Assembly (NCBI RefSeq): GCF_003473485.1
Contig: NC_053042.1
Span: 53,841,762-53,905,761, forward strand
Direction: 5' to 3'
Origin: Medicago truncatula
Lineage: Eukaryota > Streptophyta > Magnoliopsida > Fabales > Fabaceae
Length of the DNA stretch: 64,000 bases
A program made the translations under genes and the position numbers. Positions 1 through 64,000 of this stretch are shown here, piece by piece. The notes beneath the pieces are model-generated. The model saw nothing but the letters and a program-made list of their open reading frames with translations, did not search any database and was not told the DNA's origin. Each line of letters opens with the position of its first letter. The first letter of the stretch is position 1.

Positions 1-2997
1 TGCTCAGACTTTATAATAATTCTGGCTCTACCATCGGTTAGAATTCAACTTTCAAGGTGAATAAGCATGATGTTTGATATTCAAACTTCGATCTTACATA
101 TTACTTCATCCGTTCCTTGTTCCTTTTTAATTGTCGCTTTTGCATAAATGTTTTGTTTCTAATTAACTTTTACTTTCAAAGTTCAATGCAACATTAAATG
201 TTGTTTTACCTTTATTACCCTTGATTATTTATTGTAGAAATATAATTATATGAAATAAGATATTAAATGATGAAGGTTATTGTAGGAAAAAGATGAATTG
301 TTGTATCAAAAGTAGTAAAAAGTATTTGCTGTCTTGATTTGTATAAAAAACTCAAAAGTGACAATTAAAAAGAAACGGGAGGAGTACAATATATTACCAA
401 CTGAATTATGTTCATAAAGACATAATATAATAAACATTTAAATTTAAAACATCAACTTATATATTTTTTTTAAGTTGAATAAATGAGGTGTTCAAAAATT
501 TTAGTTTCTTTCCATTATAATGTATTGTCGTTAGCCTGAGACAATTTTGAGTTGATTTAATTAATACAGTAATAAAGAAGAAGAAATTGTACCCAAAAAA
601 AAAAAAGAAGAAGAAGAAAAACGTGACATGCGTGGACAGCACGAGTACTTCGTAAAATAGTGATAGTACGATCTCGTGCGAATGCATGCACTACACGAGT
701 ACTTCCTCGGTAAATTGAAAATATTTTTGATAAAACATTCCAACTTCAAATTAATTTGAAGTCTTCAAATTTATAATTTGAAGTATTTGATTGTAATCAA
801 CTCTGAATCCGTTAAATAGCCAATTTGCTCTCATTCCATCATGGATTGTTAGAGACTTAGAATAATTAAATATGTCCATTGAAAACTTTTGAAAATAAAT
901 TAAACATACAATCATAGACAATAGTATTAAAATTATCAACTTCAAAAAAAAAAAGCAATTTAAAAAATATATAGCCAAACATTTTGGAATTGAGTTTGAC
1001 ATGCTAAACTCGCATTTCATGTTTTGAAACGCCAAACCGTATAAGTTAGGGGTATTTATGGTGTGGTTTAATTCGGTTTTGAGGTTAAAAGTTATCTGAA
1101 CTGCAAGATAAAAAAATATGTGGTTTGATTTTGTTCGGTTGACTTTTAAAATAAAATCCGAACCAAACCAAATCAAACGTATGTAGTTTGGGTGAATCGG
1201 TTTGTGCAGTTTTATCGATACAATACAATTTTTTGTTTTCAACATTAAAAGAAATTAACAAAGAAAAACACAACATATTTTCAGCGATTTTTAACCATAT
1301 CTAATTAAAGGGAGAGAGCGACGTCCTTGAATGTATCTTGAGAAATTTTTATGTCCATTTTCATAATATCTCCTTTGAAATTTCAACATCGTTTGAAAAA
1401 AAATTGTAAATAAAAACCCTATCTAATTTTCCTATATTTATTTATTAATTTTTTTCAAACATAGTATTGAATACACAGATGACATTTTAGATATATTTCC
1501 ACACAAAAAACAAAGATGTTAACTATTCTATCAACTTTTTCTTTTCAATATAAAAAAATGTGTTATTTGAACGATAATTTACACGACAACTTATGAGATA
1601 ACTATAAATTTATAAAATAAAATAAAAATAGACATTGACACGAAAACTAGAGTAATGAAGAAAGAAAGTAAAAACATAATGTGAATATGAGAGAAAAAAT
1701 TGTCACAAATTAGTTATACACATATCATTTTTCTAAAAAAAAACTACATTACCAACTCTTATGAATTTTTTTCAACTTTTCTCAATTTTTAATCTCCATC
1801 ATTAAAACTCATCAACCACTTTTCTTTATAATTTAACTCTCACTTTCTCTATCATGTCTAATGGTTAAAATTTCACATGAAAAAACTTGAAAGTTTCAAC
1901 AAAGAGAATTTAAAATCAAAATTTACAACGTAAATTTGTATTGAAGACTGAGACCAATAGATAGTTAAGATGTTATGGGTTTGAAAATAAATCCATTTTA
2001 CCACCTCCGATCAGGATTATAACAAAAGTCTAATTTTAGATTCATTTAATTAATAATGTATATGATTATTATTATAGATCACATATATCATTTAATGAAT
2101 GAATCTAAAATTTTGATATTTGTTTATAGGGTCTTGCTAAGGGTAATGGTTAAGGAAGCCAAAAGTAACATGTTTGCATTGGTTTCAACAACATTTTAAC
2201 TTTTAAAAGGTTAAATTTATCATTTTTTATCATTTTTCAATGCTATATTTATATTTTTATCTTTTTATCTAATAATCCAATGACAATGGTTAGCATTCTC
2301 CTTGTTTATAATAATGACCGGCAAAGGTATTTATTTAGAGATACATAATTAAAACGGATCACTTTAAATTGTTTTTAAGGAAAGGAAAAAGGAGATAAGT
2401 GTATCTGTCTCTCCATTGATTGAGGCAACGATAGTGGGCAACATTATTATCACAAAGGTTTTTAATGCAACATTATTGACGTTCACAACACTCCACTTAT
2501 ATCCATCCATTCCTTTTTCCTTTTCTTGCTTGTTGCCCATTCCAATCAACTAGAATTTGGAATCGGTAATGCGATTTTCAAGTCTAATCAAATCTTATTC
2601 CATTCAATATCATCCAACCAAATTAAAACACTAAAAATAAAACACAATCCACTAAATTTGATTCCTAAAACGCCCTCATACTAACCCTCTTTATTTGATT
2701 TTTCCTTTCAAACCAACCAAAGAAAAAACACGAGCTGAATAAAAGCATCAAAGTCGTGATTGACTAGGCATGTGGGACCCTAGCCAACTGACCCGGACTC
2801 CAACTTAAAATTCAACTCAATTGAATAATTAAAAAAGGAAAAAGCAGCCACTGATTCTTTTTCCCCTTCCTTTTTTAAAACAAGCAAACAACCATTTTAA
2901 TTTCTAGATTTAGGCCAAACCTGTAACTTTTTGTCATATTCATCCCTAAATTGCAAATACATTCATAAATAAATACCATTTGCTTATCTAATACTTA
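1..2997. other. Intergenic DNA, no gene supported
   Basis: AT-rich DNA with only short, low-complexity reading frames. A degenerate palindromic patch near 2025-2110 resembles the miniature element at 2998-3141. At about 1030-1250 there is a region rich in GGTTTGGTT and CGGTT runs, possibly an old dispersed repeat. A poly-A/GAA stretch lies at 594-620, and CACGAGTACTT occurs twice around 640-710. I see no exon, RNA gene or clear promoter. Confidence 0.6.
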
Positions 2998-3141
2998 CTT
3001 CCGTCTTATTTATAATAAATATTTGATTTTTTTTAATTCATTGCATAAATGATGTATTTGGTCTATATTATAGACCAAATACATCAATTACTCAATGAAT
3101 CTAAAAAGTCAACTTTTTCTTATAAATAGGACCGGAGGAAG
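2998..3141. mobile_element. Short Stowaway-like miniature element
   Basis: A 144-bp element flanked by TA on both sides. Its ends are CTTCCGTCTTATTTATAA on the left and the inverted match TTATAAATAGG...GGAGGAAG on the right. The centre is a perfect palindrome at 3051-3085 built on ATGTATTTGGTCTA. TA duplications with CTTCC/CTCCCTCC-type ends fit Tc1/mariner-derived Stowaway elements. Confidence 0.65.
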
Positions 3142-3180
3142 TATTTCCGTCTTTCATTCTACTTTTAAATAATCAATTTA

Positions 3181-3620
3181 GTCCTCAAGTACATTTTTTT
3201 TATAGTCAATGGTCATTTTATGTTCTGAATGTGTAATGAGTAGTCATAATAGTTTTCAATGTATCAAAATTTTAAAATAGTTTTTGATTGTACACTTTGT
3301 TAATCGGTATAGTATCTAATGCTAAAATAATCTCTTGATACGCACAATAACTCTTTTCATATATAGACTAAAATGACAATAAATAATACGTATAAAGATT
3401 CATAAAACAATAAGTAAGTGTATTGAAGCATTGATAGGACAATATTAATGAAACATTTTAATATCAGTGACTATTTTGACTAATGAATTGTACAATCATG
3501 ATTTTTTTTGAAAGTTTGATACATTGAATGACTATTGTGGCTACTCGTTACGCATTCAGAAACCAAAATGATTATTAACTCATTTTTTATTGATCGATTT
3601 AATCTATAAATTATTAACAA
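3181..3620. repeat. Imperfect foldback repeat (MITE-like)
   Basis: The arm at about 3203-3269 is the imperfect reverse complement of 3514-3573; for example TTCTGAATGTGTAATGAG pairs with CTCGTTACGCATTCAGAA. About 245 bp separate the arms. No target duplication was identified, so the element class is unknown. Confidence 0.5.
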
Positions 3621-4487
3621 AAACCATAGTACGATCGTGTTTGCAATTTTGGATACATTAAAGAACTATAATGACATCATCTCACACATATTGAACCAAA
3701 AGGGTTGTAAGTTTGCCCTTGAGATGTGGTGTCTTTCGTATATATGTAAATGTCTCTAGTATAATTGATGATCAAAATAATTAATGAGTGTTGTTAACGA
3801 ATGTCTTTGAGACATTATTTAATGATCATAAATTATTTTAAAAAAAACCAAATATTTCAATGCATAAACACGCAATTTTTCATAAGACTTATCATTTAAC
3901 ATATTTAAAAAATGTTATGAAACATTTGATGCTCTTTCGTTTCAGACCATTAATTTGTTGATAATTTTGATACATTCACGAACTACTTGTTTCAATCGTA
4001 AATATAAGATATATTTTATTCAATATACAATAATACGTCTTTTAGTCTTTATTATAATAAACAATTTTGATTTTGATACATGATCTATAGCATAGATCAT
4101 ATACATTTCTTTTATAATAATGCGTATCATGTATGTACATCAATTGTTCAATATATATTTAAAAAAAAATTATAATAAAGAAATGAGAAAGTATAATTTA
4201 ATATATTAACTTTTGTTTTTTCAAATATCTCTTATATTTATAATAGATTAATGTTAAAAGAAAAAGTATTTTTAATTACAACTTGTCTTACACGTTGAAT
4301 GACTAAAATGGTAGTTTAAAAACAAAAATAGAAAAAGGTGAAAAGAAAAGGAATAGGGGAAACAGGAAAACAAAAAGGCAAAAAATCAATGGTGTGTGGT
4401 GATGGGTTAAGAAGAATTCGGTCCCACACGCCTGCGTGGTCAGCATCATTGCACTCAATTCCTTCTTTCTCTCTCCATTGTCCCCCC
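3621..4487. other. Upstream DNA of the small acidic-protein gene
   Basis: AT-rich with no coding signal. A degenerate palindrome at about 4070-4115 (GATCTATAGCATAGATC) is another worn miniature-element remnant. The proximal part holds a GGTCCCAC box near 4420, a sequence of the TCP-factor type, followed by a small CACGC-CT-GCGTG inverted repeat. Function of both is inferred only. Confidence 0.4.
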
Positions 4488-4497
4488 TTATATATAA
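4488..4497 (+). promoter_or_regulatory. TATA box of the gene at 4602
   Basis: TTATATATAAACC follows a pyrimidine-rich stretch and lies about 105 bp before the ATG at 4602. That leaves room for a start site near 4520-4530 and a leader of roughly 75-80 nt. Confidence 0.6.
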
Positions 4498-4601
4498 ACC
4501 ACCACGAGTTTCTCTTCCTCACCACCGTGTCAACTCTTATTCAAACTCACACAATCTTAACAACAAAACCACACTCTTTTATTATTTTATTTCAAATTAA
4601 A

Positions 4602-5186
4602 ATGGGTGATGATAACATTACTATTACCAGTGTCAATAACAAGAAACGGTTACGTGATGAATCGTCCGAGTCAGAAGTTGAATCGTCTGAGGCAAAACGA
4701 ATCAGAGACGATTTACTCGATTTTTTGAACGATTCCGATCCTACACCTTCAACACAAGATCTTGACTCCGTTATGAAGAGTTTGCAGGATGAGATTTCTG
4801 CTTCGTCTTCTCTACGTGTGACGTCAGATTCCGGCGAGTCTCAGATAGGGTATCTTCTTGAAGCTTCCGACGACGAACTCGGTCTTCCACCGCCTGGATA
4901 TGAATATCTGACGGTGAAGGAAGATAAGAAAGATGAAACTGAGTTGAGCCGAGTTTTGTCTGACTCGTCTGGAATCGGTGAGTTATGGGAGTTTGAGAAT
5001 CAGATACCGAGTTATGATGAATCGTTTGATTTAGGAACTGGATTTGGAAGTTATGGTTATGAGAATAATAATAATAGTGATAGTGATTATGTTGCGTTTG
5101 ATGGGATTTTTAATCATTCGGATTTGTATTACGATTCCAATGAATTTTCTGATCCGTGGCGGCATGGAACTTTGCCGGCACAGTAG
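4602..5186 (+). CDS. Small acidic plant-specific protein, unknown function
   Basis: A single-exon gene for 194 residues. The frame stays open 88 codons upstream, but the ATG at 4602 is preferred because a TATA box and a leader lie directly before it and the protein becomes compositionally coherent there. Residues about 15-40 hold a basic KKRLR and an AKRIRDD motif that could act in nuclear import. They are followed by LLDFLNDSD, SVMKSLQDEIS, and a block with YLLEASDDELGLPPPG, then SSGIGELWEFE. The tail is rich in Gly, Asn, Ser, Asp and Tyr. No catalytic domain or membrane segment is visible. The order basic patch, acidic/leucine motif and aromatic acidic tail would suit a transcriptional co-regulator, but this is inference. 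I believe similar unnamed proteins exist in other dicots. The nearest neighbours are transposons, with no partner gene in sight. Confidence 0.85.
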   Translation: MGDDNITITSVNNKKRLRDESSESEVESSEAKRIRDDLLDFLNDSDPTPSTQDLDSVMKSLQDEISASSSLRVTSDSGESQIGYLLEASDDELGLPPPGYEYLTVKEDKKDETELSRVLSDSSGIGELWEFENQIPSYDESFDLGTGFGSYGYENNNNSDSDYVAFDGIFNHSDLYYDSNEFSDPWRHGTLPAQ

Positions 5187-5925
5187 AATTTATTATGAAG
5201 AAAGAAAAAAAATATCAGAAAAGGGGAAAAAGAATTTTCCTAAATTAATTTGTCTAATGAAATTTTTTCTTAGGCATGTAAATCTTTTTCTCTCTCCGCT
5301 ATTACCTTTTTGTTCCCTTTTTTTCTAGAGATAAAAAAAGGGAATTATAGGATATATAAATTAAAAATGATGAAGATGTGAATCATGGAACATGCGTTCG
5401 TGGTGATGAAATCGTTTATTTATTTAGTTTTTTTTTCTGGATTCCTGAATTTAATTTACTTTATTTGAAATTGTAGGTTAATTTATAAGTTTTTTCTGGA
5501 TTTGAATCATGGACCTTGCATATATTATAGATTGTCCAAATCAGCTGAACTATGTTCACAAAGACAAATTAATTTATAAGTTAAAGACATGAAAATAAAT
5601 TAAGATAAATAATGTATGAATTCTGTCAAAAAAAAAAATGTATGAAAGGAAAATACATAACTTTTTTTTTTTTTCTTTCTAAATTGAATCAATCCCTCTT
5701 TTCTACTAAAAAAAAACTTGATATCCAATTTAATAATCCATTATTTTAGGAGACTAACGTCACTCGAGGAAGCATAACTTTGTATGAACTTTTACCTCGA
5801 GGATGAATCAAATTTAAGACTTTAGAGGAGCACAAAATAGTTTTTTTTTTAGGATTTGAGTCATTATAAAATTGATAATAAACAAACAAATTGATCACTA
5901 AACTATCATTCTCTTATCAATTTAT
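5187..5925. other. 3' region and spacer
   Basis: The 3' untranslated region of the preceding gene is followed by AT-rich DNA with homopolymer runs, for example T-rich at 5662-5674. No other gene was seen. Confidence 0.5.
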
Positions 5926-5927
5926 TA

Positions 5928-6198
5928 CTCCCTCCGTTTCAAAATGAGTGTCACTTTAGGCTTTGACACATAGATTAAGAAATATAATGCAATAATCATT
6001 GGATATAACACTTTTACTAAACTTCCCTTGCTTTATAAAATTAAAGTTGCATTAAAATTGTGTGAGAGAAAAGTTGGAGAATTTTTTGAGGTTAAAGTTG
6101 GAAGAAAAAAAATTAAAGTTGTATTGAAAATGTAAAGTGACATTCATTTTGAAATAATTTTTTTGACTACAGTGACACTCATTTTAAAACGGAGGGAG
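5928..6198. mobile_element. Stowaway MITE, 271 bp
   Basis: Flanked by TA at 5926-5927 and 6199-6200. The left end is CTCCCTCCGTTTCAAAATG and the right end is its inverted match ending AAACGGAGGGAG. The arms continue into GAGTGTCACTTTAG and the matching CAGTGACACTC. This is the classic Tc1/mariner-derived Stowaway pattern, with no coding capacity. Confidence 0.9.
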
Positions 6199-6284
6199 TA
6201 CTTAAATTATTTAAATCTATTAAAAGATTTTAAACAAAAACATGTATTGATATAATCCTTACACTATTGTAACTAACAATCTTG

Positions 6285-6677
6285 CAGGGGCGGATCCACA
6301 CTGAAACATGGTGTGGCAGTTGCCACACCAGATTATTTCCTTTTTTTTTTTTCCATATACTTGACTTAAATTATTATATATATAATATAAGTCGCAAACA
6401 TATTAGAACTTCTTTCTTGGCTCAATGGTATGTGTTGATGGATGAATTGAATGTGCTGAGTTCGATTCTTGGCGTGTTGCTATTTTGATGTTTTTTTTAA
6501 ATTATTTGTATTAAAAAAGGGTGTTGCTGGGAATTGAACTAGTAACAACAAGGTAAAACACAATCACCCAAACCACTTATCTATAGCATTTAAGGTATCA
6601 ATGTTTTACTTTGTTAATATATATGGTTGCTTTGAAAGTTTTGCCACACCAATATCAAATGTCTAGATCCGCCCATG
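6285..6677. mobile_element. hAT-type non-autonomous element with 8-bp duplications
   Basis: The 393-bp element is bounded by an exact 8-bp target duplication CAATCTTG at 6277-6284 and 6678-6685. The ends are CAGGGGCGGATC and the inverted match GATCCGCCCATG. Inside each end is a GTGTGGCA / TGCCACACC-type motif. An 8-bp duplication with CAGGGG-type ends fits the hAT superfamily. The interior has tRNA-like boxes: TGGCTCAATGGTA near 6418 with GAGTTCGATTC near 6460, and AGTTCAATTCC on the opposite strand near 6535. Confidence 0.85.
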
Positions 6678-6685
6678 CAATCTTG

Positions 6686-7888
6686 TTAACTCGTAGATTA
6701 AATAGTTGGTTGAAAGAATAATTTAAAAACATTTTAGACGAATTGCACGTCAAATTTAAACTTAGACGAAACTTGAACAGGTTGTTCATTCGAAACTAAA
6801 AAGTTGGGATTGATTCTTTATTTTTGGCAGTTTTGGCACAATCCTCCTTTACTTCAGAAAATATTTTTGAGTTATCTTTAAAAATAAGATTCATGTTGTA
6901 ATATAGCCTCCAAATTTTTAAACAAGTTTTTTTTTTAGAGAATCTTTAAAAAAGAAGTCCATTTAAATTGCTAAGAAATTAAAGATTCATGTTTTTAAGT
7001 AATTTTGATGGAGAAGAAGTGGAAAAAAAGCGACAAATAGTGTATTTTCAGAACCAATCGAAACATTGTTTTCTTAGCTTTAGTTTTTTTTTTTTTGTTA
7101 GGGAAGCTTTAGTTGAGGTTAGGTCATCATTCATAAATATTATTTATGGAGTAAGATAAACAATGTTAATAACCTAACTTTATTCAGAATTCCAAACATA
7201 AATAGAGTAAATTTGTGGAGACTATCCATCTAACCTAACTTTATAATGTAGTAACTCTAATGACAAAAGGTAGGTTCTTCCATAGTTAGAGGTTATTAAT
7301 TTTGATTGAAGAATTTATGGATCACAAAAAACATATTTTTTTCCACATAATATGCAGAGCTTAAAATAAGTTCTTCATCTTCCAATTTTAATTTTAATTG
7401 CATGTATAAGTTAAAGATCATATTTCTGGTAACTTGTATAAGGGGGCAAACCTCTAACTATATAGACCAAGACCAATCAACTGTTTTTTTACAAGTGGAT
7501 CAACCTCTAACTGTATGAAAGACACTCCACATGTTTGAGTTCAAAATAAATTAAAAGTGTTATTTTTTAATTGAAAAAGTGTTATATATTTGCTCAAAAT
7601 TATATGTTTTGCGTAATTATACATCCACGTTTTTAGTTGTCTAATCAGAGAAAATAAACAAATAATTTGGAAACTAGTTTAATGAAATACATTAAGCTTG
7701 TTTCTTTTAAAAAAAATATCAATAAAAGTAGACAAAATAAATATTATTTAACCTTTAATGGTTTTGTTGATTCCAATAATATGTAAAATTGTGCGTCATG
7801 GACTCATGTCAATTAGGTATGAGTACATACATGTAACATGCTATAAACGCGAAAGGACTGTGTTTGTCTGTTTGGTCTCTCAATCGTG

Positions 7889-7892
<4 letters not shown>
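6686..7892. other. Intergenic DNA, no gene supported
   Basis: AT-rich DNA with short homopolymer runs. No coding, RNA or element boundary could be supported. Confidence 0.5.

Positions 7893-7953
<61 letters not shown>
7893..7953. repeat. (TA)n microsatellite
   Basis: About 30 uninterrupted TA dinucleotides. They give a spurious repetitive Tyr-Ile reading frame. Confidence 0.98.
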
Positions 7954-7955
<2 letters not shown>

Positions 7956-8756
7956 ATTATTACCCAAAAAACTGGAATGCTATAAACTAATTAATTAATT
8001 TGAGTCTTTATTTAGCAAAATATTGTTTTGATTAAAAAATTATTTTAAACTTAGCAAAATAAAATATTTTTTAGTAGGGTGACAAACGGGTTTAATCCAC
8101 TTGATGCTGCTGTAATTAGGTTTCAATATTTTTTAAGTGCATGGTTTAATGTAAATTTCTTGCGAAAAGAGTTATAACTAACTAACAACAACAAAAATAA
8201 AATCTAATCCAACTAAATGAGACATGGTAAGATAAAAAAAACAACTTCAGTACAAAAGGAGTATCTAAGTCTAAAAGCTCAAACATTAGAGTCTGTAATA
8301 TCATTTCAACCATATGGAGAATCTCATTTGTAAAACAAATAAATATCACAAAATTAAATTTTAGTGATGTTACTTCTTGTCCCTAATTGTTTATTAATAT
8401 ACCGTTGATTCATTATCTAATGAAATGAGTTTAAAATTAGGGGCTAAAACTGTTATTAATTGATTTTTTTTTTCTTTTAATGTCTTGCCAAAATTAGGAA
8501 ACCTTCGTCTCTTTCACTCAGTTTTACATATAGAAGCCAACAAATCGAAATGATTAACACGCATGAATATATATAATCTATCTCATAATACTATAATAGT
8601 ATAAGATGAGGGCTATATTGGCATAGTTCGAAATCAATTAATCAAACAACCATTGCATTGATAGTTTGAGTTTGTGATGGTTTATGATTTCACTCTTTTA
8701 TAGTGAATGAGTTTATTTTTTTTAAAGAAAATTGTCATTTTTAGTATTTGATTCAT
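7954..8756. other. Intergenic DNA, no gene supported
   Basis: AT-rich spacer without coding signal. The short inverted patch ACTATAATAGTAT near 8590 is too small to assign. Confidence 0.45.
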
Positions 8757-9190
8757 TAGTGAAGAAGGAGATCTGGTGAATTTTTGACCGACTTATTAGA
8801 TAGAAGATCAACACATGGGTCTGTATATGTTATGGTGTACGGTTGGGTAAGAGAAAAACATGCATGTGTGGACTTAACCGATATTTCACCACTCGTGGAA
8901 TTAGGGGCTGAGACTTTTACGGTAGGACAGACAACCCTAAAAGTTGCGTCAAGCAAAGTGGACAAACATGAGAAAGCGTGTTCTCACAATCAACATGCTT
9001 TTATATCATTTTTTTTTTTATATACTTTTGGCTCCCTAGCACCAAAGGTTGATGACATTCTACATAGAGTTCAAAGGATCATGCAGAGCAATGCATGTTA
9101 CGACACATAGGTCCATGAATGTTGTGTTTAAGAGGATTGAATTTGCTATCTAAAACGGCTTAGCGGCACAGCTTGTTGCCCTTTTGCCTT
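8757..9190 (+). pseudogene. Decayed transposon-associated ORF (often labelled auxilin-like)
   Basis: The frame at 8784-9110 reads VYGWVREKHACVDLTDISPL, then FTVGQTTLK, HEKACSHNQHAFI, GSLAPKVDDILHRVQRIM. From memory this matches a conserved stretch in many plant genome annotations filed as auxilin-like or putative reverse-transcriptase proteins, normally the C-terminal part of a mobile-element product. After a stop at 9108-9110 the similarity goes on as MNVVFKRIEFAI, another stop, and NGLAAQLV, so at least two nonsense changes are present. A T-run near 9010 replaces part of an expected FAFDTFG-like segment. No upstream domains remain. It is a fragment and not a host gene; the superfamily of the parent element is uncertain. 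Confidence 0.55.
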
Positions 9191-10078
9191 CTATTTATTT
9201 GTAATTAATCATTGATATATATATAAGACACCAAAAAGTTTTCATAAAAATATTTTACCAAACAACTTTCATCTAATTAAAAGTAGTTCTTCTTCCAAAA
9301 AATAAATGAATTAAAATTAGCTCTTAAACTTAAAAAAAAAAAAACAATAATTATAAAATAACTTCTATCTTTAAGAAAATGCTAAAGAGTCTCTTTAGGA
9401 CACTTTCTAAGACAACAAATTAATTTTTTTTTGTTAAAGTTAAAAAATTGTTTTTTTTTCAATAAAATATATATTTATTCGCCTTTTTTATTAGCATGAT
9501 TAGAATATTTGTTAGCATAACAGTTAAATTTATTCTTTAACTATTCATATTTCTTAAGGCTTTGTTTGCGAGTTTGGAGGGGATTGAAGAGGAGAAGTTT
9601 GAAAAAAAAGGAGGAATGGAGGGGAGGGAATAAATGACATTGAGAGGGGAAGACTTTGATGGTTCATTTTTCTTTTCAATACAAAACCCTCCTTATTTCG
9701 GGGAATTTTAAAATTGTATCGGAGGAGGATTTTGGAAGGTTACACGAGTTCTTCAAATTGAATCTATGTAGTTATAATATTCTTAAAATTAAAAATATAT
9801 TAATCATAAATATTATTAATTTTTCATTCTCTAAAAAATTTCTCTTTCAAAAAATATGAAAGATTTTATTATTTTCTTCTATATACCCTCTAAAGTATTC
9901 CCTTCCAATCCCCTTTAAACTCTAAAAAAAAAAAAACCTAAGAGACAAAAAGTCAGGCCAAACATATTTTAGAATCCTGAATAACTTGTGTAGATCCCTT
10001 ATTAGATTAATAATATTTGTTTAAAAAAATAAAAATAAAAAATAAAAACAATTCTTAATAATAACATAAAAAAATAGG
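9191..10078. other. Spacer with a probable large degenerate MITE (about 9558-9925)
   Basis: GAGTTTGGAGGGGATTG near 9570 is mirrored by CAATCCCCTTTAAACTC near 9906-9922, giving inverted ends about 350 bp apart, with purine-rich GAGGGGAGGG inside the left arm. GGCTTTGTTTG at the outer left and a final AGGCC at the right suggest original ends near 9558 and 9957. No clean target duplication was found. The rest is AT-rich spacer. Confidence 0.45.
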
Positions 10079-10247
10079 AGAAAACTTAGGTACAATTCCT
10101 TAGGTATTTTTTGTATGGTTTTTAATTAAATTCACCGTGATTTTCTCAAATCTATAATTTTCTCAAAGTTTGTTATATCCAAAAAAATATGTAATTTTAG
10201 TTAAGAACCATACAAAAAGCACCTAAGGAATTGTACCTAAGTTTTCT
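10079..10247. mobile_element. Miniature inverted-repeat element, 169 bp
   Basis: The left end AGAAAACTTAGGTACAATTC is the reverse complement of the right end. The arms extend about 45 bp, through CCTTAGG and GTATGGTTTTTAA, with one or two mismatches. No protein is encoded. The superfamily is not assigned because the flanking duplication is unclear. Confidence 0.8.
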
Positions 10248-11775
10248 AAAAAAAAATATATATACATCACATCGGTTTTTTAGTATAGCAGTAGTGCAAC
10301 TTTGGCCTGTTTAGGTATAAAATTTGACGAATTTTATCCTTTTGGCTTCTAATGTTAAGGAGCATACACGACCAATGTGAAGGTGAGTATCATAGTGATA
10401 TAACAAGCACGTATCAACTTACCAAGTTGCCCAACAACGGAAACTCAAACCCACGTTGACCAAATATAAAAGTTAAGGTTATGTTAACGTGTAAGTTATA
10501 GGTCAGGTTAACATGCTTATTAAGAATTCTACGAATAAAATATATTTAGGTCAAGTTAACATGCGCTTTACATGTTAAGAATTCTACCAATAAAAATTTT
10601 TATTGTCATTTTTCTTTTGCTTTTTGAAAAAACAATGACACAATTTTCTAAACAAATTTTTTACACTGCATTTTTTAATAAACGTTATAAGGCTACATGT
10701 TAGCATTTTTCTCTCAATTAAGTTATAAAGATACCGTATCTTAGTTAGAGTTATTAAAAAGGGGCAATTCGTCCTTAAAAAAATGGGTAAGTTCTTATGA
10801 GCCGGTTTCCCAAATCTAGTAAGTTGTACAACTTGAGCATTGGATATTCAGCCTGGATTTTTCTTGAATTTTTTTAACCCAACTCTAAATAGTTTGTCAC
10901 TCAACTCGGTTAACTCGAATGAGATAAGTCTACTTTGTAGAATAGAAAAATCCTAAAACTTATATACATCTTTTAAAATGAGTTCTTAGAAAGTTGATTA
11001 TTAAAATTAAAAATAAAAGTGAACAATCCAATGAATAAACACACAAATATATAAGCAATAGAAAATTATATTTACTTGTTTTCTTACTTGTAATTTTAAT
11101 GGCCGGACATAGAAATATATTTAACCATAGAATATATAATTTATTTAAAATTGATTTTCCAACAGTTTTAGTTTGTGATGTTCGAACGACAACGACTATA
11201 GGTATTTTTCTCATATAGTGTTTAAAACTCCTAAAAATATTACCTATAAGAACTTTTATAGACTATTTTATAATATTTTTTTGATATGGGTGATTCGTTT
11301 GGCTTGCAGTTTGTGTAAAGTTGTACACATGTTTTTTTCAGAGCTCATCATGTTTTAGCAGAGCTTTTTGTCCAACCTGGCAAAATCTGAAGCTAGTTAA
11401 GATCGATTCTAAATGGATTGGGTAGCTCATTTCAACAACTCTAATCATAACAATTGAATTGATTTTACTAAAACCACACAATCATAATAGACAATTTTTT
11501 ATCTCATCCTACTTTTCTCGCGTGGTGTAAAACATTTTGGATTATATAATTTGAAAGATGTAAAAACATCTTCCTACGCCTTACATTTTTTCCGAATTTC
11601 ATAATCCAAATCAGGTGTGGAGGGTGGAAAAAGAAGTCGATCGTCATCATAAAACTTGAGAGTGCCAATCAAAGCCATTCTAAAATTGTACAAAGCCCAA
11701 CTTAATGAATTTATTTTCTCACCCTCCAACTTTCTTGTACATCCCATTTTTGGATTCTAAAATCCAAAAAATAGA
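10248..11775. other. Intergenic DNA, no gene supported
   Basis: AT-rich spacer. GTTAACATG-type motifs recur at about 10475-10565 with CATGTTAAGAATTCTAC-like sentences, suggesting a small local duplication. No exon or RNA gene can be supported. Confidence 0.45.
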
Positions 11776-12296
11776 GGTGAGGTTTAGCATGGGAAAACTA
11801 CTTTTTTCCCACTATGGGAAAGTTAGTTTATGACCATTAGATCAAACCAAGAATACATCCTTATCATACTCCCTCATTACTAGATTTTCTTCTTTTGTCT
11901 TCAACCTCATAACCATCAACCAAGACGGTTATTATTCCCAAGGCTAAAATATGCTTTTGGTCCCTGCAAATATGGCGAGTTTGAGTTTTGGTCCTTGGTA
12001 TTTTTTTTTTTGAATTGCATCCCTGCAATTTTTATTTTTTTTAAAAAAATAGTCCCTAGATCCAAAAAAAAAATTGCAGGGATGAAATTCAAAATTTTTT
12101 TTTACCAGGGACCAAAAACATATTTTAGCCTTGGGAATAATAACCGTCTTGGTTGATGGTTGTGAGGTTGAAGACAAAAGAAGAAAATCTAGTGATGAAG
12201 GAGTATGATAAGGATGTGTTCTTGATTTGATCTAATGGTCAAAAACTAACTTTCCTATGGTGGAAAAAAAGTAGTTTTCCCATACTAAACCTCACC
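11776..12296. repeat. 521-bp foldback element with long arms
   Basis: The end GGTGAGGTTTAGCATGGG is the reverse complement of the right end TATGGTGG...CTAAACCTCACC. Pairing continues through AACCATCAACCAAGACGG and GGTTATTATTCCCAAGG to the centre near 12040. The left arm runs about 11776-12022 and the right about 12055-12296, interrupted by a roughly 35-bp excess on the left. The inner part (about 11941-12133) starts and ends with GGCTAAAATATG / TATTTTAGCC and GGTCCCTG, a familiar small legume repeat, so this may be one element inside another. Transcribed, it would fold into a long hairpin. Confidence 0.85.
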
Positions 12297-13399
12297 GGTT
12301 TTGAGGACATTATAGCGTATTTTATACTGTTCGGATTATATAATTCGAAATTGAGTAGGACACATGAAATAATTGTATATTGGAAAAAATACAGTGAATA
12401 ACTCATATGTTAGAATATTATCAGTAGACTAATTTTAGTGTAAATATTCTTTAGGTGTTAAGTGTTTTGTGGCACTCCTCAAAGCCATCCTTTGCACTGC
12501 TTTGGTTATGAACTAAATATAACAGTGGAGCCATTATTGTGAAGAAAAATAAATAAGAGAAAAGGAAAATGTACGTAAATATGTTTACACTGAATTTTTT
12601 AGTGGTGCATGTTAATGCTTTAAACTCGACCATTTAAATTGGATCGTTCCATTCAACCTGCTGAAAAAAGGAGACATAACGAGGAAGACTGTTTTCAACC
12701 CGGACACTCGGTTTTTTTTTTTGTTTTTGTTTTTTGGTCTGATCTTTTAGTTTATTTTGCTAGAGATCTTTTTGTTCGAGAAATTTAGACTATTTTTTAT
12801 CTTGAAATTAATTCAGCGTAGACCCATCAAATTGCCTGCTCAGTGTGGAACAGTGTAGAGAGGTTGGGATTTTTATGTGGAAGTCATATGTTTTGGTGTA
12901 ACGTGGGATCAGAGCTTATGAACTTCTGAAAATCGATTATTTTAGTTAGCCATTGTTTTTACTTTTTGCAAGCTGTTTTGTGATATGTAAAGGGAAATCA
13001 TTATCATTATTTGCATTATTTCATGGTTGTACACAAAGGGAAACAAATTATTGTAATATGTAGTGTTTGGTACTACTGTCAAATCAAAATGATTCAAACT
13101 AGACTATTTTGATGTTATTATTGGATTATTAATTTATTTTTATGATATTGTTTCTAATTATTGATTGACACATAGTCAAATATCATGTTTGGTTTAGTTT
13201 TTTTTTTTTTTTGGTCTAGAGTTTGGTTTAGTTATTTAGTAGTTTGATTTATGTTTAAGTTGTTGGTATTATATTTTTGTTAAAATTTATGAGGACTTTG
13301 GTCGCTGGTCTCAAGTTGTCATGCTCTACCACACTTTAGACGAGATAAATGCGAGGTTGGCAAAAATGGGACTGGCTAATCGGTTTTGTCACCCCCCAT
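12297..13399. other. Intergenic DNA, no gene supported
   Basis: AT-rich DNA with T-runs at about 12712-12732 and 13198-13212. No coding signal with plant codon use was recognised. Confidence 0.45.
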
Positions 13400-13905
13400 C
13401 CATTTTTTTTGACAAAAATAAAATGATATTCATTCATTTAAATCGAGAGATTACATCATTCAACACCGCTAAAAACGTAAAGGATGAATCTGTGAACAAA
13501 CTCACAACATCCAAGTTAATAGCATATAACGGCATAATGCCTACAAAAATATATGATAAAATTAAAGTCACCAGAATACCCATGGCCTCCGGATCTACAA
13601 CGTTGACGTCCAAATCTTTGATTGAATAATCGATCTTTCAATAGGAATAAAATGAACACCGCAAGAAGACGAGAAAGCAAATAACGCCGCACAAGACGAC
13701 GAACAACAAACCACCACACTTAGATGATGAAATCACATAGAAAAAAACCTAAATCTATGTGAAATTCACTTATTTAGATTGAAATAGATAGAAAAAGATA
13801 AAGAGGGGCAATTTCAGGTCAATAATTGACCCAAAACCACCCCCAATGAAGAAACGGGAAGAGAAAACCTAGAGAGAGAAAATTATGGGCGGCTTGTTGG
13901 AGAGG
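13400..13905 (-). mobile_element. Probable non-LTR retroposon end, minus strand
   Basis: Read on the minus strand, the segment ends in AATGAATATCATTTTATTTT, then TGTC and a short A-run near 13405-13415. That resembles the 3' end and tail of plant LINE-type elements. Upstream on that strand is a G/T-rich stretch with GTTGTTCGTCGTCTTGTGCG. A 102-codon plus-strand frame over it is only a shadow. No reverse-transcriptase sequence remains and no duplication was found, so the limits are approximate. Confidence 0.35.
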
Positions 13906-14517
13906 AAGAAAAATGTCACGGTGGAAAAAAATTACTTACTATTTTTTTAAAAATATCTTGAACTTGCTTTTTTTTTTTAATATAATTAATTGTTTTGGAA
14001 GGGAAAGATTCATCTCCTATGACTTTTCCTCCTGTTTTCTCTTGTGAACTAATCCCAACCATTCATTTCTCTTCATGTCAGATCAATGGCTATTAATAAA
14101 AGAAATTAAATAGACTTTGTCTTTTTACTTCCTTCCTTCCTCACTTATAAATCAATCTCAACGATAACAGCGGTGGAACAACTGTGATGTTCTTCATTCC
14201 TTTTCTATTTTCCATCCTTCCTTCAACAAATTAAAAGACAAAACTTATCAACCTTCAAAAAGTCAATTTATGGGTTTGATTCTTTTCTTGACTTAGAGAG
14301 AGATAGCAACACCAAGTGAGAGAAGGAGATTCAATTTCGAAAATTGACTTAGGTTTTAGGAAAATTGATTGCTGGAAAATTGATTTCCACTGTCTGTTTA
14401 TACTTCTACTTATAATTCTTCTTTTTCATTTTCGTTTAATTTTCCAGTAACAATTGGAACACTACCCATTTGATTGGAAAATCAATTTGGTAGTATAGAT
14501 AAATAGTATATACATTT

Positions 14518-15275
14518 TGTTGTGAACTCGAACTCAAAATCACACCAAAACAAACTATGATGTGTGGAGCAAAGGAAAGTAGTAACCAATATCAAAGTAA
14601 ACACAAGAAACAACAATAATAACAACACCTAGATCTAATCTAGTAATCAAAGTGAAAAGTTCAAAACCACAAGCAAAAGATAAAGAGAGAAGAGAAACAA
14701 ACACACCAAAGATTGTTGACCTAGTTCGGTCCAACTTGAGCTAATCTGGGGGAGAGATTGATCTCTCCAATCCACTATCAATGAGTTTTTACAAAGAGAT
14801 ACAAATGGGTTACAAGAAATTAGCTTTGACAAGCTCACAAATAACAACCCTAATTTCTACTAATTTTCCCAATCTCACCAATGAACAAGACACTCAATGA
14901 TTTTCACTCACCCAAGGTGTTTACAATGTTTCCCAACCCAAGAGAACCCCTCAAGAGAACCCTAATCAAAGACCCTCAACCCTAAAGTTACCTCCTTTGA
15001 TTTCCCTAGTTTCTCTCTCTTGAAGCTCTTACCAAAAAATGAAGAATGAAGCCTTAAATAGTGTTCAGGAATACGAAGCATCGTGCCACGTTTCGAGCCC
15101 ATCGTGCCACGATGGAGTTGGTAGCAGTATAGTACTTAATCTTATCTCCTGCATCGTGCCACGATTTTTCCAGTGGCAACCCAAAAAACTGAATCATTCA
15201 ATTATGTCACGTTGCCCTGCAAACGTGCCACGATTTTTCCAAACTTCAACATTAATTTTGAGACACATTTCAACA
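14518..15275 (-). repeat. 3' LTR of the gag-only copia element
   Basis: 758 bp, TGTTG to CAACA, the complete copy. It carries ATCGTGCCACGAT-type palindromes at 15080, 15101, 15153 and 15224. It is highly similar to 16550-17297, with scattered substitutions and a few short indels. Confidence 0.85.
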
Positions 15276-15799
15276 TTTCTCCACCTTGACTCTAAATTGA
15301 TGGTGATGAAACTTTAACCATCAACCACCATTCTCCTTTTCCTTTTCCTTTTCCTTGCATCCAACTACACCAAGTAGCTCCACAAGTCTACACCAAAAAT
15401 CTCTTCAACCACGGAACGTCTCCCGCTTCCTTGAATATCACCTTGCATCCAATAACCCTTGGTCTTTTAGGTAATCACACAAGCCATATCATACATTTTT
15501 CAAACCCCGGAATGCCTTTCGTCCTCATGAAGAATTCACATGCTCACAACTAGAGCATAAACACCCAAGGCCTCCATAGTCGTACCATTTCCGGTGTCAT
15601 CAACTCCACCTCAAGTTGAGTTTTCTCTACCTCAACTTCCAAATGTGTACACACACTATGCCTTCACCTTGCAACTCCACCTCAAAGGTTGATCACGAGT
15701 ATTATTCACACCGCCTCTCCAGGCTATCCTTGAGTATTCTTCCTACCGCCTTTCCAGGCTGATGTTGAGTGTTTAACGTCTCTCTAGACGACCACCGCT

Positions 15800-16566
15800 C
15801 TACAAGGCATCAATACCAAGGTGAGAAACCTCACCTTCTTTATCCTCCCAACAACAAACCACCAATGCACCCGCATCTTCATACTCCTCGGACACAACTT
15901 GCGCGGAGTTCTCATTGTCCTTCGGACAATCCCTCTTGAAGTGACCAAACTTGTGACACTTAAAGCACTTATACCTTTCCTTGTTACCGCTCTTTGAGCT
16001 TCCTCGGTTACCTCTACCTCCACCATTTCCTCTTGAAACACAAAGGCCTTCACTGTTTTCATTTGCTCTCAAGTCATTGGACTTGATCAACTCCTTGGTT
16101 CTCAAAGCCGTTTGAACTTCTTCCAAGGTGACAATGCCTTCTTTTCCATAGAGCATGGTATCCTTGAAGGATTCAAATGATCTCGGTAGAGCACACAACA
16201 AGAGTATAACTTTATCTTCGTCCTCAAGTTGCACCTCAATGTTCTCCAAATCATCAAGGATTTTGTTGAACTCCATTAATTGCTCCATCACGGTCTTTGA
16301 CTCCACCATCTTGAATGAATAGAGTTGTTGCTTAAGGAATTGCCTATGAGCCAAAAACTTGGTCATATACAAGACTCCAACTTTGACCATATCGACGTCG
16401 TGGTTGGTTCCTTCGCGACATCCCTCAAAACTTTGTCACTGAGGCACAAGACAATGGCACTCCTAGCCTTGTCCACCATCTCGGTCTTCTCCGCTTGTGT
16501 CATGGTGACCGGAAATACACCTTCACCCTTCAATGCTTTCTCACACTTTTGTTGTATCAACACCGC
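15800..16566 (-). pseudogene. copia gag pseudogene with zinc knuckle
   Basis: On the minus strand the product begins mid-protein with LIQQKCEKALKGEG and continues through KARSAIVLCLSDKVL to WSKLES. A one-base deletion near 16370-16380 then shifts the frame. The second frame goes on with YMTKFLAHRQFLKQQLYSFK, LCALPRSFESFKDTMLYGKE and a CCHC knuckle CFKCHKFGHFKRDC. This is the Tnt1-type (Ty1-copia) capsid/nucleocapsid. The reading ends shortly after ALVVCCWED, at the place where protease would begin, and no pol follows. The N-terminal region normally before LIQQK is missing. It cannot make a normal Gag. Confidence 0.85.
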
Positions 16567-17297
16567 TTACAAAATCACACCAATACAAACTATGATGTGT
16601 GAAGCAAATGAAAGTAGTAACCAATATCAAAGTGAACACAAACAACAACAATAATAACAACACCTATATCTAATCTAGTAATCAAAGTGAAAAGCTCAAA
16701 ACCACAAGCAAAAGATAAAGAGAGAAGAGAAACAAACACACCAAAGATTGTTGATCCAGTTCGGTCCAACTTGACCTAATCTAGGGGAGAGATTGATCTC
16801 TTCAATCCACTATCAATGAGTACTTACAAAGAGATACAAATGAGTTACAAGAAATTAGCTTTGACAAGCTCACAAAGAACAACCCTAATTTCTACCCATT
16901 TTTCCAATCTCACCAATGAACAAGACACTCAATGATTTTCACTCACCCAAGGTATTTACAATGTTTCCCAACCCAAGATAACCCTAATAAAAAACCCTCA
17001 ACCCTAAAGTTACCTCCTTTGATTTCCCTAGTTTCTCTCTCTTGAAGCTCTTACCAAAAAATGAAGAATGAAGCCTTAAATAGTGTTCAGGAATACGCAG
17101 CATCGTGCCACGTTTTGAGCCCATCGTGCCACGATGGAGGTTGTAGCAGTACAATACTTGATCTTATCTCCTGCATCGTGCCACGATTTTTACAGTGGCA
17201 ACCCAAAAAACTGAACCATTCAATCGTGTCACGTTGCCCTGCAAACGTGCCACGATTTTTCTAAACTTCAACATCAATTTTAAGAGACATTTCAACA
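16550..17297 (-). repeat. 5' LTR of the gag-only copia element
   Basis: 748 bp homologous to 14518-15275. The inner end differs from the other copy over the last ~17 bp, consistent with a deletion that fused this LTR to gag. Palindromes ATCGTGCCACGAT recur at 17122 and 17175. Confidence 0.85.
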
Positions 17298-17582
17298 CTT
17301 TTCTATTTCTATTAGAACCTATAGTTTTCGTTCAATTTATGGAATGAAACAGTACACAACAATTGGAACCTGATGGGTTGAGCTGGGTTTGTGAGTTGTG
17401 AGTGCGGAAGATAATGTCACGTGAGGAAGGAATGAAAAAGAAAAGGACAAAACCATATGATTTAATTCATTTAATCAATAGTCATTGATTTGTCCTTAAA
17501 AGAAATGAATGGCTTGGGGGATTAACTCACAGGAGGAAACTGGAGGAGAATTCAAAGGAGATAGTCCTTTCCCGTTTTGGAA

Positions 17583-17918
17583 AATGTAGCACACCATTAA
17601 GAAATATCATGTCCCACAACAATAATTGGCTTTAGATTTCACATTATGATGAACATGTCAAAGTGAATGAAAATTTTCAGCTTTTAAGTGAAGTGTAACA
17701 CAAAATGTACTATATTTTTACGATGGAGTAATGTGAAAATTCTCAAGTTCAACTCTTGTTTTTCCACTCTATTATATTTTATAACCAATTTCCTTCAATT
17801 TTAATAAACAGTTGAGATTTTGACGTAGATTAATCTCATTAAAGAAAATCTACATTGTCATAACCCGACGACATAAAAACACACCTTCCGCTCTGACTAG
17901 CATTGAACTTGAAAATTT
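17583..17918. other. Spacer, no gene supported
   Basis: AT-rich DNA leading into the tandem array. A partial earlier array unit may start near 17815. Confidence 0.4.
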
Positions 17919-18203
17919 AGCTCGACAAAGATTTTAGTGGAGCATAATGTCACAGAGAAAATACAAACCCATTGTAACACGAAAGTGAGCTCGATTGGGA
18001 TTTCAATAGAGCATAATGTTATGAGAGAAAAGTAAACCTATCGTAACCAAAAAGTTAGATTGACTACAATTACAGTCGAGCATAATATTATCAAAGAGAA
18101 TCCAGTTTCATCGTGCAGAAAAATTAGCTTAATTAAAACTTCATGGAAACATAACTTCATTAAAACATAGATTAGCTTGATCACGACTTCATTCGAATAT
18201 AAT
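17919..18203. repeat. Degenerate 69-bp tandem repeat
   Basis: Three full 69-bp units begin at 17919, 17988 and 18057, each starting AGCTCGA/AGATTGA and holding GAGCATAAT about 22 bp in. A shortened 48-bp unit follows at 18126 and a further one at 18174. The last is interrupted after CGAATATAAT by the element at 18204-19000 and resumes at 19001 with GTCATCGGAGAGAATCC. Confidence 0.8.
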
Positions 18204-19000
18204 GGCTCTGTTTTGTAAAAATAGTGGATAGCTGATAGCTTTTAGCTGATAAGCTAACTGAAGTGTTTGGTAAAAATAGCGGTTTAACTAGCTGATAAAT
18301 GTAAAATGACATAAAGGGTATTCTTAATTCATAATAAAAATTATATCATTAATTTAAGTATTTGTAATTTTGTAAACTAATTTTTCTTTAAAAAAATACT
18401 TTAAATTTATTAATTTAATATATCCTATGTATTATAAATTAAATTAAATTTTATTCACTAAAATTTTATCTTATATTTATTATCATTTAAGTGTTTCCAC
18501 TTTATAAAGAAAATAACATTTACCTCAAAAAAAAAAGGTAGCACTAATAGAATAATACTAATAACAGAGAATAAAGAAAATAACATTTACCTCAAAAAAA
18601 AAAAGTAACACTAATAGAATAATAGTATTTTGTTTCGTAAAAAAAAACGAAGGTATATATATTTTTTCAAAAAAAAAAAAGGCCAGCTGATATATATACA
18701 AAAATTGAAATAAAGAGATTGTAGTCTTTATTACGTAGCTTATTATAAAAATTATAATGGATAAAAATACAATTTAAATGAAATAATAAGGGTAAAATTG
18801 GAAGAAAAAGTGAGAAGCTATAAGCTATAAGCTCAAATGCTACTTGGAATAGCTTCTGAAAAATAGCTTATAAGCTTGTGAAATAAGCTATAAGCTCATG
18901 GTAAAAAGGTGTTACCAAACAGAATTTTTTTTGTCAAACAAGCTTATAAGCTATAAATTAAAAGCGAAAAGCTTTTTTTTAAAGTTTCCCAAACAGACCC
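18204..19000. mobile_element. Non-autonomous DNA element rich in AGCTTATAAGCT
   Basis: It lies inside the 69-bp array. The left end GGCTCTGTTTTGTAAAA mirrors the right end TTCCCAAACAGACCC, and AAT stands on both sides. Subterminal regions are crowded with AAGCTATAAGCT and AGCTTATAAGCT palindromes. A second inner end, GTTACCAAACAGAA near 18912, suggests a nested or duplicated terminus. No transposase is present. The superfamily (hAT or other) is uncertain. Confidence 0.6.
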
Positions 19001-19238
19001 AATGTCATCGGAGAGAATCCAAATCCTTAATTTTAACCACTTCACCCATAGTTTACAATCATACACAAAAATCTAGCTCACTCTCCACTTTCAACACTCA
19101 ATCATAACCAAACCCCACCTCTTATCCATACACGTTAGGCCCACTTGCTAAACCCACCGTCAAGATAAACACAAGAAAAACATCGAAGCGGCGCGTTTAT
19201 CCAATTCCGCAAGTAACGCGTGAAGATCAACTACTGCT

Positions 19239-19247
19239 AATATAAAC
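19239..19247 (+). promoter_or_regulatory. Possible TATA element of RAD23
   Basis: AATATAAAC about 155 bp upstream of the ATG at 19401. The spacing suits a plant leader, but the match is only fair. Confidence 0.35.
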
Positions 19248-19400
19248 TAGCATATTTTGGGGTATATCTTGTTTCAAATCGCAGAGAGAAAGAGAAGAAA
19301 GATTTTGTTGCGCCTTTTCACTCTTTCTTTTATCCGTCGTCGTTTTGGTCTTCGAATCCCTAGTTTCGAATTTCGAAGCTATTCTTTGCGGCGATCGAAG

Positions 19401-22400
19401 ATGAAGGTTTTCGTGAAAACTCTTAAAGGAACTCACTTCGAAATCGAAGTCACGCCTCAAGACACGGTTTTCCCTTAAACTCTGATTTCGACTCAATTTC
19501 GTTCTGAATTTTGTGATTTCTATTTGTTTCAAGAATTGCGTTTTGTTATTTGATTTGTGACTCTTTCGAGATCACTGAATTTGATTGTTAGTTAAGTTAG
19601 GGTTTAGTGTTTTTTTCCCTGTTCGGTTAATTATTGACTTTTGTTGTTGATTTGAATTTTCTTGGTACTTGAACTTGAAATTCAGCTTGTTTAAGTTATG
19701 ATTGCGATGTGGTATGTAGAATATGATGTGGAATTGATGAATTCTTAATGAATTATGATTTTTAATGGGAAATTTGTTGTTAAGTTTTTGCTTATTGGTT
19801 ATTAGCACATGATTGTGAATTAGTTCCACATTGCCTCTGTTTGTATCATTACTTTCTAGGAATATCGAAATTGTTTATGCTATAAGAAACATCTCTTCAT
19901 AAGTACCAGGAGTCCAGGACACTGACACACGGCAAACACCGGTCACATGACACACCTTCGATCAGAAGTTTTGGTGCTTCATAGTTTCAAATATCCATGA
20001 GAATTTCTATAATTGAGCATATATAAATTTTATACACTGCTAATACTAACACCATCCATAAACAAGTTATTATTTAATGGACTGTCAAAAGTGATACTGG
20101 CCATACAACTTAGGGCAGTGCCTTATTTAGTGAATTTTACCTCGCTCTCGCAACTGTGGTGTTTGATAGTTATGCTGGTTGTGTTTAATTTTCTACCATG
20201 GTTTTATTCTGAACCACAATTGTTTTTCTGCTATATTTATTTTACCAACTGCGAATATTCTCATCAGATTTCTGCAGTGAAGAAAAATATAGAAACCGTT
20301 CAAGGTGTAGATGTCTATCCTGCTGCACAGCAAATGCTTATTCATCAAGGGAAAGTTTTGAAGGATGGTACCACCTTGGAGGAAAATAAAGTAGCTGAAA
20401 ATAGTTTCATTGTGATAATGCTTTCAAAGGTAAAACTTTCTTTTATCTCTTTTTCCGTCTCGAAAACTACATTGATTTTGAACTTATTAAAAATGTTCCG
20501 TTATTTTGTTGCAAACACAGTATTTGAACTTTACAGACTACTTCTGCTTCACAATTTTTATTATTTTTGGGTTTTGGTTGGTTGGTGTGTGGAATCTCAC
20601 ATGCCAATTGTAATACTAGAATTTGGAGTGGTTAAGATCTATCGTAAAGTGCAGTTTACCCCATCTACCTATGGGTCTGTGGTTTTGTCTATTTAGCCAT
20701 AATTGGGTGATGAGATCCCATCGTGCATTATTGGAATTCATCCACCCTAATTATATAACTGGAGTCCGTTATGTTGAGCTATATCAATGAGAAATCATTA
20801 TTACCTTTTCATTCCTTAGTGCTTGTTATATTCTATTCGGAGTACTAAACTAGAACTATGTTTTTAATATATGGCAGAGTAAGCCTGCGTCTGGTGAAGG
20901 GTCTACTACTTCAAATGCTCCTCCAGCGAAGGTGAGAGAAGTTTGATGTGTTATGATTATTGCTCATGTTACTATCATTTTTGTTGTTATATTTGCTGGG
21001 ATATAGTAAAGAAGGATATTACTCATTTACAGGAACTGAAAACAGTATCTAACAATTATGTATTCTTTGCAGGCCCCACAGACGAGTGCTGCTCCTACTT
21101 CAACCCCCCCAGTGTCTGTTTCACCTCAAGCTCCTGCTGCAACTGCGGCACCGTGAGTGACTTGTTTTACATGACATTTTCTTGAGTTGTTTAGATATGT
21201 TTGGTTCAATTATCTTTACATATCATGTTCCATTTAAATAAACTCTGAATCTTCATTTCAATTTGACAGGCCTGCATCCGTTGCTGCACCTTCCCCAGCT
21301 CCAGCTCCTGCTCCTATATCTTCGGCAACTGCTACGTAAATATTCGGTTTACTTTAATGTTTGGAATTTGGTCTTTATAGTTTCTATAATTTTGTACATT
21401 GAAAATGGTAATTGTACCATTATCTTGATTCTTCCATTAAACTATGTTGCTAAAAGATTAAATTTTTTGAAACAGGGAAGGTTCTGATGTCTATGGGCAG
21501 GCTGCATCTAATCTGGTTGCCGGTAGCAACTTGGAGGGAACAGTTCAACAAATCCTAGATATGGGAGGAGGAAGCTGGGATAGGGATACTGTAATTCGTG
21601 CTCTTCGAGCTGCCTTCAATAACCCTGAGAGAGCGGTTGAATATTTGTATTCAGTAAGTAGATTTTAGATATTGAATTTCTTAATGATTGTATCTTGCTA
21701 TATATTACAATTACCGGTTTGGAATTCCTGTTATTTCTTGATGATACTTACGTATCTTGTTTCGGTTGTTTGAGTCTTACATGATATTGGCTTGCTTGGT
21801 TGATTTTTTATTTAAATTAAAAATATTATTCATAAATTTAGGGTATACCTGAACAAGCTGAAGCTCCAGCAGTGGCCCGAGTGCCTGCAAGTGCACAACC
21901 TGTGAATCCTGAGGCTGCAGCTGCAGCTCCACAAGCAGCTCAGCCTGCTCCTGTTACCTCAAGTGGACCTAATGCCAATCCTCTAGACCTCTTTCCCCAG
22001 GTAACAGTCGCTGTTTTTATTTTTAAATAAAAAAAGAAATTTGTTTTGGGTGGTATACTTAACTGTATGTTACAGGGCCTCCCAAATATTGGTGCTGGTG
22101 CTGCTGGTGCCGGCTCTCTGGATTTTCTACGCAATAGTCAACAAGTATTATTTTTCTCTCCCTGTGCTGCATTTGCACTGAATTTATTACTTATAGGTAT
22201 GTTCTAAATAGATTAATCATTTTTTTTTTCGTTTTCATTCCAGTTCCAAGCATTGCGAGCTATGGTGCAGGCAAATCCACAAATATTGCAGGTTTTCTTC
22301 TTCACCTTAGTAGTTATGTCTTATATTCTCTTGTGGATTCCCTGATTCTTGTTATTGCTGCAGCCCATGCTACAGGAGCTTGGCAAACAAAATCCTCATC

Positions 22401-23149
22401 TTATGAGATTGATTCGGGATCATCAGGCTGACTTCCTTCGCCTGATAAATGAACCTATGGAGGGCGGAGAAGGGTGAGAGTCATCTATTATTGTTCTTCG
22501 CAGATTTATTTATAATTGTTTTTGTATATTGGAATGGGTGATCTTGTTATCCTTTTTACTTGAAAATACCTGTCCATTGGCTTACTTTTTGGCTTTCAAC
22601 ATGCTTTAGGAACAACCTATTGGGACAGATGGCTGCTGGCATGCCACAATCAGTAACTGTCACACCCGAGGAGCGCCAAGCTATTGAACGTGTAAGTTTG
22701 ACTTCTTCACTATAAGATGCCTTAATCGATCTGTCATTTTCTTGTCAAACCTATTAAGATTATAAGGAGTAAGGACGGCAACAACACCTGTATATACTAC
22801 CGTCACCTATTTATTGTATTTTCTCAAACTGTTTTCCCTACATATGTTGATCGAGTTTGTCTAGGTATTTGTACGACATTATACATTTGTTAATTAGGCT
22901 TTGTGCATATATTTGAGTCTTAGGCGGGGTTGTGTTAGGTAAAAAATGTCCTATGAACATCAGGGTCAATTAGCCTTTCTCTGTATTTTGTAATTTATGC
23001 GGGTGGTGATGTTTCTTTTCTTATTGCAGCTTGAAGCAATGGGTTTTGATCGTGCTATAGTATTGGAGGTGTTCTTTGCTTGCAACAAAAATGAGGAATT
23101 GGCCGCCAACTACCTTTTAGACCACATGCATGAGTTTGACGAACAATGA
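19401..23149 (+). CDS. RAD23: RAD23 ubiquitin receptor (UBL-UBA protein)
   Basis: Twelve exons: 19401-19466, 20268-20429, 20878-20931, 21073-21152, 21270-21335, 21476-21653, 21842-22000, 22076-22144, 22244-22291, 22364-22473, 22610-22691, 23030-23149. They give 397 residues, the normal size. Residues 1-76 are the ubiquitin-like domain ([17 protein letters not shown] through [10 protein letters not shown]), which docks on the proteasome. A Pro/Ala/Thr-rich linker follows. UBA1 lies at about 160-205 ([14 protein letters not shown]), the XPC-binding/STI1-like domain at about 275-340 ([19 protein letters not shown]), and UBA2 at about 350-390 ([18 protein letters not shown]), ending HEFDEQ. The family shuttles ubiquitylated substrates to the 26S proteasome and binds the XPC repair factor RAD4. 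All splice phases agree and no damage is seen. Which of the plant RAD23 paralogues this is cannot be told by eye. Intron 1 (801 bp) holds a dispersed repeat at about 19908-19990. Confidence 0.96.
19908..19990. repeat. Intronic dispersed repeat, copy 1 (RAD23 intron 1)
   Basis: GGACACTGACACACGGC, then ACACCGGTCACATGACACAC and TTGGTGCTTCATAG. It shares the GACAC-rich words and the closing CTTCATAG with the copies near 26040, 33545, 34675 and 42965. Limits are approximate. Confidence 0.5.
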
Positions 23150-23456
23150 TCTCCTTTCCAATAGTTTCCAAATTATTTTTCGTTATCTTTTCTCTCGGTG
23201 GACCTTTTAAATTTCTTATACTTGGTGTTAAATGAGGTAATGCTTTATAATGACAATCTCTCTAGTTGACTGTGGACAAGGGATGTTTTTTACCTTCTCA
23301 TTGCCGCCCTTACAATGACCTTCTCATTTCCTCCCCATCGAGGGCTCGTTCTCACTATTCATATACATAGTCATTTGCTTTTCTGTATTATTGGTATTGT
23401 GCATCCTTCTGACAAGCGTAATTGTGCATCCTTTTTTATTCCCAAGTTTATATGTA
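23150..23456. other. RAD23 3' region
   Basis: Untranslated and downstream sequence with no other feature recognised. Confidence 0.4.
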
Positions 23457-23464
23457 GCCTACCT

Positions 23465-23611
23465 TGGATTTCACTTGGGGTCCATTGGTGCCTTTAATGT
23501 ATTTTAGATGAGAGGAAAAGATGAATGAATGATTAAAATAAATTTAGACGAGAGAACGAATAGTTAAGAGAGATAAAAAGAAATGCACCAATGACATCCA
23601 AGTGAAACCTG
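23465..23611. mobile_element. 147-bp MITE with 8-bp duplication
   Basis: GCCTACCT occurs at 23457-23464 and 23612-23619. The ends GGATTTCACTTGGGGTCC and CATCCAAGTGAAACC are inverted repeats continuing into CATTGGTGC / GCACCAATG. The 8-bp duplication suggests a hAT derivative. Confidence 0.75.
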
Positions 23612-23972
23612 GCCTACCTCTAACTTGAGCTGTGACATTAAGGATTTTGTTGCAAGTAGATCGAGGCTTTTCGAAATGGGATCAAAACTCTAGTAATGAT
23701 TTTGTTCTTCTCTTTCATAGGCAAAGCAAACTTAATTATTCTACTGCCCAAAAATCTCCCAATATTCAATTCATTAATTACATCGTGTTTCGGAGTCTCA
23801 TACACATAGAACCCCATTGGATTTTTGAACGTAGGATCTATGCAACGTGAATTTCCCTTAACCTTATGTCGATTTGTCATCTGTATTTTGATCAAGAAGA
23901 GTGCCATCAAAACGATAATACACTGACAAGTAAAATGCAATCAAAGATCACCAAGTCATGTCATTAAACATG

Positions 23973-24263
23973 CTCCCTCCATTTATATAAGCAAAAAGGA
24001 TTAACTTTTATCATGTTTAATTATGTTGTATCAAAAAATAACTTTTTCAAAGCAAAATTAAATACAAAGTGCATTCAATTTGCCCTTTTTTTTTTTTTTT
24101 TTTCATTTTCTCTATAATCAACTACCAATAAAAATTGTTTTTACATCTTCCTATAAAATTTATTTCAAAGATAACACAAAAAACTATGTTACAAACTACT
24201 ATGTTTTAGTTTTCTTAATAAATGTGATTTTTTTTTTTTTATTATAATATGGGACGGAGGGAG
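23973..24263. mobile_element. Stowaway MITE, about 291 bp
   Basis: The left end CTCCCTCCATTTATATAAGC and the right end ATATGGGACGGAGGGAG are inverted repeats. TA follows on the right; the left TA appears mutated to TG. The interior is T-rich and non-coding. Confidence 0.8.
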
Positions 24264-24728
24264 TAATTAATAACAATTAAATTAAGGTCGTACTAACTTG
24301 TGTTCTTATGACACATGTTAAACATTAATGTTATTCCATTAATATTAAGCTAGTAAAAATAATTTACAAGGAGAAAAAAAGGATTAACACTTTATAGCGA
24401 ATTGGATGACATTGTAAAAATAATTTCCACGGTCGTTGCATAACCATTAAATTCATAAAAAAGGGTTAAATAATTTTTTTTGTCTTGTAAATAAATATAG
24501 TCAATTTGTTTTTAGTGCTCGTAAAAAAAAATGAAATGTTTTTTTCCTATATTAAAAAAAAGTAAAATAGTAATGATGTGGAAATTAAAATGGACATGTG
24601 TAAATTTGCTTGACATGTCACATGCTTAGTCAGCATCGATTAACGATCGACTAACAATCATTTGACGGAAGAATGCAATAGAAAATTATTTAATAACTTA
24701 CGGACTCAATAACAATTATATTATTTTG
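24264..24728. other. Spacer, no gene supported
   Basis: AT-rich sequence between two repeats. Nothing else was recognised. Confidence 0.4.
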
Positions 24729-24826
24729 TCCCGTGAGCATAGTTCAGTTGATAGTGGAGTTCGAACTCCGAACACCCCACTTATTCACACCTTATAAAGT
24801 GAATTCTAACCACTAAGCTACCTGAC
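24729..24826 (-). repeat. Shortened tRNA-like dispersed repeat
   Basis: This is the reverse-complement relative of 46992-47105. The plus strand reads GAGCATAGTTCAGTTGATAG, GGAGTTCGAACTCC (a 14-bp palindrome containing a B-box-like core), CACCCCACTTATTCAC and finally CACTAAGCTACCTGAC. The middle part between the A-box-like and B-box-like motifs is missing compared with the other copy. Confidence 0.7.
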
Positions 24827-25497
24827 AAAAAACAATTATATTAGTTTAGGAACATATTTAAAAATTATGAAATAGTTTAAAGAGCTGGATTAATTAAACC
24901 TTAATTTTATAAAGACATCTAATAGAAATCAACTTTCTCTCCACGTCTCTCCAAATGACATCATCCTAAACTTAAAAGCATTTAACAAACCAAACTTTTA
25001 CTTTTAAGAACCAAACTAAATTCTTCAACAACTATCGATCAATAATAATGAAAATCCACAATACATCCTTAAAAAAAATTGTCACCGGTGTTCATACACT
25101 TCCACGATAGATGATATTTAAAATGACCAATTACAAGAATTTATTTTGATAAATAAAAAAATCCTAACTGAGCCCCTGATACTTCACAAGAATAAAATAA
25201 AAAAGTTGTATAGGAAAAGGTGCGAAGGTTGATGGTTTTTATTACAAGCGGTTGACATTTTCTTTATTTGGGTTTAAAGTGTTTCAGCCTCATACACCCC
25301 CGTATTCACAGGGAACCTTCCTTCTTCCTATACACTTTCTTTCTTTCTTTCTTTTCCAGAAACTAATTAATTTTCAATTCTTTCTTTCGCACACGCTTTG
25401 CCGACATTCATTGTAAGACTCCTTTTTTGACGTTTCATCAACTTTTCCTTCATAAAAACAAATAACAAAACAATGTTTCAGTAATTGTAAACAAACG
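24827..25497 (+). other. Upstream region of the ACD11-like gene
   Basis: AT-rich with a (TTTC)n run at about 25335-25355 in the probable promoter or leader. No clear TATA box could be fixed. Confidence 0.4.
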
Positions 25498-27827
25498 ATG
25501 GTTATGGATCATTCTGATTTAGCGATTGCGTATCCTCTTTCTGCCATTGCCGAAGCCTTTGAGGATCTTTCCACAAAGGTTCAAGGAATCAAGAATGGTT
25601 CCTCCACTCAACATATTCGCTTAGACTCTTTCTGTGAAATCGCTTCCCTTGTTTCTGTTCTTTTTCGTTGTCTTGGTCTTGCTTTCAAATTCGCTGAAAT
25701 GGAATACGTTGCCAAGGTATATCATCATTTTCATTTTTTTTTTTATTTTTTTTTATTTTTTATTGTCATTGCTTATCTTAATGGTTTAATGTTGATCACT
25801 TGTAAATTCTGTAATTACTAGATTCATAATCATGTAAGAAATGTAATTTGACATTTGATACAAGGCATGCCACCCTATACATTCAAGGATTTGAATGATA
25901 TTATAAGATTAATATTCAATGAGTCTAGTCAAAGGCTTTAAATCGTGGTAGTTGTAATCCTTGATATTTGTGATGAATTACACGAAAAATATTGCGGTCG
26001 CTTGAATATCAGCAACTTTGATGATGACATGGCTACAATTGTAGTTACAAACTATGTAGGTACACTTCACATTGAAGGCGTGTCCGGTGTCTGACAAGAC
26101 ACCAATGTATGTAATGTAAATGTTTTATATTTGAATATTCAATTTTCTCAAATTATTAAGTGTCATTGCTTCATAGGTTGCAGAAAAATATTGAGAGTTT
26201 TATGCTACTTCATTATGCTGGTTGTTTTCTCGCTCTTTTGGTTTATATATTCAATTACTTTATATCCACACATTTCTGGTCTAGTTAGTTAGTATTGAGG
26301 GCATCATGTTTTCCTTGCTCTCAAAATTTTCAACTCTTAGTTTATCATATTATTTGGGCTCTTGTTCTAATGATGTGAATATATGATGATCGGTATGCTC
26401 AGCTACATGGACTAGTGGAAGCATCAAAGACGTATCAGACTCTACAAGATGTAATTGACCATGATGTAGCCCGTGACACAGTGAAAACATCCGGAAGCTA
26501 TTCACGTAATCTACGTAGAGTTCGCCAGGGCCTTGATCTCGTTAGAGCTATATTCGAACAACTTTTGTCAACTAGGTATCAGTCCTATTTATATATGTAT
26601 CTTACTTTGTCTTTTGAGGAAGCCCTTTATTTTTAGGGGTGTGGGAACTCAAATTATCTGCTGAAGTATCGATGTTGTTTACTTTCATACCAGATTTGGT
26701 TACTTTAAACTCAAACTAGATGCTGAGATATCCATGTTGTTTACTTTCCTGTCAAATGTGTTTACTTTAAGTGTCTAAGATAGTCATAGTAGTGACATCT
26801 GATTTGTTATTTGACATTTTCAGTGATATTTATCTAAAAGAAGTGGCTTCAACAGCTTATGGAGAGGTTTGTGCACCGTATCATTCATGGGGAGTCAGAA
26901 CGGCTGTGTATGCTGGAATGTATACACTTCCAACGAGAGACCAACTTTTTGTAAAGCTCAATGAAACAGGTAACTTTCATTGCTTTGTTATGTTCGGTGA
27001 ATATTGACTCATGCATATAGTGCGAAGTAAACTGTCATTTTTGTCCCTAAATGTGTGTGAGGAAGTGTTATTATAATCCCTTAATGTATAAAAAATTTAT
27101 AAACATCCTCGAGTGTGTCTTATGTTACTAATTTTATGGACCAAACTGACAAACATAAGACACATTTGAAGATCTTACTAACTAATAGAAGACACATTTG
27201 AGGATCAATGTGGCCAGCAAAAGACACATTCGTGGATATTTTATAATTTTGATGCATTTACATACTATAGTGGCTCCTCTTGACATATTCAAGGACCTAG
27301 ACGGTTGTTTGCTCTATTATGCGTTTATATTGGAGATAAATTGAAAAACAGATTCCGTATAGTGATTTTTCTTAGTTATCACATGTTGACTCTTATTCAA
27401 GTTGACATTGCAATGTGTAAGAAGCATGAATCAACCTCTCCTAACATGTGAGGCAACCTAGATGACCCTTCTTGTAAGATGTCATCCTAGCATACTAGCA
27501 TGTGAATAACCCTTTCATTAGTCTGTTTAATTTTTTCAAACTTAGCTGAAAAGCATTATGTAAATCTTTGTTGTGTTGTGAAACAAATGGTATTTTTTTA
27601 TACAAAGGCAAATGATTTGAAGATATAGCAAGTTGGATCAGTTATTTACAATTTAAATATTGTCTTGTTCCAATTCTTCATCTTACATAGAAATAATCTT
27701 TATCATGAATGTTATTGCAGAGCAATCAGCGGAGAAGAAGATGAGAAGGTACATTACTGCCTCACGTCCAGTTATAGAATACATTGATAAAATGTACCTT
27801 ACTCGAAATATTGCATTGGACTGGTGA
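25498..27827 (+). CDS. ACD11-like glycolipid-transfer protein (ceramide-1-phosphate type)
   Basis: Four exons, 25498-25716, 26403-26575, 26824-26969 and 27721-27827, give 214 residues; ACD11 is about 206. The whole length is one GLTP fold. Landmarks are SLVSVLFRCLGLAFKFAEME, SYSRNLRRVRQGLD, CAPYHSWGVR, LPTRDQLF and a terminal IALDW. ACD11 binds its lipid headgroup through Asp60, Lys64, Arg99, Arg103 and His143. The counterparts here are Glu69, Lys73, Arg108, Arg112 and His151, so all are kept except a conservative Asp to Glu change. The family moves ceramide-1-phosphate and related lysophospholipids between membranes in the cytosol, and its loss in Arabidopsis triggers cell death. The ATG at 25498 was chosen as the first in frame; a second Met lies two codons on. 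Intron 1 carries a dispersed repeat at about 26040-26185. Confidence 0.92.
26040..26185. repeat. Intronic dispersed repeat, copy 2 (ACD11-like intron 1)
   Basis: GGCGTGTCCGGTGTCTGACA, ACACCAATGTATGTAATG and CATTGCTTCATAG. Same layout as the copies in EXO84 and LTA2 introns. Confidence 0.6.
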
Positions 27828-28710
27828 GTTCTAGCAGAGGCAGTGATGTGTTCCATTGGTATAGCAGTACAATGCTTCATTTTTTGTTATAGTCGATCTG
27901 TACGGTTTAATTAGTCAGTTTCTCTGCGGCTATTTGGAGATTTAGGGAGATACAAAAATTAGGATTTTGCTAAAACGGTTACATTGATGTATTATTTGTT
28001 TCTGTATATACATAATCTATTTGGAGGACATAAACAGTGATTTCTAATTCCCTTGAAAGAGCAAATAATGAAATTTGGAAGGTTGTTCAGTGCATTATAC
28101 TGGAAATATCCCTTTTGATGAAAAACATGTATGGCTGAGTGCAAAAATAGTCAATAGGCTTCTCCTGGCTTTTGTCATACCTGTTCGTAAAGAAACTCAT
28201 TTATCTTGAGATGGTTTCTTATTGTGCCCTACTCTCTTCTCAAACACTCCATTGCATTTCGGGTTTTATCTTCTGAAAATGTAAAACACGTTCAAAAACC
28301 CTCCATTTCTTAAATAAGGACTGGCAATAAGAAATCGGAAGAAGTTATTGGGGGCTTACGTCTCCACTCAACTCTTCCTCTACTTTCATTGTTATTAAGA
28401 GAGGTTTCATATGCCTCCCAATTTTTCTACCTACAATCTTCCCTTTTATTTTTGAAATTATTGCTATCACATTCCCCCCCCCCCCCCCTCCAGTCTTGCT
28501 GCCCCACTCTATTCTGTCTGACGCGCATCTTCGCACTTAGGTTCTATCCGCACTCTGTGTTTTAGTTTTACATACATCTAACTTCTTTTCCAAAAAGGGT
28601 TGGAGGGATGCTGAGAGGGAGCTCTGGGTATCAATTGTTAAGAAGCTTTTAAAAAAACCTACTATTATCCAAGATATTCTAGTTACTCAAACTTATCATA
28701 TAAAAACTGT
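27828..28710. other. 3' region and spacer with poly-C tract
   Basis: A run of C at about 28476-28490 interrupts otherwise ordinary sequence. The junction with the LINE fragment lies near 28700. No duplication typical of LINE insertion was found here. Confidence 0.4.
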
Positions 28711-30471
28711 GTGGGGCGCAGCAAGAAGGCAGTTTTCACGTTCCTAAAAGATCGAATTTGGAAAAAATGCCAAGCATGGAGCTCACGGTCTCTCTCAAGA
28801 GCAGGAAAAGAGATTTTTATCAAGTCAGTGGCCCAAACCATTCCATCTTATTGTATGGGAGCCTTCCTCATTCCTACGTCTCTCTGTGATGAGATTGAAA
28901 GAATGATGAACTCATTCTATTGGGGTTCTAAAAAGAACGGTCGTCGTGGTATCAACTAGTTGCGATGGGAAAAGCTTGTTCGACACAACACTCAAGGAGG
29001 TCTAGGCTTCCGGAATCTTGAAGCATTCAACCTTTCTATGCTCGGTAAGCAAAGTTGGAAACTTCTATCCGACTCATCCTCTCTATTCTCAAGGATCCTC
29101 AAAGCTAAATACTTTCCCCGAAGGGATTTTTTGGATGCCAATCTCGGCCACAATCCAAGTTATACATGGAGGAGTCTATGGAGTACGCAATCTTTACTTA
29201 CCTTAGGCCATAGATGGAAGATTGGAAACGGTTCTCAAAATAATGTGTGGAATATGCCTTGGATTTGCAATTCACCAACACTTAAGCCTTCAACCCCGCC
29301 TCTGTTACACTACGAGGATCTTACGGTCAATTATTTGTTGAATCCGGATGGGAACTCTTGGAACATCCCTTTAGTGCAATCGTTGTTCAACCATTCAGAC
29401 GCTGCATCAATTGTCTCTATGCCTTTATTCCCTCGGCTGCATTCTGATCAGCGCATCTGGAAGCTTACCACGGACGGCTCCTACACTGTCAAATCGGCAT
29501 ACTGCATCTGTCTTGACCTTATAGCTGCTGCCACTCCTGTTCAACATGATTCCCGCTGGAATTCTATTTGGAAATTGCAGATCCCACCGCGAGTTCGTGC
29601 CTTTCTTTGGCGCCTTGCCCAACAGTGCCTGCCAACTCGCTCTAATCTTCTTGCCTCCGGTATCCCATGCGATGATACTTGCGTAACGTGTGAGCAATTG
29701 GCTGAATCTCAGATACATGTTTTCTTTATTTGTCCAAAAGCAATCAGCTTCTGGGAGCTGCTCGGGGTCGATCATATCATCCGCGACCTTCTACTTACGG
29801 CTAATAATTGTGCTGCTATGTTTTTTGACTTACTTGACAGGTTACAACCGCAGCAGCAAACTCTAGTTGCAATGACCCTATGGAGCTTGTGGAAAAGCCG
29901 TAATTCCAAACTTTGGGACGCCTCAGATACTACCCCATCGTTTACTGTCACTCGAGCAAAGGACACCCTCAACGAATGGTGTTACATGCAGCGAGCAAAG
30001 GTACCTGTTCACCATGCAATTTCTGCTCACACTTGGATCAAACCTCCTGTAGGCAAGATTAAATGCAACGTAGATGCAGCCGCTTTTAATAACAATTATG
30101 TTATGGGATTTGGTATGTGCTTTCGTGACTTTAAGGGAACTCTTTTGCTTGGAAAATCAGACTTTTACCACTCATCAGCCACAATCTTGGAGGCCGAGTC
30201 TCTAGGCTTACTTGATGCTATTAAAGTGGCTATTTCAAATGGGATGCATGTTGTACTATTTGAAACAGATTCAAAAATTCTGTCTGATGCCATCAACTCT
30301 AATTTTACTCCAAGCAATGAATTTGGTGATCTTGTAATCCAATGTAAAAGTCTCTTACTCGATAGACCCGACTTTGTAGTGCCGTATATTAAGAGGCAAG
30401 CAAATGGTGTTGCCCATAGTATTGCTAGGGCATCACTATCTAATCCTAGCCCCATATTTTTCATCATGTAA
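28711..30471 (+). pseudogene. LINE reverse transcriptase/RNase H fragment
   Basis: One frame runs 586 codons, broken only by TAG at 28957-28959 (after GRRGIN, where a Trp is usual before LRWEKL). It begins with GRSKKAVFTFLKDRIWKKC and IPSYCMGAFLIP, the RT thumb region. The zf-RVT part follows (WKLQIPPRVRAFLWRLAQQC, then CVTCEQLAESQIHVFFICP, with its Cys and His ligands). The RNase H domain has VDAAAFNNNYVMGFGMCFRD, then LEAESLGLLDA, FETDS and a final VPYIKRQANGVAHSIARAS, supplying the acidic catalytic residues. The near-intact frame suggests a fairly recent insertion. It starts mid-protein, so it is not functional by itself. Confidence 0.9.
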
Positions 30472-30536
30472 TGCCTACTTTGTATTCCTTAATTTTGAAT
30501 GAAATGAAGTAACTTTGCCTTTGCTAAAAAAAAAAA
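28711..30536 (+). mobile_element. 5'-truncated LINE, 3' end with A-tail
   Basis: It contains the end of reverse transcriptase, a zinc-binding RT region and an RNase H domain, followed by about 55 bp and an A-run at 30526-30536. The upstream endonuclease and most of RT are missing, as usual for truncated LINE insertions. The plus strand has the same orientation as the neighbouring genes. Confidence 0.88.
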
Positions 30537-31144
30537 GCTCTCCAAATTCATTTAGATAAAATTTTCTGTATTTTCAATAAGATAAGCTCTCCAAATTCAT
30601 CGTATGCTTAAACTTTTGTGCACTTCATGTCATAATTGACGCACAAGCCTAACTATAGGAGTTTGAAGTTAAACAAATTAGAACACCAAAGTGTCAATTT
30701 CATGTGGTTATGAACCAATTTACCATTGTAACCATTCATCTATATTTCCAAAATTCACTCACATTTAATTATTTTATCACATTACATTTTAAAATTAATT
30801 GATTTTTTCTTATTACATTTTTTTTAATTAATCAATCAATAAACCCATGCATCACGATTTTTTGACTAAAAATAAACAATATTCATTCGTTCATACATAT
30901 TATGTTTTTTTTTTTCTTTTTCAAATGTATCAACCAAAAAAATCTAAATTATGTTACTTTTCATTTTGCAATCGCTAGATCCTAAATATTAGATCATTCG
31001 ATATCTATTGTGATGGATTCTTCTAATTCAATCTTATATAAAAGGATTTCTTATTTGTAATGTTATATTGCATGAAAGCATGCATATATTCGTATAATAT
31101 TGTAACGCATTACAATATCACAGAAGAAGAGAGATCAAATCAAT
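30537..31144. other. Spacer and EXO84 upstream region
   Basis: AAGCTCTCCAAATTCAT occurs twice (30535-30551, 30584-30600), 32 bp apart. ATATTGTAA-CGCA-TTACAATAT, a perfect 9-bp-arm inverted repeat, lies at 31098-31119, about 25 bp before the start codon and likely in the leader. No TATA box stands out. Confidence 0.5.
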
Positions 31145-34100
31145 ATGTCAATAATGGATCAATCACCTTTCACGACTCCAAGAGGATCCCTTTCATCAAG
31201 CATTGGTAACGCTGCTGAACTTGAAGCCAATCTCACTCTCAGTGATAAGCTCAGGGTTTTCAAAAGTTCTTCCTTTGATCCCAGTGCCTATGTTGCTTCC
31301 AAATCTCGCAGCATGAACGAGAAGGTATCTGTCTGGGTGCGCCGTGCGCGCGTGTCTTATTTATATAAGTTTTGAATTTTTATTTGAATTGATTTCCATG
31401 TCACAACTTGATAAAAAGGGTCTATTTGTTTATGCTCAGATTAATCAGTTAGGTAAGATCATAAGGACTGCAAAACTCTTCTACGGTCCTTAAAAATGTG
31501 AACGATGTTGTATTTCTAAAGCTGAATTTGAACTCAAAACCTAGTAATGTAAATATGATTACAAGATGAATATCCATGTCTTCTTATGCAGTATTACAAT
31601 ATCCCTACTCTAGAGAATTGAACTAGTTTTGCATGTATTGAAAGTGTAAATATGATTACAATATTCAATTTATACCCATGTCTTCTTATGCCATGTGTTA
31701 GACAATGTTATGGAAAAATTCTACCCTTTTTGCTTTCATTTGATTAATGAAATGATGTTGCTTTGTTTAATCAATATTTGCATTGTTTATAGGAGATAAG
31801 ACATTTGTGTGCTTATCTTGTTGACCTTAAGAAGGCTTCTGCAGAAGAAATGCGCAAAAGTGTTCTTGCTAATTACTCTTCCTTCATTCGGTGAGTACAG
31901 ATCAGACGGACCTCTTGCATGAAGTTGTTTTTAGCGAGTTTGCAACAAGTGCTATTTACATATCTTAGTTGAACAATGTTTGTTGCCACATTTCCAAATT
32001 CTTATGCACCATATATGAAGGGATTTAACCATTGCCATTTTGTGAATTTTGGTCTGTATTTGAACAAAATTATGAATACGAAATTTGGCTTTCTTCTGAG
32101 GTTCACCGTCAAATGTGTTTGAAGTGCCTCAGTTGAGGTTGCACTGGAGTTGAGAGACATTGAAAATCCTGATGTCCCAACCCAAATTGCAGACTTAAGT
32201 CATCCCTATTAAAATCTCTATTTTATATTATTCGAAGTATAAAATCTTAAGTAATGTTCTAATAAGAATGTAGACCTTTATTTAAAACCTCAGTATTTGC
32301 TATTTGAAACAAACTCTCTGCAATATTATGTGCAGTACATCCAAAGAGATTTCAGATCTTGAGGGAGAGCTTCTTTCCATGAGAAACCTTTTATCTAACC
32401 AAGCTGCATTGGTTCATGGTTTAGCAGAAGGGTGTCAACTCGGTTCCTTGGTGACCGGAAACGAAGATTCAGACATGGATGATATAATAAATGAGAAAAC
32501 AGATATATCAAAAACAGAAAAATGGCTAATAGGATATCTTGAAACCCTTAATGTCCTATTGGCTGAGAAAAGAGTGGATGAATCCATGGTAGCTTTAGAG
32601 GAAGGAGAAAAAATGGCTAAAGAAATTAAACAAGGGAAAACTTTAAGTCCGAGTTTATTTCAAGCACTTCAAAATGCCATTACTGAACACAGACAAAAAC
32701 TAGCTGATCAACTAGCAGAAACAATCTGCCAACCATCAACTCGGGGCACGGAGATTCGAACAACGGCATTAGCATTGAAAAATCTCGGGGACGGTCCTCG
32801 TGCTCATACGCTACTACTTAAATCACACAGAAAAAAATTGAAACGTAACATGCAAAGTCTCGAGTCGACAACTTATGGAGGAGTTAGTGCATACACTGCA
32901 TCAATTTCACACCTTGTTTTTTCAACCATTTCACAAGCAGTATCAGATTCTTTGACAATTTTTTCTGGTGAAGAACCTGCATATACTTCTGAGCTAGTAA
33001 CTTGGGCAGTAAGACAAGCCGAAACTTTTTCGCTTCTCCTTAAGAAACAGATTCTCGCCTCAATAGCTGCAACAGGAGGTCTTAGAATTGCATCTGAATG
33101 TGTTCATGTTTGCCTTAGTCACTGTCATCTTTTAGAGGCTAGTGGAATGGCACTTTCACCTGTGTTACTTAAACATTTTAGACCATTTGTTGAGCAAGCA
33201 CTTAACACAAATTTGAAAAGAATTGAACAAAGTAGTGCTGCTTTAGCTGCTGCTGATGATTGGCTGCTTGCTTATGCACCAACCAGTAGGAATACTAATA
33301 CTGGCCTACGCCCGGTTTCTTCTTATTCTAGTTTGAATTCATACCAGCCTAAGCTTTCAATCAGTGCTCACAAATTCAACTCTATGGTTCAGGTGATTAC
33401 TTCTTAACTAAATCAATTTTCATTTTTATCCTCACTTTTTTGCCATGTTTTCACAGTTGTTTGCATATGAAGAAAAACCCACTGCCAAGTAGCCCATGAT
33501 AATAATAAATTAATAATAGATATTACTTTGAAAATTTGTCAAGTATAACATATGTATTATGTACCACCGTCACTTCAAATTGAAAGCTTGTTCGATGTCT
33601 GACAGGATACCAACACATGTAGTTACATTAAATCACTTCTATTTTGTAAAATTATTGCAGGTGTTTACATGTTAGTGTTCAGTGTTGTATCTTTGTCAAT
33701 GCTTCATAGAATATAACACCGACCAATCCTTATTCTAGGTGGGATGGTACATGCTGTATGAGTCAAATGACGCTATAAATTCCTCTCTCTCTCTCTCGTA
33801 TATGAGGTCTGTTAGAATCGAAGAATCAAATCTTTCTTTTTATATTATTAGGATTAGAATCATATATTAGGGTCTGAATTAGAAAATCATATAAACTAGC
33901 AATATTAAGCCTGAGTGTGGTATGACTTGGACAGAGAATCACAAATTCAACTAGATTGAAAGTGAGGCACAGCCAACAAAGAATAAAATCCTTAATCACT
34001 TCCCTTTCCATTTTTATGTAATGCCTTTCTTCCTTTTGTGTGAATATATAGGAGCTTTTTGAAGACGTAGGGACACTTGAAATCCTACAATTGGATGGCC

Positions 34101-36522
34101 TTGCATTAGAAGGACTTCACCAAGTGTTTAATTTCTATGTCAAGCTGTTAATAAATGCAATGCCAGGTTCAGCTGTCACTGAGAATCTAGAAAGCACAGG
34201 ACACAAAATTGTTAAGATTGCTGAGACAGAAAAACAACAGATAGCATTGCTAGCTAATGCAATATTGCTAGCAGATGAGCTGCTACCGCGTGCTGTAATC
34301 AAACTTTCACATGGCACAAAAGGTGACGACTCTCATAAAAGAGTATCAGATAAACAAAGACCTCCGGAACAGCGTGAACTGAAGAAAAGACTCCAGCGCG
34401 AAGTTGATCGTCTGAGAGACAGTTTCTGCAGACAGCATGCCCTTGAACTGATCTTCACAGAAGATGGAATCCCACTTTTGAATGCTCAAATGTATTTGGA
34501 TATGGAGGAGAAAGGGGAGATACCTGAATGGTTTCCTTCTCCAATTTTTCAGGTGAACAAACAAAGGATGCTTCATGCTTCCTTTGGTTATAGCTCTACA
34601 CTTCTACTTTGCTGTGTCATAATAGCATGTTTATATATCACATGCATTCCTATAAGCATAGTGATAGTAGTATAATCTATGTGACATGGACATTGAACAC
34701 GACGACAGTGACACTAACATATAGACATATCAATAATATTTTGAGAAAAGAGAAGTGTTTGAATGTATTGCATGCATTGGTGTCGGACATTGACATATAT
34801 TAGACATTGAAGACAACAATGCACAGACGGACATATGGACATCAATAATAATTTAAGAAAATAAAAGTGATTGAATATATTCTTTTTTGAATGACAAATG
34901 TTATTGGTTGATTTGTTAGATTAATATTTTACTCCTTCGTAGTGTTTGAACCCAAGAACTTCAACTACTTTTCCCTATGCAATCCTCCGTAGAAGTGATT
35001 GAATGTATCCACATATATATTTTTTTTGTCAAAAATAAAATAAGATATGAAGTCTCAGTGCTAGATAGAGTATAAGGTTGATCATTTCCTATATTATTGT
35101 TCAGGAGCTTTTTGTAAAGCTTACCGGAGTGGCAGGCATTGCATCAGATGTATTTGTGGGAAGAGAAAGGTTTGCAACTATTTTATTGATGAGACTTGCA
35201 GAAGCAGTGATACTATGGCTTTCTGATGACCAAGATTTTTGGGCAAATGTTGAAACAGGACAAACTCCTTTGGGTCCTCTCGGCCTTCAACAGGTAGATG
35301 AGTTCATAGAGTCATTTGTTTGTGATTTAAAGCATTTTTTTGGACATGGAAATAATAGAATGAAATAATAATGACAATTAATAACAATGAAATTCTTTGT
35401 GAAAAAATTGTAAAAGTATTTGGATATATTTTGGTATTTTATAAAACAAATAGCAGGCATGAATTCTAAAAGTATCATCAAACAGAAACAGTATTTGTGA
35501 TTAGTTACCAAAACAGTTCCAGACTCACTATTAAATAATTTGTGCAGCTTTATTTGGACATGCAATTTGTGATGATATTTTCATCCCAAGGTCGTTACTT
35601 ATCTCGTCATCTGCATCAAGCTATTAAAAACATTATTGGAAGGGCTATCGATGCTGTTGCTGCTACAGGGCTAGATCCGAACAGGTACACACATTGTTGG
35701 TCCACCGTAGACCAGTATTTGTGGATGGAAAATACTACTGTGGACCACTTTGATAGGTGGTCACTAGTACTTAAAATCATTCAAAACTCTGACGGCGACA
35801 TCTTCTTCTAGAAGTAGAAGCTCGTAGTTCTTCTCGTCCTCATGGTTGAGACAATGACTTGTTTGGTGCCGGTTCAACTAAAAACAAGGGAAAACTGATA
35901 TGTGTGCTCAAAACAAGGGAAATCAGGTCACCGTCTCAGCCATAAGGACAAGGAGGACATGAGCTTGTACTTCAAAGGAGCATCATCAATCAATGCTAGA
36001 GTTTCGTGGGGGTTTTTAAGTACCGGCCTACCGCATAACCAACCTGCGTGGATCTATACTCGTGCATTGCTTTGAGAAAATGTTTCTTATTCTTATTTTA
36101 AATGCAAAACTGCCGCTTGTTTTCATTTTATTTTCCATTTTTAAATTATTTTTACAGAAAATAGAGAAAACACAAAAAATGATTTCACCAATATAAATAA
36201 TTTAAAAACAGAAAGCAATATAAAAACAATGGTCAAGGTTGCAATTAAAATTAAAAACAGAAAAAATGAAGACATATTCTTAAACCAAACATGTTGTATC
36301 GTTTAAAAATGTGTCTAGAACATATCACATGAAATGATTTATGCCGTGATTATCCATATTTGTTTTCTAGTACTGCATCATAGTACTAATCAAAGAGTCT
36401 TGAATGACAGTGTCTTGCCAGAGGATGAGTGGTTTGTTGAAGTTTCTGAAATAACTATAAAGATGATAACTGGGAATGCCGCCTTTGACAATGTAGAGGA
36501 AGATGCTTATAGTCCCACTTGA
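31145..36522 (+). CDS. EXO84B: Exocyst subunit EXO84 (EXO84B-like)
   Basis: Seven exons (31145-31324, 31793-31890, 32336-33392, 34052-34552, 35105-35293, 35548-35684, 36411-36522) give 757 residues, close to Arabidopsis EXO84B. The N-terminus has LTLSDKLRVFKSSSFDP, then EIRHLCAYLVDLKKASAEEM and TSKEISDLEGELLSMRNLL, the Vps51/Exo84 helical region. Family signatures QPSTRG, LGDGPRAHTLLL, AALAAADDWLL, FCRQHALELIFTEDG, VGRERFATILLMRLAEAVIL, PLGPLGLQQ, ASQGRYLSRHLH and SVLPEDEWF appear in order. EXO84 is one of eight exocyst subunits tethering Golgi-derived vesicles to the plasma membrane; in plants it serves polar secretion and cell-plate formation. All phases agree. The terminal tail after EDEWF is short. 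Assignment to B rather than A is by similarity recalled from memory. Introns 3 and 4 contain dispersed repeats; intron 6 contains an imperfect inverted repeat (35812-35975). Confidence 0.93.
33545..33712. repeat. Intronic dispersed repeat, copy 3 (EXO84 intron 3)
   Basis: TTCGATGTCTGACAGGATAC, ACACATGTAGTTACATTAAA and CAATGCTTCATAGAATA. Confidence 0.6.
34675..34860. repeat. Intronic dispersed repeat, copy 4 (EXO84 intron 4)
   Basis: ACATGGACATTGAACACGAC, GACAGTGACACTAACATA and GGTGTCGGACATTGACAT. The most diverged copy. Confidence 0.45.
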
Positions 36523-37759
36523 TCAGCCCAAGCATAAATATAATCAATGTCATTAATCCATTCTCAAGGAAAGTGATTACAGCTTATCATGTTGTAGAGA
36601 CCAAAAGGGAAACAAGAAATTGAAGTATAAAGAGTTAATGTTATAGTCTACCACGTGATTTGTAGCTACTTCTACATTATCTTTTACAACATAACCACCA
36701 TAGCTACTCCTGCCTATTTTGTGAGGAGTAAATTAAGAAGAGAATCAAAAACTAAACATTATTTTGTGTGTATTATGAATTTATAATGCTGGTGAACTTC
36801 ATTGATTTTAAGAATCTAAGTAGCATATGAGGCATGTGAGTGATTAATGGATCAAAATAGAAAAAACTTATTTTTTAACAAAACCTGCGAGGTGACGGTG
36901 CAGAGTTCACACTTAACTAGTAAAACAAGTTTGCTAGATAAGTGTTTTGGTAAAAAATTCTAACTTTTTTTTGGAGAGATCCTTATAATTATAATATTAT
37001 ACATTTTTCTGCAAAATTTCATTTAAAAATATGAATTTTATATATGAGTTTACTTTAAAGGAGAGATCAGAAGTGAAGATGAAATTTTTTTGGAAGACTA
37101 AAAATTAAGGAAAAATTCTAAAGGAACTAAAACGAAAAGGTGAAATATTTACAGAGAACAAAAACATATTTAACCCTAATTTTTCACATTATGTAGGTGC
37201 ACTGCACGATGTAGTAGATTCTTAATAAAAAAATCCAATGATTTTTTAATTAACACAAAAAAGAATAATCACCGAACATATTTAAACAATCAATAGAACA
37301 AATACATATCGAGCCGATGAGGTATTAATTCTTTTTTTACTATATCCCCTTTCAACATTTAAAAAAATTCAACATTTTTTAGTTTTAAATGTTATTTTAA
37401 CTAATGGACAACCGTGTCTTCAAAACAAAACAAAAAAATGTAATGGACAATATGTCGGTTTGTCTGTTTTTTTAATTGTATTTCATTGTATATATATTTT
37501 ATTTATTCCGTCAAAAAAAAAATACTTTAATTTTATTAATTTGTTTAATATCTATATTATTTAAAAAGATTCAAATTTCACTTCTAATATTCAGTTTCAA
37601 TGTTTTTAAATTTGAATATGAAAAAAACTAGAACTAAAAGTTCAAGTAAAGTTGGTAGTAATTTTTCAAATTTTCAATAAATATGGTGTTGATTTGAATT
37701 TAATTTAAAACTGAAAAGTTTATAATGGTAAAATTGGAAAATTATAAAGTCATCCAAAA
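36523..37759. other. EXO84 3' region and spacer
   Basis: The AT-rich 3' untranslated region and intergenic DNA have several A/T runs. No other feature was supported. Confidence 0.4.
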
Positions 37760-38830
37760 TCCTCTATTATATATATTTTGACTCCAAGAGTAGTTCTTTT
37801 ACTTACTCCAAATCTTAACATTTAATTCTATTGATAATAAGTGATAAGGTATGCTTTCATTTTCTTCTCTATTGGAGTTGACATTCTTCACCCAAAAATG
37901 GTAAAACAATTAATGACTTTTAATTTGATTGATGGTTTTTTTATCCTCTCCCTTTGCTCTTTTTTTATCCGCATAAGGAATAAAAAAAATTGTAAAAGGC
38001 TTATCAATAAAACTTGAAAACCCATCCATGGATATTCTTTCACCACAAAAAATAAACTTGAAAACGTGATAGTTTTTCACTGCTTTATTTTTTTACACGT
38101 ATGTTTTTTCATGTATTTCATGTTCTTTTCTCTTACAAACCCATAAATGTTTTTATTATTATTGAATCACCGACATAAAAAATAATTATCTACGAAAATT
38201 ATCGTATATTTTATTTCTTTTCTTTGCTAGCCTGTATTTATTTTTTTGCGTATAAAAAAAAAGCAAAGGGAGAATAAAAAACAACCAATTAAAATTCATT
38301 AAGAGTGTGTTTGTTTCAAGATATAATTGTTAATTTCCGGAAATAAAATGCTAGGAATGTATATGCCTACGTTTGTTACAAGTTTACTAAATTTTATTCC
38401 CGGGTATAAAATGTTCCTTGGAATAGAAAAAATTTCCCAAGGAAAAAGGTGGGAATAAAGTTCCCATGAAGATGGAATAAATTCATAAATAGTTTACCTA
38501 TTATAATCCCTATTTTTATGATTCCTAGGAATATTATAAAGCTAATCAAACATATTTTTCCTAAATTCCTCGAAATAAAATTCTCATCTTTATATTCTAA
38601 GGAATGTTATTCCTAGGAATAAATTTGGTAAACTTGAAACAAACACACCCTAATTGTTTTACCATTTTGGGGTGATGAGTGTTAACTCCAATAGAGAAGA
38701 AAGTTAAAGCTTATTGTATCACTAATTTTTAATCAATCTAAGCCATTAATTAACAATACAATTAAAAGTCAAGATATGGAGTAAGTAAACAAACTTACTC
38801 TTGGAGCCAAAATATCATCCCTCATATATA
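37760..38830. repeat. 1.07-kb foldback element with ~150-bp arms
   Basis: The left arm at about 37760-37911 pairs with the right arm at about 38653-38830. Shared landmarks are GACTCCAAGAGTA, TTACTTACTCCA, CTTCTCTATTGGAGTT and AATGGTAAAACAATT, each reversed on the right. The arms differ by small gaps. The interior is AT-rich and non-coding and includes a Tourist-type element. Long inverted arms suggest a Mutator-like or foldback element; no duplication was identified. Confidence 0.75.
38303..38650. mobile_element. Tourist-like (PIF/Harbinger) MITE, 348 bp
   Basis: TAA lies on both sides (38300-38302, 38651-38653). The ends are GAGTGTGTTTGTTTCAAG and CTTGAAACAAACACACCC, almost perfect inverted repeats. 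TAA/TTA duplications with GGGTGTGTTTG ends are typical of PIF/Harbinger miniature elements. It abuts the right arm of the larger foldback. Confidence 0.88.
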
Positions 38831-39603
38831 TATATGGAGAGATCGAATTGCACCGATTTAATGTTACACCGTTTAATATCGTTTTACTCGATGCATATTT
38901 TTCAAATTTGACAGTAGGATTGTATGTTTATATCATATAGATCATTCACGTAAATTTTTACGAAAATTTAAAATTATTTGATATGTTATTGAGATACAAC
39001 AAGATTAACGGTGTTCTATAAAAGTGCATAAACCGTTATACTTGATGTATCTCAATAACTTAGGAAACGATTTTAGATTTTCGTAAAAAAGTTAATGAAT
39101 TTTTGTACTAATTCATATTATTATAAGAATCTTTAAAAATCTCTAAAAAAAACAAATTAATAAATACAATTAACAAAACATTAAATTTGGATTTTTAAGC
39201 GTCCAAAACATAAAAATTCATATAATTCATACTTTGTTAAAAAATTCTATTTTTTTTTAATGAATTCTTATAATATTCTAGACATTTATGCGAAAAAAAT
39301 TAAAAATATTGAGCGATACACGTGAGTTGACCTAAAAGCATAGACCAAAAAACAATAAATATTTTTTATCTTATTTTTTCCACTTTCTCATCGGTGGGCA
39401 ACTCCTCACGATCGTGCTTCCTCTCTCATCGCCCATTATATATGGTTAACAACGTTATAAATATGAGGCGTAGGTTTAGAGCCTCGTTGTCTAGACCTAC
39501 TTAGCTTTGATTAGTATGAAATTCTTCATTCCTACGGTCTTGGTTTGTAGACTTGAGAAAGAATCGGTCCTTCCTCACTCGACTGCCCTAACCTTCGTTC
39601 GAC
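38831..39603. other. Repeat-rich spacer, no gene
   Basis: At 38850-39130, TTACACCGTTTAATATCG and GATTAACGGTGTTCTATAA-like segments are loosely inverted, suggesting an old foldback. Nothing coding was recognised. Confidence 0.4.
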
Positions 39604-39931
39604 TAAGGAGGGTGTATTGGATTAGGATTTTAAAGGACAATTTTTGTTTAAAAAAGTCTTAAGGATTTTAAAAGACTTTGATGGATTTTGATTAATTTGA
39701 TGATTTTAAAATATTATTAAGGATTTCAATGGATTTAATTCATAAGATTTAAAAGGATTTGAAATGATTTTATGGATTTCAAGAAATTTCAACAGATTTT
39801 ATGAATTTTAAGAAATAATTGAAAAAAATATCTTCCTTCAAAAAAAAAAATGAAAAAAACATCATAACACACTCTCTTTCACAAAATCTCAATAAAGACT
39901 CTTTTATTTTTTACATGAGAGCTATATATAT

Positions 39932-40068
39932 AGAGAGAGAGGGGGGGGGGGGGAGAGGAAAAAAGAGTTAAGAGAGAAGGGAGGAGAGAGAGAGAAGGAA
40001 GAAGAGAGAGAGAGAGAGGAGAGGAAAAAAGAGAGTGAGAGAGAAGCGAGGAGAGAGAGGGAGAGATA
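39932..40068. repeat. GA-rich polypurine tract
   Basis: About 135 bp of almost pure purine on the plus strand, with a G-run at about 39940-39953 and many GAGAGA blocks. It lies in the middle of the Tourist-like element. Confidence 0.9.
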
Positions 40069-40206
40069 GTAAAATCTTAAAAGAAAAAAACAATCCTAAA
40101 AAATCTCATGTTTTCATGAAAGACTTTTTCATGCTAAAATTTCACTAGAAAATCCCACAAAATCCATCAAAATCTGATTTATTAAACAATCCTTCAAAAT
40201 TTGAAT

Positions 40207-40374
40207 GATTTTGAATACCACTAGACTTTTTTTTAAGTGATTAAGAGTCTTGATTGAATACCACAAGACTTTTTTAAAATGACAAGGAATCTTGATTGAA
40301 TAACACAAGATTTTTTTTAAATTGGAAAGAATCTTGATTGAATACCACAAGACTTTTTCATAATAAAAAAGTCT
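40207..40374. repeat. 42-bp tandem repeat, four units
   Basis: CTTGATTGAATA recurs at 40249, 40291 and 40333, and TTTTGAATACCA fits a first unit at 40207. Each unit includes CACAAGACTTTTTT. The period of 42 (14 codons) creates a repetitive minus-strand reading frame that is not a gene. Confidence 0.85.
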
Positions 40375-40415
40375 TTTAAAATTCCTTAGAATCATGATTC
40401 AATACACCCCCCTAA

Positions 40416-41275
40416 GGGTTTCATATCCCAAATCACAATCGTCTATTTGTAGATTTTAGCTAACAAGATAATTATTTTCAAGTGTAAATAATATCATAAC
40501 CTATCATGAATCTAAGGTTAGGCTTTCAAAATAATATCCCAACACTAAAACAAATGGCGACTATAGTCTACCCATGGTGAAGCATTACGACTGTAGCCTT
40601 GCCCCCATATCATGAGAACCCTAAAGAGCCTCCATAAAACACTCACCCACAAGTTCAACTTTAGTTTTCTAAATACAATCAAAATTTGAACGTTTATCCC
40701 GCATAAGATTAAACATTTATTTTATAGTAGCCACACCCTCCAAACCTCTAACATTATACGATAATATATTCATAACAACCGTACTACACCAACCATTACT
40801 ACTTAAGACCTTTGTTTCCCATCCTACCAATAAGACGCCCTGAACCTTCTTCATTAACCCCAACACTCTCTCTTACTAACCCCTTCTTGCTCCCTCATAC
40901 CCTCTCACCATCTATACTACATTTTCTTCTACTTTTGAGTTTAACTAATCTATATTTTTCATCCTTATAATTAGCCCCAATACCAAGATTGTCAGACTCG
41001 CTAGTCTACATAGACTCGAAAAAAGTTTGTAGACTCGACTCATATGAGCCTATAAAATATTAAAATTGACTTTAAAAAAACATGTAAGTGACATATATAT
41101 TTTTAATAGAACATGAATTAGCATAAAAATTAAAATTTCAAACTACATAACAAACATTGTAAAAAAAAGTCTCATATTTGAGCAAGCAATATAGAGAAGT
41201 AAGTGGGTAAGGTCCTGATTTCTTCCTATTGGATACTATACACATCAAAAAAATCATAAAACATATACGATAATG
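40416..41275. other. Spacer, no gene supported
   Basis: AT-rich DNA. Small repeated TAGACTCG motifs lie near 41005-41040. No exon was recognised. Confidence 0.4.
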
Positions 41276-41470
41276 GCTTCAAATACCCAACGCTCTAGCT
41301 AAATCTTGTTCATCATCAAAATCACCACCATCATCATCATCTTCTTCACTAGCACCTTGAACATCATCATCAAACGCAACTCCAGATATAACCTAACTTG
41401 GATTATTTTAACCTACAATTAATTCCACATTGCTTCCAACACCACTTTGCACATCATTCTTAGCAGCATT
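41276..41470 (-). pseudogene. Possible C-terminal remnant of a transposase-like ORF
   Basis: On the minus strand, 41371-41276 encodes GVAFDDDVQGASEEDDDDGG followed by DFDDEQDLARALGI and a stop. A neighbouring stretch (about 41470-41400) reads VYRNIVGTNAAKNDVQSGVG. Acidic tails of this kind end some plant hAT/BED-type transposases. The piece is short and interrupted, so this is a weak call. Confidence 0.3.
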
Positions 41471-41938
41471 AGTTCCCACAATATTTCGATACACAAAAGA
41501 GAACGTTCTCGATGAAGAAAGAAAAAGATGTCACTTGTCACATTGTGGTTGACCAATGTCACATGAAATTGAAACCACAATGTCATCCAAATGACATCCT
41601 TTCTTCACTACCTTTTAACAATGTTTTTCGATCATCTTTAAAGACTTTAGAAAAATCTTTTCACTTAACTCTTTCACCTTGTTACTTGCACCTTCTCTAC
41701 ATCACTACACCCCTCTTTTACAATGTTTGTATTCATCAAACCTAAAATAAAAGAAGTAATAGTTATTTTGGTCCCTGAACATATAAGGAGTAGTCGTTGG
41801 ACAACAAGGAAGGAGTAAGAAAAGAGAGTGAGCAGTAGTTAGCTAGCAACTCTCCCTCGTCCTCTCCGCCCCTCTCACCTGTCCCTCCTTCTTCATATCT
41901 CTTCTCATTTCTCATTCATTAATTCTCATTGCTCCAAA

Positions 41939-44900
41939 ATGAATACACATTCTCTCTCTTCTTCGATGATCTCAATGTCTTCTTCATCTTCTATTCGCAC
42001 CCCTCAATTCACCACTCTCCTCCTCCCCCACCGCTCCTCCCCTCGCCGCAAATCCTTTTCCTTCAAAATCCAAGCTAAGATCCGTGAAATCTTCATGCCT
42101 GCACTCAGTTCCACTATGACCGAGGGTAAAATCGTCTCCTGGATCAAATCCGAAGGCGACACTCTCTCCAAAGGTGACAGTGTCGTTGTTGTTGAATCTG
42201 ATAAAGCTGACATGGACGTTGAAACTTTCTACGACGGAATTCTCGCTGCTATCGTTGTCGACGAGGGAGAAACCGCTCCCGTTGGTGCTCCTATTGGTTT
42301 ACTCGCTGAAACTGCTGAAGATATTGCTGAAGCTCAAGCCCAGGCTAAATCCGTCAAATCCGCTTCTTCTTCCTCTTCCTCTCCTCCTCAGGAAACTTCG
42401 CAGTCTCCTCCTCCACCACCTCCACCTGCGGCGGTTAAGTCTGTTTCCGATGGTCCCAAGAAAATCACAGCGACACCTCAAGCGAAGAAGCTTGCGAAGC
42501 AGCATAAGGTGGACATTGCTTCTGTAAACGGGACTGGTCCGTTTGGTAGGATTACTCCTGCGGATGTAGAGGCTGCTGCTGGGATTACACCGGTGAAGAG
42601 TAATGTAGCTCCGGTGGCAACCCCTACTCCGGTTGCACCGAAAGGTGGTTCTTCTGCTGCTGCACCAGCTGCGATTCCGGGTTCGAGTAATGTTGCTTTC
42701 ACAACTATGCAATCTGCTGTTGCTAAGAATATGATGGAGAGTTTATCGGTTCCTACTTTCCGTGTTGGGTATCCAGTTATCACTGATGCACTTGATGCTT
42801 TCTATGAGAAGGTATAAATGTGCATTTTCTAATTTGAAATATGATGATATATGATAATGACATTGTTTATTTATTTATTTATTTTGGTGATGGATTGTTT
42901 AGACTGAATAGTATTATTGTATTGGAGTTTTGAAATTTGAAAATGATTATATATGATTATGACCTTTGTAACCGCAACACTTCTAATCTGAGGTGTGTCC
43001 GTGTCCGACACCGACACATGTGATTACATTCAATTATGTCATTTTTTTTAAATTACCTCAGGTGTTGATGTGTGTGTCCGGTGTCCATGTCTGTGCCAAT
43101 GCTTTATAGACGATGACTTTGTTTGATTTGAAAATTTAGGTGATCGATGGATGGTTGAGATTGAATATTATTGTTGTATCGGAGTTTTGAAATTTGATGT
43201 TGAATTTTTCTGTTCAGGTGAAACCTAAGGGCGTGACTATGACTGCTATTTTGGCTAAGGCTGTTGCAATGGCACTTGTTCAGCATCCAGTTGTCAATGC
43301 CACCTGCAAAGATGGCAAGAACTTTCATTACAACAGTAACATTAACGTTGCAGTTGCTGTGGCAATCAATGGTGGCTTGATAACCCCAGTTCTTCAAAAT
43401 GCTGATAAGGTCTGTGAACTTAAGTTTATTTTATGTTTTTTTTTTTTAATTTCATTTGTTGATTGTTTTGTTGTTGTGTTGTAGTTGGACTTGTATCTGC
43501 TGTCTCAAAAGTGGAAAGAACTAGTTGGAAAGGCTCGTTCAAAGCAATTGCAACCGAATGAGTATAATTCAGGTTTGTTTATTGTTGTCGTTGGCTATCT
43601 GGTTTCTGTGTTACTAGAATGTTTTAACCGGATATTAATTCTGCCTGTTTGCCTGCAGGAACTTTCACGCTTTCCAATTTGGGTATGTTTGGAGTTGACA
43701 GATTTGATGCCATACTTCCACCAGGCCAGGTTAGTGCTTATTTCTAATATTTTGAGTTGTTAGTTTGAGAGATTATCTGGCTTATTTTCTAGCAATTTGG
43801 ACCTTTTTTTGGGAGGTGTTAAACTTGTCATTTATTTCAGGGGGCTATCATGGCTGTTGGAGCATCAAAGCCCACTGTTCTTGCTGATGCAGATGGATTC
43901 TTCAGAGTGAAAAGTAAAATGCTGGTGAGTTATATAGTAGTATATATACTTTCCTTGCTGTTTATGCCTTCATGCTTGCTTAGTACAGTAGATGAATCCC
44001 CAAGTGAGAACATAAATGAACATTTTTTAATAGAAATAAGGCCTTCTGTCATTGCCCTGCGGCCATCATATGAGGCAGAACCTTAGATTGCATTTGCATC
44101 GTGTCACATTAGCAATATAATTTTCTGAAATGTTAACTGTAGGGTCATAGCCTGAATTTTAAATTATATCTGGGCAGTGTTGAGCCACATGAGTACATTT
44201 TTCTCAAGGGTTAATAAATTGCATAAATTTTTTATCACATCTGCAAGGTGCTGTGTGATAAATATTTGGCAAGTGTACCAAAAACTATTGAAGTAATAAT
44301 AAAATTTGTATCCACGAGGACCGTTGTTAATCTCAACTTAGCAATAAAGTTAATATCTAGGATGTGTAAATTTTTTAAGTGTCTGAGGCAATAGGTTTGT
44401 GTGCATAAAAAATAAATAACAGAAAATAAAATGGTTTGATAATTGGATTAAAACAGATGATCAAGCCTTTCAAATCCTCTATTGCTCACTGTGAGTAATT
44501 TGCCTCTCTTCTCTCTCAAAGAAATTAACCTAGCTTTACGACGGATTAACTAAATGGTTTTGATCAATCTCTTGACTCAAAACCCTTTCCTAAGTTATAA
44601 CCTTTTAATCTCTTAAACCGATTGAATAACCGTGGAAGCATGGTGAGAACGTTAATTCATAAGTCATACTCAATTTTCTATCTATCTCTAGGTTCCTATG
44701 TTGAATTAAACAGAATAACTATTTCAAGATTAAAAGCTAGAGTTAGTAGTCATTCAATTCCTAAGATCAATCATAAGAAAAGCATTGAGCACAAATAATT
44801 CTGTATAAAGACTAGGTTTTCATTGATGTCAAAGGGAGTTCTTAACAAATTACATGCTCACTGATCACAAAGATTCATCTCATGGCTTAATCAATCTAAG

Positions 44901-47527
44901 AGTTTAGTTACTCATAACTAAACAATTAAATACATAGAAATAATAGAACATACATAAATCAGAACCAACTATGAGCTGGGTGAGATCCACCGCGTGTTCT
45001 TTAGCTTCCTGGTGTCGTCTATGCTCTGTTTAGGTCTCCAAAATCGCTCTTTAAGCTTCTGATCGCATCTGACTTTAATAGACAAAGAATTAGGGTTTCA
45101 AAAAAGCCCACCATCGTGCCACATTTCGAGACCATCGTGGCACGATTTGCTCATTAATCCTACGTGGTAGCAAATTTACTCAACCATCGTGGCACGTTAC
45201 ACATCCATCGTGCCACGATTTTTCCAGCATCTTCAGGTAAATTCCACGCTTCAAACGTGCCACGATTCAGGTCCATCGTGGCACGATTTCTCCAGTAGCT
45301 AAATTCTTGCATTCTTCTCCAATTTGTGCAAAACTTCTCTTTTATGAATCTTGAGATGATTTAATCATGTATACAAGCAATTGACTCTCTAAATGCCATA
45401 AAAATATCATAAAAAAACCATAAAAATAACATAATGACGACTGTCATCACTGTGCTTCAGGAATGTTCAGGAATATGACCTCTAGTATTTTTCTGCAGAG
45501 TTAATTTTCTGGCCCTGTTTCAAATATTCACCATAATGCTTTTTTCTAATCTTCTTAAAATTCATAAGTGCGGCCTATGAATTTTCTATTTCTTGAATTT
45601 CTGATTCCTTCTCTTCTTACCTGATGAACCGAAGTTTTCAACGTTCAGAAGGCTTCTTTTGTATCTGGACTGGGTGATACATTCTTCCTCTATTGTATAA
45701 CAAAATATTATCTAGTCTTTTTACTTTTCATCTTGTATTCTTTATAGAGATAGGTTTCGCAGGAACCTTATTTGGATAGTTTGATTGATTCCTAGTGGCT
45801 AAGGTGCATCTTAATATACCACATAGGCTCATTTTGTGGTTTAACATCTTTCTTCTGCTAAGTTCCTTGACACGGTAAACGATTGGACTTGTTTCTTGTC
45901 AACAATGAAATTTCAACATCCTATATAACCACAGTTTTCTCTAGTGTTTTGTTTTGTTTTTTCCTTTTGAAGAATCTATACACTTGATTCTCTGCAAACA
46001 AATTCTAAGAGTCTGTTGGGGGTGTACGTCTAGAAACCATAAAATGGGAATGTCTGCAAATCATCATTTCAAATGCAATATTATTACTTTTATAGTCACA
46101 ATGGGTATGCCCTTTGATTAGAGATCTTAGAGCAACAAAAATCTAGTTTGCTAGATTTCAACTGTTTCATTTTTGAAGCATTTTGTCCCGTATCTTTTGA
46201 TCTTGTTTGTTGAAATACTTACTGGACATATCCACTAAACGGTATCGTAGCACATGTTATTTTGTAAACAATTGAAAAGTTAGTGACATGTCATAAAGCC
46301 TTTGAGACAATTCGACCTAAGCCATAGTAAAGAAATAGTATTTGGAATGCAAAACAAATTTTATCAGAGAGGTGAACATTTAATACAAGTCTCTCGATTT
46401 AAAATACCGTAGATCTATCATACAAAGGAACATAGAGATAGAGGAGGATATCAATCACAATCAAAATAGGATGGGTGAAATTGAGTGTATGTAAATGCCG
46501 TCTGTATATGCTTTTACTCTATTTACAAAATTATAAGTAATTTGATACTCAAATATACATATATTTTGGCATTTGGTAAATTGGTCTTTGTAGCCGAAAT
46601 TGAACAAAATATTATCCTCAATAGAGGTTTATTTGCTACGTGTGAGATTTTATACCTCGTTAAAGTGCATTATTGGAGTTGTGTGCAACAATAAATAAGG
46701 ATCATATATGCAATAGAAAATACCACTCAAGCATAAAGAATAAAATCCATTGCATAGTTATAAGATTTTCAATGTTGTGTATGCAACTGAATGTTTGGTG
46801 GTAAAAAGCTAACAAGTAAACTTAGTGTTGCCTAGATGAGAATATTAAGATGCATGATTGGTTAAACAAGGCGAAATAGGATTAGAAATACTATATTTAG
46901 AGAAAAAATTAGGCCAGCCTCCATTGTAGAGAAGACAATAGGGTCATTTAGGACATTCATTGTTGCTTTTTTTTCAAAATAGGATGAAAAAGGTCAGGTA
47001 GCCTAGTGGCTAGAATTGACCTTTTTCAAGGTGAATAAGTGGGGTGTCCGGGGTTCGAACCCCGGCCCCTGCATATAACAATGCATGTCCCTACCAACTG
47101 AGTTAATATTTGTATATTTGTGCAGTTTCACTACCGTGTTCAAATTTTATAAATTAATGACCTCACATGCATGATGCCTCACTCTAAACTCTAAAGTATA
47201 AGGGTAGAAAACATTTTTCTTGTCTTTATCTTGTATGCATCATATCATGAAATCATAATAGATGTATTTGGCTTTGGTTAATGTGGTCATAAAAAGCACC
47301 ATGTCAAATACTGGTTCAGATAGTTCTCTTCTGCCAGTTTTCGATAAGAATCATATGAAATCATAGGTTTTTATTTTTATTTCCCAGGGTCAAATTAATT
47401 GGGTCTAAACTTTCCTTTTCAGGTGAATGTAACAGCTGATCACCGAATAATTTATGGAGCTGACTTGGCTGCCTTCCTTCAGACATTCTCTAAAATCATT
47501 GAAAACCCAGAAAGCCTAACATTATAG
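41939..47527 (+). CDS. LTA2: Plastid pyruvate dehydrogenase E2 (dihydrolipoamide acetyltransferase)
   Basis: Six exons (41939-42811, 43218-43409, 43485-43572, 43659-43729, 43841-43924, 47423-47527) give 470 residues. Residues 1-46 are Ser/Arg-rich and acid-poor, a chloroplast transit peptide. The lipoyl domain follows (IFMPALSSTMTEGKIVSW) with lipoyl-lysine K89 in ESDKADMDVE. A Ser/Pro hinge at 138-170 leads to the E1/E3-binding domain at about 175-213 (ATPQAKKLAKQHKVD, GRITPADV). The acetyltransferase domain from about 250 has FTLSNLGMFGVDRFDAILPP and the active-site DHRIIYG with His443. The enzyme passes acetyl groups from E1-bound hydroxyethyl-thiamine to CoA, making plastid acetyl-CoA for fatty-acid synthesis. 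Phases agree and the frame is open. The last intron is 3.5 kb and contains a solo LTR and a tRNA-like repeat. Intron 1 has a dispersed repeat and a local duplication. Confidence 0.95.
42965..43115. repeat. Intronic dispersed repeat, copy 5 (LTA2 intron 1)
   Basis: GAGGTGTGTCCGTGTCCGAC, ACCGACACATGTGATTACAT, GTGTGTCCGGTGTCCATGTC and CAATGCTTTATAG. The clearest copy. It is flanked by two versions of GGAGTTTTGAAATTTGA (about 42923 and 43181), a local duplication. Confidence 0.65.
44256..45449. mobile_element. Solo LTR in the last LTA2 intron
   Basis: A 1194-bp segment starts TGATAAATATTTGGC and ends ACTGTCATCA (TGAT...ATCA), with a 5-bp duplication CTGTG at 44251-44255 and 45450-45454. There are no internal coding domains, so only one LTR remains, as after recombination between the two LTRs. 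A block at 45113-45287 has six ATCGTGSCACGAT-type palindromes. The superfamily is not determined. Confidence 0.85.
46992..47105 (+). repeat. tRNA-like dispersed repeat
   Basis: It begins GGTCAGGTAGCCTAGTGGC (A-box-like) and contains CCGGGGTTCGAACCCCGG, an 18-bp perfect palindrome at 47048-47065 that includes the B-box core GGTTCGAACC. It ends CCCTACCAACTGAGTTAA, whose complement TTAACTCAGTTGGTAGGG is a second A-box-like sequence. So both strands have a Pol III-type promoter layout. It is not a tRNA gene, because no cloverleaf can be drawn. It looks like a SINE or tRNA-derived miniature element, and I recall it as abundant in Medicago. Confidence 0.7.
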
Positions 47528-48838
47528 TCATTCTTCACTTTCAGATAAATTTAGTTCTACCAGGCGCACTGTTTCTTGAGAAGCTGTTTGTCTTAATTCT
47601 TAATCTTTTGTACTTTTTCTTTTCACTTTCTTTTTGTTTTACTATACTAGATCATTCACCCATGAATTTCTAAAACTTTTGTACTTTTTGTTTGCACTTT
47701 CTATTTGTTATAAAATTTATACTAGGTTGATCATCCGTGTGATGTACGGGTCAGTTGCATTTTGCATATGAATATGATTGTAATAATATTTGTGCACTTT
47801 GAGAAACCATAATCTAAGTATCTACTAATTTAAATGCCTATTAATGAAGTTCAAATGTTTGATGTTTAGATAAGAAGTACAAAGACTCGTATATACAACA
47901 AAAAAAAAAATGAAATACAAAGACTCGCTATCTAGAGAGAGAAATATAGTAGAACATAGAATTTCATGCCATGGTTACCATATTTGTAAATATTTTTATA
48001 AATAATAAAAAGAGTACAAGAGAGAGATACCTATTCTATTTATAATCAAAGAGAGTTTGGTATTCATGCATAGAAAAGGCATCGTACTTTGCCGTGTAGA
48101 AGACTATCGAAGGTAGAAAGAAAGAATACAAGAATTTCAATGCATGCTGTCATTCTGAAATGGACCACTGTCAGTGATGGAGCCAATTGTTTGACTTTAC
48201 TCATACACACCCAATGACCTACGAAGTGGATCCAATGCTATTTATTAATCTTCTGGATAACAATAATAACTATGTTGCCTTACTTCAATAATACAAAATA
48301 TTACTACTAATCAACATCTACACATTGAGCCTAAGCTTTACTTTAGTCTTCAGCTTCTCTCTCCCAAGTGGCTTACGCCAAGTTACACAGTGAAAAAAAA
48401 CCACCTACTTCAGTTTTGATTTTGACATGTTCAACTTGGTTGGCTTGCTGTCTCTTAAGCTGTTCTGGCCAATAATAAGCGCCCCCATAAGCACTTGACC
48501 CATTCAATTAATTTAGTGCCCGGTTAAATAAGCAACCTTGTAGGAATAAATCGTGTGAAGAAAAAAACAATCAAGCACTATGTCACTATGTGGGACCTGC
48601 TAGCTCCACTCCAGTATATTAGTGAAACAAATTGTCTATGTTTAACATAGTCATCGTAAAATAAAAAAGCCATTTTCACTTTTTTGCCTATTTTTCATTT
48701 TCTGCCAAACCCCACCAACAACTGAAGTCATAAGCATCCAAAGAGATGAAACTGTTCTGTCAACTGAACATGAGTCTCAACCAGCAACTACAAGCTTAAT
48801 AAACACTCAGTTTCTGTTGGAGATTGTTAAATAAAACT
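47528..48838. other. LTA2 3' region and HMA-gene upstream region
   Basis: Untranslated tail followed by spacer, with ACAAAGACTCG repeated near 47880 and 47920. No further gene was recognised, and the HMA promoter lacks an obvious TATA box. Confidence 0.4.
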
Positions 48839-49617
48839 ATGGCTTTTGAAGATTGTTATTATGATAAAAGGAATCTTCAGAAATCAGCTGGTATAAAGAG
48901 TTTTCCTCTTTCTGGGACTAGTCTTGCATCTTTGGAGTCTTTGTCACTGCCACTGGTATGTAGTTTTGAACCTTGAGTTTTGAAATGAGATTGAATTTCT
49001 ATATATATATAGTGTTTAATGGTGATTGTTTTGTTGAGAACAGGTGCAAGAGGTTGTTCTTTCAGCAGACATGCAATGTGAAACTTGCCAGAAGAGAGTT
49101 GCTGACATTATTACAAAAATGAATGGTAAGCTTGTTTCTGTATCATTTTTGTTCTGTTGAAATAAGGAGATATCATTTATGGCTATATATATGTGTTGGA
49201 CATGATTGTGAAATTGTTGATTGATTCTAATGCTCTATATTAAAATTGCTTTCTCCAAATCTCAATATCCTCTCCTCTATTTGCTTTGCAAGAAGAGGTT
49301 AGAGAAGACAGAGAAAATGAATTTAGCAGAACTTAGTATAAAACACATTTTATATTTTATACTGAAGTGTAATGAATTTTGTGATGGTGTTTTATGTTAT
49401 TTATCTTGTTAGCTCTAATACATGTATATTTAATTTTTCAGCAGAGACAGAGTCAATTGTGGTGAATGTATTGGAAAAGAAGGTGATACTTACATTTAGA
49501 ATATCAACAACAACAACTGTTGGTAAAGTAATCTCAAAGAAAGTTACACCATTAAACAGAACTCCTTCCCCTAAAGTTGCCATTATCAAACGGATATTCC
49601 GCTCATCCCGTGGTTAA
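48839..49617 (+). CDS. Small heavy-metal-associated (HMA) domain protein
   Basis: Three exons, 48839-48955, 49044-49125 and 49442-49617, give 124 residues. After about 39 residues of Ser/Leu-rich lead comes an HMA fold: VQEVVLSADMQCETCQKRV with the metal motif MxCxxC (Met49, Cys51, Cys54), then IITKMN, SIVVNVLEKKVILTFRIS. The basic tail ends KVAIIKRIFRSSRG, without an isoprenylation CaaX box. Such proteins bind copper or other soft metals and act as chaperones or regulators; the true ligand here is unknown. The lead is not a clear signal or transit peptide. The intron 2 acceptor is TTTCAGCAG, a tandem NAGNAG site, so one alanine could be optional. It lies 1.3 kb after LTA2 on the same strand. 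Confidence 0.88.
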
Positions 49618-50171
49618 TTAGTAATTTATACACAGGTTAGAAAGTAACCACATGTGCATAAGATTCGGTTAGATTGATTTGACAATGTACAGCACACAGT
49701 CTTTGTATTCATTCATCATTGAACTTGTTTTTTGTTATTGCTTTCTCAACATGGATGGATATTCACAAATAGCAGAGATGTAAGAATTTTATTGAATTTT
49801 GTGTTTGATTGTAATTTGGTAACACAATGCATTATCAGGTAGTAAAATCATTTTTCACACACCCACGATACTCTGTATAAAAATTCAGTTGAAAACATGA
49901 TTAATTTAGTTCATGTATTGTGGCTAATTCACGCTATTGAACTAACCGTAAATTAAATTATCCATCTTTGATCGTGGTTAACTAGATGTCACCGAGAGTA
50001 CAAAAAGTGGAAGTGGGGTGTTCATTTATCACTGTCATTGAAAATAATCCACTTTGTTCTTTCTCCTCTGGAGGCTGCTTTTATTAGACTTTGAGAATAA
50101 GAATATGAAGCTTCAAATTTCAATGTTGCTTTGGGTAAGAGCAACGTAAATCGTAGGTATTCAACTAGTAT
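49618..50171. other. HMA-gene 3' region and spacer
   Basis: AT-rich tail and intergenic DNA. Nothing else was supported. Confidence 0.4.
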
Positions 50172-50186
50172 AAGTTGAAGCTTAAA

Positions 50187-50300
50187 ACCCATTTGCTTGC
50201 TTGGCTTTAAACGGGACCCTCGCAAGTGGGCGGTGGAATTGGTCCCCTCGGATTAATCGATTCTTGATCGGATATCGAGTTTTTAAAAAAAAAAAAAAAA
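50187..50300 (+). mobile_element. 5'-truncated SINE with A-tail
   Basis: AAGTTGAAGCTTAAA, a 15-bp target duplication, lies at 50172-50186 and 50301-50315. The insert contains TGGTCCCCTCGGATTAATCG and GGATATCGAGTTT followed by an A-run of 17-18. The long duplication plus A-tail show target-primed retroposition. The tRNA-like head is missing. Confidence 0.88.
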
Positions 50301-50799
50301 AAGTTGAAGCTTAAATAGGTAACTTCGTTTTATTGAAAAGAAGAGAGTAGTATTAGTATTTGTTTGAGCCATTAGGAGAGTACAGTGTCGGTTGATCCAT
50401 GAACATCCATGTCATAATTTCACTTTCCCTTGCTTTTTTTCCTTATCCAGAAATAAACCAATCACGGGTTCTGTCAGTACTATTAACTCATTTCAGAAAA
50501 GGGAAAGTGTTTGTGATTTTTCAGTGGGGTACGTATATTATACACTCTAAGTAGACTAGTTGAATGTAGAATTGAATTCCTCGAGAATAATGTAATAAAT
50601 AATTGTAAACGAAAGTGTCTGGTTGTGACACACTCACCCAGTCATACATCAGAAAAACAAGATGTTATATACAGGAAATTTAATACAGCTAAAAATAAGA
50701 ATTAAAGATCTTTCACCTCAAAAAAGTTAAAATTAAAGATCTTATGAATCTAAACTCAAGACGGTTCTCATTACTTGATAATGTTTGTTGAACTCCAAT

Positions 50800-53651
50800 T
50801 CATTTACTAAAGAAAATTCTATTCACAACTTCCACGGGTAAAGCGTAAGCTGGGTCTATCGGTTTCACTCCAGGATATTCAAGAAGTGAAAGTCCTGCAA
50901 CAACAAATAAAACAACTTCATATGAAACACATAAATAAAATTAACAGAGATACATTACTAAGTTAAATCATGTTATATGTCAAATTGAATTTGGGACTTG
51001 ATATATGTTGTATGACCAGCATTTATAAGGGGTAAAAGCATAAAGAATGCAGAGTGGGATAGGCAGGGAAGCTATAATATGCAATAATGAAGTGTAGAAC
51101 AACATTAATTTTCTGTTAAAAAAAAAAAAAAAAAGAACAACATTAAGTTCATAACTAACATATGTACTCGCTTTAAACCAAGTAAGAAACAACAATATAT
51201 CAAGAAACATTTCTAACGACAAATCATTCCCGATCAACACTTTTTATCAGTGCTTCTACAAGTCTACTCCACAGAAGGCCAAACCACATAAGACGAAACT
51301 CTACCACCCAACTTTCTCGCTAACATTTATATTTCTAATCCTATCTTGTTTTATGTGACTACACGTACAGCTTAGCATTGTCATTTTAGCAACAGTGTGA
51401 TTACTTTCTCATTAGCTCTAAAGCCCAACATTCAATATCATGTAACTGCAGATTTTAAAGTCGTGTGGTAAAATTTTCTTTTAAACTTCAATGTTACTTT
51501 TCTATCACAGATTACACTAGAAACATTTCTCCATTCCCACCACCATGATATCCACATTTTAACCAGTTTGGATAAACTTTTCAAAAAGCATTTACGGGAA
51601 AATAAGATTGAAATTATACAACAATAATGATTATGAGTATATAACTAATAACTTTTTGCATAAATTGAAATGAGCTTTCCACATTTCGACAATTTCAGAA
51701 ACTTATTTATGTTATAACTCCACGACAGCCTATAAATGCATTAGGGCTTGTTCTATAGATACGAACCAAACACATCTCTCTATTAAGAAGCTCATACAGC
51801 ACTTAAACTTAAACTGTGTAAATTGTAATGTGGTATGTTCTCCAATTTTCCACGTTAAGCTAAAATTTCAGTGCCTTTTGCTAAAGTTGTATTCCATATT
51901 ATACCCTTTCTACTACAAACTTTCCAAACAACTAAAATAAAAATAGAATGACATGTATCTAGTTCTAAATTCTAATGTATAATTATGTAAGCTTGTTGAA
52001 CTAATATGATTTTTCAAGTGATTTTACTTAATAGTTTAACCTTTTGACATAGTTCATCCCATTGTAGTCAGGATCGAGTGCTGGTTCGTAGGATCGTATG
52101 ATCCTACGTTCCACAGCACCTCAATCGTGCTTCGACTTTACTCAGGTTCATTTTTTCTTTGTTTGCTCTTGTTTTTCTTCTGTTTCCTCTGCTTTCTCTG
52201 TTTTTTTGTTTGTTTCCTCTGTTTTTCCTCTACTTTCTCTGTTTTTTTGCTTGGTTCCTCTGTTTTTCCTCTATTTTCTCTGTTTTTTCACTCAACTCTA
52301 TCAACAACCTACTGATCTTACTTACGAAGCGTGTTACGACCCTCATGTTTACAATCTTTCACCAGCCTACCGATCCTACTTAAAAACTCGAACCTGACTA
52401 CATTCTATGCATTTTCCACGCTTTAGCACAAGCATAGGCTTATAAGATGATCGATTTTATGACATGAACCAAAACATGAAGTGGGCAACAAAAAGTCACT
52501 AGGTTTCTTGAAGATGCCTTTTTGCGTATCTTTCGAAATTACATGACCAAACAAAGTAGAAAATACAAAAAAAAGGAAAACATTACCAGCCACCCCAAAG
52601 TATGTATGGAAGACATCCACAGCATCATCTGGTCTATCTGAAATCCCACCATTGTCTGTGTCCTAACAGTTTCAACGTACACAATATTTCAGAAATACTA
52701 ACCTCATAAGTCATAACAGTTAACACCACAAAAGAAGGAGGAAAAAACATGCTGATTTGTTTACACAAATTCCACTAAATAACCTGACAGTCCAAGATAA
52801 ATTTTATAAGCTTCTCCTTACTGATCCAATGAACCCTGTCAATCATGATCAGGCTAGAAAGAACCCACCATGAGTAGCATACCTGACAAGATCTAAAGCT
52901 GGTAAGAGAAACTGAACAAAACAATAATAGCATCTATAGCAATAGACCTAAACTTGAAAAGATTTACTCACATCAGGGAGTTTCTCTGGACGCCCATTCA
53001 GACCTCCAGATTTAACTTGTCGCTCACATAACCACCATCCAAGTAGGTCCTTGTCAACAAGATCTAGTGACCCCGCTATAGCAAGGGCCCCCACACAACA
53101 GAAAACTGAAAATAGAAAAAGCAATATCTCACAAGGATTATTCAAGTCTACAGCTCATTGCATTCTTTTATTTGGAATTCAAAAGATGGAAAAACCAAAG
53201 CAGACATATTGACACACTAAGAATGCATTCGCCGACTAAAATTTGTTTTATTATATGCATTCCTTGAGTGAACAGTCAACACAACACAACATAAGTAGAA
53301 TACCAAATTATGGGATTTGGCCTCCTAAAGAGGTTATCTTAATTCTAAAGCACATATTGTAACCTCTTAGCATTCAAAGGTTTAGAGAGATGCTCACAGT
53401 ATTATTAATTTGGGAAATTTATTCAATATAAGTAAAATGGAGACTTTTAAATATGATATTTGCTTCCGGTATGCCCTAATCCCACTGCTTAAACCAGGAG
53501 AAAGGTTCCCTCTTCTAGTGAAAACATTATTTTTACTCCTTTTAGTGGCTGCATCAGAGTAGAAAGCAAATTCTTGTGTCCATAATTTAAACAACAAATT
53601 CAAACTATGGCCTAATGACACACAACATTCCTTTCGTGTGGGAAAAACGGG

Positions 53652-53691
<40 letters not shown>

Positions 53692-54550
53692 TCTTGAAAA
53701 GGAATAGATGAACATGCATTGAGTAACATAGAGAAAGTAATATATAACATACTTTGTCCAGCATGAGATTCCCCACCAGGTGTGCAACCAAAACCACCAT
53801 CCATGTTTTGGCAACTTATAATGTATTTGACAGCCTTGTCCACATTTATTCTATCCAAGCGATGTAATAACGATAGACAACAAATAGCAATGTATGAGAA
53901 CCTAAGACAAACAAGTCAGTAGATTTTAGTCCAAAAAAAGTGCAGTAAGCTCATAGGCAATCAACAATCAAAACCGGAGTTAAGCAAAATAGCATACCGG
54001 GTATCAACTTCACCCCATATATCCCCTGAAAAAGACCCATCTTCATTTTGCAGGCCGACAATATCTAACATAAATATTAAGCCACACAAGATCCAGTATA
54101 TTTATTAACAGATGAATACATATCACAGAACCTTTAAAGGATACAATTTGTGACCTTATCTGCATCAATAACATCCAACTTATTAAAGAGAGCAAGCACC
54201 TGCACGGCACTAAGTGTATACAAGATATGTGGGTCATGTCCAACATTTCCACCAAAACCCCCTTCATCGTGCTGACAAGACATGATCCAGGAAACAACCT
54301 CATGAACATCTACGGTGTCGAGCTTCCCCAGAAGATGAAGGGTAGTCAATCCCCAGTATGCTCCATTCATCCTGAGATGCTCCATTACAACAGATTCAAA
54401 ACTATCTTTCTTCTGAAAATAAAAAATGTTAAAAATTATGATACTGAAGATGATATATTGTTTTGAAAATAATTAAGGAATGAGAAGCAGACAGACCTTT
54501 TGAACAGATAGTATATACTGAACGTGTTTCTCAGCAACCAGGTCTCCCAT
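50800..54550 (-). CDS. RGTB: Rab geranylgeranyltransferase beta subunit
   Basis: Eight minus-strand exons (54497-54550, 54145-54412, 53998-54064, 53753-53901, 52972-53105, 52784-52882, 52587-52662, 50800-50894) give 313 residues starting [18 protein letters not shown]. Prenyltransferase repeats are evident: [96 protein letters not shown]. Zinc ligands by family position are Asp224 and Cys226 (LPD-VCYSWW) and His276 (VFHTYFG). The exon 5/6 junction falls between Asp224 and Val225. With an alpha subunit and the Rab escort protein it adds geranylgeranyl groups to Rab C-termini, anchoring them to membranes. All phases agree. Intron 7 is 1.7 kb and intron 4 holds a 48-A run (plus strand). It is convergent with the HMA gene. 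Confidence 0.95.
52088..52107. repeat. Perfect 8-bp-arm palindrome in RGTB intron 7
   Basis: GTAGGATC-GTAT-GATCCTAC. Downstream at about 52323-52375 the related words TACTGATC and CCTACCGATCCTAC recur, so it may mark the edge of a dispersed repeat covering about 52070-52400. Confidence 0.6.
52141..52300. repeat. Pyrimidine-rich tandem repeat
   Basis: TTCCTCTG begins units at 52184, 52214 and 52255 with CTTTCTCTGTTTTTTTG-like filler, a 30-41 bp irregular period. It lies within RGTB intron 7. Confidence 0.75.
53652..53699. repeat. 48-bp poly-A run in RGTB intron 4
   Basis: An unbroken A homopolymer on the plus strand, which is poly-T in the transcript sense. It may be a retroposon tail remnant, but no element body was recognised beside it. 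Its exact length may be affected by sequencing. Confidence 0.9.
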
Positions 54551-55924
54551 CTTCTCTTCTCCGGAGCAAAGTAATTAGAATAAAAAAGGTATTAGGGATT
54601 AAACCGTTGATACCCAATCTCAGGGATTTGAAAGAGTGAAGAGAAGTAATGTTTTATATATTTCATTTGGCCAAAAGGCTGTATATAAAGGGTAGTTTGA
54701 CCACAGGATTAAGTCACTAATTACCTAAACTTAACTCTTAAGCATTCATCTAATACCAAGTAATTGCCAGCTCATGCTAAAAGAAAGGGAATACACTGTT
54801 ACAGTTTCACTTTCACCAAAGATAATGATGATGAGTTTATTCTAACCTGTAAATTAGAGACGAAAATGGATCAAGCTCTTCCAATCTCAAGGAGGATGAG
54901 TCTCAACGTCTTCTGTTTCTCTTCTGAGCCAAACAAGAGAGATTCTCTCTCTCTCTCTCTCTCCCCCTTTTTCTTACTTCACGTCTACCAAACACACTCT
55001 CAGTCTCATGTCTTCTGTTTCTCTTGTAATCTAAAAGCATCCACACGCCCACATCCATTTTTGGTAACTTTTTTTTTTATTTGTTGAAAAAATACATTTT
55101 TGATACTTAGATACATTCGTTTATAATTTTTTAATAGTATTTTAATAAGCATTCAATCCTTCTAACCTAGCATTTCAAGTATAATTTTTAAATGAACCTG
55201 CTAATCGTATCAATAACTCTATTATATCATTATATTTCAGTATTATAATATTAATAAAGGCATGACCCACTTAAAATTTGAATGTTTGAGTGCGACCTTT
55301 GTCCCATCAAATACTCAGAATAATTTTTCCCCAGTGAGGATACCTAGCAGGTATCAACTATCAAGTCTTAAACGGTGAGATACCTTCATTAGGGATGGTC
55401 TAACAGACCACATTCTCAAACTCTTGCTGGGTTAAACCAATGTGGGTCATGCGTTTTGGAAATTGAATCTACATAAAGTGATATAACATGCGTTAATTTC
55501 ACTCGATAAAATAGAGTGTTCAAAAGAGAGTGTTGCTAACATTTATCGCCAAACAAAGTCTCAATTTATTGCATTCTCTTCGCTTTCTCTCTTTTTAAAC
55601 AAAATTGTAGCGTCAAGACGCTTTTTGCCATAAGAAGTAAAAAAATAGAACCGGACTGTTCACATTTTAGCCCATTTTACATGTGCCAATGTTTTTTAAA
55701 ACCAGAGTGAAATCGAATCAGCAAGACATTTAAGTCATGATTTAACGTTAGAAATAAATAATAACAATAAATATAATACTAATGAATGAAGAGTAATAAG
55801 TCGAAGGATAAAATGTAAAAGAGAGTTTGATCCATTGGTAGTCGGATTCTACTTATCTCTAGTGAGTCTTTTGGTTACTGAAGTCTTTTCAATCAAGAAT
55901 CGAAACGTTAATAGAAAAAAAAAA
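54551..55924. other. RGTB upstream region and spacer
   Basis: The RGTB promoter side is at 54551-54750. A (TC)n run lies at about 54945-54962. At about 55300-55440, ATACCTAGCAGGTATC-like words resemble a dispersed repeat. No gene was supported; the 107-codon plus frame here has no recognisable domain. Confidence 0.4.
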
Positions 55925-56224
55925 TACACTTTTAGTCTCTTAACTTAATTTCAGATAACAATTTGATCCTTTATCTTTTTTTTCATTTCAATTTGGTCCT
56001 TTTTGTCCATTTTCATATGAAATTTTAAGCTTAAAATTCATGATTTTATTTTCTTATGGTCTTTCAGTCTTCAAATCTATGATCCTCGTCTATGTTTGCA
56101 TAATATTAGATTTGAAGTTTAAAAATGTATATGAAAATGGACAAAAAGGAACAAATTGAAATGAAAAAAAGATAAAGGACCAAACTGTTATCTGAAATTA
56201 AGTTAAGGGATTAAAAATGTAATT
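55925..56224. mobile_element. 300-bp MITE with ~95-bp inverted arms
   Basis: The left arm begins TACACTTTTAGTCTCTTAAC and the right arm ends GGGATTAAAAATGTAATTTT. Inside, ATCTGAAATTAAGTTAAG pairs with CTTAACTTAATTTCAGAT, and GGACAAAAAGG with CCTTTTTGTCC. Non-coding. Confidence 0.75.
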
Positions 56225-56590
56225 TTGCCAAAAAAAAAAAGAAAGAATAATTTTAGACCCAAAATAATTAAGAAGTAAGATGCTAGGCTTGTTTTACTAT
56301 ATGAGCCATTAATTTGAACTAAATGGTTTAATGTTATTTTGATAGCATTAGCTCATACCGAGAGCAATGGTATCAGACTTGAAGAAATATCTTTTGTAAT
56401 TTTGTTTCAATCTATTTTGGAGTTGCGCTTTAGTTAATGAACACTTTCTTTATCAAGGAAAAAACAAATCTGAAACATGTTCAAATACAAACCACAGATT
56501 GTTAAATGAAAAATAAAAAATCGTATGCATATAGAGAATTACACGAGTATTAGGATGTGTTTTAAAAATTGACTTGGCAACAGCACCGAG

Positions 56591-58714
56591 TGTAACGCCC
56601 GTTTCGAATTATTTAATTATTTAATTAATTATAGAAGTTATTAAGATGAGTTTATATTATATTTATATAATATATGTGTGATTTATATGATTTATATGAT
56701 GGACGTGATTTTATGTGATTTATGAGTAGTTGTGACTTATTTTTTTGTTTAATAAAATAAGATTTGAAAATAAAATAAATATTGAGTTTAGGGATTGTTT
56801 TGAGATTTTAAAGAGTTTTAGGGGAGAAAGAGAAATAAGATAAGATAGTGGAGGATATATAAATAGGGAAACCTAGTTTAGAGAAAAACATTTGTACGTA
56901 CGATCGTTTTTGGAGAAAAGGGAGAAAAAACCAAGAGAAGGAAGAAGACCTAGAGGGGCTGCGATTTTCATCCTATAAGGTAAGGGTGAGACTAACTTTG
57001 CAATTCTATTAAGTCTGTGATTTAATGGTTAGGTTTAACATGATGTAGGATGAATTAAAAGGAATCGGAAACTAGGTCAAAACTATAGAATTGATGATTA
57101 AACGGAGAAAAGTTGTTAGATTGATGTAGAAATTGTCCCTAGACCTTAGATAATGATTATGATGAATTCTGGAATCAATGTTAGGCTTAAAACCATGAGA
57201 ACTAGCGATTTTTATGAAAAACTGCACTTCCGCCCGTAGCGACATTCATCGCTCGCCTCCCGAGCCATGATCCTCGCCACAGCGAGGGATGAAGTTCATC
57301 GCTCGCCTCGCGAGCAACCTTTCCCCGCCTCGCGAGTTGCACTTCGCAGCTCGCCATAGCGAGCAGATGAACTCGCCTAGCGAGCTTGACCAGAGAGCAT
57401 GCAAGATTTTGTGATTTTGACTTTTGAGTTGATCTTATATGCCTTTGAGTGCCTGAACATGTCTAATAATGATTAGGAAAGAATGTAGAATGAGATTGAA
57501 CCTGGAAAGATTTAGAATGAAACTTTTGGAATTCTGACCTGAACTCGCCACGGCGAGCAGAGGCTCTCGCCTCGCGAGTGACCCAGAAACAGAGTGCCTT
57601 GTTAGGATTTTGCGACCTTTGTTGCACGAGTTGTTGAGAGTTGAACCTTTGGGTAGTATTGAGACTTAATGATGATGTTAATTATAATCTGTGAAGCTGT
57701 TTAAGATGTGTTGATGTTGATTATGATGTGATATAATGTTAAACGCATTACTTGAATTATGAATGTATACTTGAGATGTTGTTGACTTGCATTTGATATT
57801 ATTATGTCATGTTGTTTTTGTATACTGCCTATGTTGCTGTTGTTATTTAACTAAGCTGCATGAGTCGGTCTAAGTTGATGAAGATGATGATGATGTTTCC
57901 AAATTATTGGATTATATAAGAGGTTGTCGAATTAAGATGTTTAAGAGGTCGAGTCCATGCATTAGCATTTCATTGTTGGGGGCTTGATGCCCTGGAGCTT
58001 TGTACTCAACACGATGGAGCTTTAGCTCAAATAGCGATGGGGGTTTGATGCCCTCGAAAGTATATTAATACTCAAATAGCGATGGGGGTTTGATGCCCTG
58101 GATTGGTACCACATGCATATAAGAGGTATAAGTTGCATAGTCACATTGTCGAGTCAAAGATGATAAGTTGCCAAGATGTTGAGCTGTGTTCTATTTATGA
58201 ACTATTTATGAAGTGATATATTATTATCCAAGATGTTATTATGATGTTTCCAAGTTGTTAAATATAATTGTTGAATTATATGTTTAATATTCTTGTTTTG
58301 TGAAATCTCACCCATTCTGCTTGGAAATGTTGCTTTTCGTATGAGTAACTTGCAGGTGATCAAGAGTAGGTTGTTGGTGTTGCTATCGTGAGTGATTTAT
58401 TCCTCATTGAGTCTTAGGTTGCTCTGATACGTAATGGGAGGGGATCTTTAGTGGCTATTTCTTTTTCCTTTGCGTATATGCTATGATTATGTTGCTTAAC
58501 TGAACTTATAAGATGGTTTTTTATGAGGCCTGCGTGCCAAGACTTATTTATGTTGAAGAATTTAATCCGTTGCGAAGTTTGAAAATAATTATGCTGAAAG
58601 ATAATTTGTTAATTATCTGTTTTATGATTTTAAGAAGTGTGATATTCCGTTTATGTTGTGTTTTACTTTGATAATATGTTTGAAATTTTTAAGTTGGGAA
58701 AACGGGGTGTTACA
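56591..58714 (+). mobile_element. Solo LTR, 2.1 kb
   Basis: It starts TGTAACGCCCGTTTCG and ends AAAACGGGGTGTTACA, with an exact 5-bp duplication CCGAG at 56586-56590 and 58715-58719. TATATAAATAGGG near 56855 is a likely TATA box, which suggests plus orientation. No gag or pol is present, so it is a solo LTR. At 57260-57580 it carries seven or more short palindromes such as GCTCGCCTCGCGAGC. The long LTR suggests a Ty3-gypsy type, but this is not proven. Confidence 0.88.
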
Positions 58715-58719
58715 CCGAG

Positions 58720-60263
58720 TCATTGAATCATCGGTCGAATGGTCATTGGATCACTGGTCAAACTGTATGATATAACTTAATCTTACTTTATACATCAGGA
58801 AAATGTTGGTCTTAAGCTTTGAAGCACTTTTCCCTTACATGCCTTGTGATGGGGAGGCTGTGGACTTTCATGACAAATCTGACCTACTCCATCAAGCATT
58901 TCACTTCAGGACACATATTCAACTCATTTGTTATTAAGGCTCGCTCTCGAGATTCACATCGCTACATACAAGGGTCTCTTTTATTTCAAGACATAAGCAA
59001 CTCATTCCACCAAAAATACCCGAAGATGGCTAGGTCAAAGTTCTATCAAGAACAAAGGGATTCTGAGTAGTCACATTCCCCTAAAAGTATGATGAAAATA
59101 GAGAGTTGCACTTACACGCTGCATATCAAAGATCTAAAATGAAAATAGAGAAAATTAGCCAAAATGAAGGATGTTCACAAATTAGAAATTACATTCCACG
59201 ACGAACATGAAGTGAATAACACAATAGGAATGAGATAGTTGCAATAAATAAGCCAGCTCATAGGAGAATGTGAGACGATCGCTAAAACGTGATTCATACT
59301 GAGGAGAAAAACATGTGTTTTAACGGATTGTCTTTGAGGATCAATTTTTTTTTTTGGGACTTTTTAGTCGTAGATAATTCAACAATCTCACAAAAACCTC
59401 GAGGCTTTCTCATACTTTCACAATTTTTTATTATGTTTCTTTTTCCAAAGATCTTCATTGTCTCTCATTGTCATATGTCAAGTTATTTTTATTTTCTTGC
59501 TTTTCGGATTCACAATCTTCTTATCACTGTTCATCACTTCTGAGTGTCGTTAATCATTGTTCGTGTTAATTTTTTTTTGTGTTGTATAAACATTAGTTTT
59601 GAACATTCACTTCAAACATTTATTTTTATACTGTTTACACGATAATAAGCAATATTTACATCATGGATCGACATATCCTTGATACACCTACTCGACCTTT
59701 ATCATATAACGTCCATTTGCCTATGTGCAAGACATATGACCCTACAATTGAGATAAAACAAGTCATATAAGGCTACGAATATTATGCAATGTGCATGCCA
59801 TACTCGAAGAAAGATAACAAAATACAATATGCACGACGCATCGTTAACGTTCTCGACAATATTTTGTGAAAGGAGAAAAATCTATTAATTAAAACAACGT
59901 TGATGATTGTTTTACAATCATCATCGCGGGGATTCTATCTTAATATTCAAGGTTACATATTAAGCTATCGCCACTTACCACTTAGTTAACATCTAAGTAA
60001 ATTTTGTTATTGTTTTTTATACACAAAAGTCACTTTGTTATTGTTATTAAAACCCCAATACAATGTACTCATTGACACGCTTGCAAGGCACGTGGGATTA
60101 AAGTTAGATATACGTAGGTCAAGTTTTCTGAATCTAAAATCTAATCCATCCAATACAGAACGAACTTGCGTGCGTGCCATAACTAACCGTTCGCTGTTTG
60201 TTCTATCGTATCGACTTTATTATTATCGTATTAATTCAACCAACTAACCACAAAAACCTAAAC
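58720..60263. other. Spacer before PRP4K, no gene supported
   Basis: Low-complexity and AT-rich stretches with short unrelated reading frames up to 84 codons, none showing a known domain. Confidence 0.4.
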
Positions 60264-60278
60264 AAACCCTAACCCTAA
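60264..60278 (+). promoter_or_regulatory. Telo-box in the PRP4K leader
   Basis: AAACCCTAACCCTAA, two overlapping plant telomere-type units, lies 19 bp before the ATG. AAACCCTAA boxes are common near start sites of plant housekeeping genes and can bind telobox factors; here the role is inferred. Confidence 0.6.
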
Positions 60279-60296
60279 TTTTCTATCCAACCAACC

Positions 60297-63200
60297 ATGC
60301 CCACCGATTCTCGACGCAAGCATCGCCGATCACCTTCTCCCGATGACCACGACAAATCCTCCAAACGTCACAAACACCGCCACCGTCACCGCCACCACAT
60401 CAGCAAAAAACGCGGCGAAGAAGAGATTCAATTCGATGCTGAAACCGTTGATTCGGTGAAGATCAATCATCTTCCTGTTGATGACGTAGAGGAGGGAGAG
60501 ATTCTTGATGACCTGCCTTTCGAGGTCAAAGATGATCCAGATCTTCGATCTAATGACAAAAATCCGGTATGATACGATCCAATTGAATTGGTTTATGTAT
60601 TTATTAGTATTATTTTTTGTTTAATTTCAATTTTCCGCAATGCTACATGTGATTTCTGTTTTGGTTGCTGAGAAAGAACGAAGAGGACGGGAAATAGAAT
60701 TCAATAAACCATAGTCGCTAAACAATTACTCAATTTTCTATCTAATCCCTAAACTATGTAAATATAATAAATTCTCCATAAACAATACAAAATTCGTCAA
60801 TTTAGTATCTGAAGTGTATACAAATTTGTCAAATTTCTTCTTCAATTATTTGTCAACTTAGTCCCTGGCATTTCATCTTAATAGCAGAGACTAAATTGGC
60901 GGGTTTTATATATTTTAGAAACTATTTATTATATTTACAATTTTCAGGGATTAAATTGAAGTTTGAGCAATAGTTTATGGACTAAATTGGTGTTTTACTC
61001 GTCATAGAGTTCATCAAATTCAAAGAAGTTTTTGCTCTTCTACTTGTTTTTTTTTTTTTTTTTTTTTGCTGTAAATTTTTTATTTATGTCACAGAATTAA
61101 GTGTTTCAGTCTATCTCACCTCTTCTCAGTGACCAAACAGAACACAGTGATTCCTTTTTTCTGGATTGTATAATGATTTTTTTATTCGTGAGAGCTTGTT
61201 GTTAGAGTACCCTGTCAGTGTTTCATAGATATGTAAGAACCTGGTTGCACTACACAAACATGACATGAAAGAAATCTCTCTAGGCGTTTCAGTGAAGACT
61301 GGGGGCTTACAGTTAATTTGTAAGAGCTGGTTTTGTGTTTTGTAAATTTATTTTTGCATATATTATGGATTGATTTAAATGCATTGTTTATTTTGTTTAT
61401 TTTATTCAGCTCTAACTTGAGTATTGTTATCTTTAACATCTGCACTTAATTAATTCTTTATGGTGGGCAGGGACTTCCCGCTAAAAATTCAGAAACTGAA
61501 CATGAGGACATCAGCAATGACAGATTTATTAATCATACTTCTGATGAAGAAGATGGGAAACTGCGTCAGAGCTGCCACATTGATACTCGAATTAATGACG
61601 ATGATGATTCTCCATACAACTCAAGAGCTGAAACTCAAACTAGGAGGGATGTTCGAGCTGGTACTGATGCTCTGGGCAATGGGCATCTGGGTGTTAAGTC
61701 TTCCAAAGGGGATAAGTGGAAGAATTGGGAGTTTGGTCATTTTAGAGGAAATGAGAAACTTAAAGGTGACAATGATGACGACACACTGGAGGCTAATAGA
61801 AGGGAAGTAAATCCCCACAGGAATTCCTCTGAAAGTGGAGAAGAAAAACACAGAATGTCAGCGAATTCTCCTTTGCATGATGGACACAGAAGTCGATCAA
61901 GATCAATTGGTCATACAAGGGATAGGTCTCGTTCTCGTAGTGTAGTAGAAGAGCATGCTCGTCCCAAGAACAGGCACTCTGTGGAACAAGGATCCCTTTA
62001 TTATACCAGTAGACACAAGACTGACTATGACCTTGATGAGGAAACAGTGAGAGCAGGAAGAAGGGAGCATCGTCACGGCAGTAAGGATCTGATGGAAGAT
62101 GATAGACGAGAACACAGTTCTAGGTATCATAGTCGGGAGGCCCGGGATAAGAACAGGAACAAGGATATGGATAAGGATAGGGGTCGGGACAGAGATGTGG
62201 ATAGAGACTTGCATAGGGAAAAGAAGCGAGAGGAAACAAGCAGGAATAAGGAGGTTGATTGGGTGCATAGAAGGGAAAAAGAACGTGGAAGGAGTCATGA
62301 CAGGCATAGAAGGGACATGGTAAAAGATAGGAGCAGGGAAAGGGATGAGGGTAGGGATAGGAGAAGAGAAATGGAAAGAGATAGGAGCAGGGACGCAGTT
62401 TATGAGAGGGATAGTAGAAGGGAAACTGAAAGAGATATGAGCAGGGACAGAACAAGGGGTGGTGAGAGAGATAGAGACTGGAAGAGTGAATGGGATTATA
62501 GGAACCGGGAAAGGGATATCAATAAGGAGAGACGAGATGACAGATATCGGCACAACGATGAAGACACTCCTAATGGTAAGGATAAGCATATGCATCGCGA
62601 GGATGATAATGACATCGGAGATAGATATAAAAAACATTCAAGACATGAAGAAAATGGATACCATGCAGATAGAAAGAGAAACTATACCATGGAAGAGGAT
62701 GGAAGGAAACTTAAAGGGTAAATTTCATTTTTACTATAAAACTTTGTTCTGGAATATCATACTTGTTTTGTTTTGATTCTGATGTATATTGATTGCAGCA
62801 GCGAGGTTGAACAAGATGATGTAGATGAGGATACATTGGAATTACCTGATCAGGAAGAGGAAGATCTGATCAGAATCAAAGAGGAGAGTAGAAGAAGAAG
62901 AGAAGCAATAATGGAGAAATACAAGAAGCAGAGTCAGCAAATACAGCAAGCAGCTGAAAATGAAGGAAAAGGTATTTTCTTCTGCTTTTTTTTATAGGTC
63001 TGAGTGAGGCAGATAGTATTAGTTACAGTACTTCTGATCATAATTTATATTTCATTAATTTCTGCATTTATCATAAGTATTGTCTTGATTTTCACATTGG
63101 CTTTTAGACTATGATTTCATATTTCAGACCATGTATCAGTTTACATGAAGGTGCATATGTGGCTTATAATATTTTTTGACCCCATAGGTTACCCGTAAAA

Positions 63201-64000
63201 TATGATCTCTGCTATTAGAGCCATGCTATGCCTTCTGCTCTTCTTAATGGAGGTGGTCTTGCTTTTTCAAAAGACCGTCACATCATCACATGCTAGATTG
63301 GGCTAATTTAATTTTTTCTCTACTACTATTTATAGTATGTTTGGTCTGTGTTTAAAGTAGGAAAGTTCAGTGTGTTTATATATATTTAAAGTTAATTACA
63401 GCTGGACTAGAGAAATTTGGCATTGTTATTTTAGTCTTCACTATTATCCATTCTTTGTAACTCAAGTAAATTGCATTTTTAGAGTTGCATGATGTGTTCT
63501 CATGACACTAAATTTTGAAACTACATAGAAACATTGAGCATTGAATGAAATATATATACATTAAGGTGTTTACCAGTCTTTGATTTTTTGCCCTTATTAT
63601 CGTTATATTTGAGATTTTCTCTAATGTTGTAATACACTATTATTAGACAAGGACATGGAGATTCACACTGACATTTCTAAAGCAATTGATGGCAAGAGTG
63701 ATGATGTGGAACCATCATTTTCTGTTGGGAAATCTCCACCTGAAAATGTGGATGTTGGCTCAGAGAAGGTACCTGGTGCTGGTGGCCTAGGGGAGGGTAC
63801 TCCAAAGGTTTGTCCTAAATTAGTTTTATATTTTAAGATAATAGTACTAAATCAGATGCAATTTTTCATATTTATATCTATTGGATTTTGAAGTTCATTC
63901 ATAACTCTTGCAGAGTGAGAGGTCAGCTGACAAGTATTGTGATGATATATTTGGTGAGACACCAACTGGAGTTCGGAAATCGGTAAGTATTTGGTTTAAC
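60297..64000 (+). CDS. PRP4K: PRP4-type pre-mRNA-processing kinase, N-terminal part (runs off the window)
   Basis: Five exons (60297-60566, 61471-62717, 62799-62971, 63647-63807, 63914-63982) encode the first 640 residues, and the gene continues past the window. The start MPTDSRRKHRRSPSPDDHDK is followed by a His/Arg/Lys-rich run and DDVEEGEILDDLPFE. Exon 2 holds SR and RD/RE repeats (RSRSRS, DRSRSRSV, DKDRGRDRDVDRD, EMERDRSRD). Exon 3 gives LPDQEEEDLIRIKEESRRRR and AIMEKYKKQSQQ, and exon 5 SADKYCDDIFGETPTGVRKS, a signature just upstream of the kinase in PRP4 proteins. The kinase domain itself lies outside. PRP4 kinases phosphorylate spliceosomal proteins such as PRP6/PRP31 and affect splice-site choice. 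Exon 3 has a tandem GCAGCAG acceptor, so serine could be optional. A telo-box lies in the leader. Intron 1 includes a foldback at about 60740-61000. Confidence 0.88.

Follow-up and report, generated by a model that had tools for sequence, protein, structure and literature searches.

Palindrome arrays with a common pair spacing in the long terminal repeats of three retrotransposon families

What are clusters of short palindromes doing in the long terminal repeats (LTRs) of retrotransposons, and how do LTRs that are otherwise dissimilar come to carry the same cluster? Both questions are raised by a 64-kb stretch of DNA, referred to below as the window. A preliminary description had noted ATCGTGSCACGAT-type palindromes in the LTRs of a copia element and in one solo LTR, as well as a second palindrome in another solo LTR, and had attributed to them a single architecture, selection for the arrays and one exchange of a module between families. 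Here, the host elements, the sites and their distances are described, and the readings they permit are weighed. The sample comprises one copia element and one copy of each of the two solo families, all within the one window.

Host elements and the two kinds of array

The LTRs, TATA-like words and arrays are as follows; the palindrome arrays of the copia element and the first solo LTR are termed array A and that of the second solo LTR array B.

14518..15275, minus strand: 3' LTR of a Ty1/copia element that has gag only, one of an LTR pair, with array A close to the 5' (U3) end of the LTR; uncertain limit at 14518
15053..15060, minus strand: TATA-like TATTTAAG of the copia 3' LTR, 19 nt downstream of array A
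15080..15234, minus strand: array A of the copia 3' LTR; dyads at 15080, 15101, 15153, 15201 (degenerate) and 15222; spacings 21, 52, 48, 21
16550..17297, minus strand: 5' LTR of the same gag-only copia element, the other member of the pair
17075..17082, minus strand: TATA-like TATTTAAG of the copia 5' LTR, 19 nt downstream of array A
17102..17256, minus strand: array A of the copia 5' LTR; dyads at 17102, 17123, 17175, 17223 and 17244; spacings 21, 52, 48, 21, giving two pairs plus a lone site, as in the 3' LTR
44256..45449, probably minus strand: solo LTR A; target-site duplication CTGTG; beyond the array, no homology with the copia LTR
45073..45080, probably minus strand: weak TATA-like TATTAAAG of solo LTR A, 32 nt downstream of array A
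45113..45287, probably minus strand: array A of the solo LTR; dyads at 45113, 45134, 45186, 45207, 45254 and 45275; spacings 21, 52, 21, 47, 21; three pairs
56591..58714, probably plus strand (from the most TATA-like box): solo LTR B; target-site duplication CCGAG
56856..56865, probably plus strand: TATATAAATA, the probable TATA box of LTR B; array B lies downstream of it
57252..57578, probably plus strand: array B; CTCGC-N3/4-GCGAG dyads at 57252, 57273, 57302, 57324, 57350, 57372, 57544 and 57566; four pairs

The element at 14518-17297 belongs to Ty1/copia by its copia-type gag, a minus-strand open reading frame that matches Pfam Retrotran_gag_2 (PF14223) with an E value of 4.8e-18, which clears the curated threshold. 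The aligned part of its two LTRs is about 93% identical. The limit of the 3' LTR is uncertain because its end (14518-14534) is unmatched in the partner and the element has no clear target-site duplication. Both solo LTRs are bounded by exact 5-bp target-site duplications, so their limits are taken to be right. The end of LTR A is presumably of Tat/Athila-like type, and LTR B has a look that we take to be Tekay-like. The strand of solo LTR A is proposed from the direction of its module, the downstream TATA-like word and this type of LTR end. AT-rich DNA often contains TATA-like words; the minus strand of solo LTR A has four of them, and those next to the A arrays are weak. The minus strand of LTR B also has TATA-like words, in six rows, the nearest upstream of the array lying at LTR position 797. 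If the plus strand of LTR B is the sense strand, array B follows TATATAAATA (56856) at a distance of about 390-710 bp, and thus lies probably in the transcribed leader.

Array A is built from a 13-bp dyad with the core CGTGSCACG, which is intact in nine of 11 sites; this set joins the copia 5' LTR and solo LTR A and leaves out the five sites of the other copia LTR as duplicates. Over the whole 64 kb, ATCGTGSCACGAT was matched 15 times at up to two mismatches, and all 15 matches fall inside the three LTR copies (four in 14518-15275, five in 16550-17297 and six in 44256-45449), in keeping with the preliminary description; 0.33 matches are expected by chance and the maximum over 100 shuffles was three. 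A further, more degenerate copy at 15201 aligns with site 17223 of the partner LTR. Six 21-bp pairs of cores (up to two mismatches) occur in the window, all in array A, and none in 100 shuffles.

In array B, where at least seven CTCGC palindromes had been announced at 57260-57580, there are eight sites at 57252-57578, with spacings of 21, 29, 22, 26, 22, 172 and 22. Six of the eight have perfect 5-bp arms around 3-4 nt and the other two have one broken pair. The pattern CTCGCCNNGCGAG, at no more than one mismatch on both strands, gave eight rows that represent five distinct sites, all of them in array B (0.02 rows expected). The centre of the B dyad varies in length and sequence; that of the A dyad is constant in length. 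A degenerate ninth B copy may sit at about 57230, where the alignment is poor.

Palindromes in general were counted as arms of at least five bases with a loop of at most four and at least three G or C per arm, and were compared with 500 shuffles. The excess over shuffled sequence is greater in the solo LTRs, 44256-45449 holding four against 0.65 expected (reached by 4/500 shuffles) and 56591-58714 seven against 1.11 (0/500), and is weak in the copia LTRs, with three against 0.49 in 14518-15275 (4/500) and two against 0.38 in 16550-17297 (32/500). One palindrome lies outside the array in each of 14518-15275 (of its three), 44256-45449 (of its four) and 56591-58714 (of its seven); another of LTR B, at 57560, overlaps an array-B site and is not among the eight dyads. 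For the array stretches alone, the counts were reached by 13, 18, 1 and 0 of 500 shuffles in 14518-15275, 16550-17297, 44256-45449 and 56591-58714, respectively. A general excess is thus modest in the copia pair; the strong signal is a single palindrome repeated at set distances. A scan of the 64-kb window, which asked for near-palindromes of 12-16 bp accompanied by two or more similar copies no further than 300 bp away in either direction, picked out the arrays and three other places. Two of these are 12-bp cases, at 10504 and at 21858; the third is GGGCTTGATGCCC in LTR B, at 57980.

Spacing, composition and the shared module

Most sites are paired at 21-22 bp in all three arrays, a feature that is new and absent from the earlier description of the arrays. 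It was evaluated by random placement of sites at a minimum distance of 14, counting spacings of 21-22. Two of the four copia spacings and three of the five in solo LTR A are of this length, values reached in 556 and 64 of 40,000 random trials; these figures are to be read with the facts that the 21-22 spacing set was picked after the data had been seen and that the copia and solo A arrays are not mutually independent. The eight sites of array B give four of seven (5 of 100,000 trials, aided by the one 172-bp gap) and its first six sites give three of five (718 of 100,000). With the poorly aligned ninth site included, the result is five of eight (0 of 40,000 trials), and the first seven sites of that nine-site list give four of six (42 of 40,000). 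As B-form DNA has 10.5 bp per turn, 21 bp correspond to two turns; 52 bp are close to five helical turns and 47-48 bp to four and a half.

The dyads are much more alike than their surroundings. Within array A they are 89% identical in the copia 5' LTR and 86% in solo LTR A, against averages of 28 and 48% for the 8 nt to their left and 20 and 30% for the 8 nt to their right. With dyads alike and flanks not, array A is unlike a recent tandem duplication. Array B has 79% identity over the first 7 nt of the nine listed sites against 27% for the 8 nt leftward. Between the two copia LTRs, with positions before 14535 and gaps excluded, 2/65 site positions and 37/663 other positions differ, which are small counts. 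The selection that had been suggested for the arrays fits palindromes that are kept while neighbouring bases differ; the differences between the copia LTRs are too few to bear on selection after insertion.

CpG is concentrated in the arrays. Those of the copia element contain ten of the 13 CpGs of each LTR, and the observed/expected ratio is 1.13-1.19 there against 0.16-0.18 in the remaining LTR. The corresponding values are 1.46 and 0.50 in solo LTR A, and 1.13 and 0.78 in LTR B, a smaller contrast than in array A. The claim of one architecture for all arrays therefore holds for the 21-22-bp pairing and the CpG surplus; it probably fails for the position of the TATA-like word, and it fails for the length of the centre, which in array B is variable.

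The two families that carry array A share more than its palindrome. The ordered module ATCGTGCCACRTTTCGAG, ATCGTGSCACGAT, ATTTTTCCAG, to which the preliminary description had drawn attention, is found in both, slightly altered in the 5' copia LTR, and the spacings of 21, 52, 48, 21 in the copia LTRs and 21, 52, 21, 47, 21 in solo LTR A agree within 1 bp once one 21-bp unit is gained or lost. The likeness of the spacers is uneven. Spacer 1 is identical at 7/8 positions for one copia LTR (12 of 5000 shuffles as good) and 6/8 for the other (39 of 5000); spacer 2 is of equal length, 39 nt, with 12/39 identical, which is chance; spacer 3, which starts with the TTTTCCAG flank, has 15/34 identical (95 of 5000); and spacer 4, at 2/8, is at chance level.

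Beyond the array the two LTRs are unrelated, as had been supposed. With the palindromes masked, the best local alignment of the 5' copia LTR (the only copia LTR used) with solo LTR A scored 30.0 against a shuffle mean of 30.9, and 179/300 shuffles were as good on the same strand and 64/300 on the opposite strand, in a test of low power where shared flanks are short. Outside the array, the flanks of this pair of LTRs are likewise at chance level (108 and 263 of 300 shuffles as good). Homology of the whole LTRs is thereby refuted, as masking leaves no likeness beyond that of shuffled sequence. Between LTR B and the other LTRs no similarity is convincing, the best E values being 0.34 with the 3' copia LTR and 0.020 with solo LTR A. 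As the module is in register and is accompanied by no other homology, its sharing or exchange is to be preferred as a reading, in agreement with the exchange that had been proposed; the 155-175 bp module is likely to be shared by descent or transfer between the copia and solo A LTRs.

Promoter cassette, hairpins or spreading repeats

We propose, with a probability of about one half, that array A is a cis-regulatory promoter cassette of the U3 region, made of paired dimer sites and descended from one module, and that array B is independent. The 13-bp A dyad would be the binding site of a dimeric host DNA-binding protein, and pairs at 21 bp, being two helical turns apart, would place both dimers on the same side of the DNA. 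Lying just upstream of a TATA-like word, the paired sites may drive or gate transcription from the LTR. Paired dimer sites are favoured for array A by the fixed centre, the one-sided changes in the arms, the two-turn pairing and the place near the TATA-like word. Against a promoter array stand the one unpaired site among the five of the copia LTR and the inter-pair spacing of 47-48 bp, which is half a turn out of phase, as well as the weakness of the TATA-like words of array A. In the literature searched for the core as an Arabidopsis binding motif, no transcription factor for the A dyad was found. The copia and solo arrays may have come from one module by recombination, by a switch of template between elements or by common derivation from a third source; sites and distances would have been retained, whereas of the four spacers that can be compared two or more no longer resemble each other. 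Array B would be an independent array with the same pairing, in which the unconstrained sequence and length of the centre and a position in the leader make a hairpin role about as likely as protein binding.

A role in RNA offers a different account, which for the arrays in general we consider rather unlikely: hairpins in the LTR transcript would be cut by Dicer-like enzymes into small RNAs, and the arrays would be sites of recognition and silencing by the host. Some plant small RNAs are 21-22 nt long, the same as the pair period of the arrays. The predicted folds are more stable than those of 200 shuffles in each of the four stretches examined (solo LTR A, z = -6.01; copia 5' LTR, -4.59; two stretches of array B, -5.22 and -2.91; 0/200 shuffles equally stable in each), but because any palindrome array is expected to fold well, this stability gives no independent support for hairpins. 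The probable leader position of array B and its free loop of 3-4 nt suit an RNA role, as does the excess of small RNAs over the palindrome clusters of maize Sirevirus LTRs, for which two papers cite Bousios 2016 (PMC10760457, PMC5311732). The pattern of changes points away from it. In 6/11 A sites the second base pair, counted from the outside, has lost one partner, with a compensating change in none, and both broken pairs of array B are one-sided as well. The G and C flanking the dyad centre are fixed in 11/11 A sites and the centre base is C or G in 10/11, although these bases would form the hairpin loop. Silencing would moreover be a cost to the element, and no reason for it to retain the array.

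The paired-site cassette for array A could also have arisen twice. That the two ATCGTG arrays originated separately, with the same host factor imposing both the site and the pair distance, is unlikely; the 21-22 bp pairing of the sequence-unrelated array B and the lack of relationship in two of the four comparable spacers are consistent with it, while the distances of 52 and 47/48, spacer 1 and the TTTTCCAG flank coincide in order, which function by itself need not require. Quite improbable is the view that the palindromes are selfish or slippage repeats multiplying without function, in the manner of other short hairpin repeats, which spread through host sequences. Such repeats would readily place one palindrome in two dissimilar LTRs and would explain the 21-bp unit apparently gained or lost between the A arrays, and in maize a palindrome common to copia elements and Helitrons is described (PMC10760457); yet dyads and distances agree here while the intervening bases differ, the arrays concentrate the CpGs that the remaining copia LTR largely lacks, and over 64 kb all 15 ATCGTG matches are confined to the LTRs. 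Ordinary palindromes of AT-rich LTRs, to which the slightly raised general counts of the copia LTRs (32/500 shuffles reaching that of one) might have pointed, have a negligible claim, as the recurrence of the motif with its 21-bp pairs was matched in 0/100 shuffles and 15 ATCGTGSCACGAT matches against 0.33 expected reject chance as the source of the specific motif.

If the promoter cassette is the right reading of array A, its presence in a copia element outside the Sireviruses and, in register, in an LTR of no homology would imply that the promoters of LTRs evolve by the swapping of cassettes. Fixed sites at fixed distances would further offer a direct handle on a host factor exploited by retrotransposons and a test of a promoter against a small-RNA role. 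As a tentative generalization, about which we have more doubt than confidence, a cassette with dyad pairs two turns apart may be transferable between superfamilies of LTR retrotransposons, and families that did not receive it may have evolved the same geometry independently, owing to a common class of dimeric host factors by which paired dyads are read; the phrase 'different superfamilies' is here drawn from one copia element and two solo LTRs.

Comparison with known systems

Neither array was found to be reported in the literature searched, and the sole literature match to the letters of the palindrome, in a paper on potato virus X (PMC6425663), was taken as a chance match. In a viral collection, which says little about plants, 0 contigs contained CATCGTGSCACGATTTTTC, a gypsy-type junction or a pair of B sites; a collection of prokaryote genomes, equally uninformative about plants, gave 0 contigs for ATCGTGSCACGATTTTTCCA. 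The 21-bp core pair occurred in six contigs of the viral collection, all of 61-69% GC and with the core at most four times, and these were dropped as chance or as bacterial or phage sequence.

Copia elements of the Tnt1 type carry repeated, partly symmetric activator boxes in U3, upstream of the LTR promoter, and in this they are like array A. Such boxes are known within related copia elements, and none is known to be shared in register with a dissimilar LTR. PMC2829016 mentions box I of Tnt1, and PMC10760457 cites Vernhettes 1998.

The closest parallel is the repeated motif (RM) of Sireviruses, which by Bousios et al. (2010; PMC2829016) is described in the LTRs of these Ty1/copia elements as palindromic, CpG-rich and situated upstream of the TATA box. 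According to the same paper, it has a CGG-CCG core in all of 13 elements except Tnd-1, occurs in at least eight copies per element, and is specific to Sireviruses and absent from classic copia elements (PMC2829016). Arrays A and B have in common with it a palindromic motif repeated within the LTR, one palindrome being present several times in the upper LTR half; in RM the sequence differs from family to family and the arrangement recurs. The core is different, being CGTG-S-CACG in A and CTCGC-N-GCGAG in B. Against at least eight RM copies per element there are five in each copia LTR, six in solo LTR A and eight in solo LTR B, the solo LTRs lacking internal regions and the copia element having gag only. 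RM forms a CpG-rich patch a short way upstream of a TATA box; here there is a CpG surplus in all arrays, and TATA-like words lie 19 or 32 nt downstream of array A, but array B is itself downstream of the most TATA-like box of its LTR.

The copia element itself lacks the junctions of a Sirevirus. According to PMC2829016, the Sirevirus polypurine tract consists of multiple octamers AGGGGGAG followed by AT/TG, and the change of G3 to T is among the two commonest in classic elements; the present element, which is internally deleted, has a single polypurine-type match, AGGTGGAG, followed by AAA/TG; given the deletion, a lack of further copies would by itself count for little. After the 5' LTR, where the same source gives CA/ATTGG and TATCAGAGC for Sireviruses (PMC2829016), the element reads ...CA/AAAGTGTGAG, this LTR end being poorly matched and its limit uncertain. 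Unlike RM, array A is thus found in a copia element that lacks the Sirevirus junctions, as well as in a second, non-homologous LTR.

A precedent for the latter is offered by maize, where the Sirevirus LTR palindrome CACCGGACNNNGTCCGGTG forms clusters with strong predicted folds in the regulatory region of the LTR (PMC10760457, PMC5311732) and is also reported as the commonest motif of the structured regions of Helitrons (PMC10760457); the two papers cite Bousios 2016 for this palindrome. Its sharing across classes of element parallels that of array A. The maize case differs in having another palindrome and small-RNA evidence, and no conserved pair spacing is stated for it in the descriptions consulted. 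By analogy, then, the arrays resemble a promoter feature known mainly from one group of retrotransposons, of which array A would be a counterpart outside the genus Sirevirus.

Copia element and solo LTR B

The single long ORF in the interval between the two LTRs of the copia element (15276-16549) comprises 211 codons and encodes a copia gag with a zinc knuckle, and the element (14518-17297) therefore looks non-autonomous. The LTR end at 14518-14534 is without a match in the partner LTR. In LTR B, the solo LTR at 56591-58714, GGGCTTGATGCCC is a 13-bp near-palindrome (within 57980-58100), similar copies of which lie 61 and 106 bp downstream in coordinates; this set is a second repeated motif of the LTR.

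Gene neighbourhood

The LTRs bearing palindrome arrays (the copia pair and solo LTRs A and B) sit among ordinary genes, to judge from three gene pieces:

32286-33404, exocyst EXO84 C-terminal domain
41843-42814, biotin/lipoyl and E3-binding protein, dihydrolipoamide acyltransferase-type
53397-53915, prenyltransferase-toroid protein

Other repeated elements

The window also contains two inverted repeats, the first of which resembles an element of the foldback or MITE type, and an ORF that is probably the leftover of a non-LTR retrotransposon:

11776-12296, inverted repeat, arms of 191 nt, 94% complementarity, 139 nt between arms
28960-30468, ORF encoding a zf-RVT domain and an RNase-H-like domain, RVT_3
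60712-60984, inverted repeat, arms of 100 nt, 76% complementarity, separated by 73 nt
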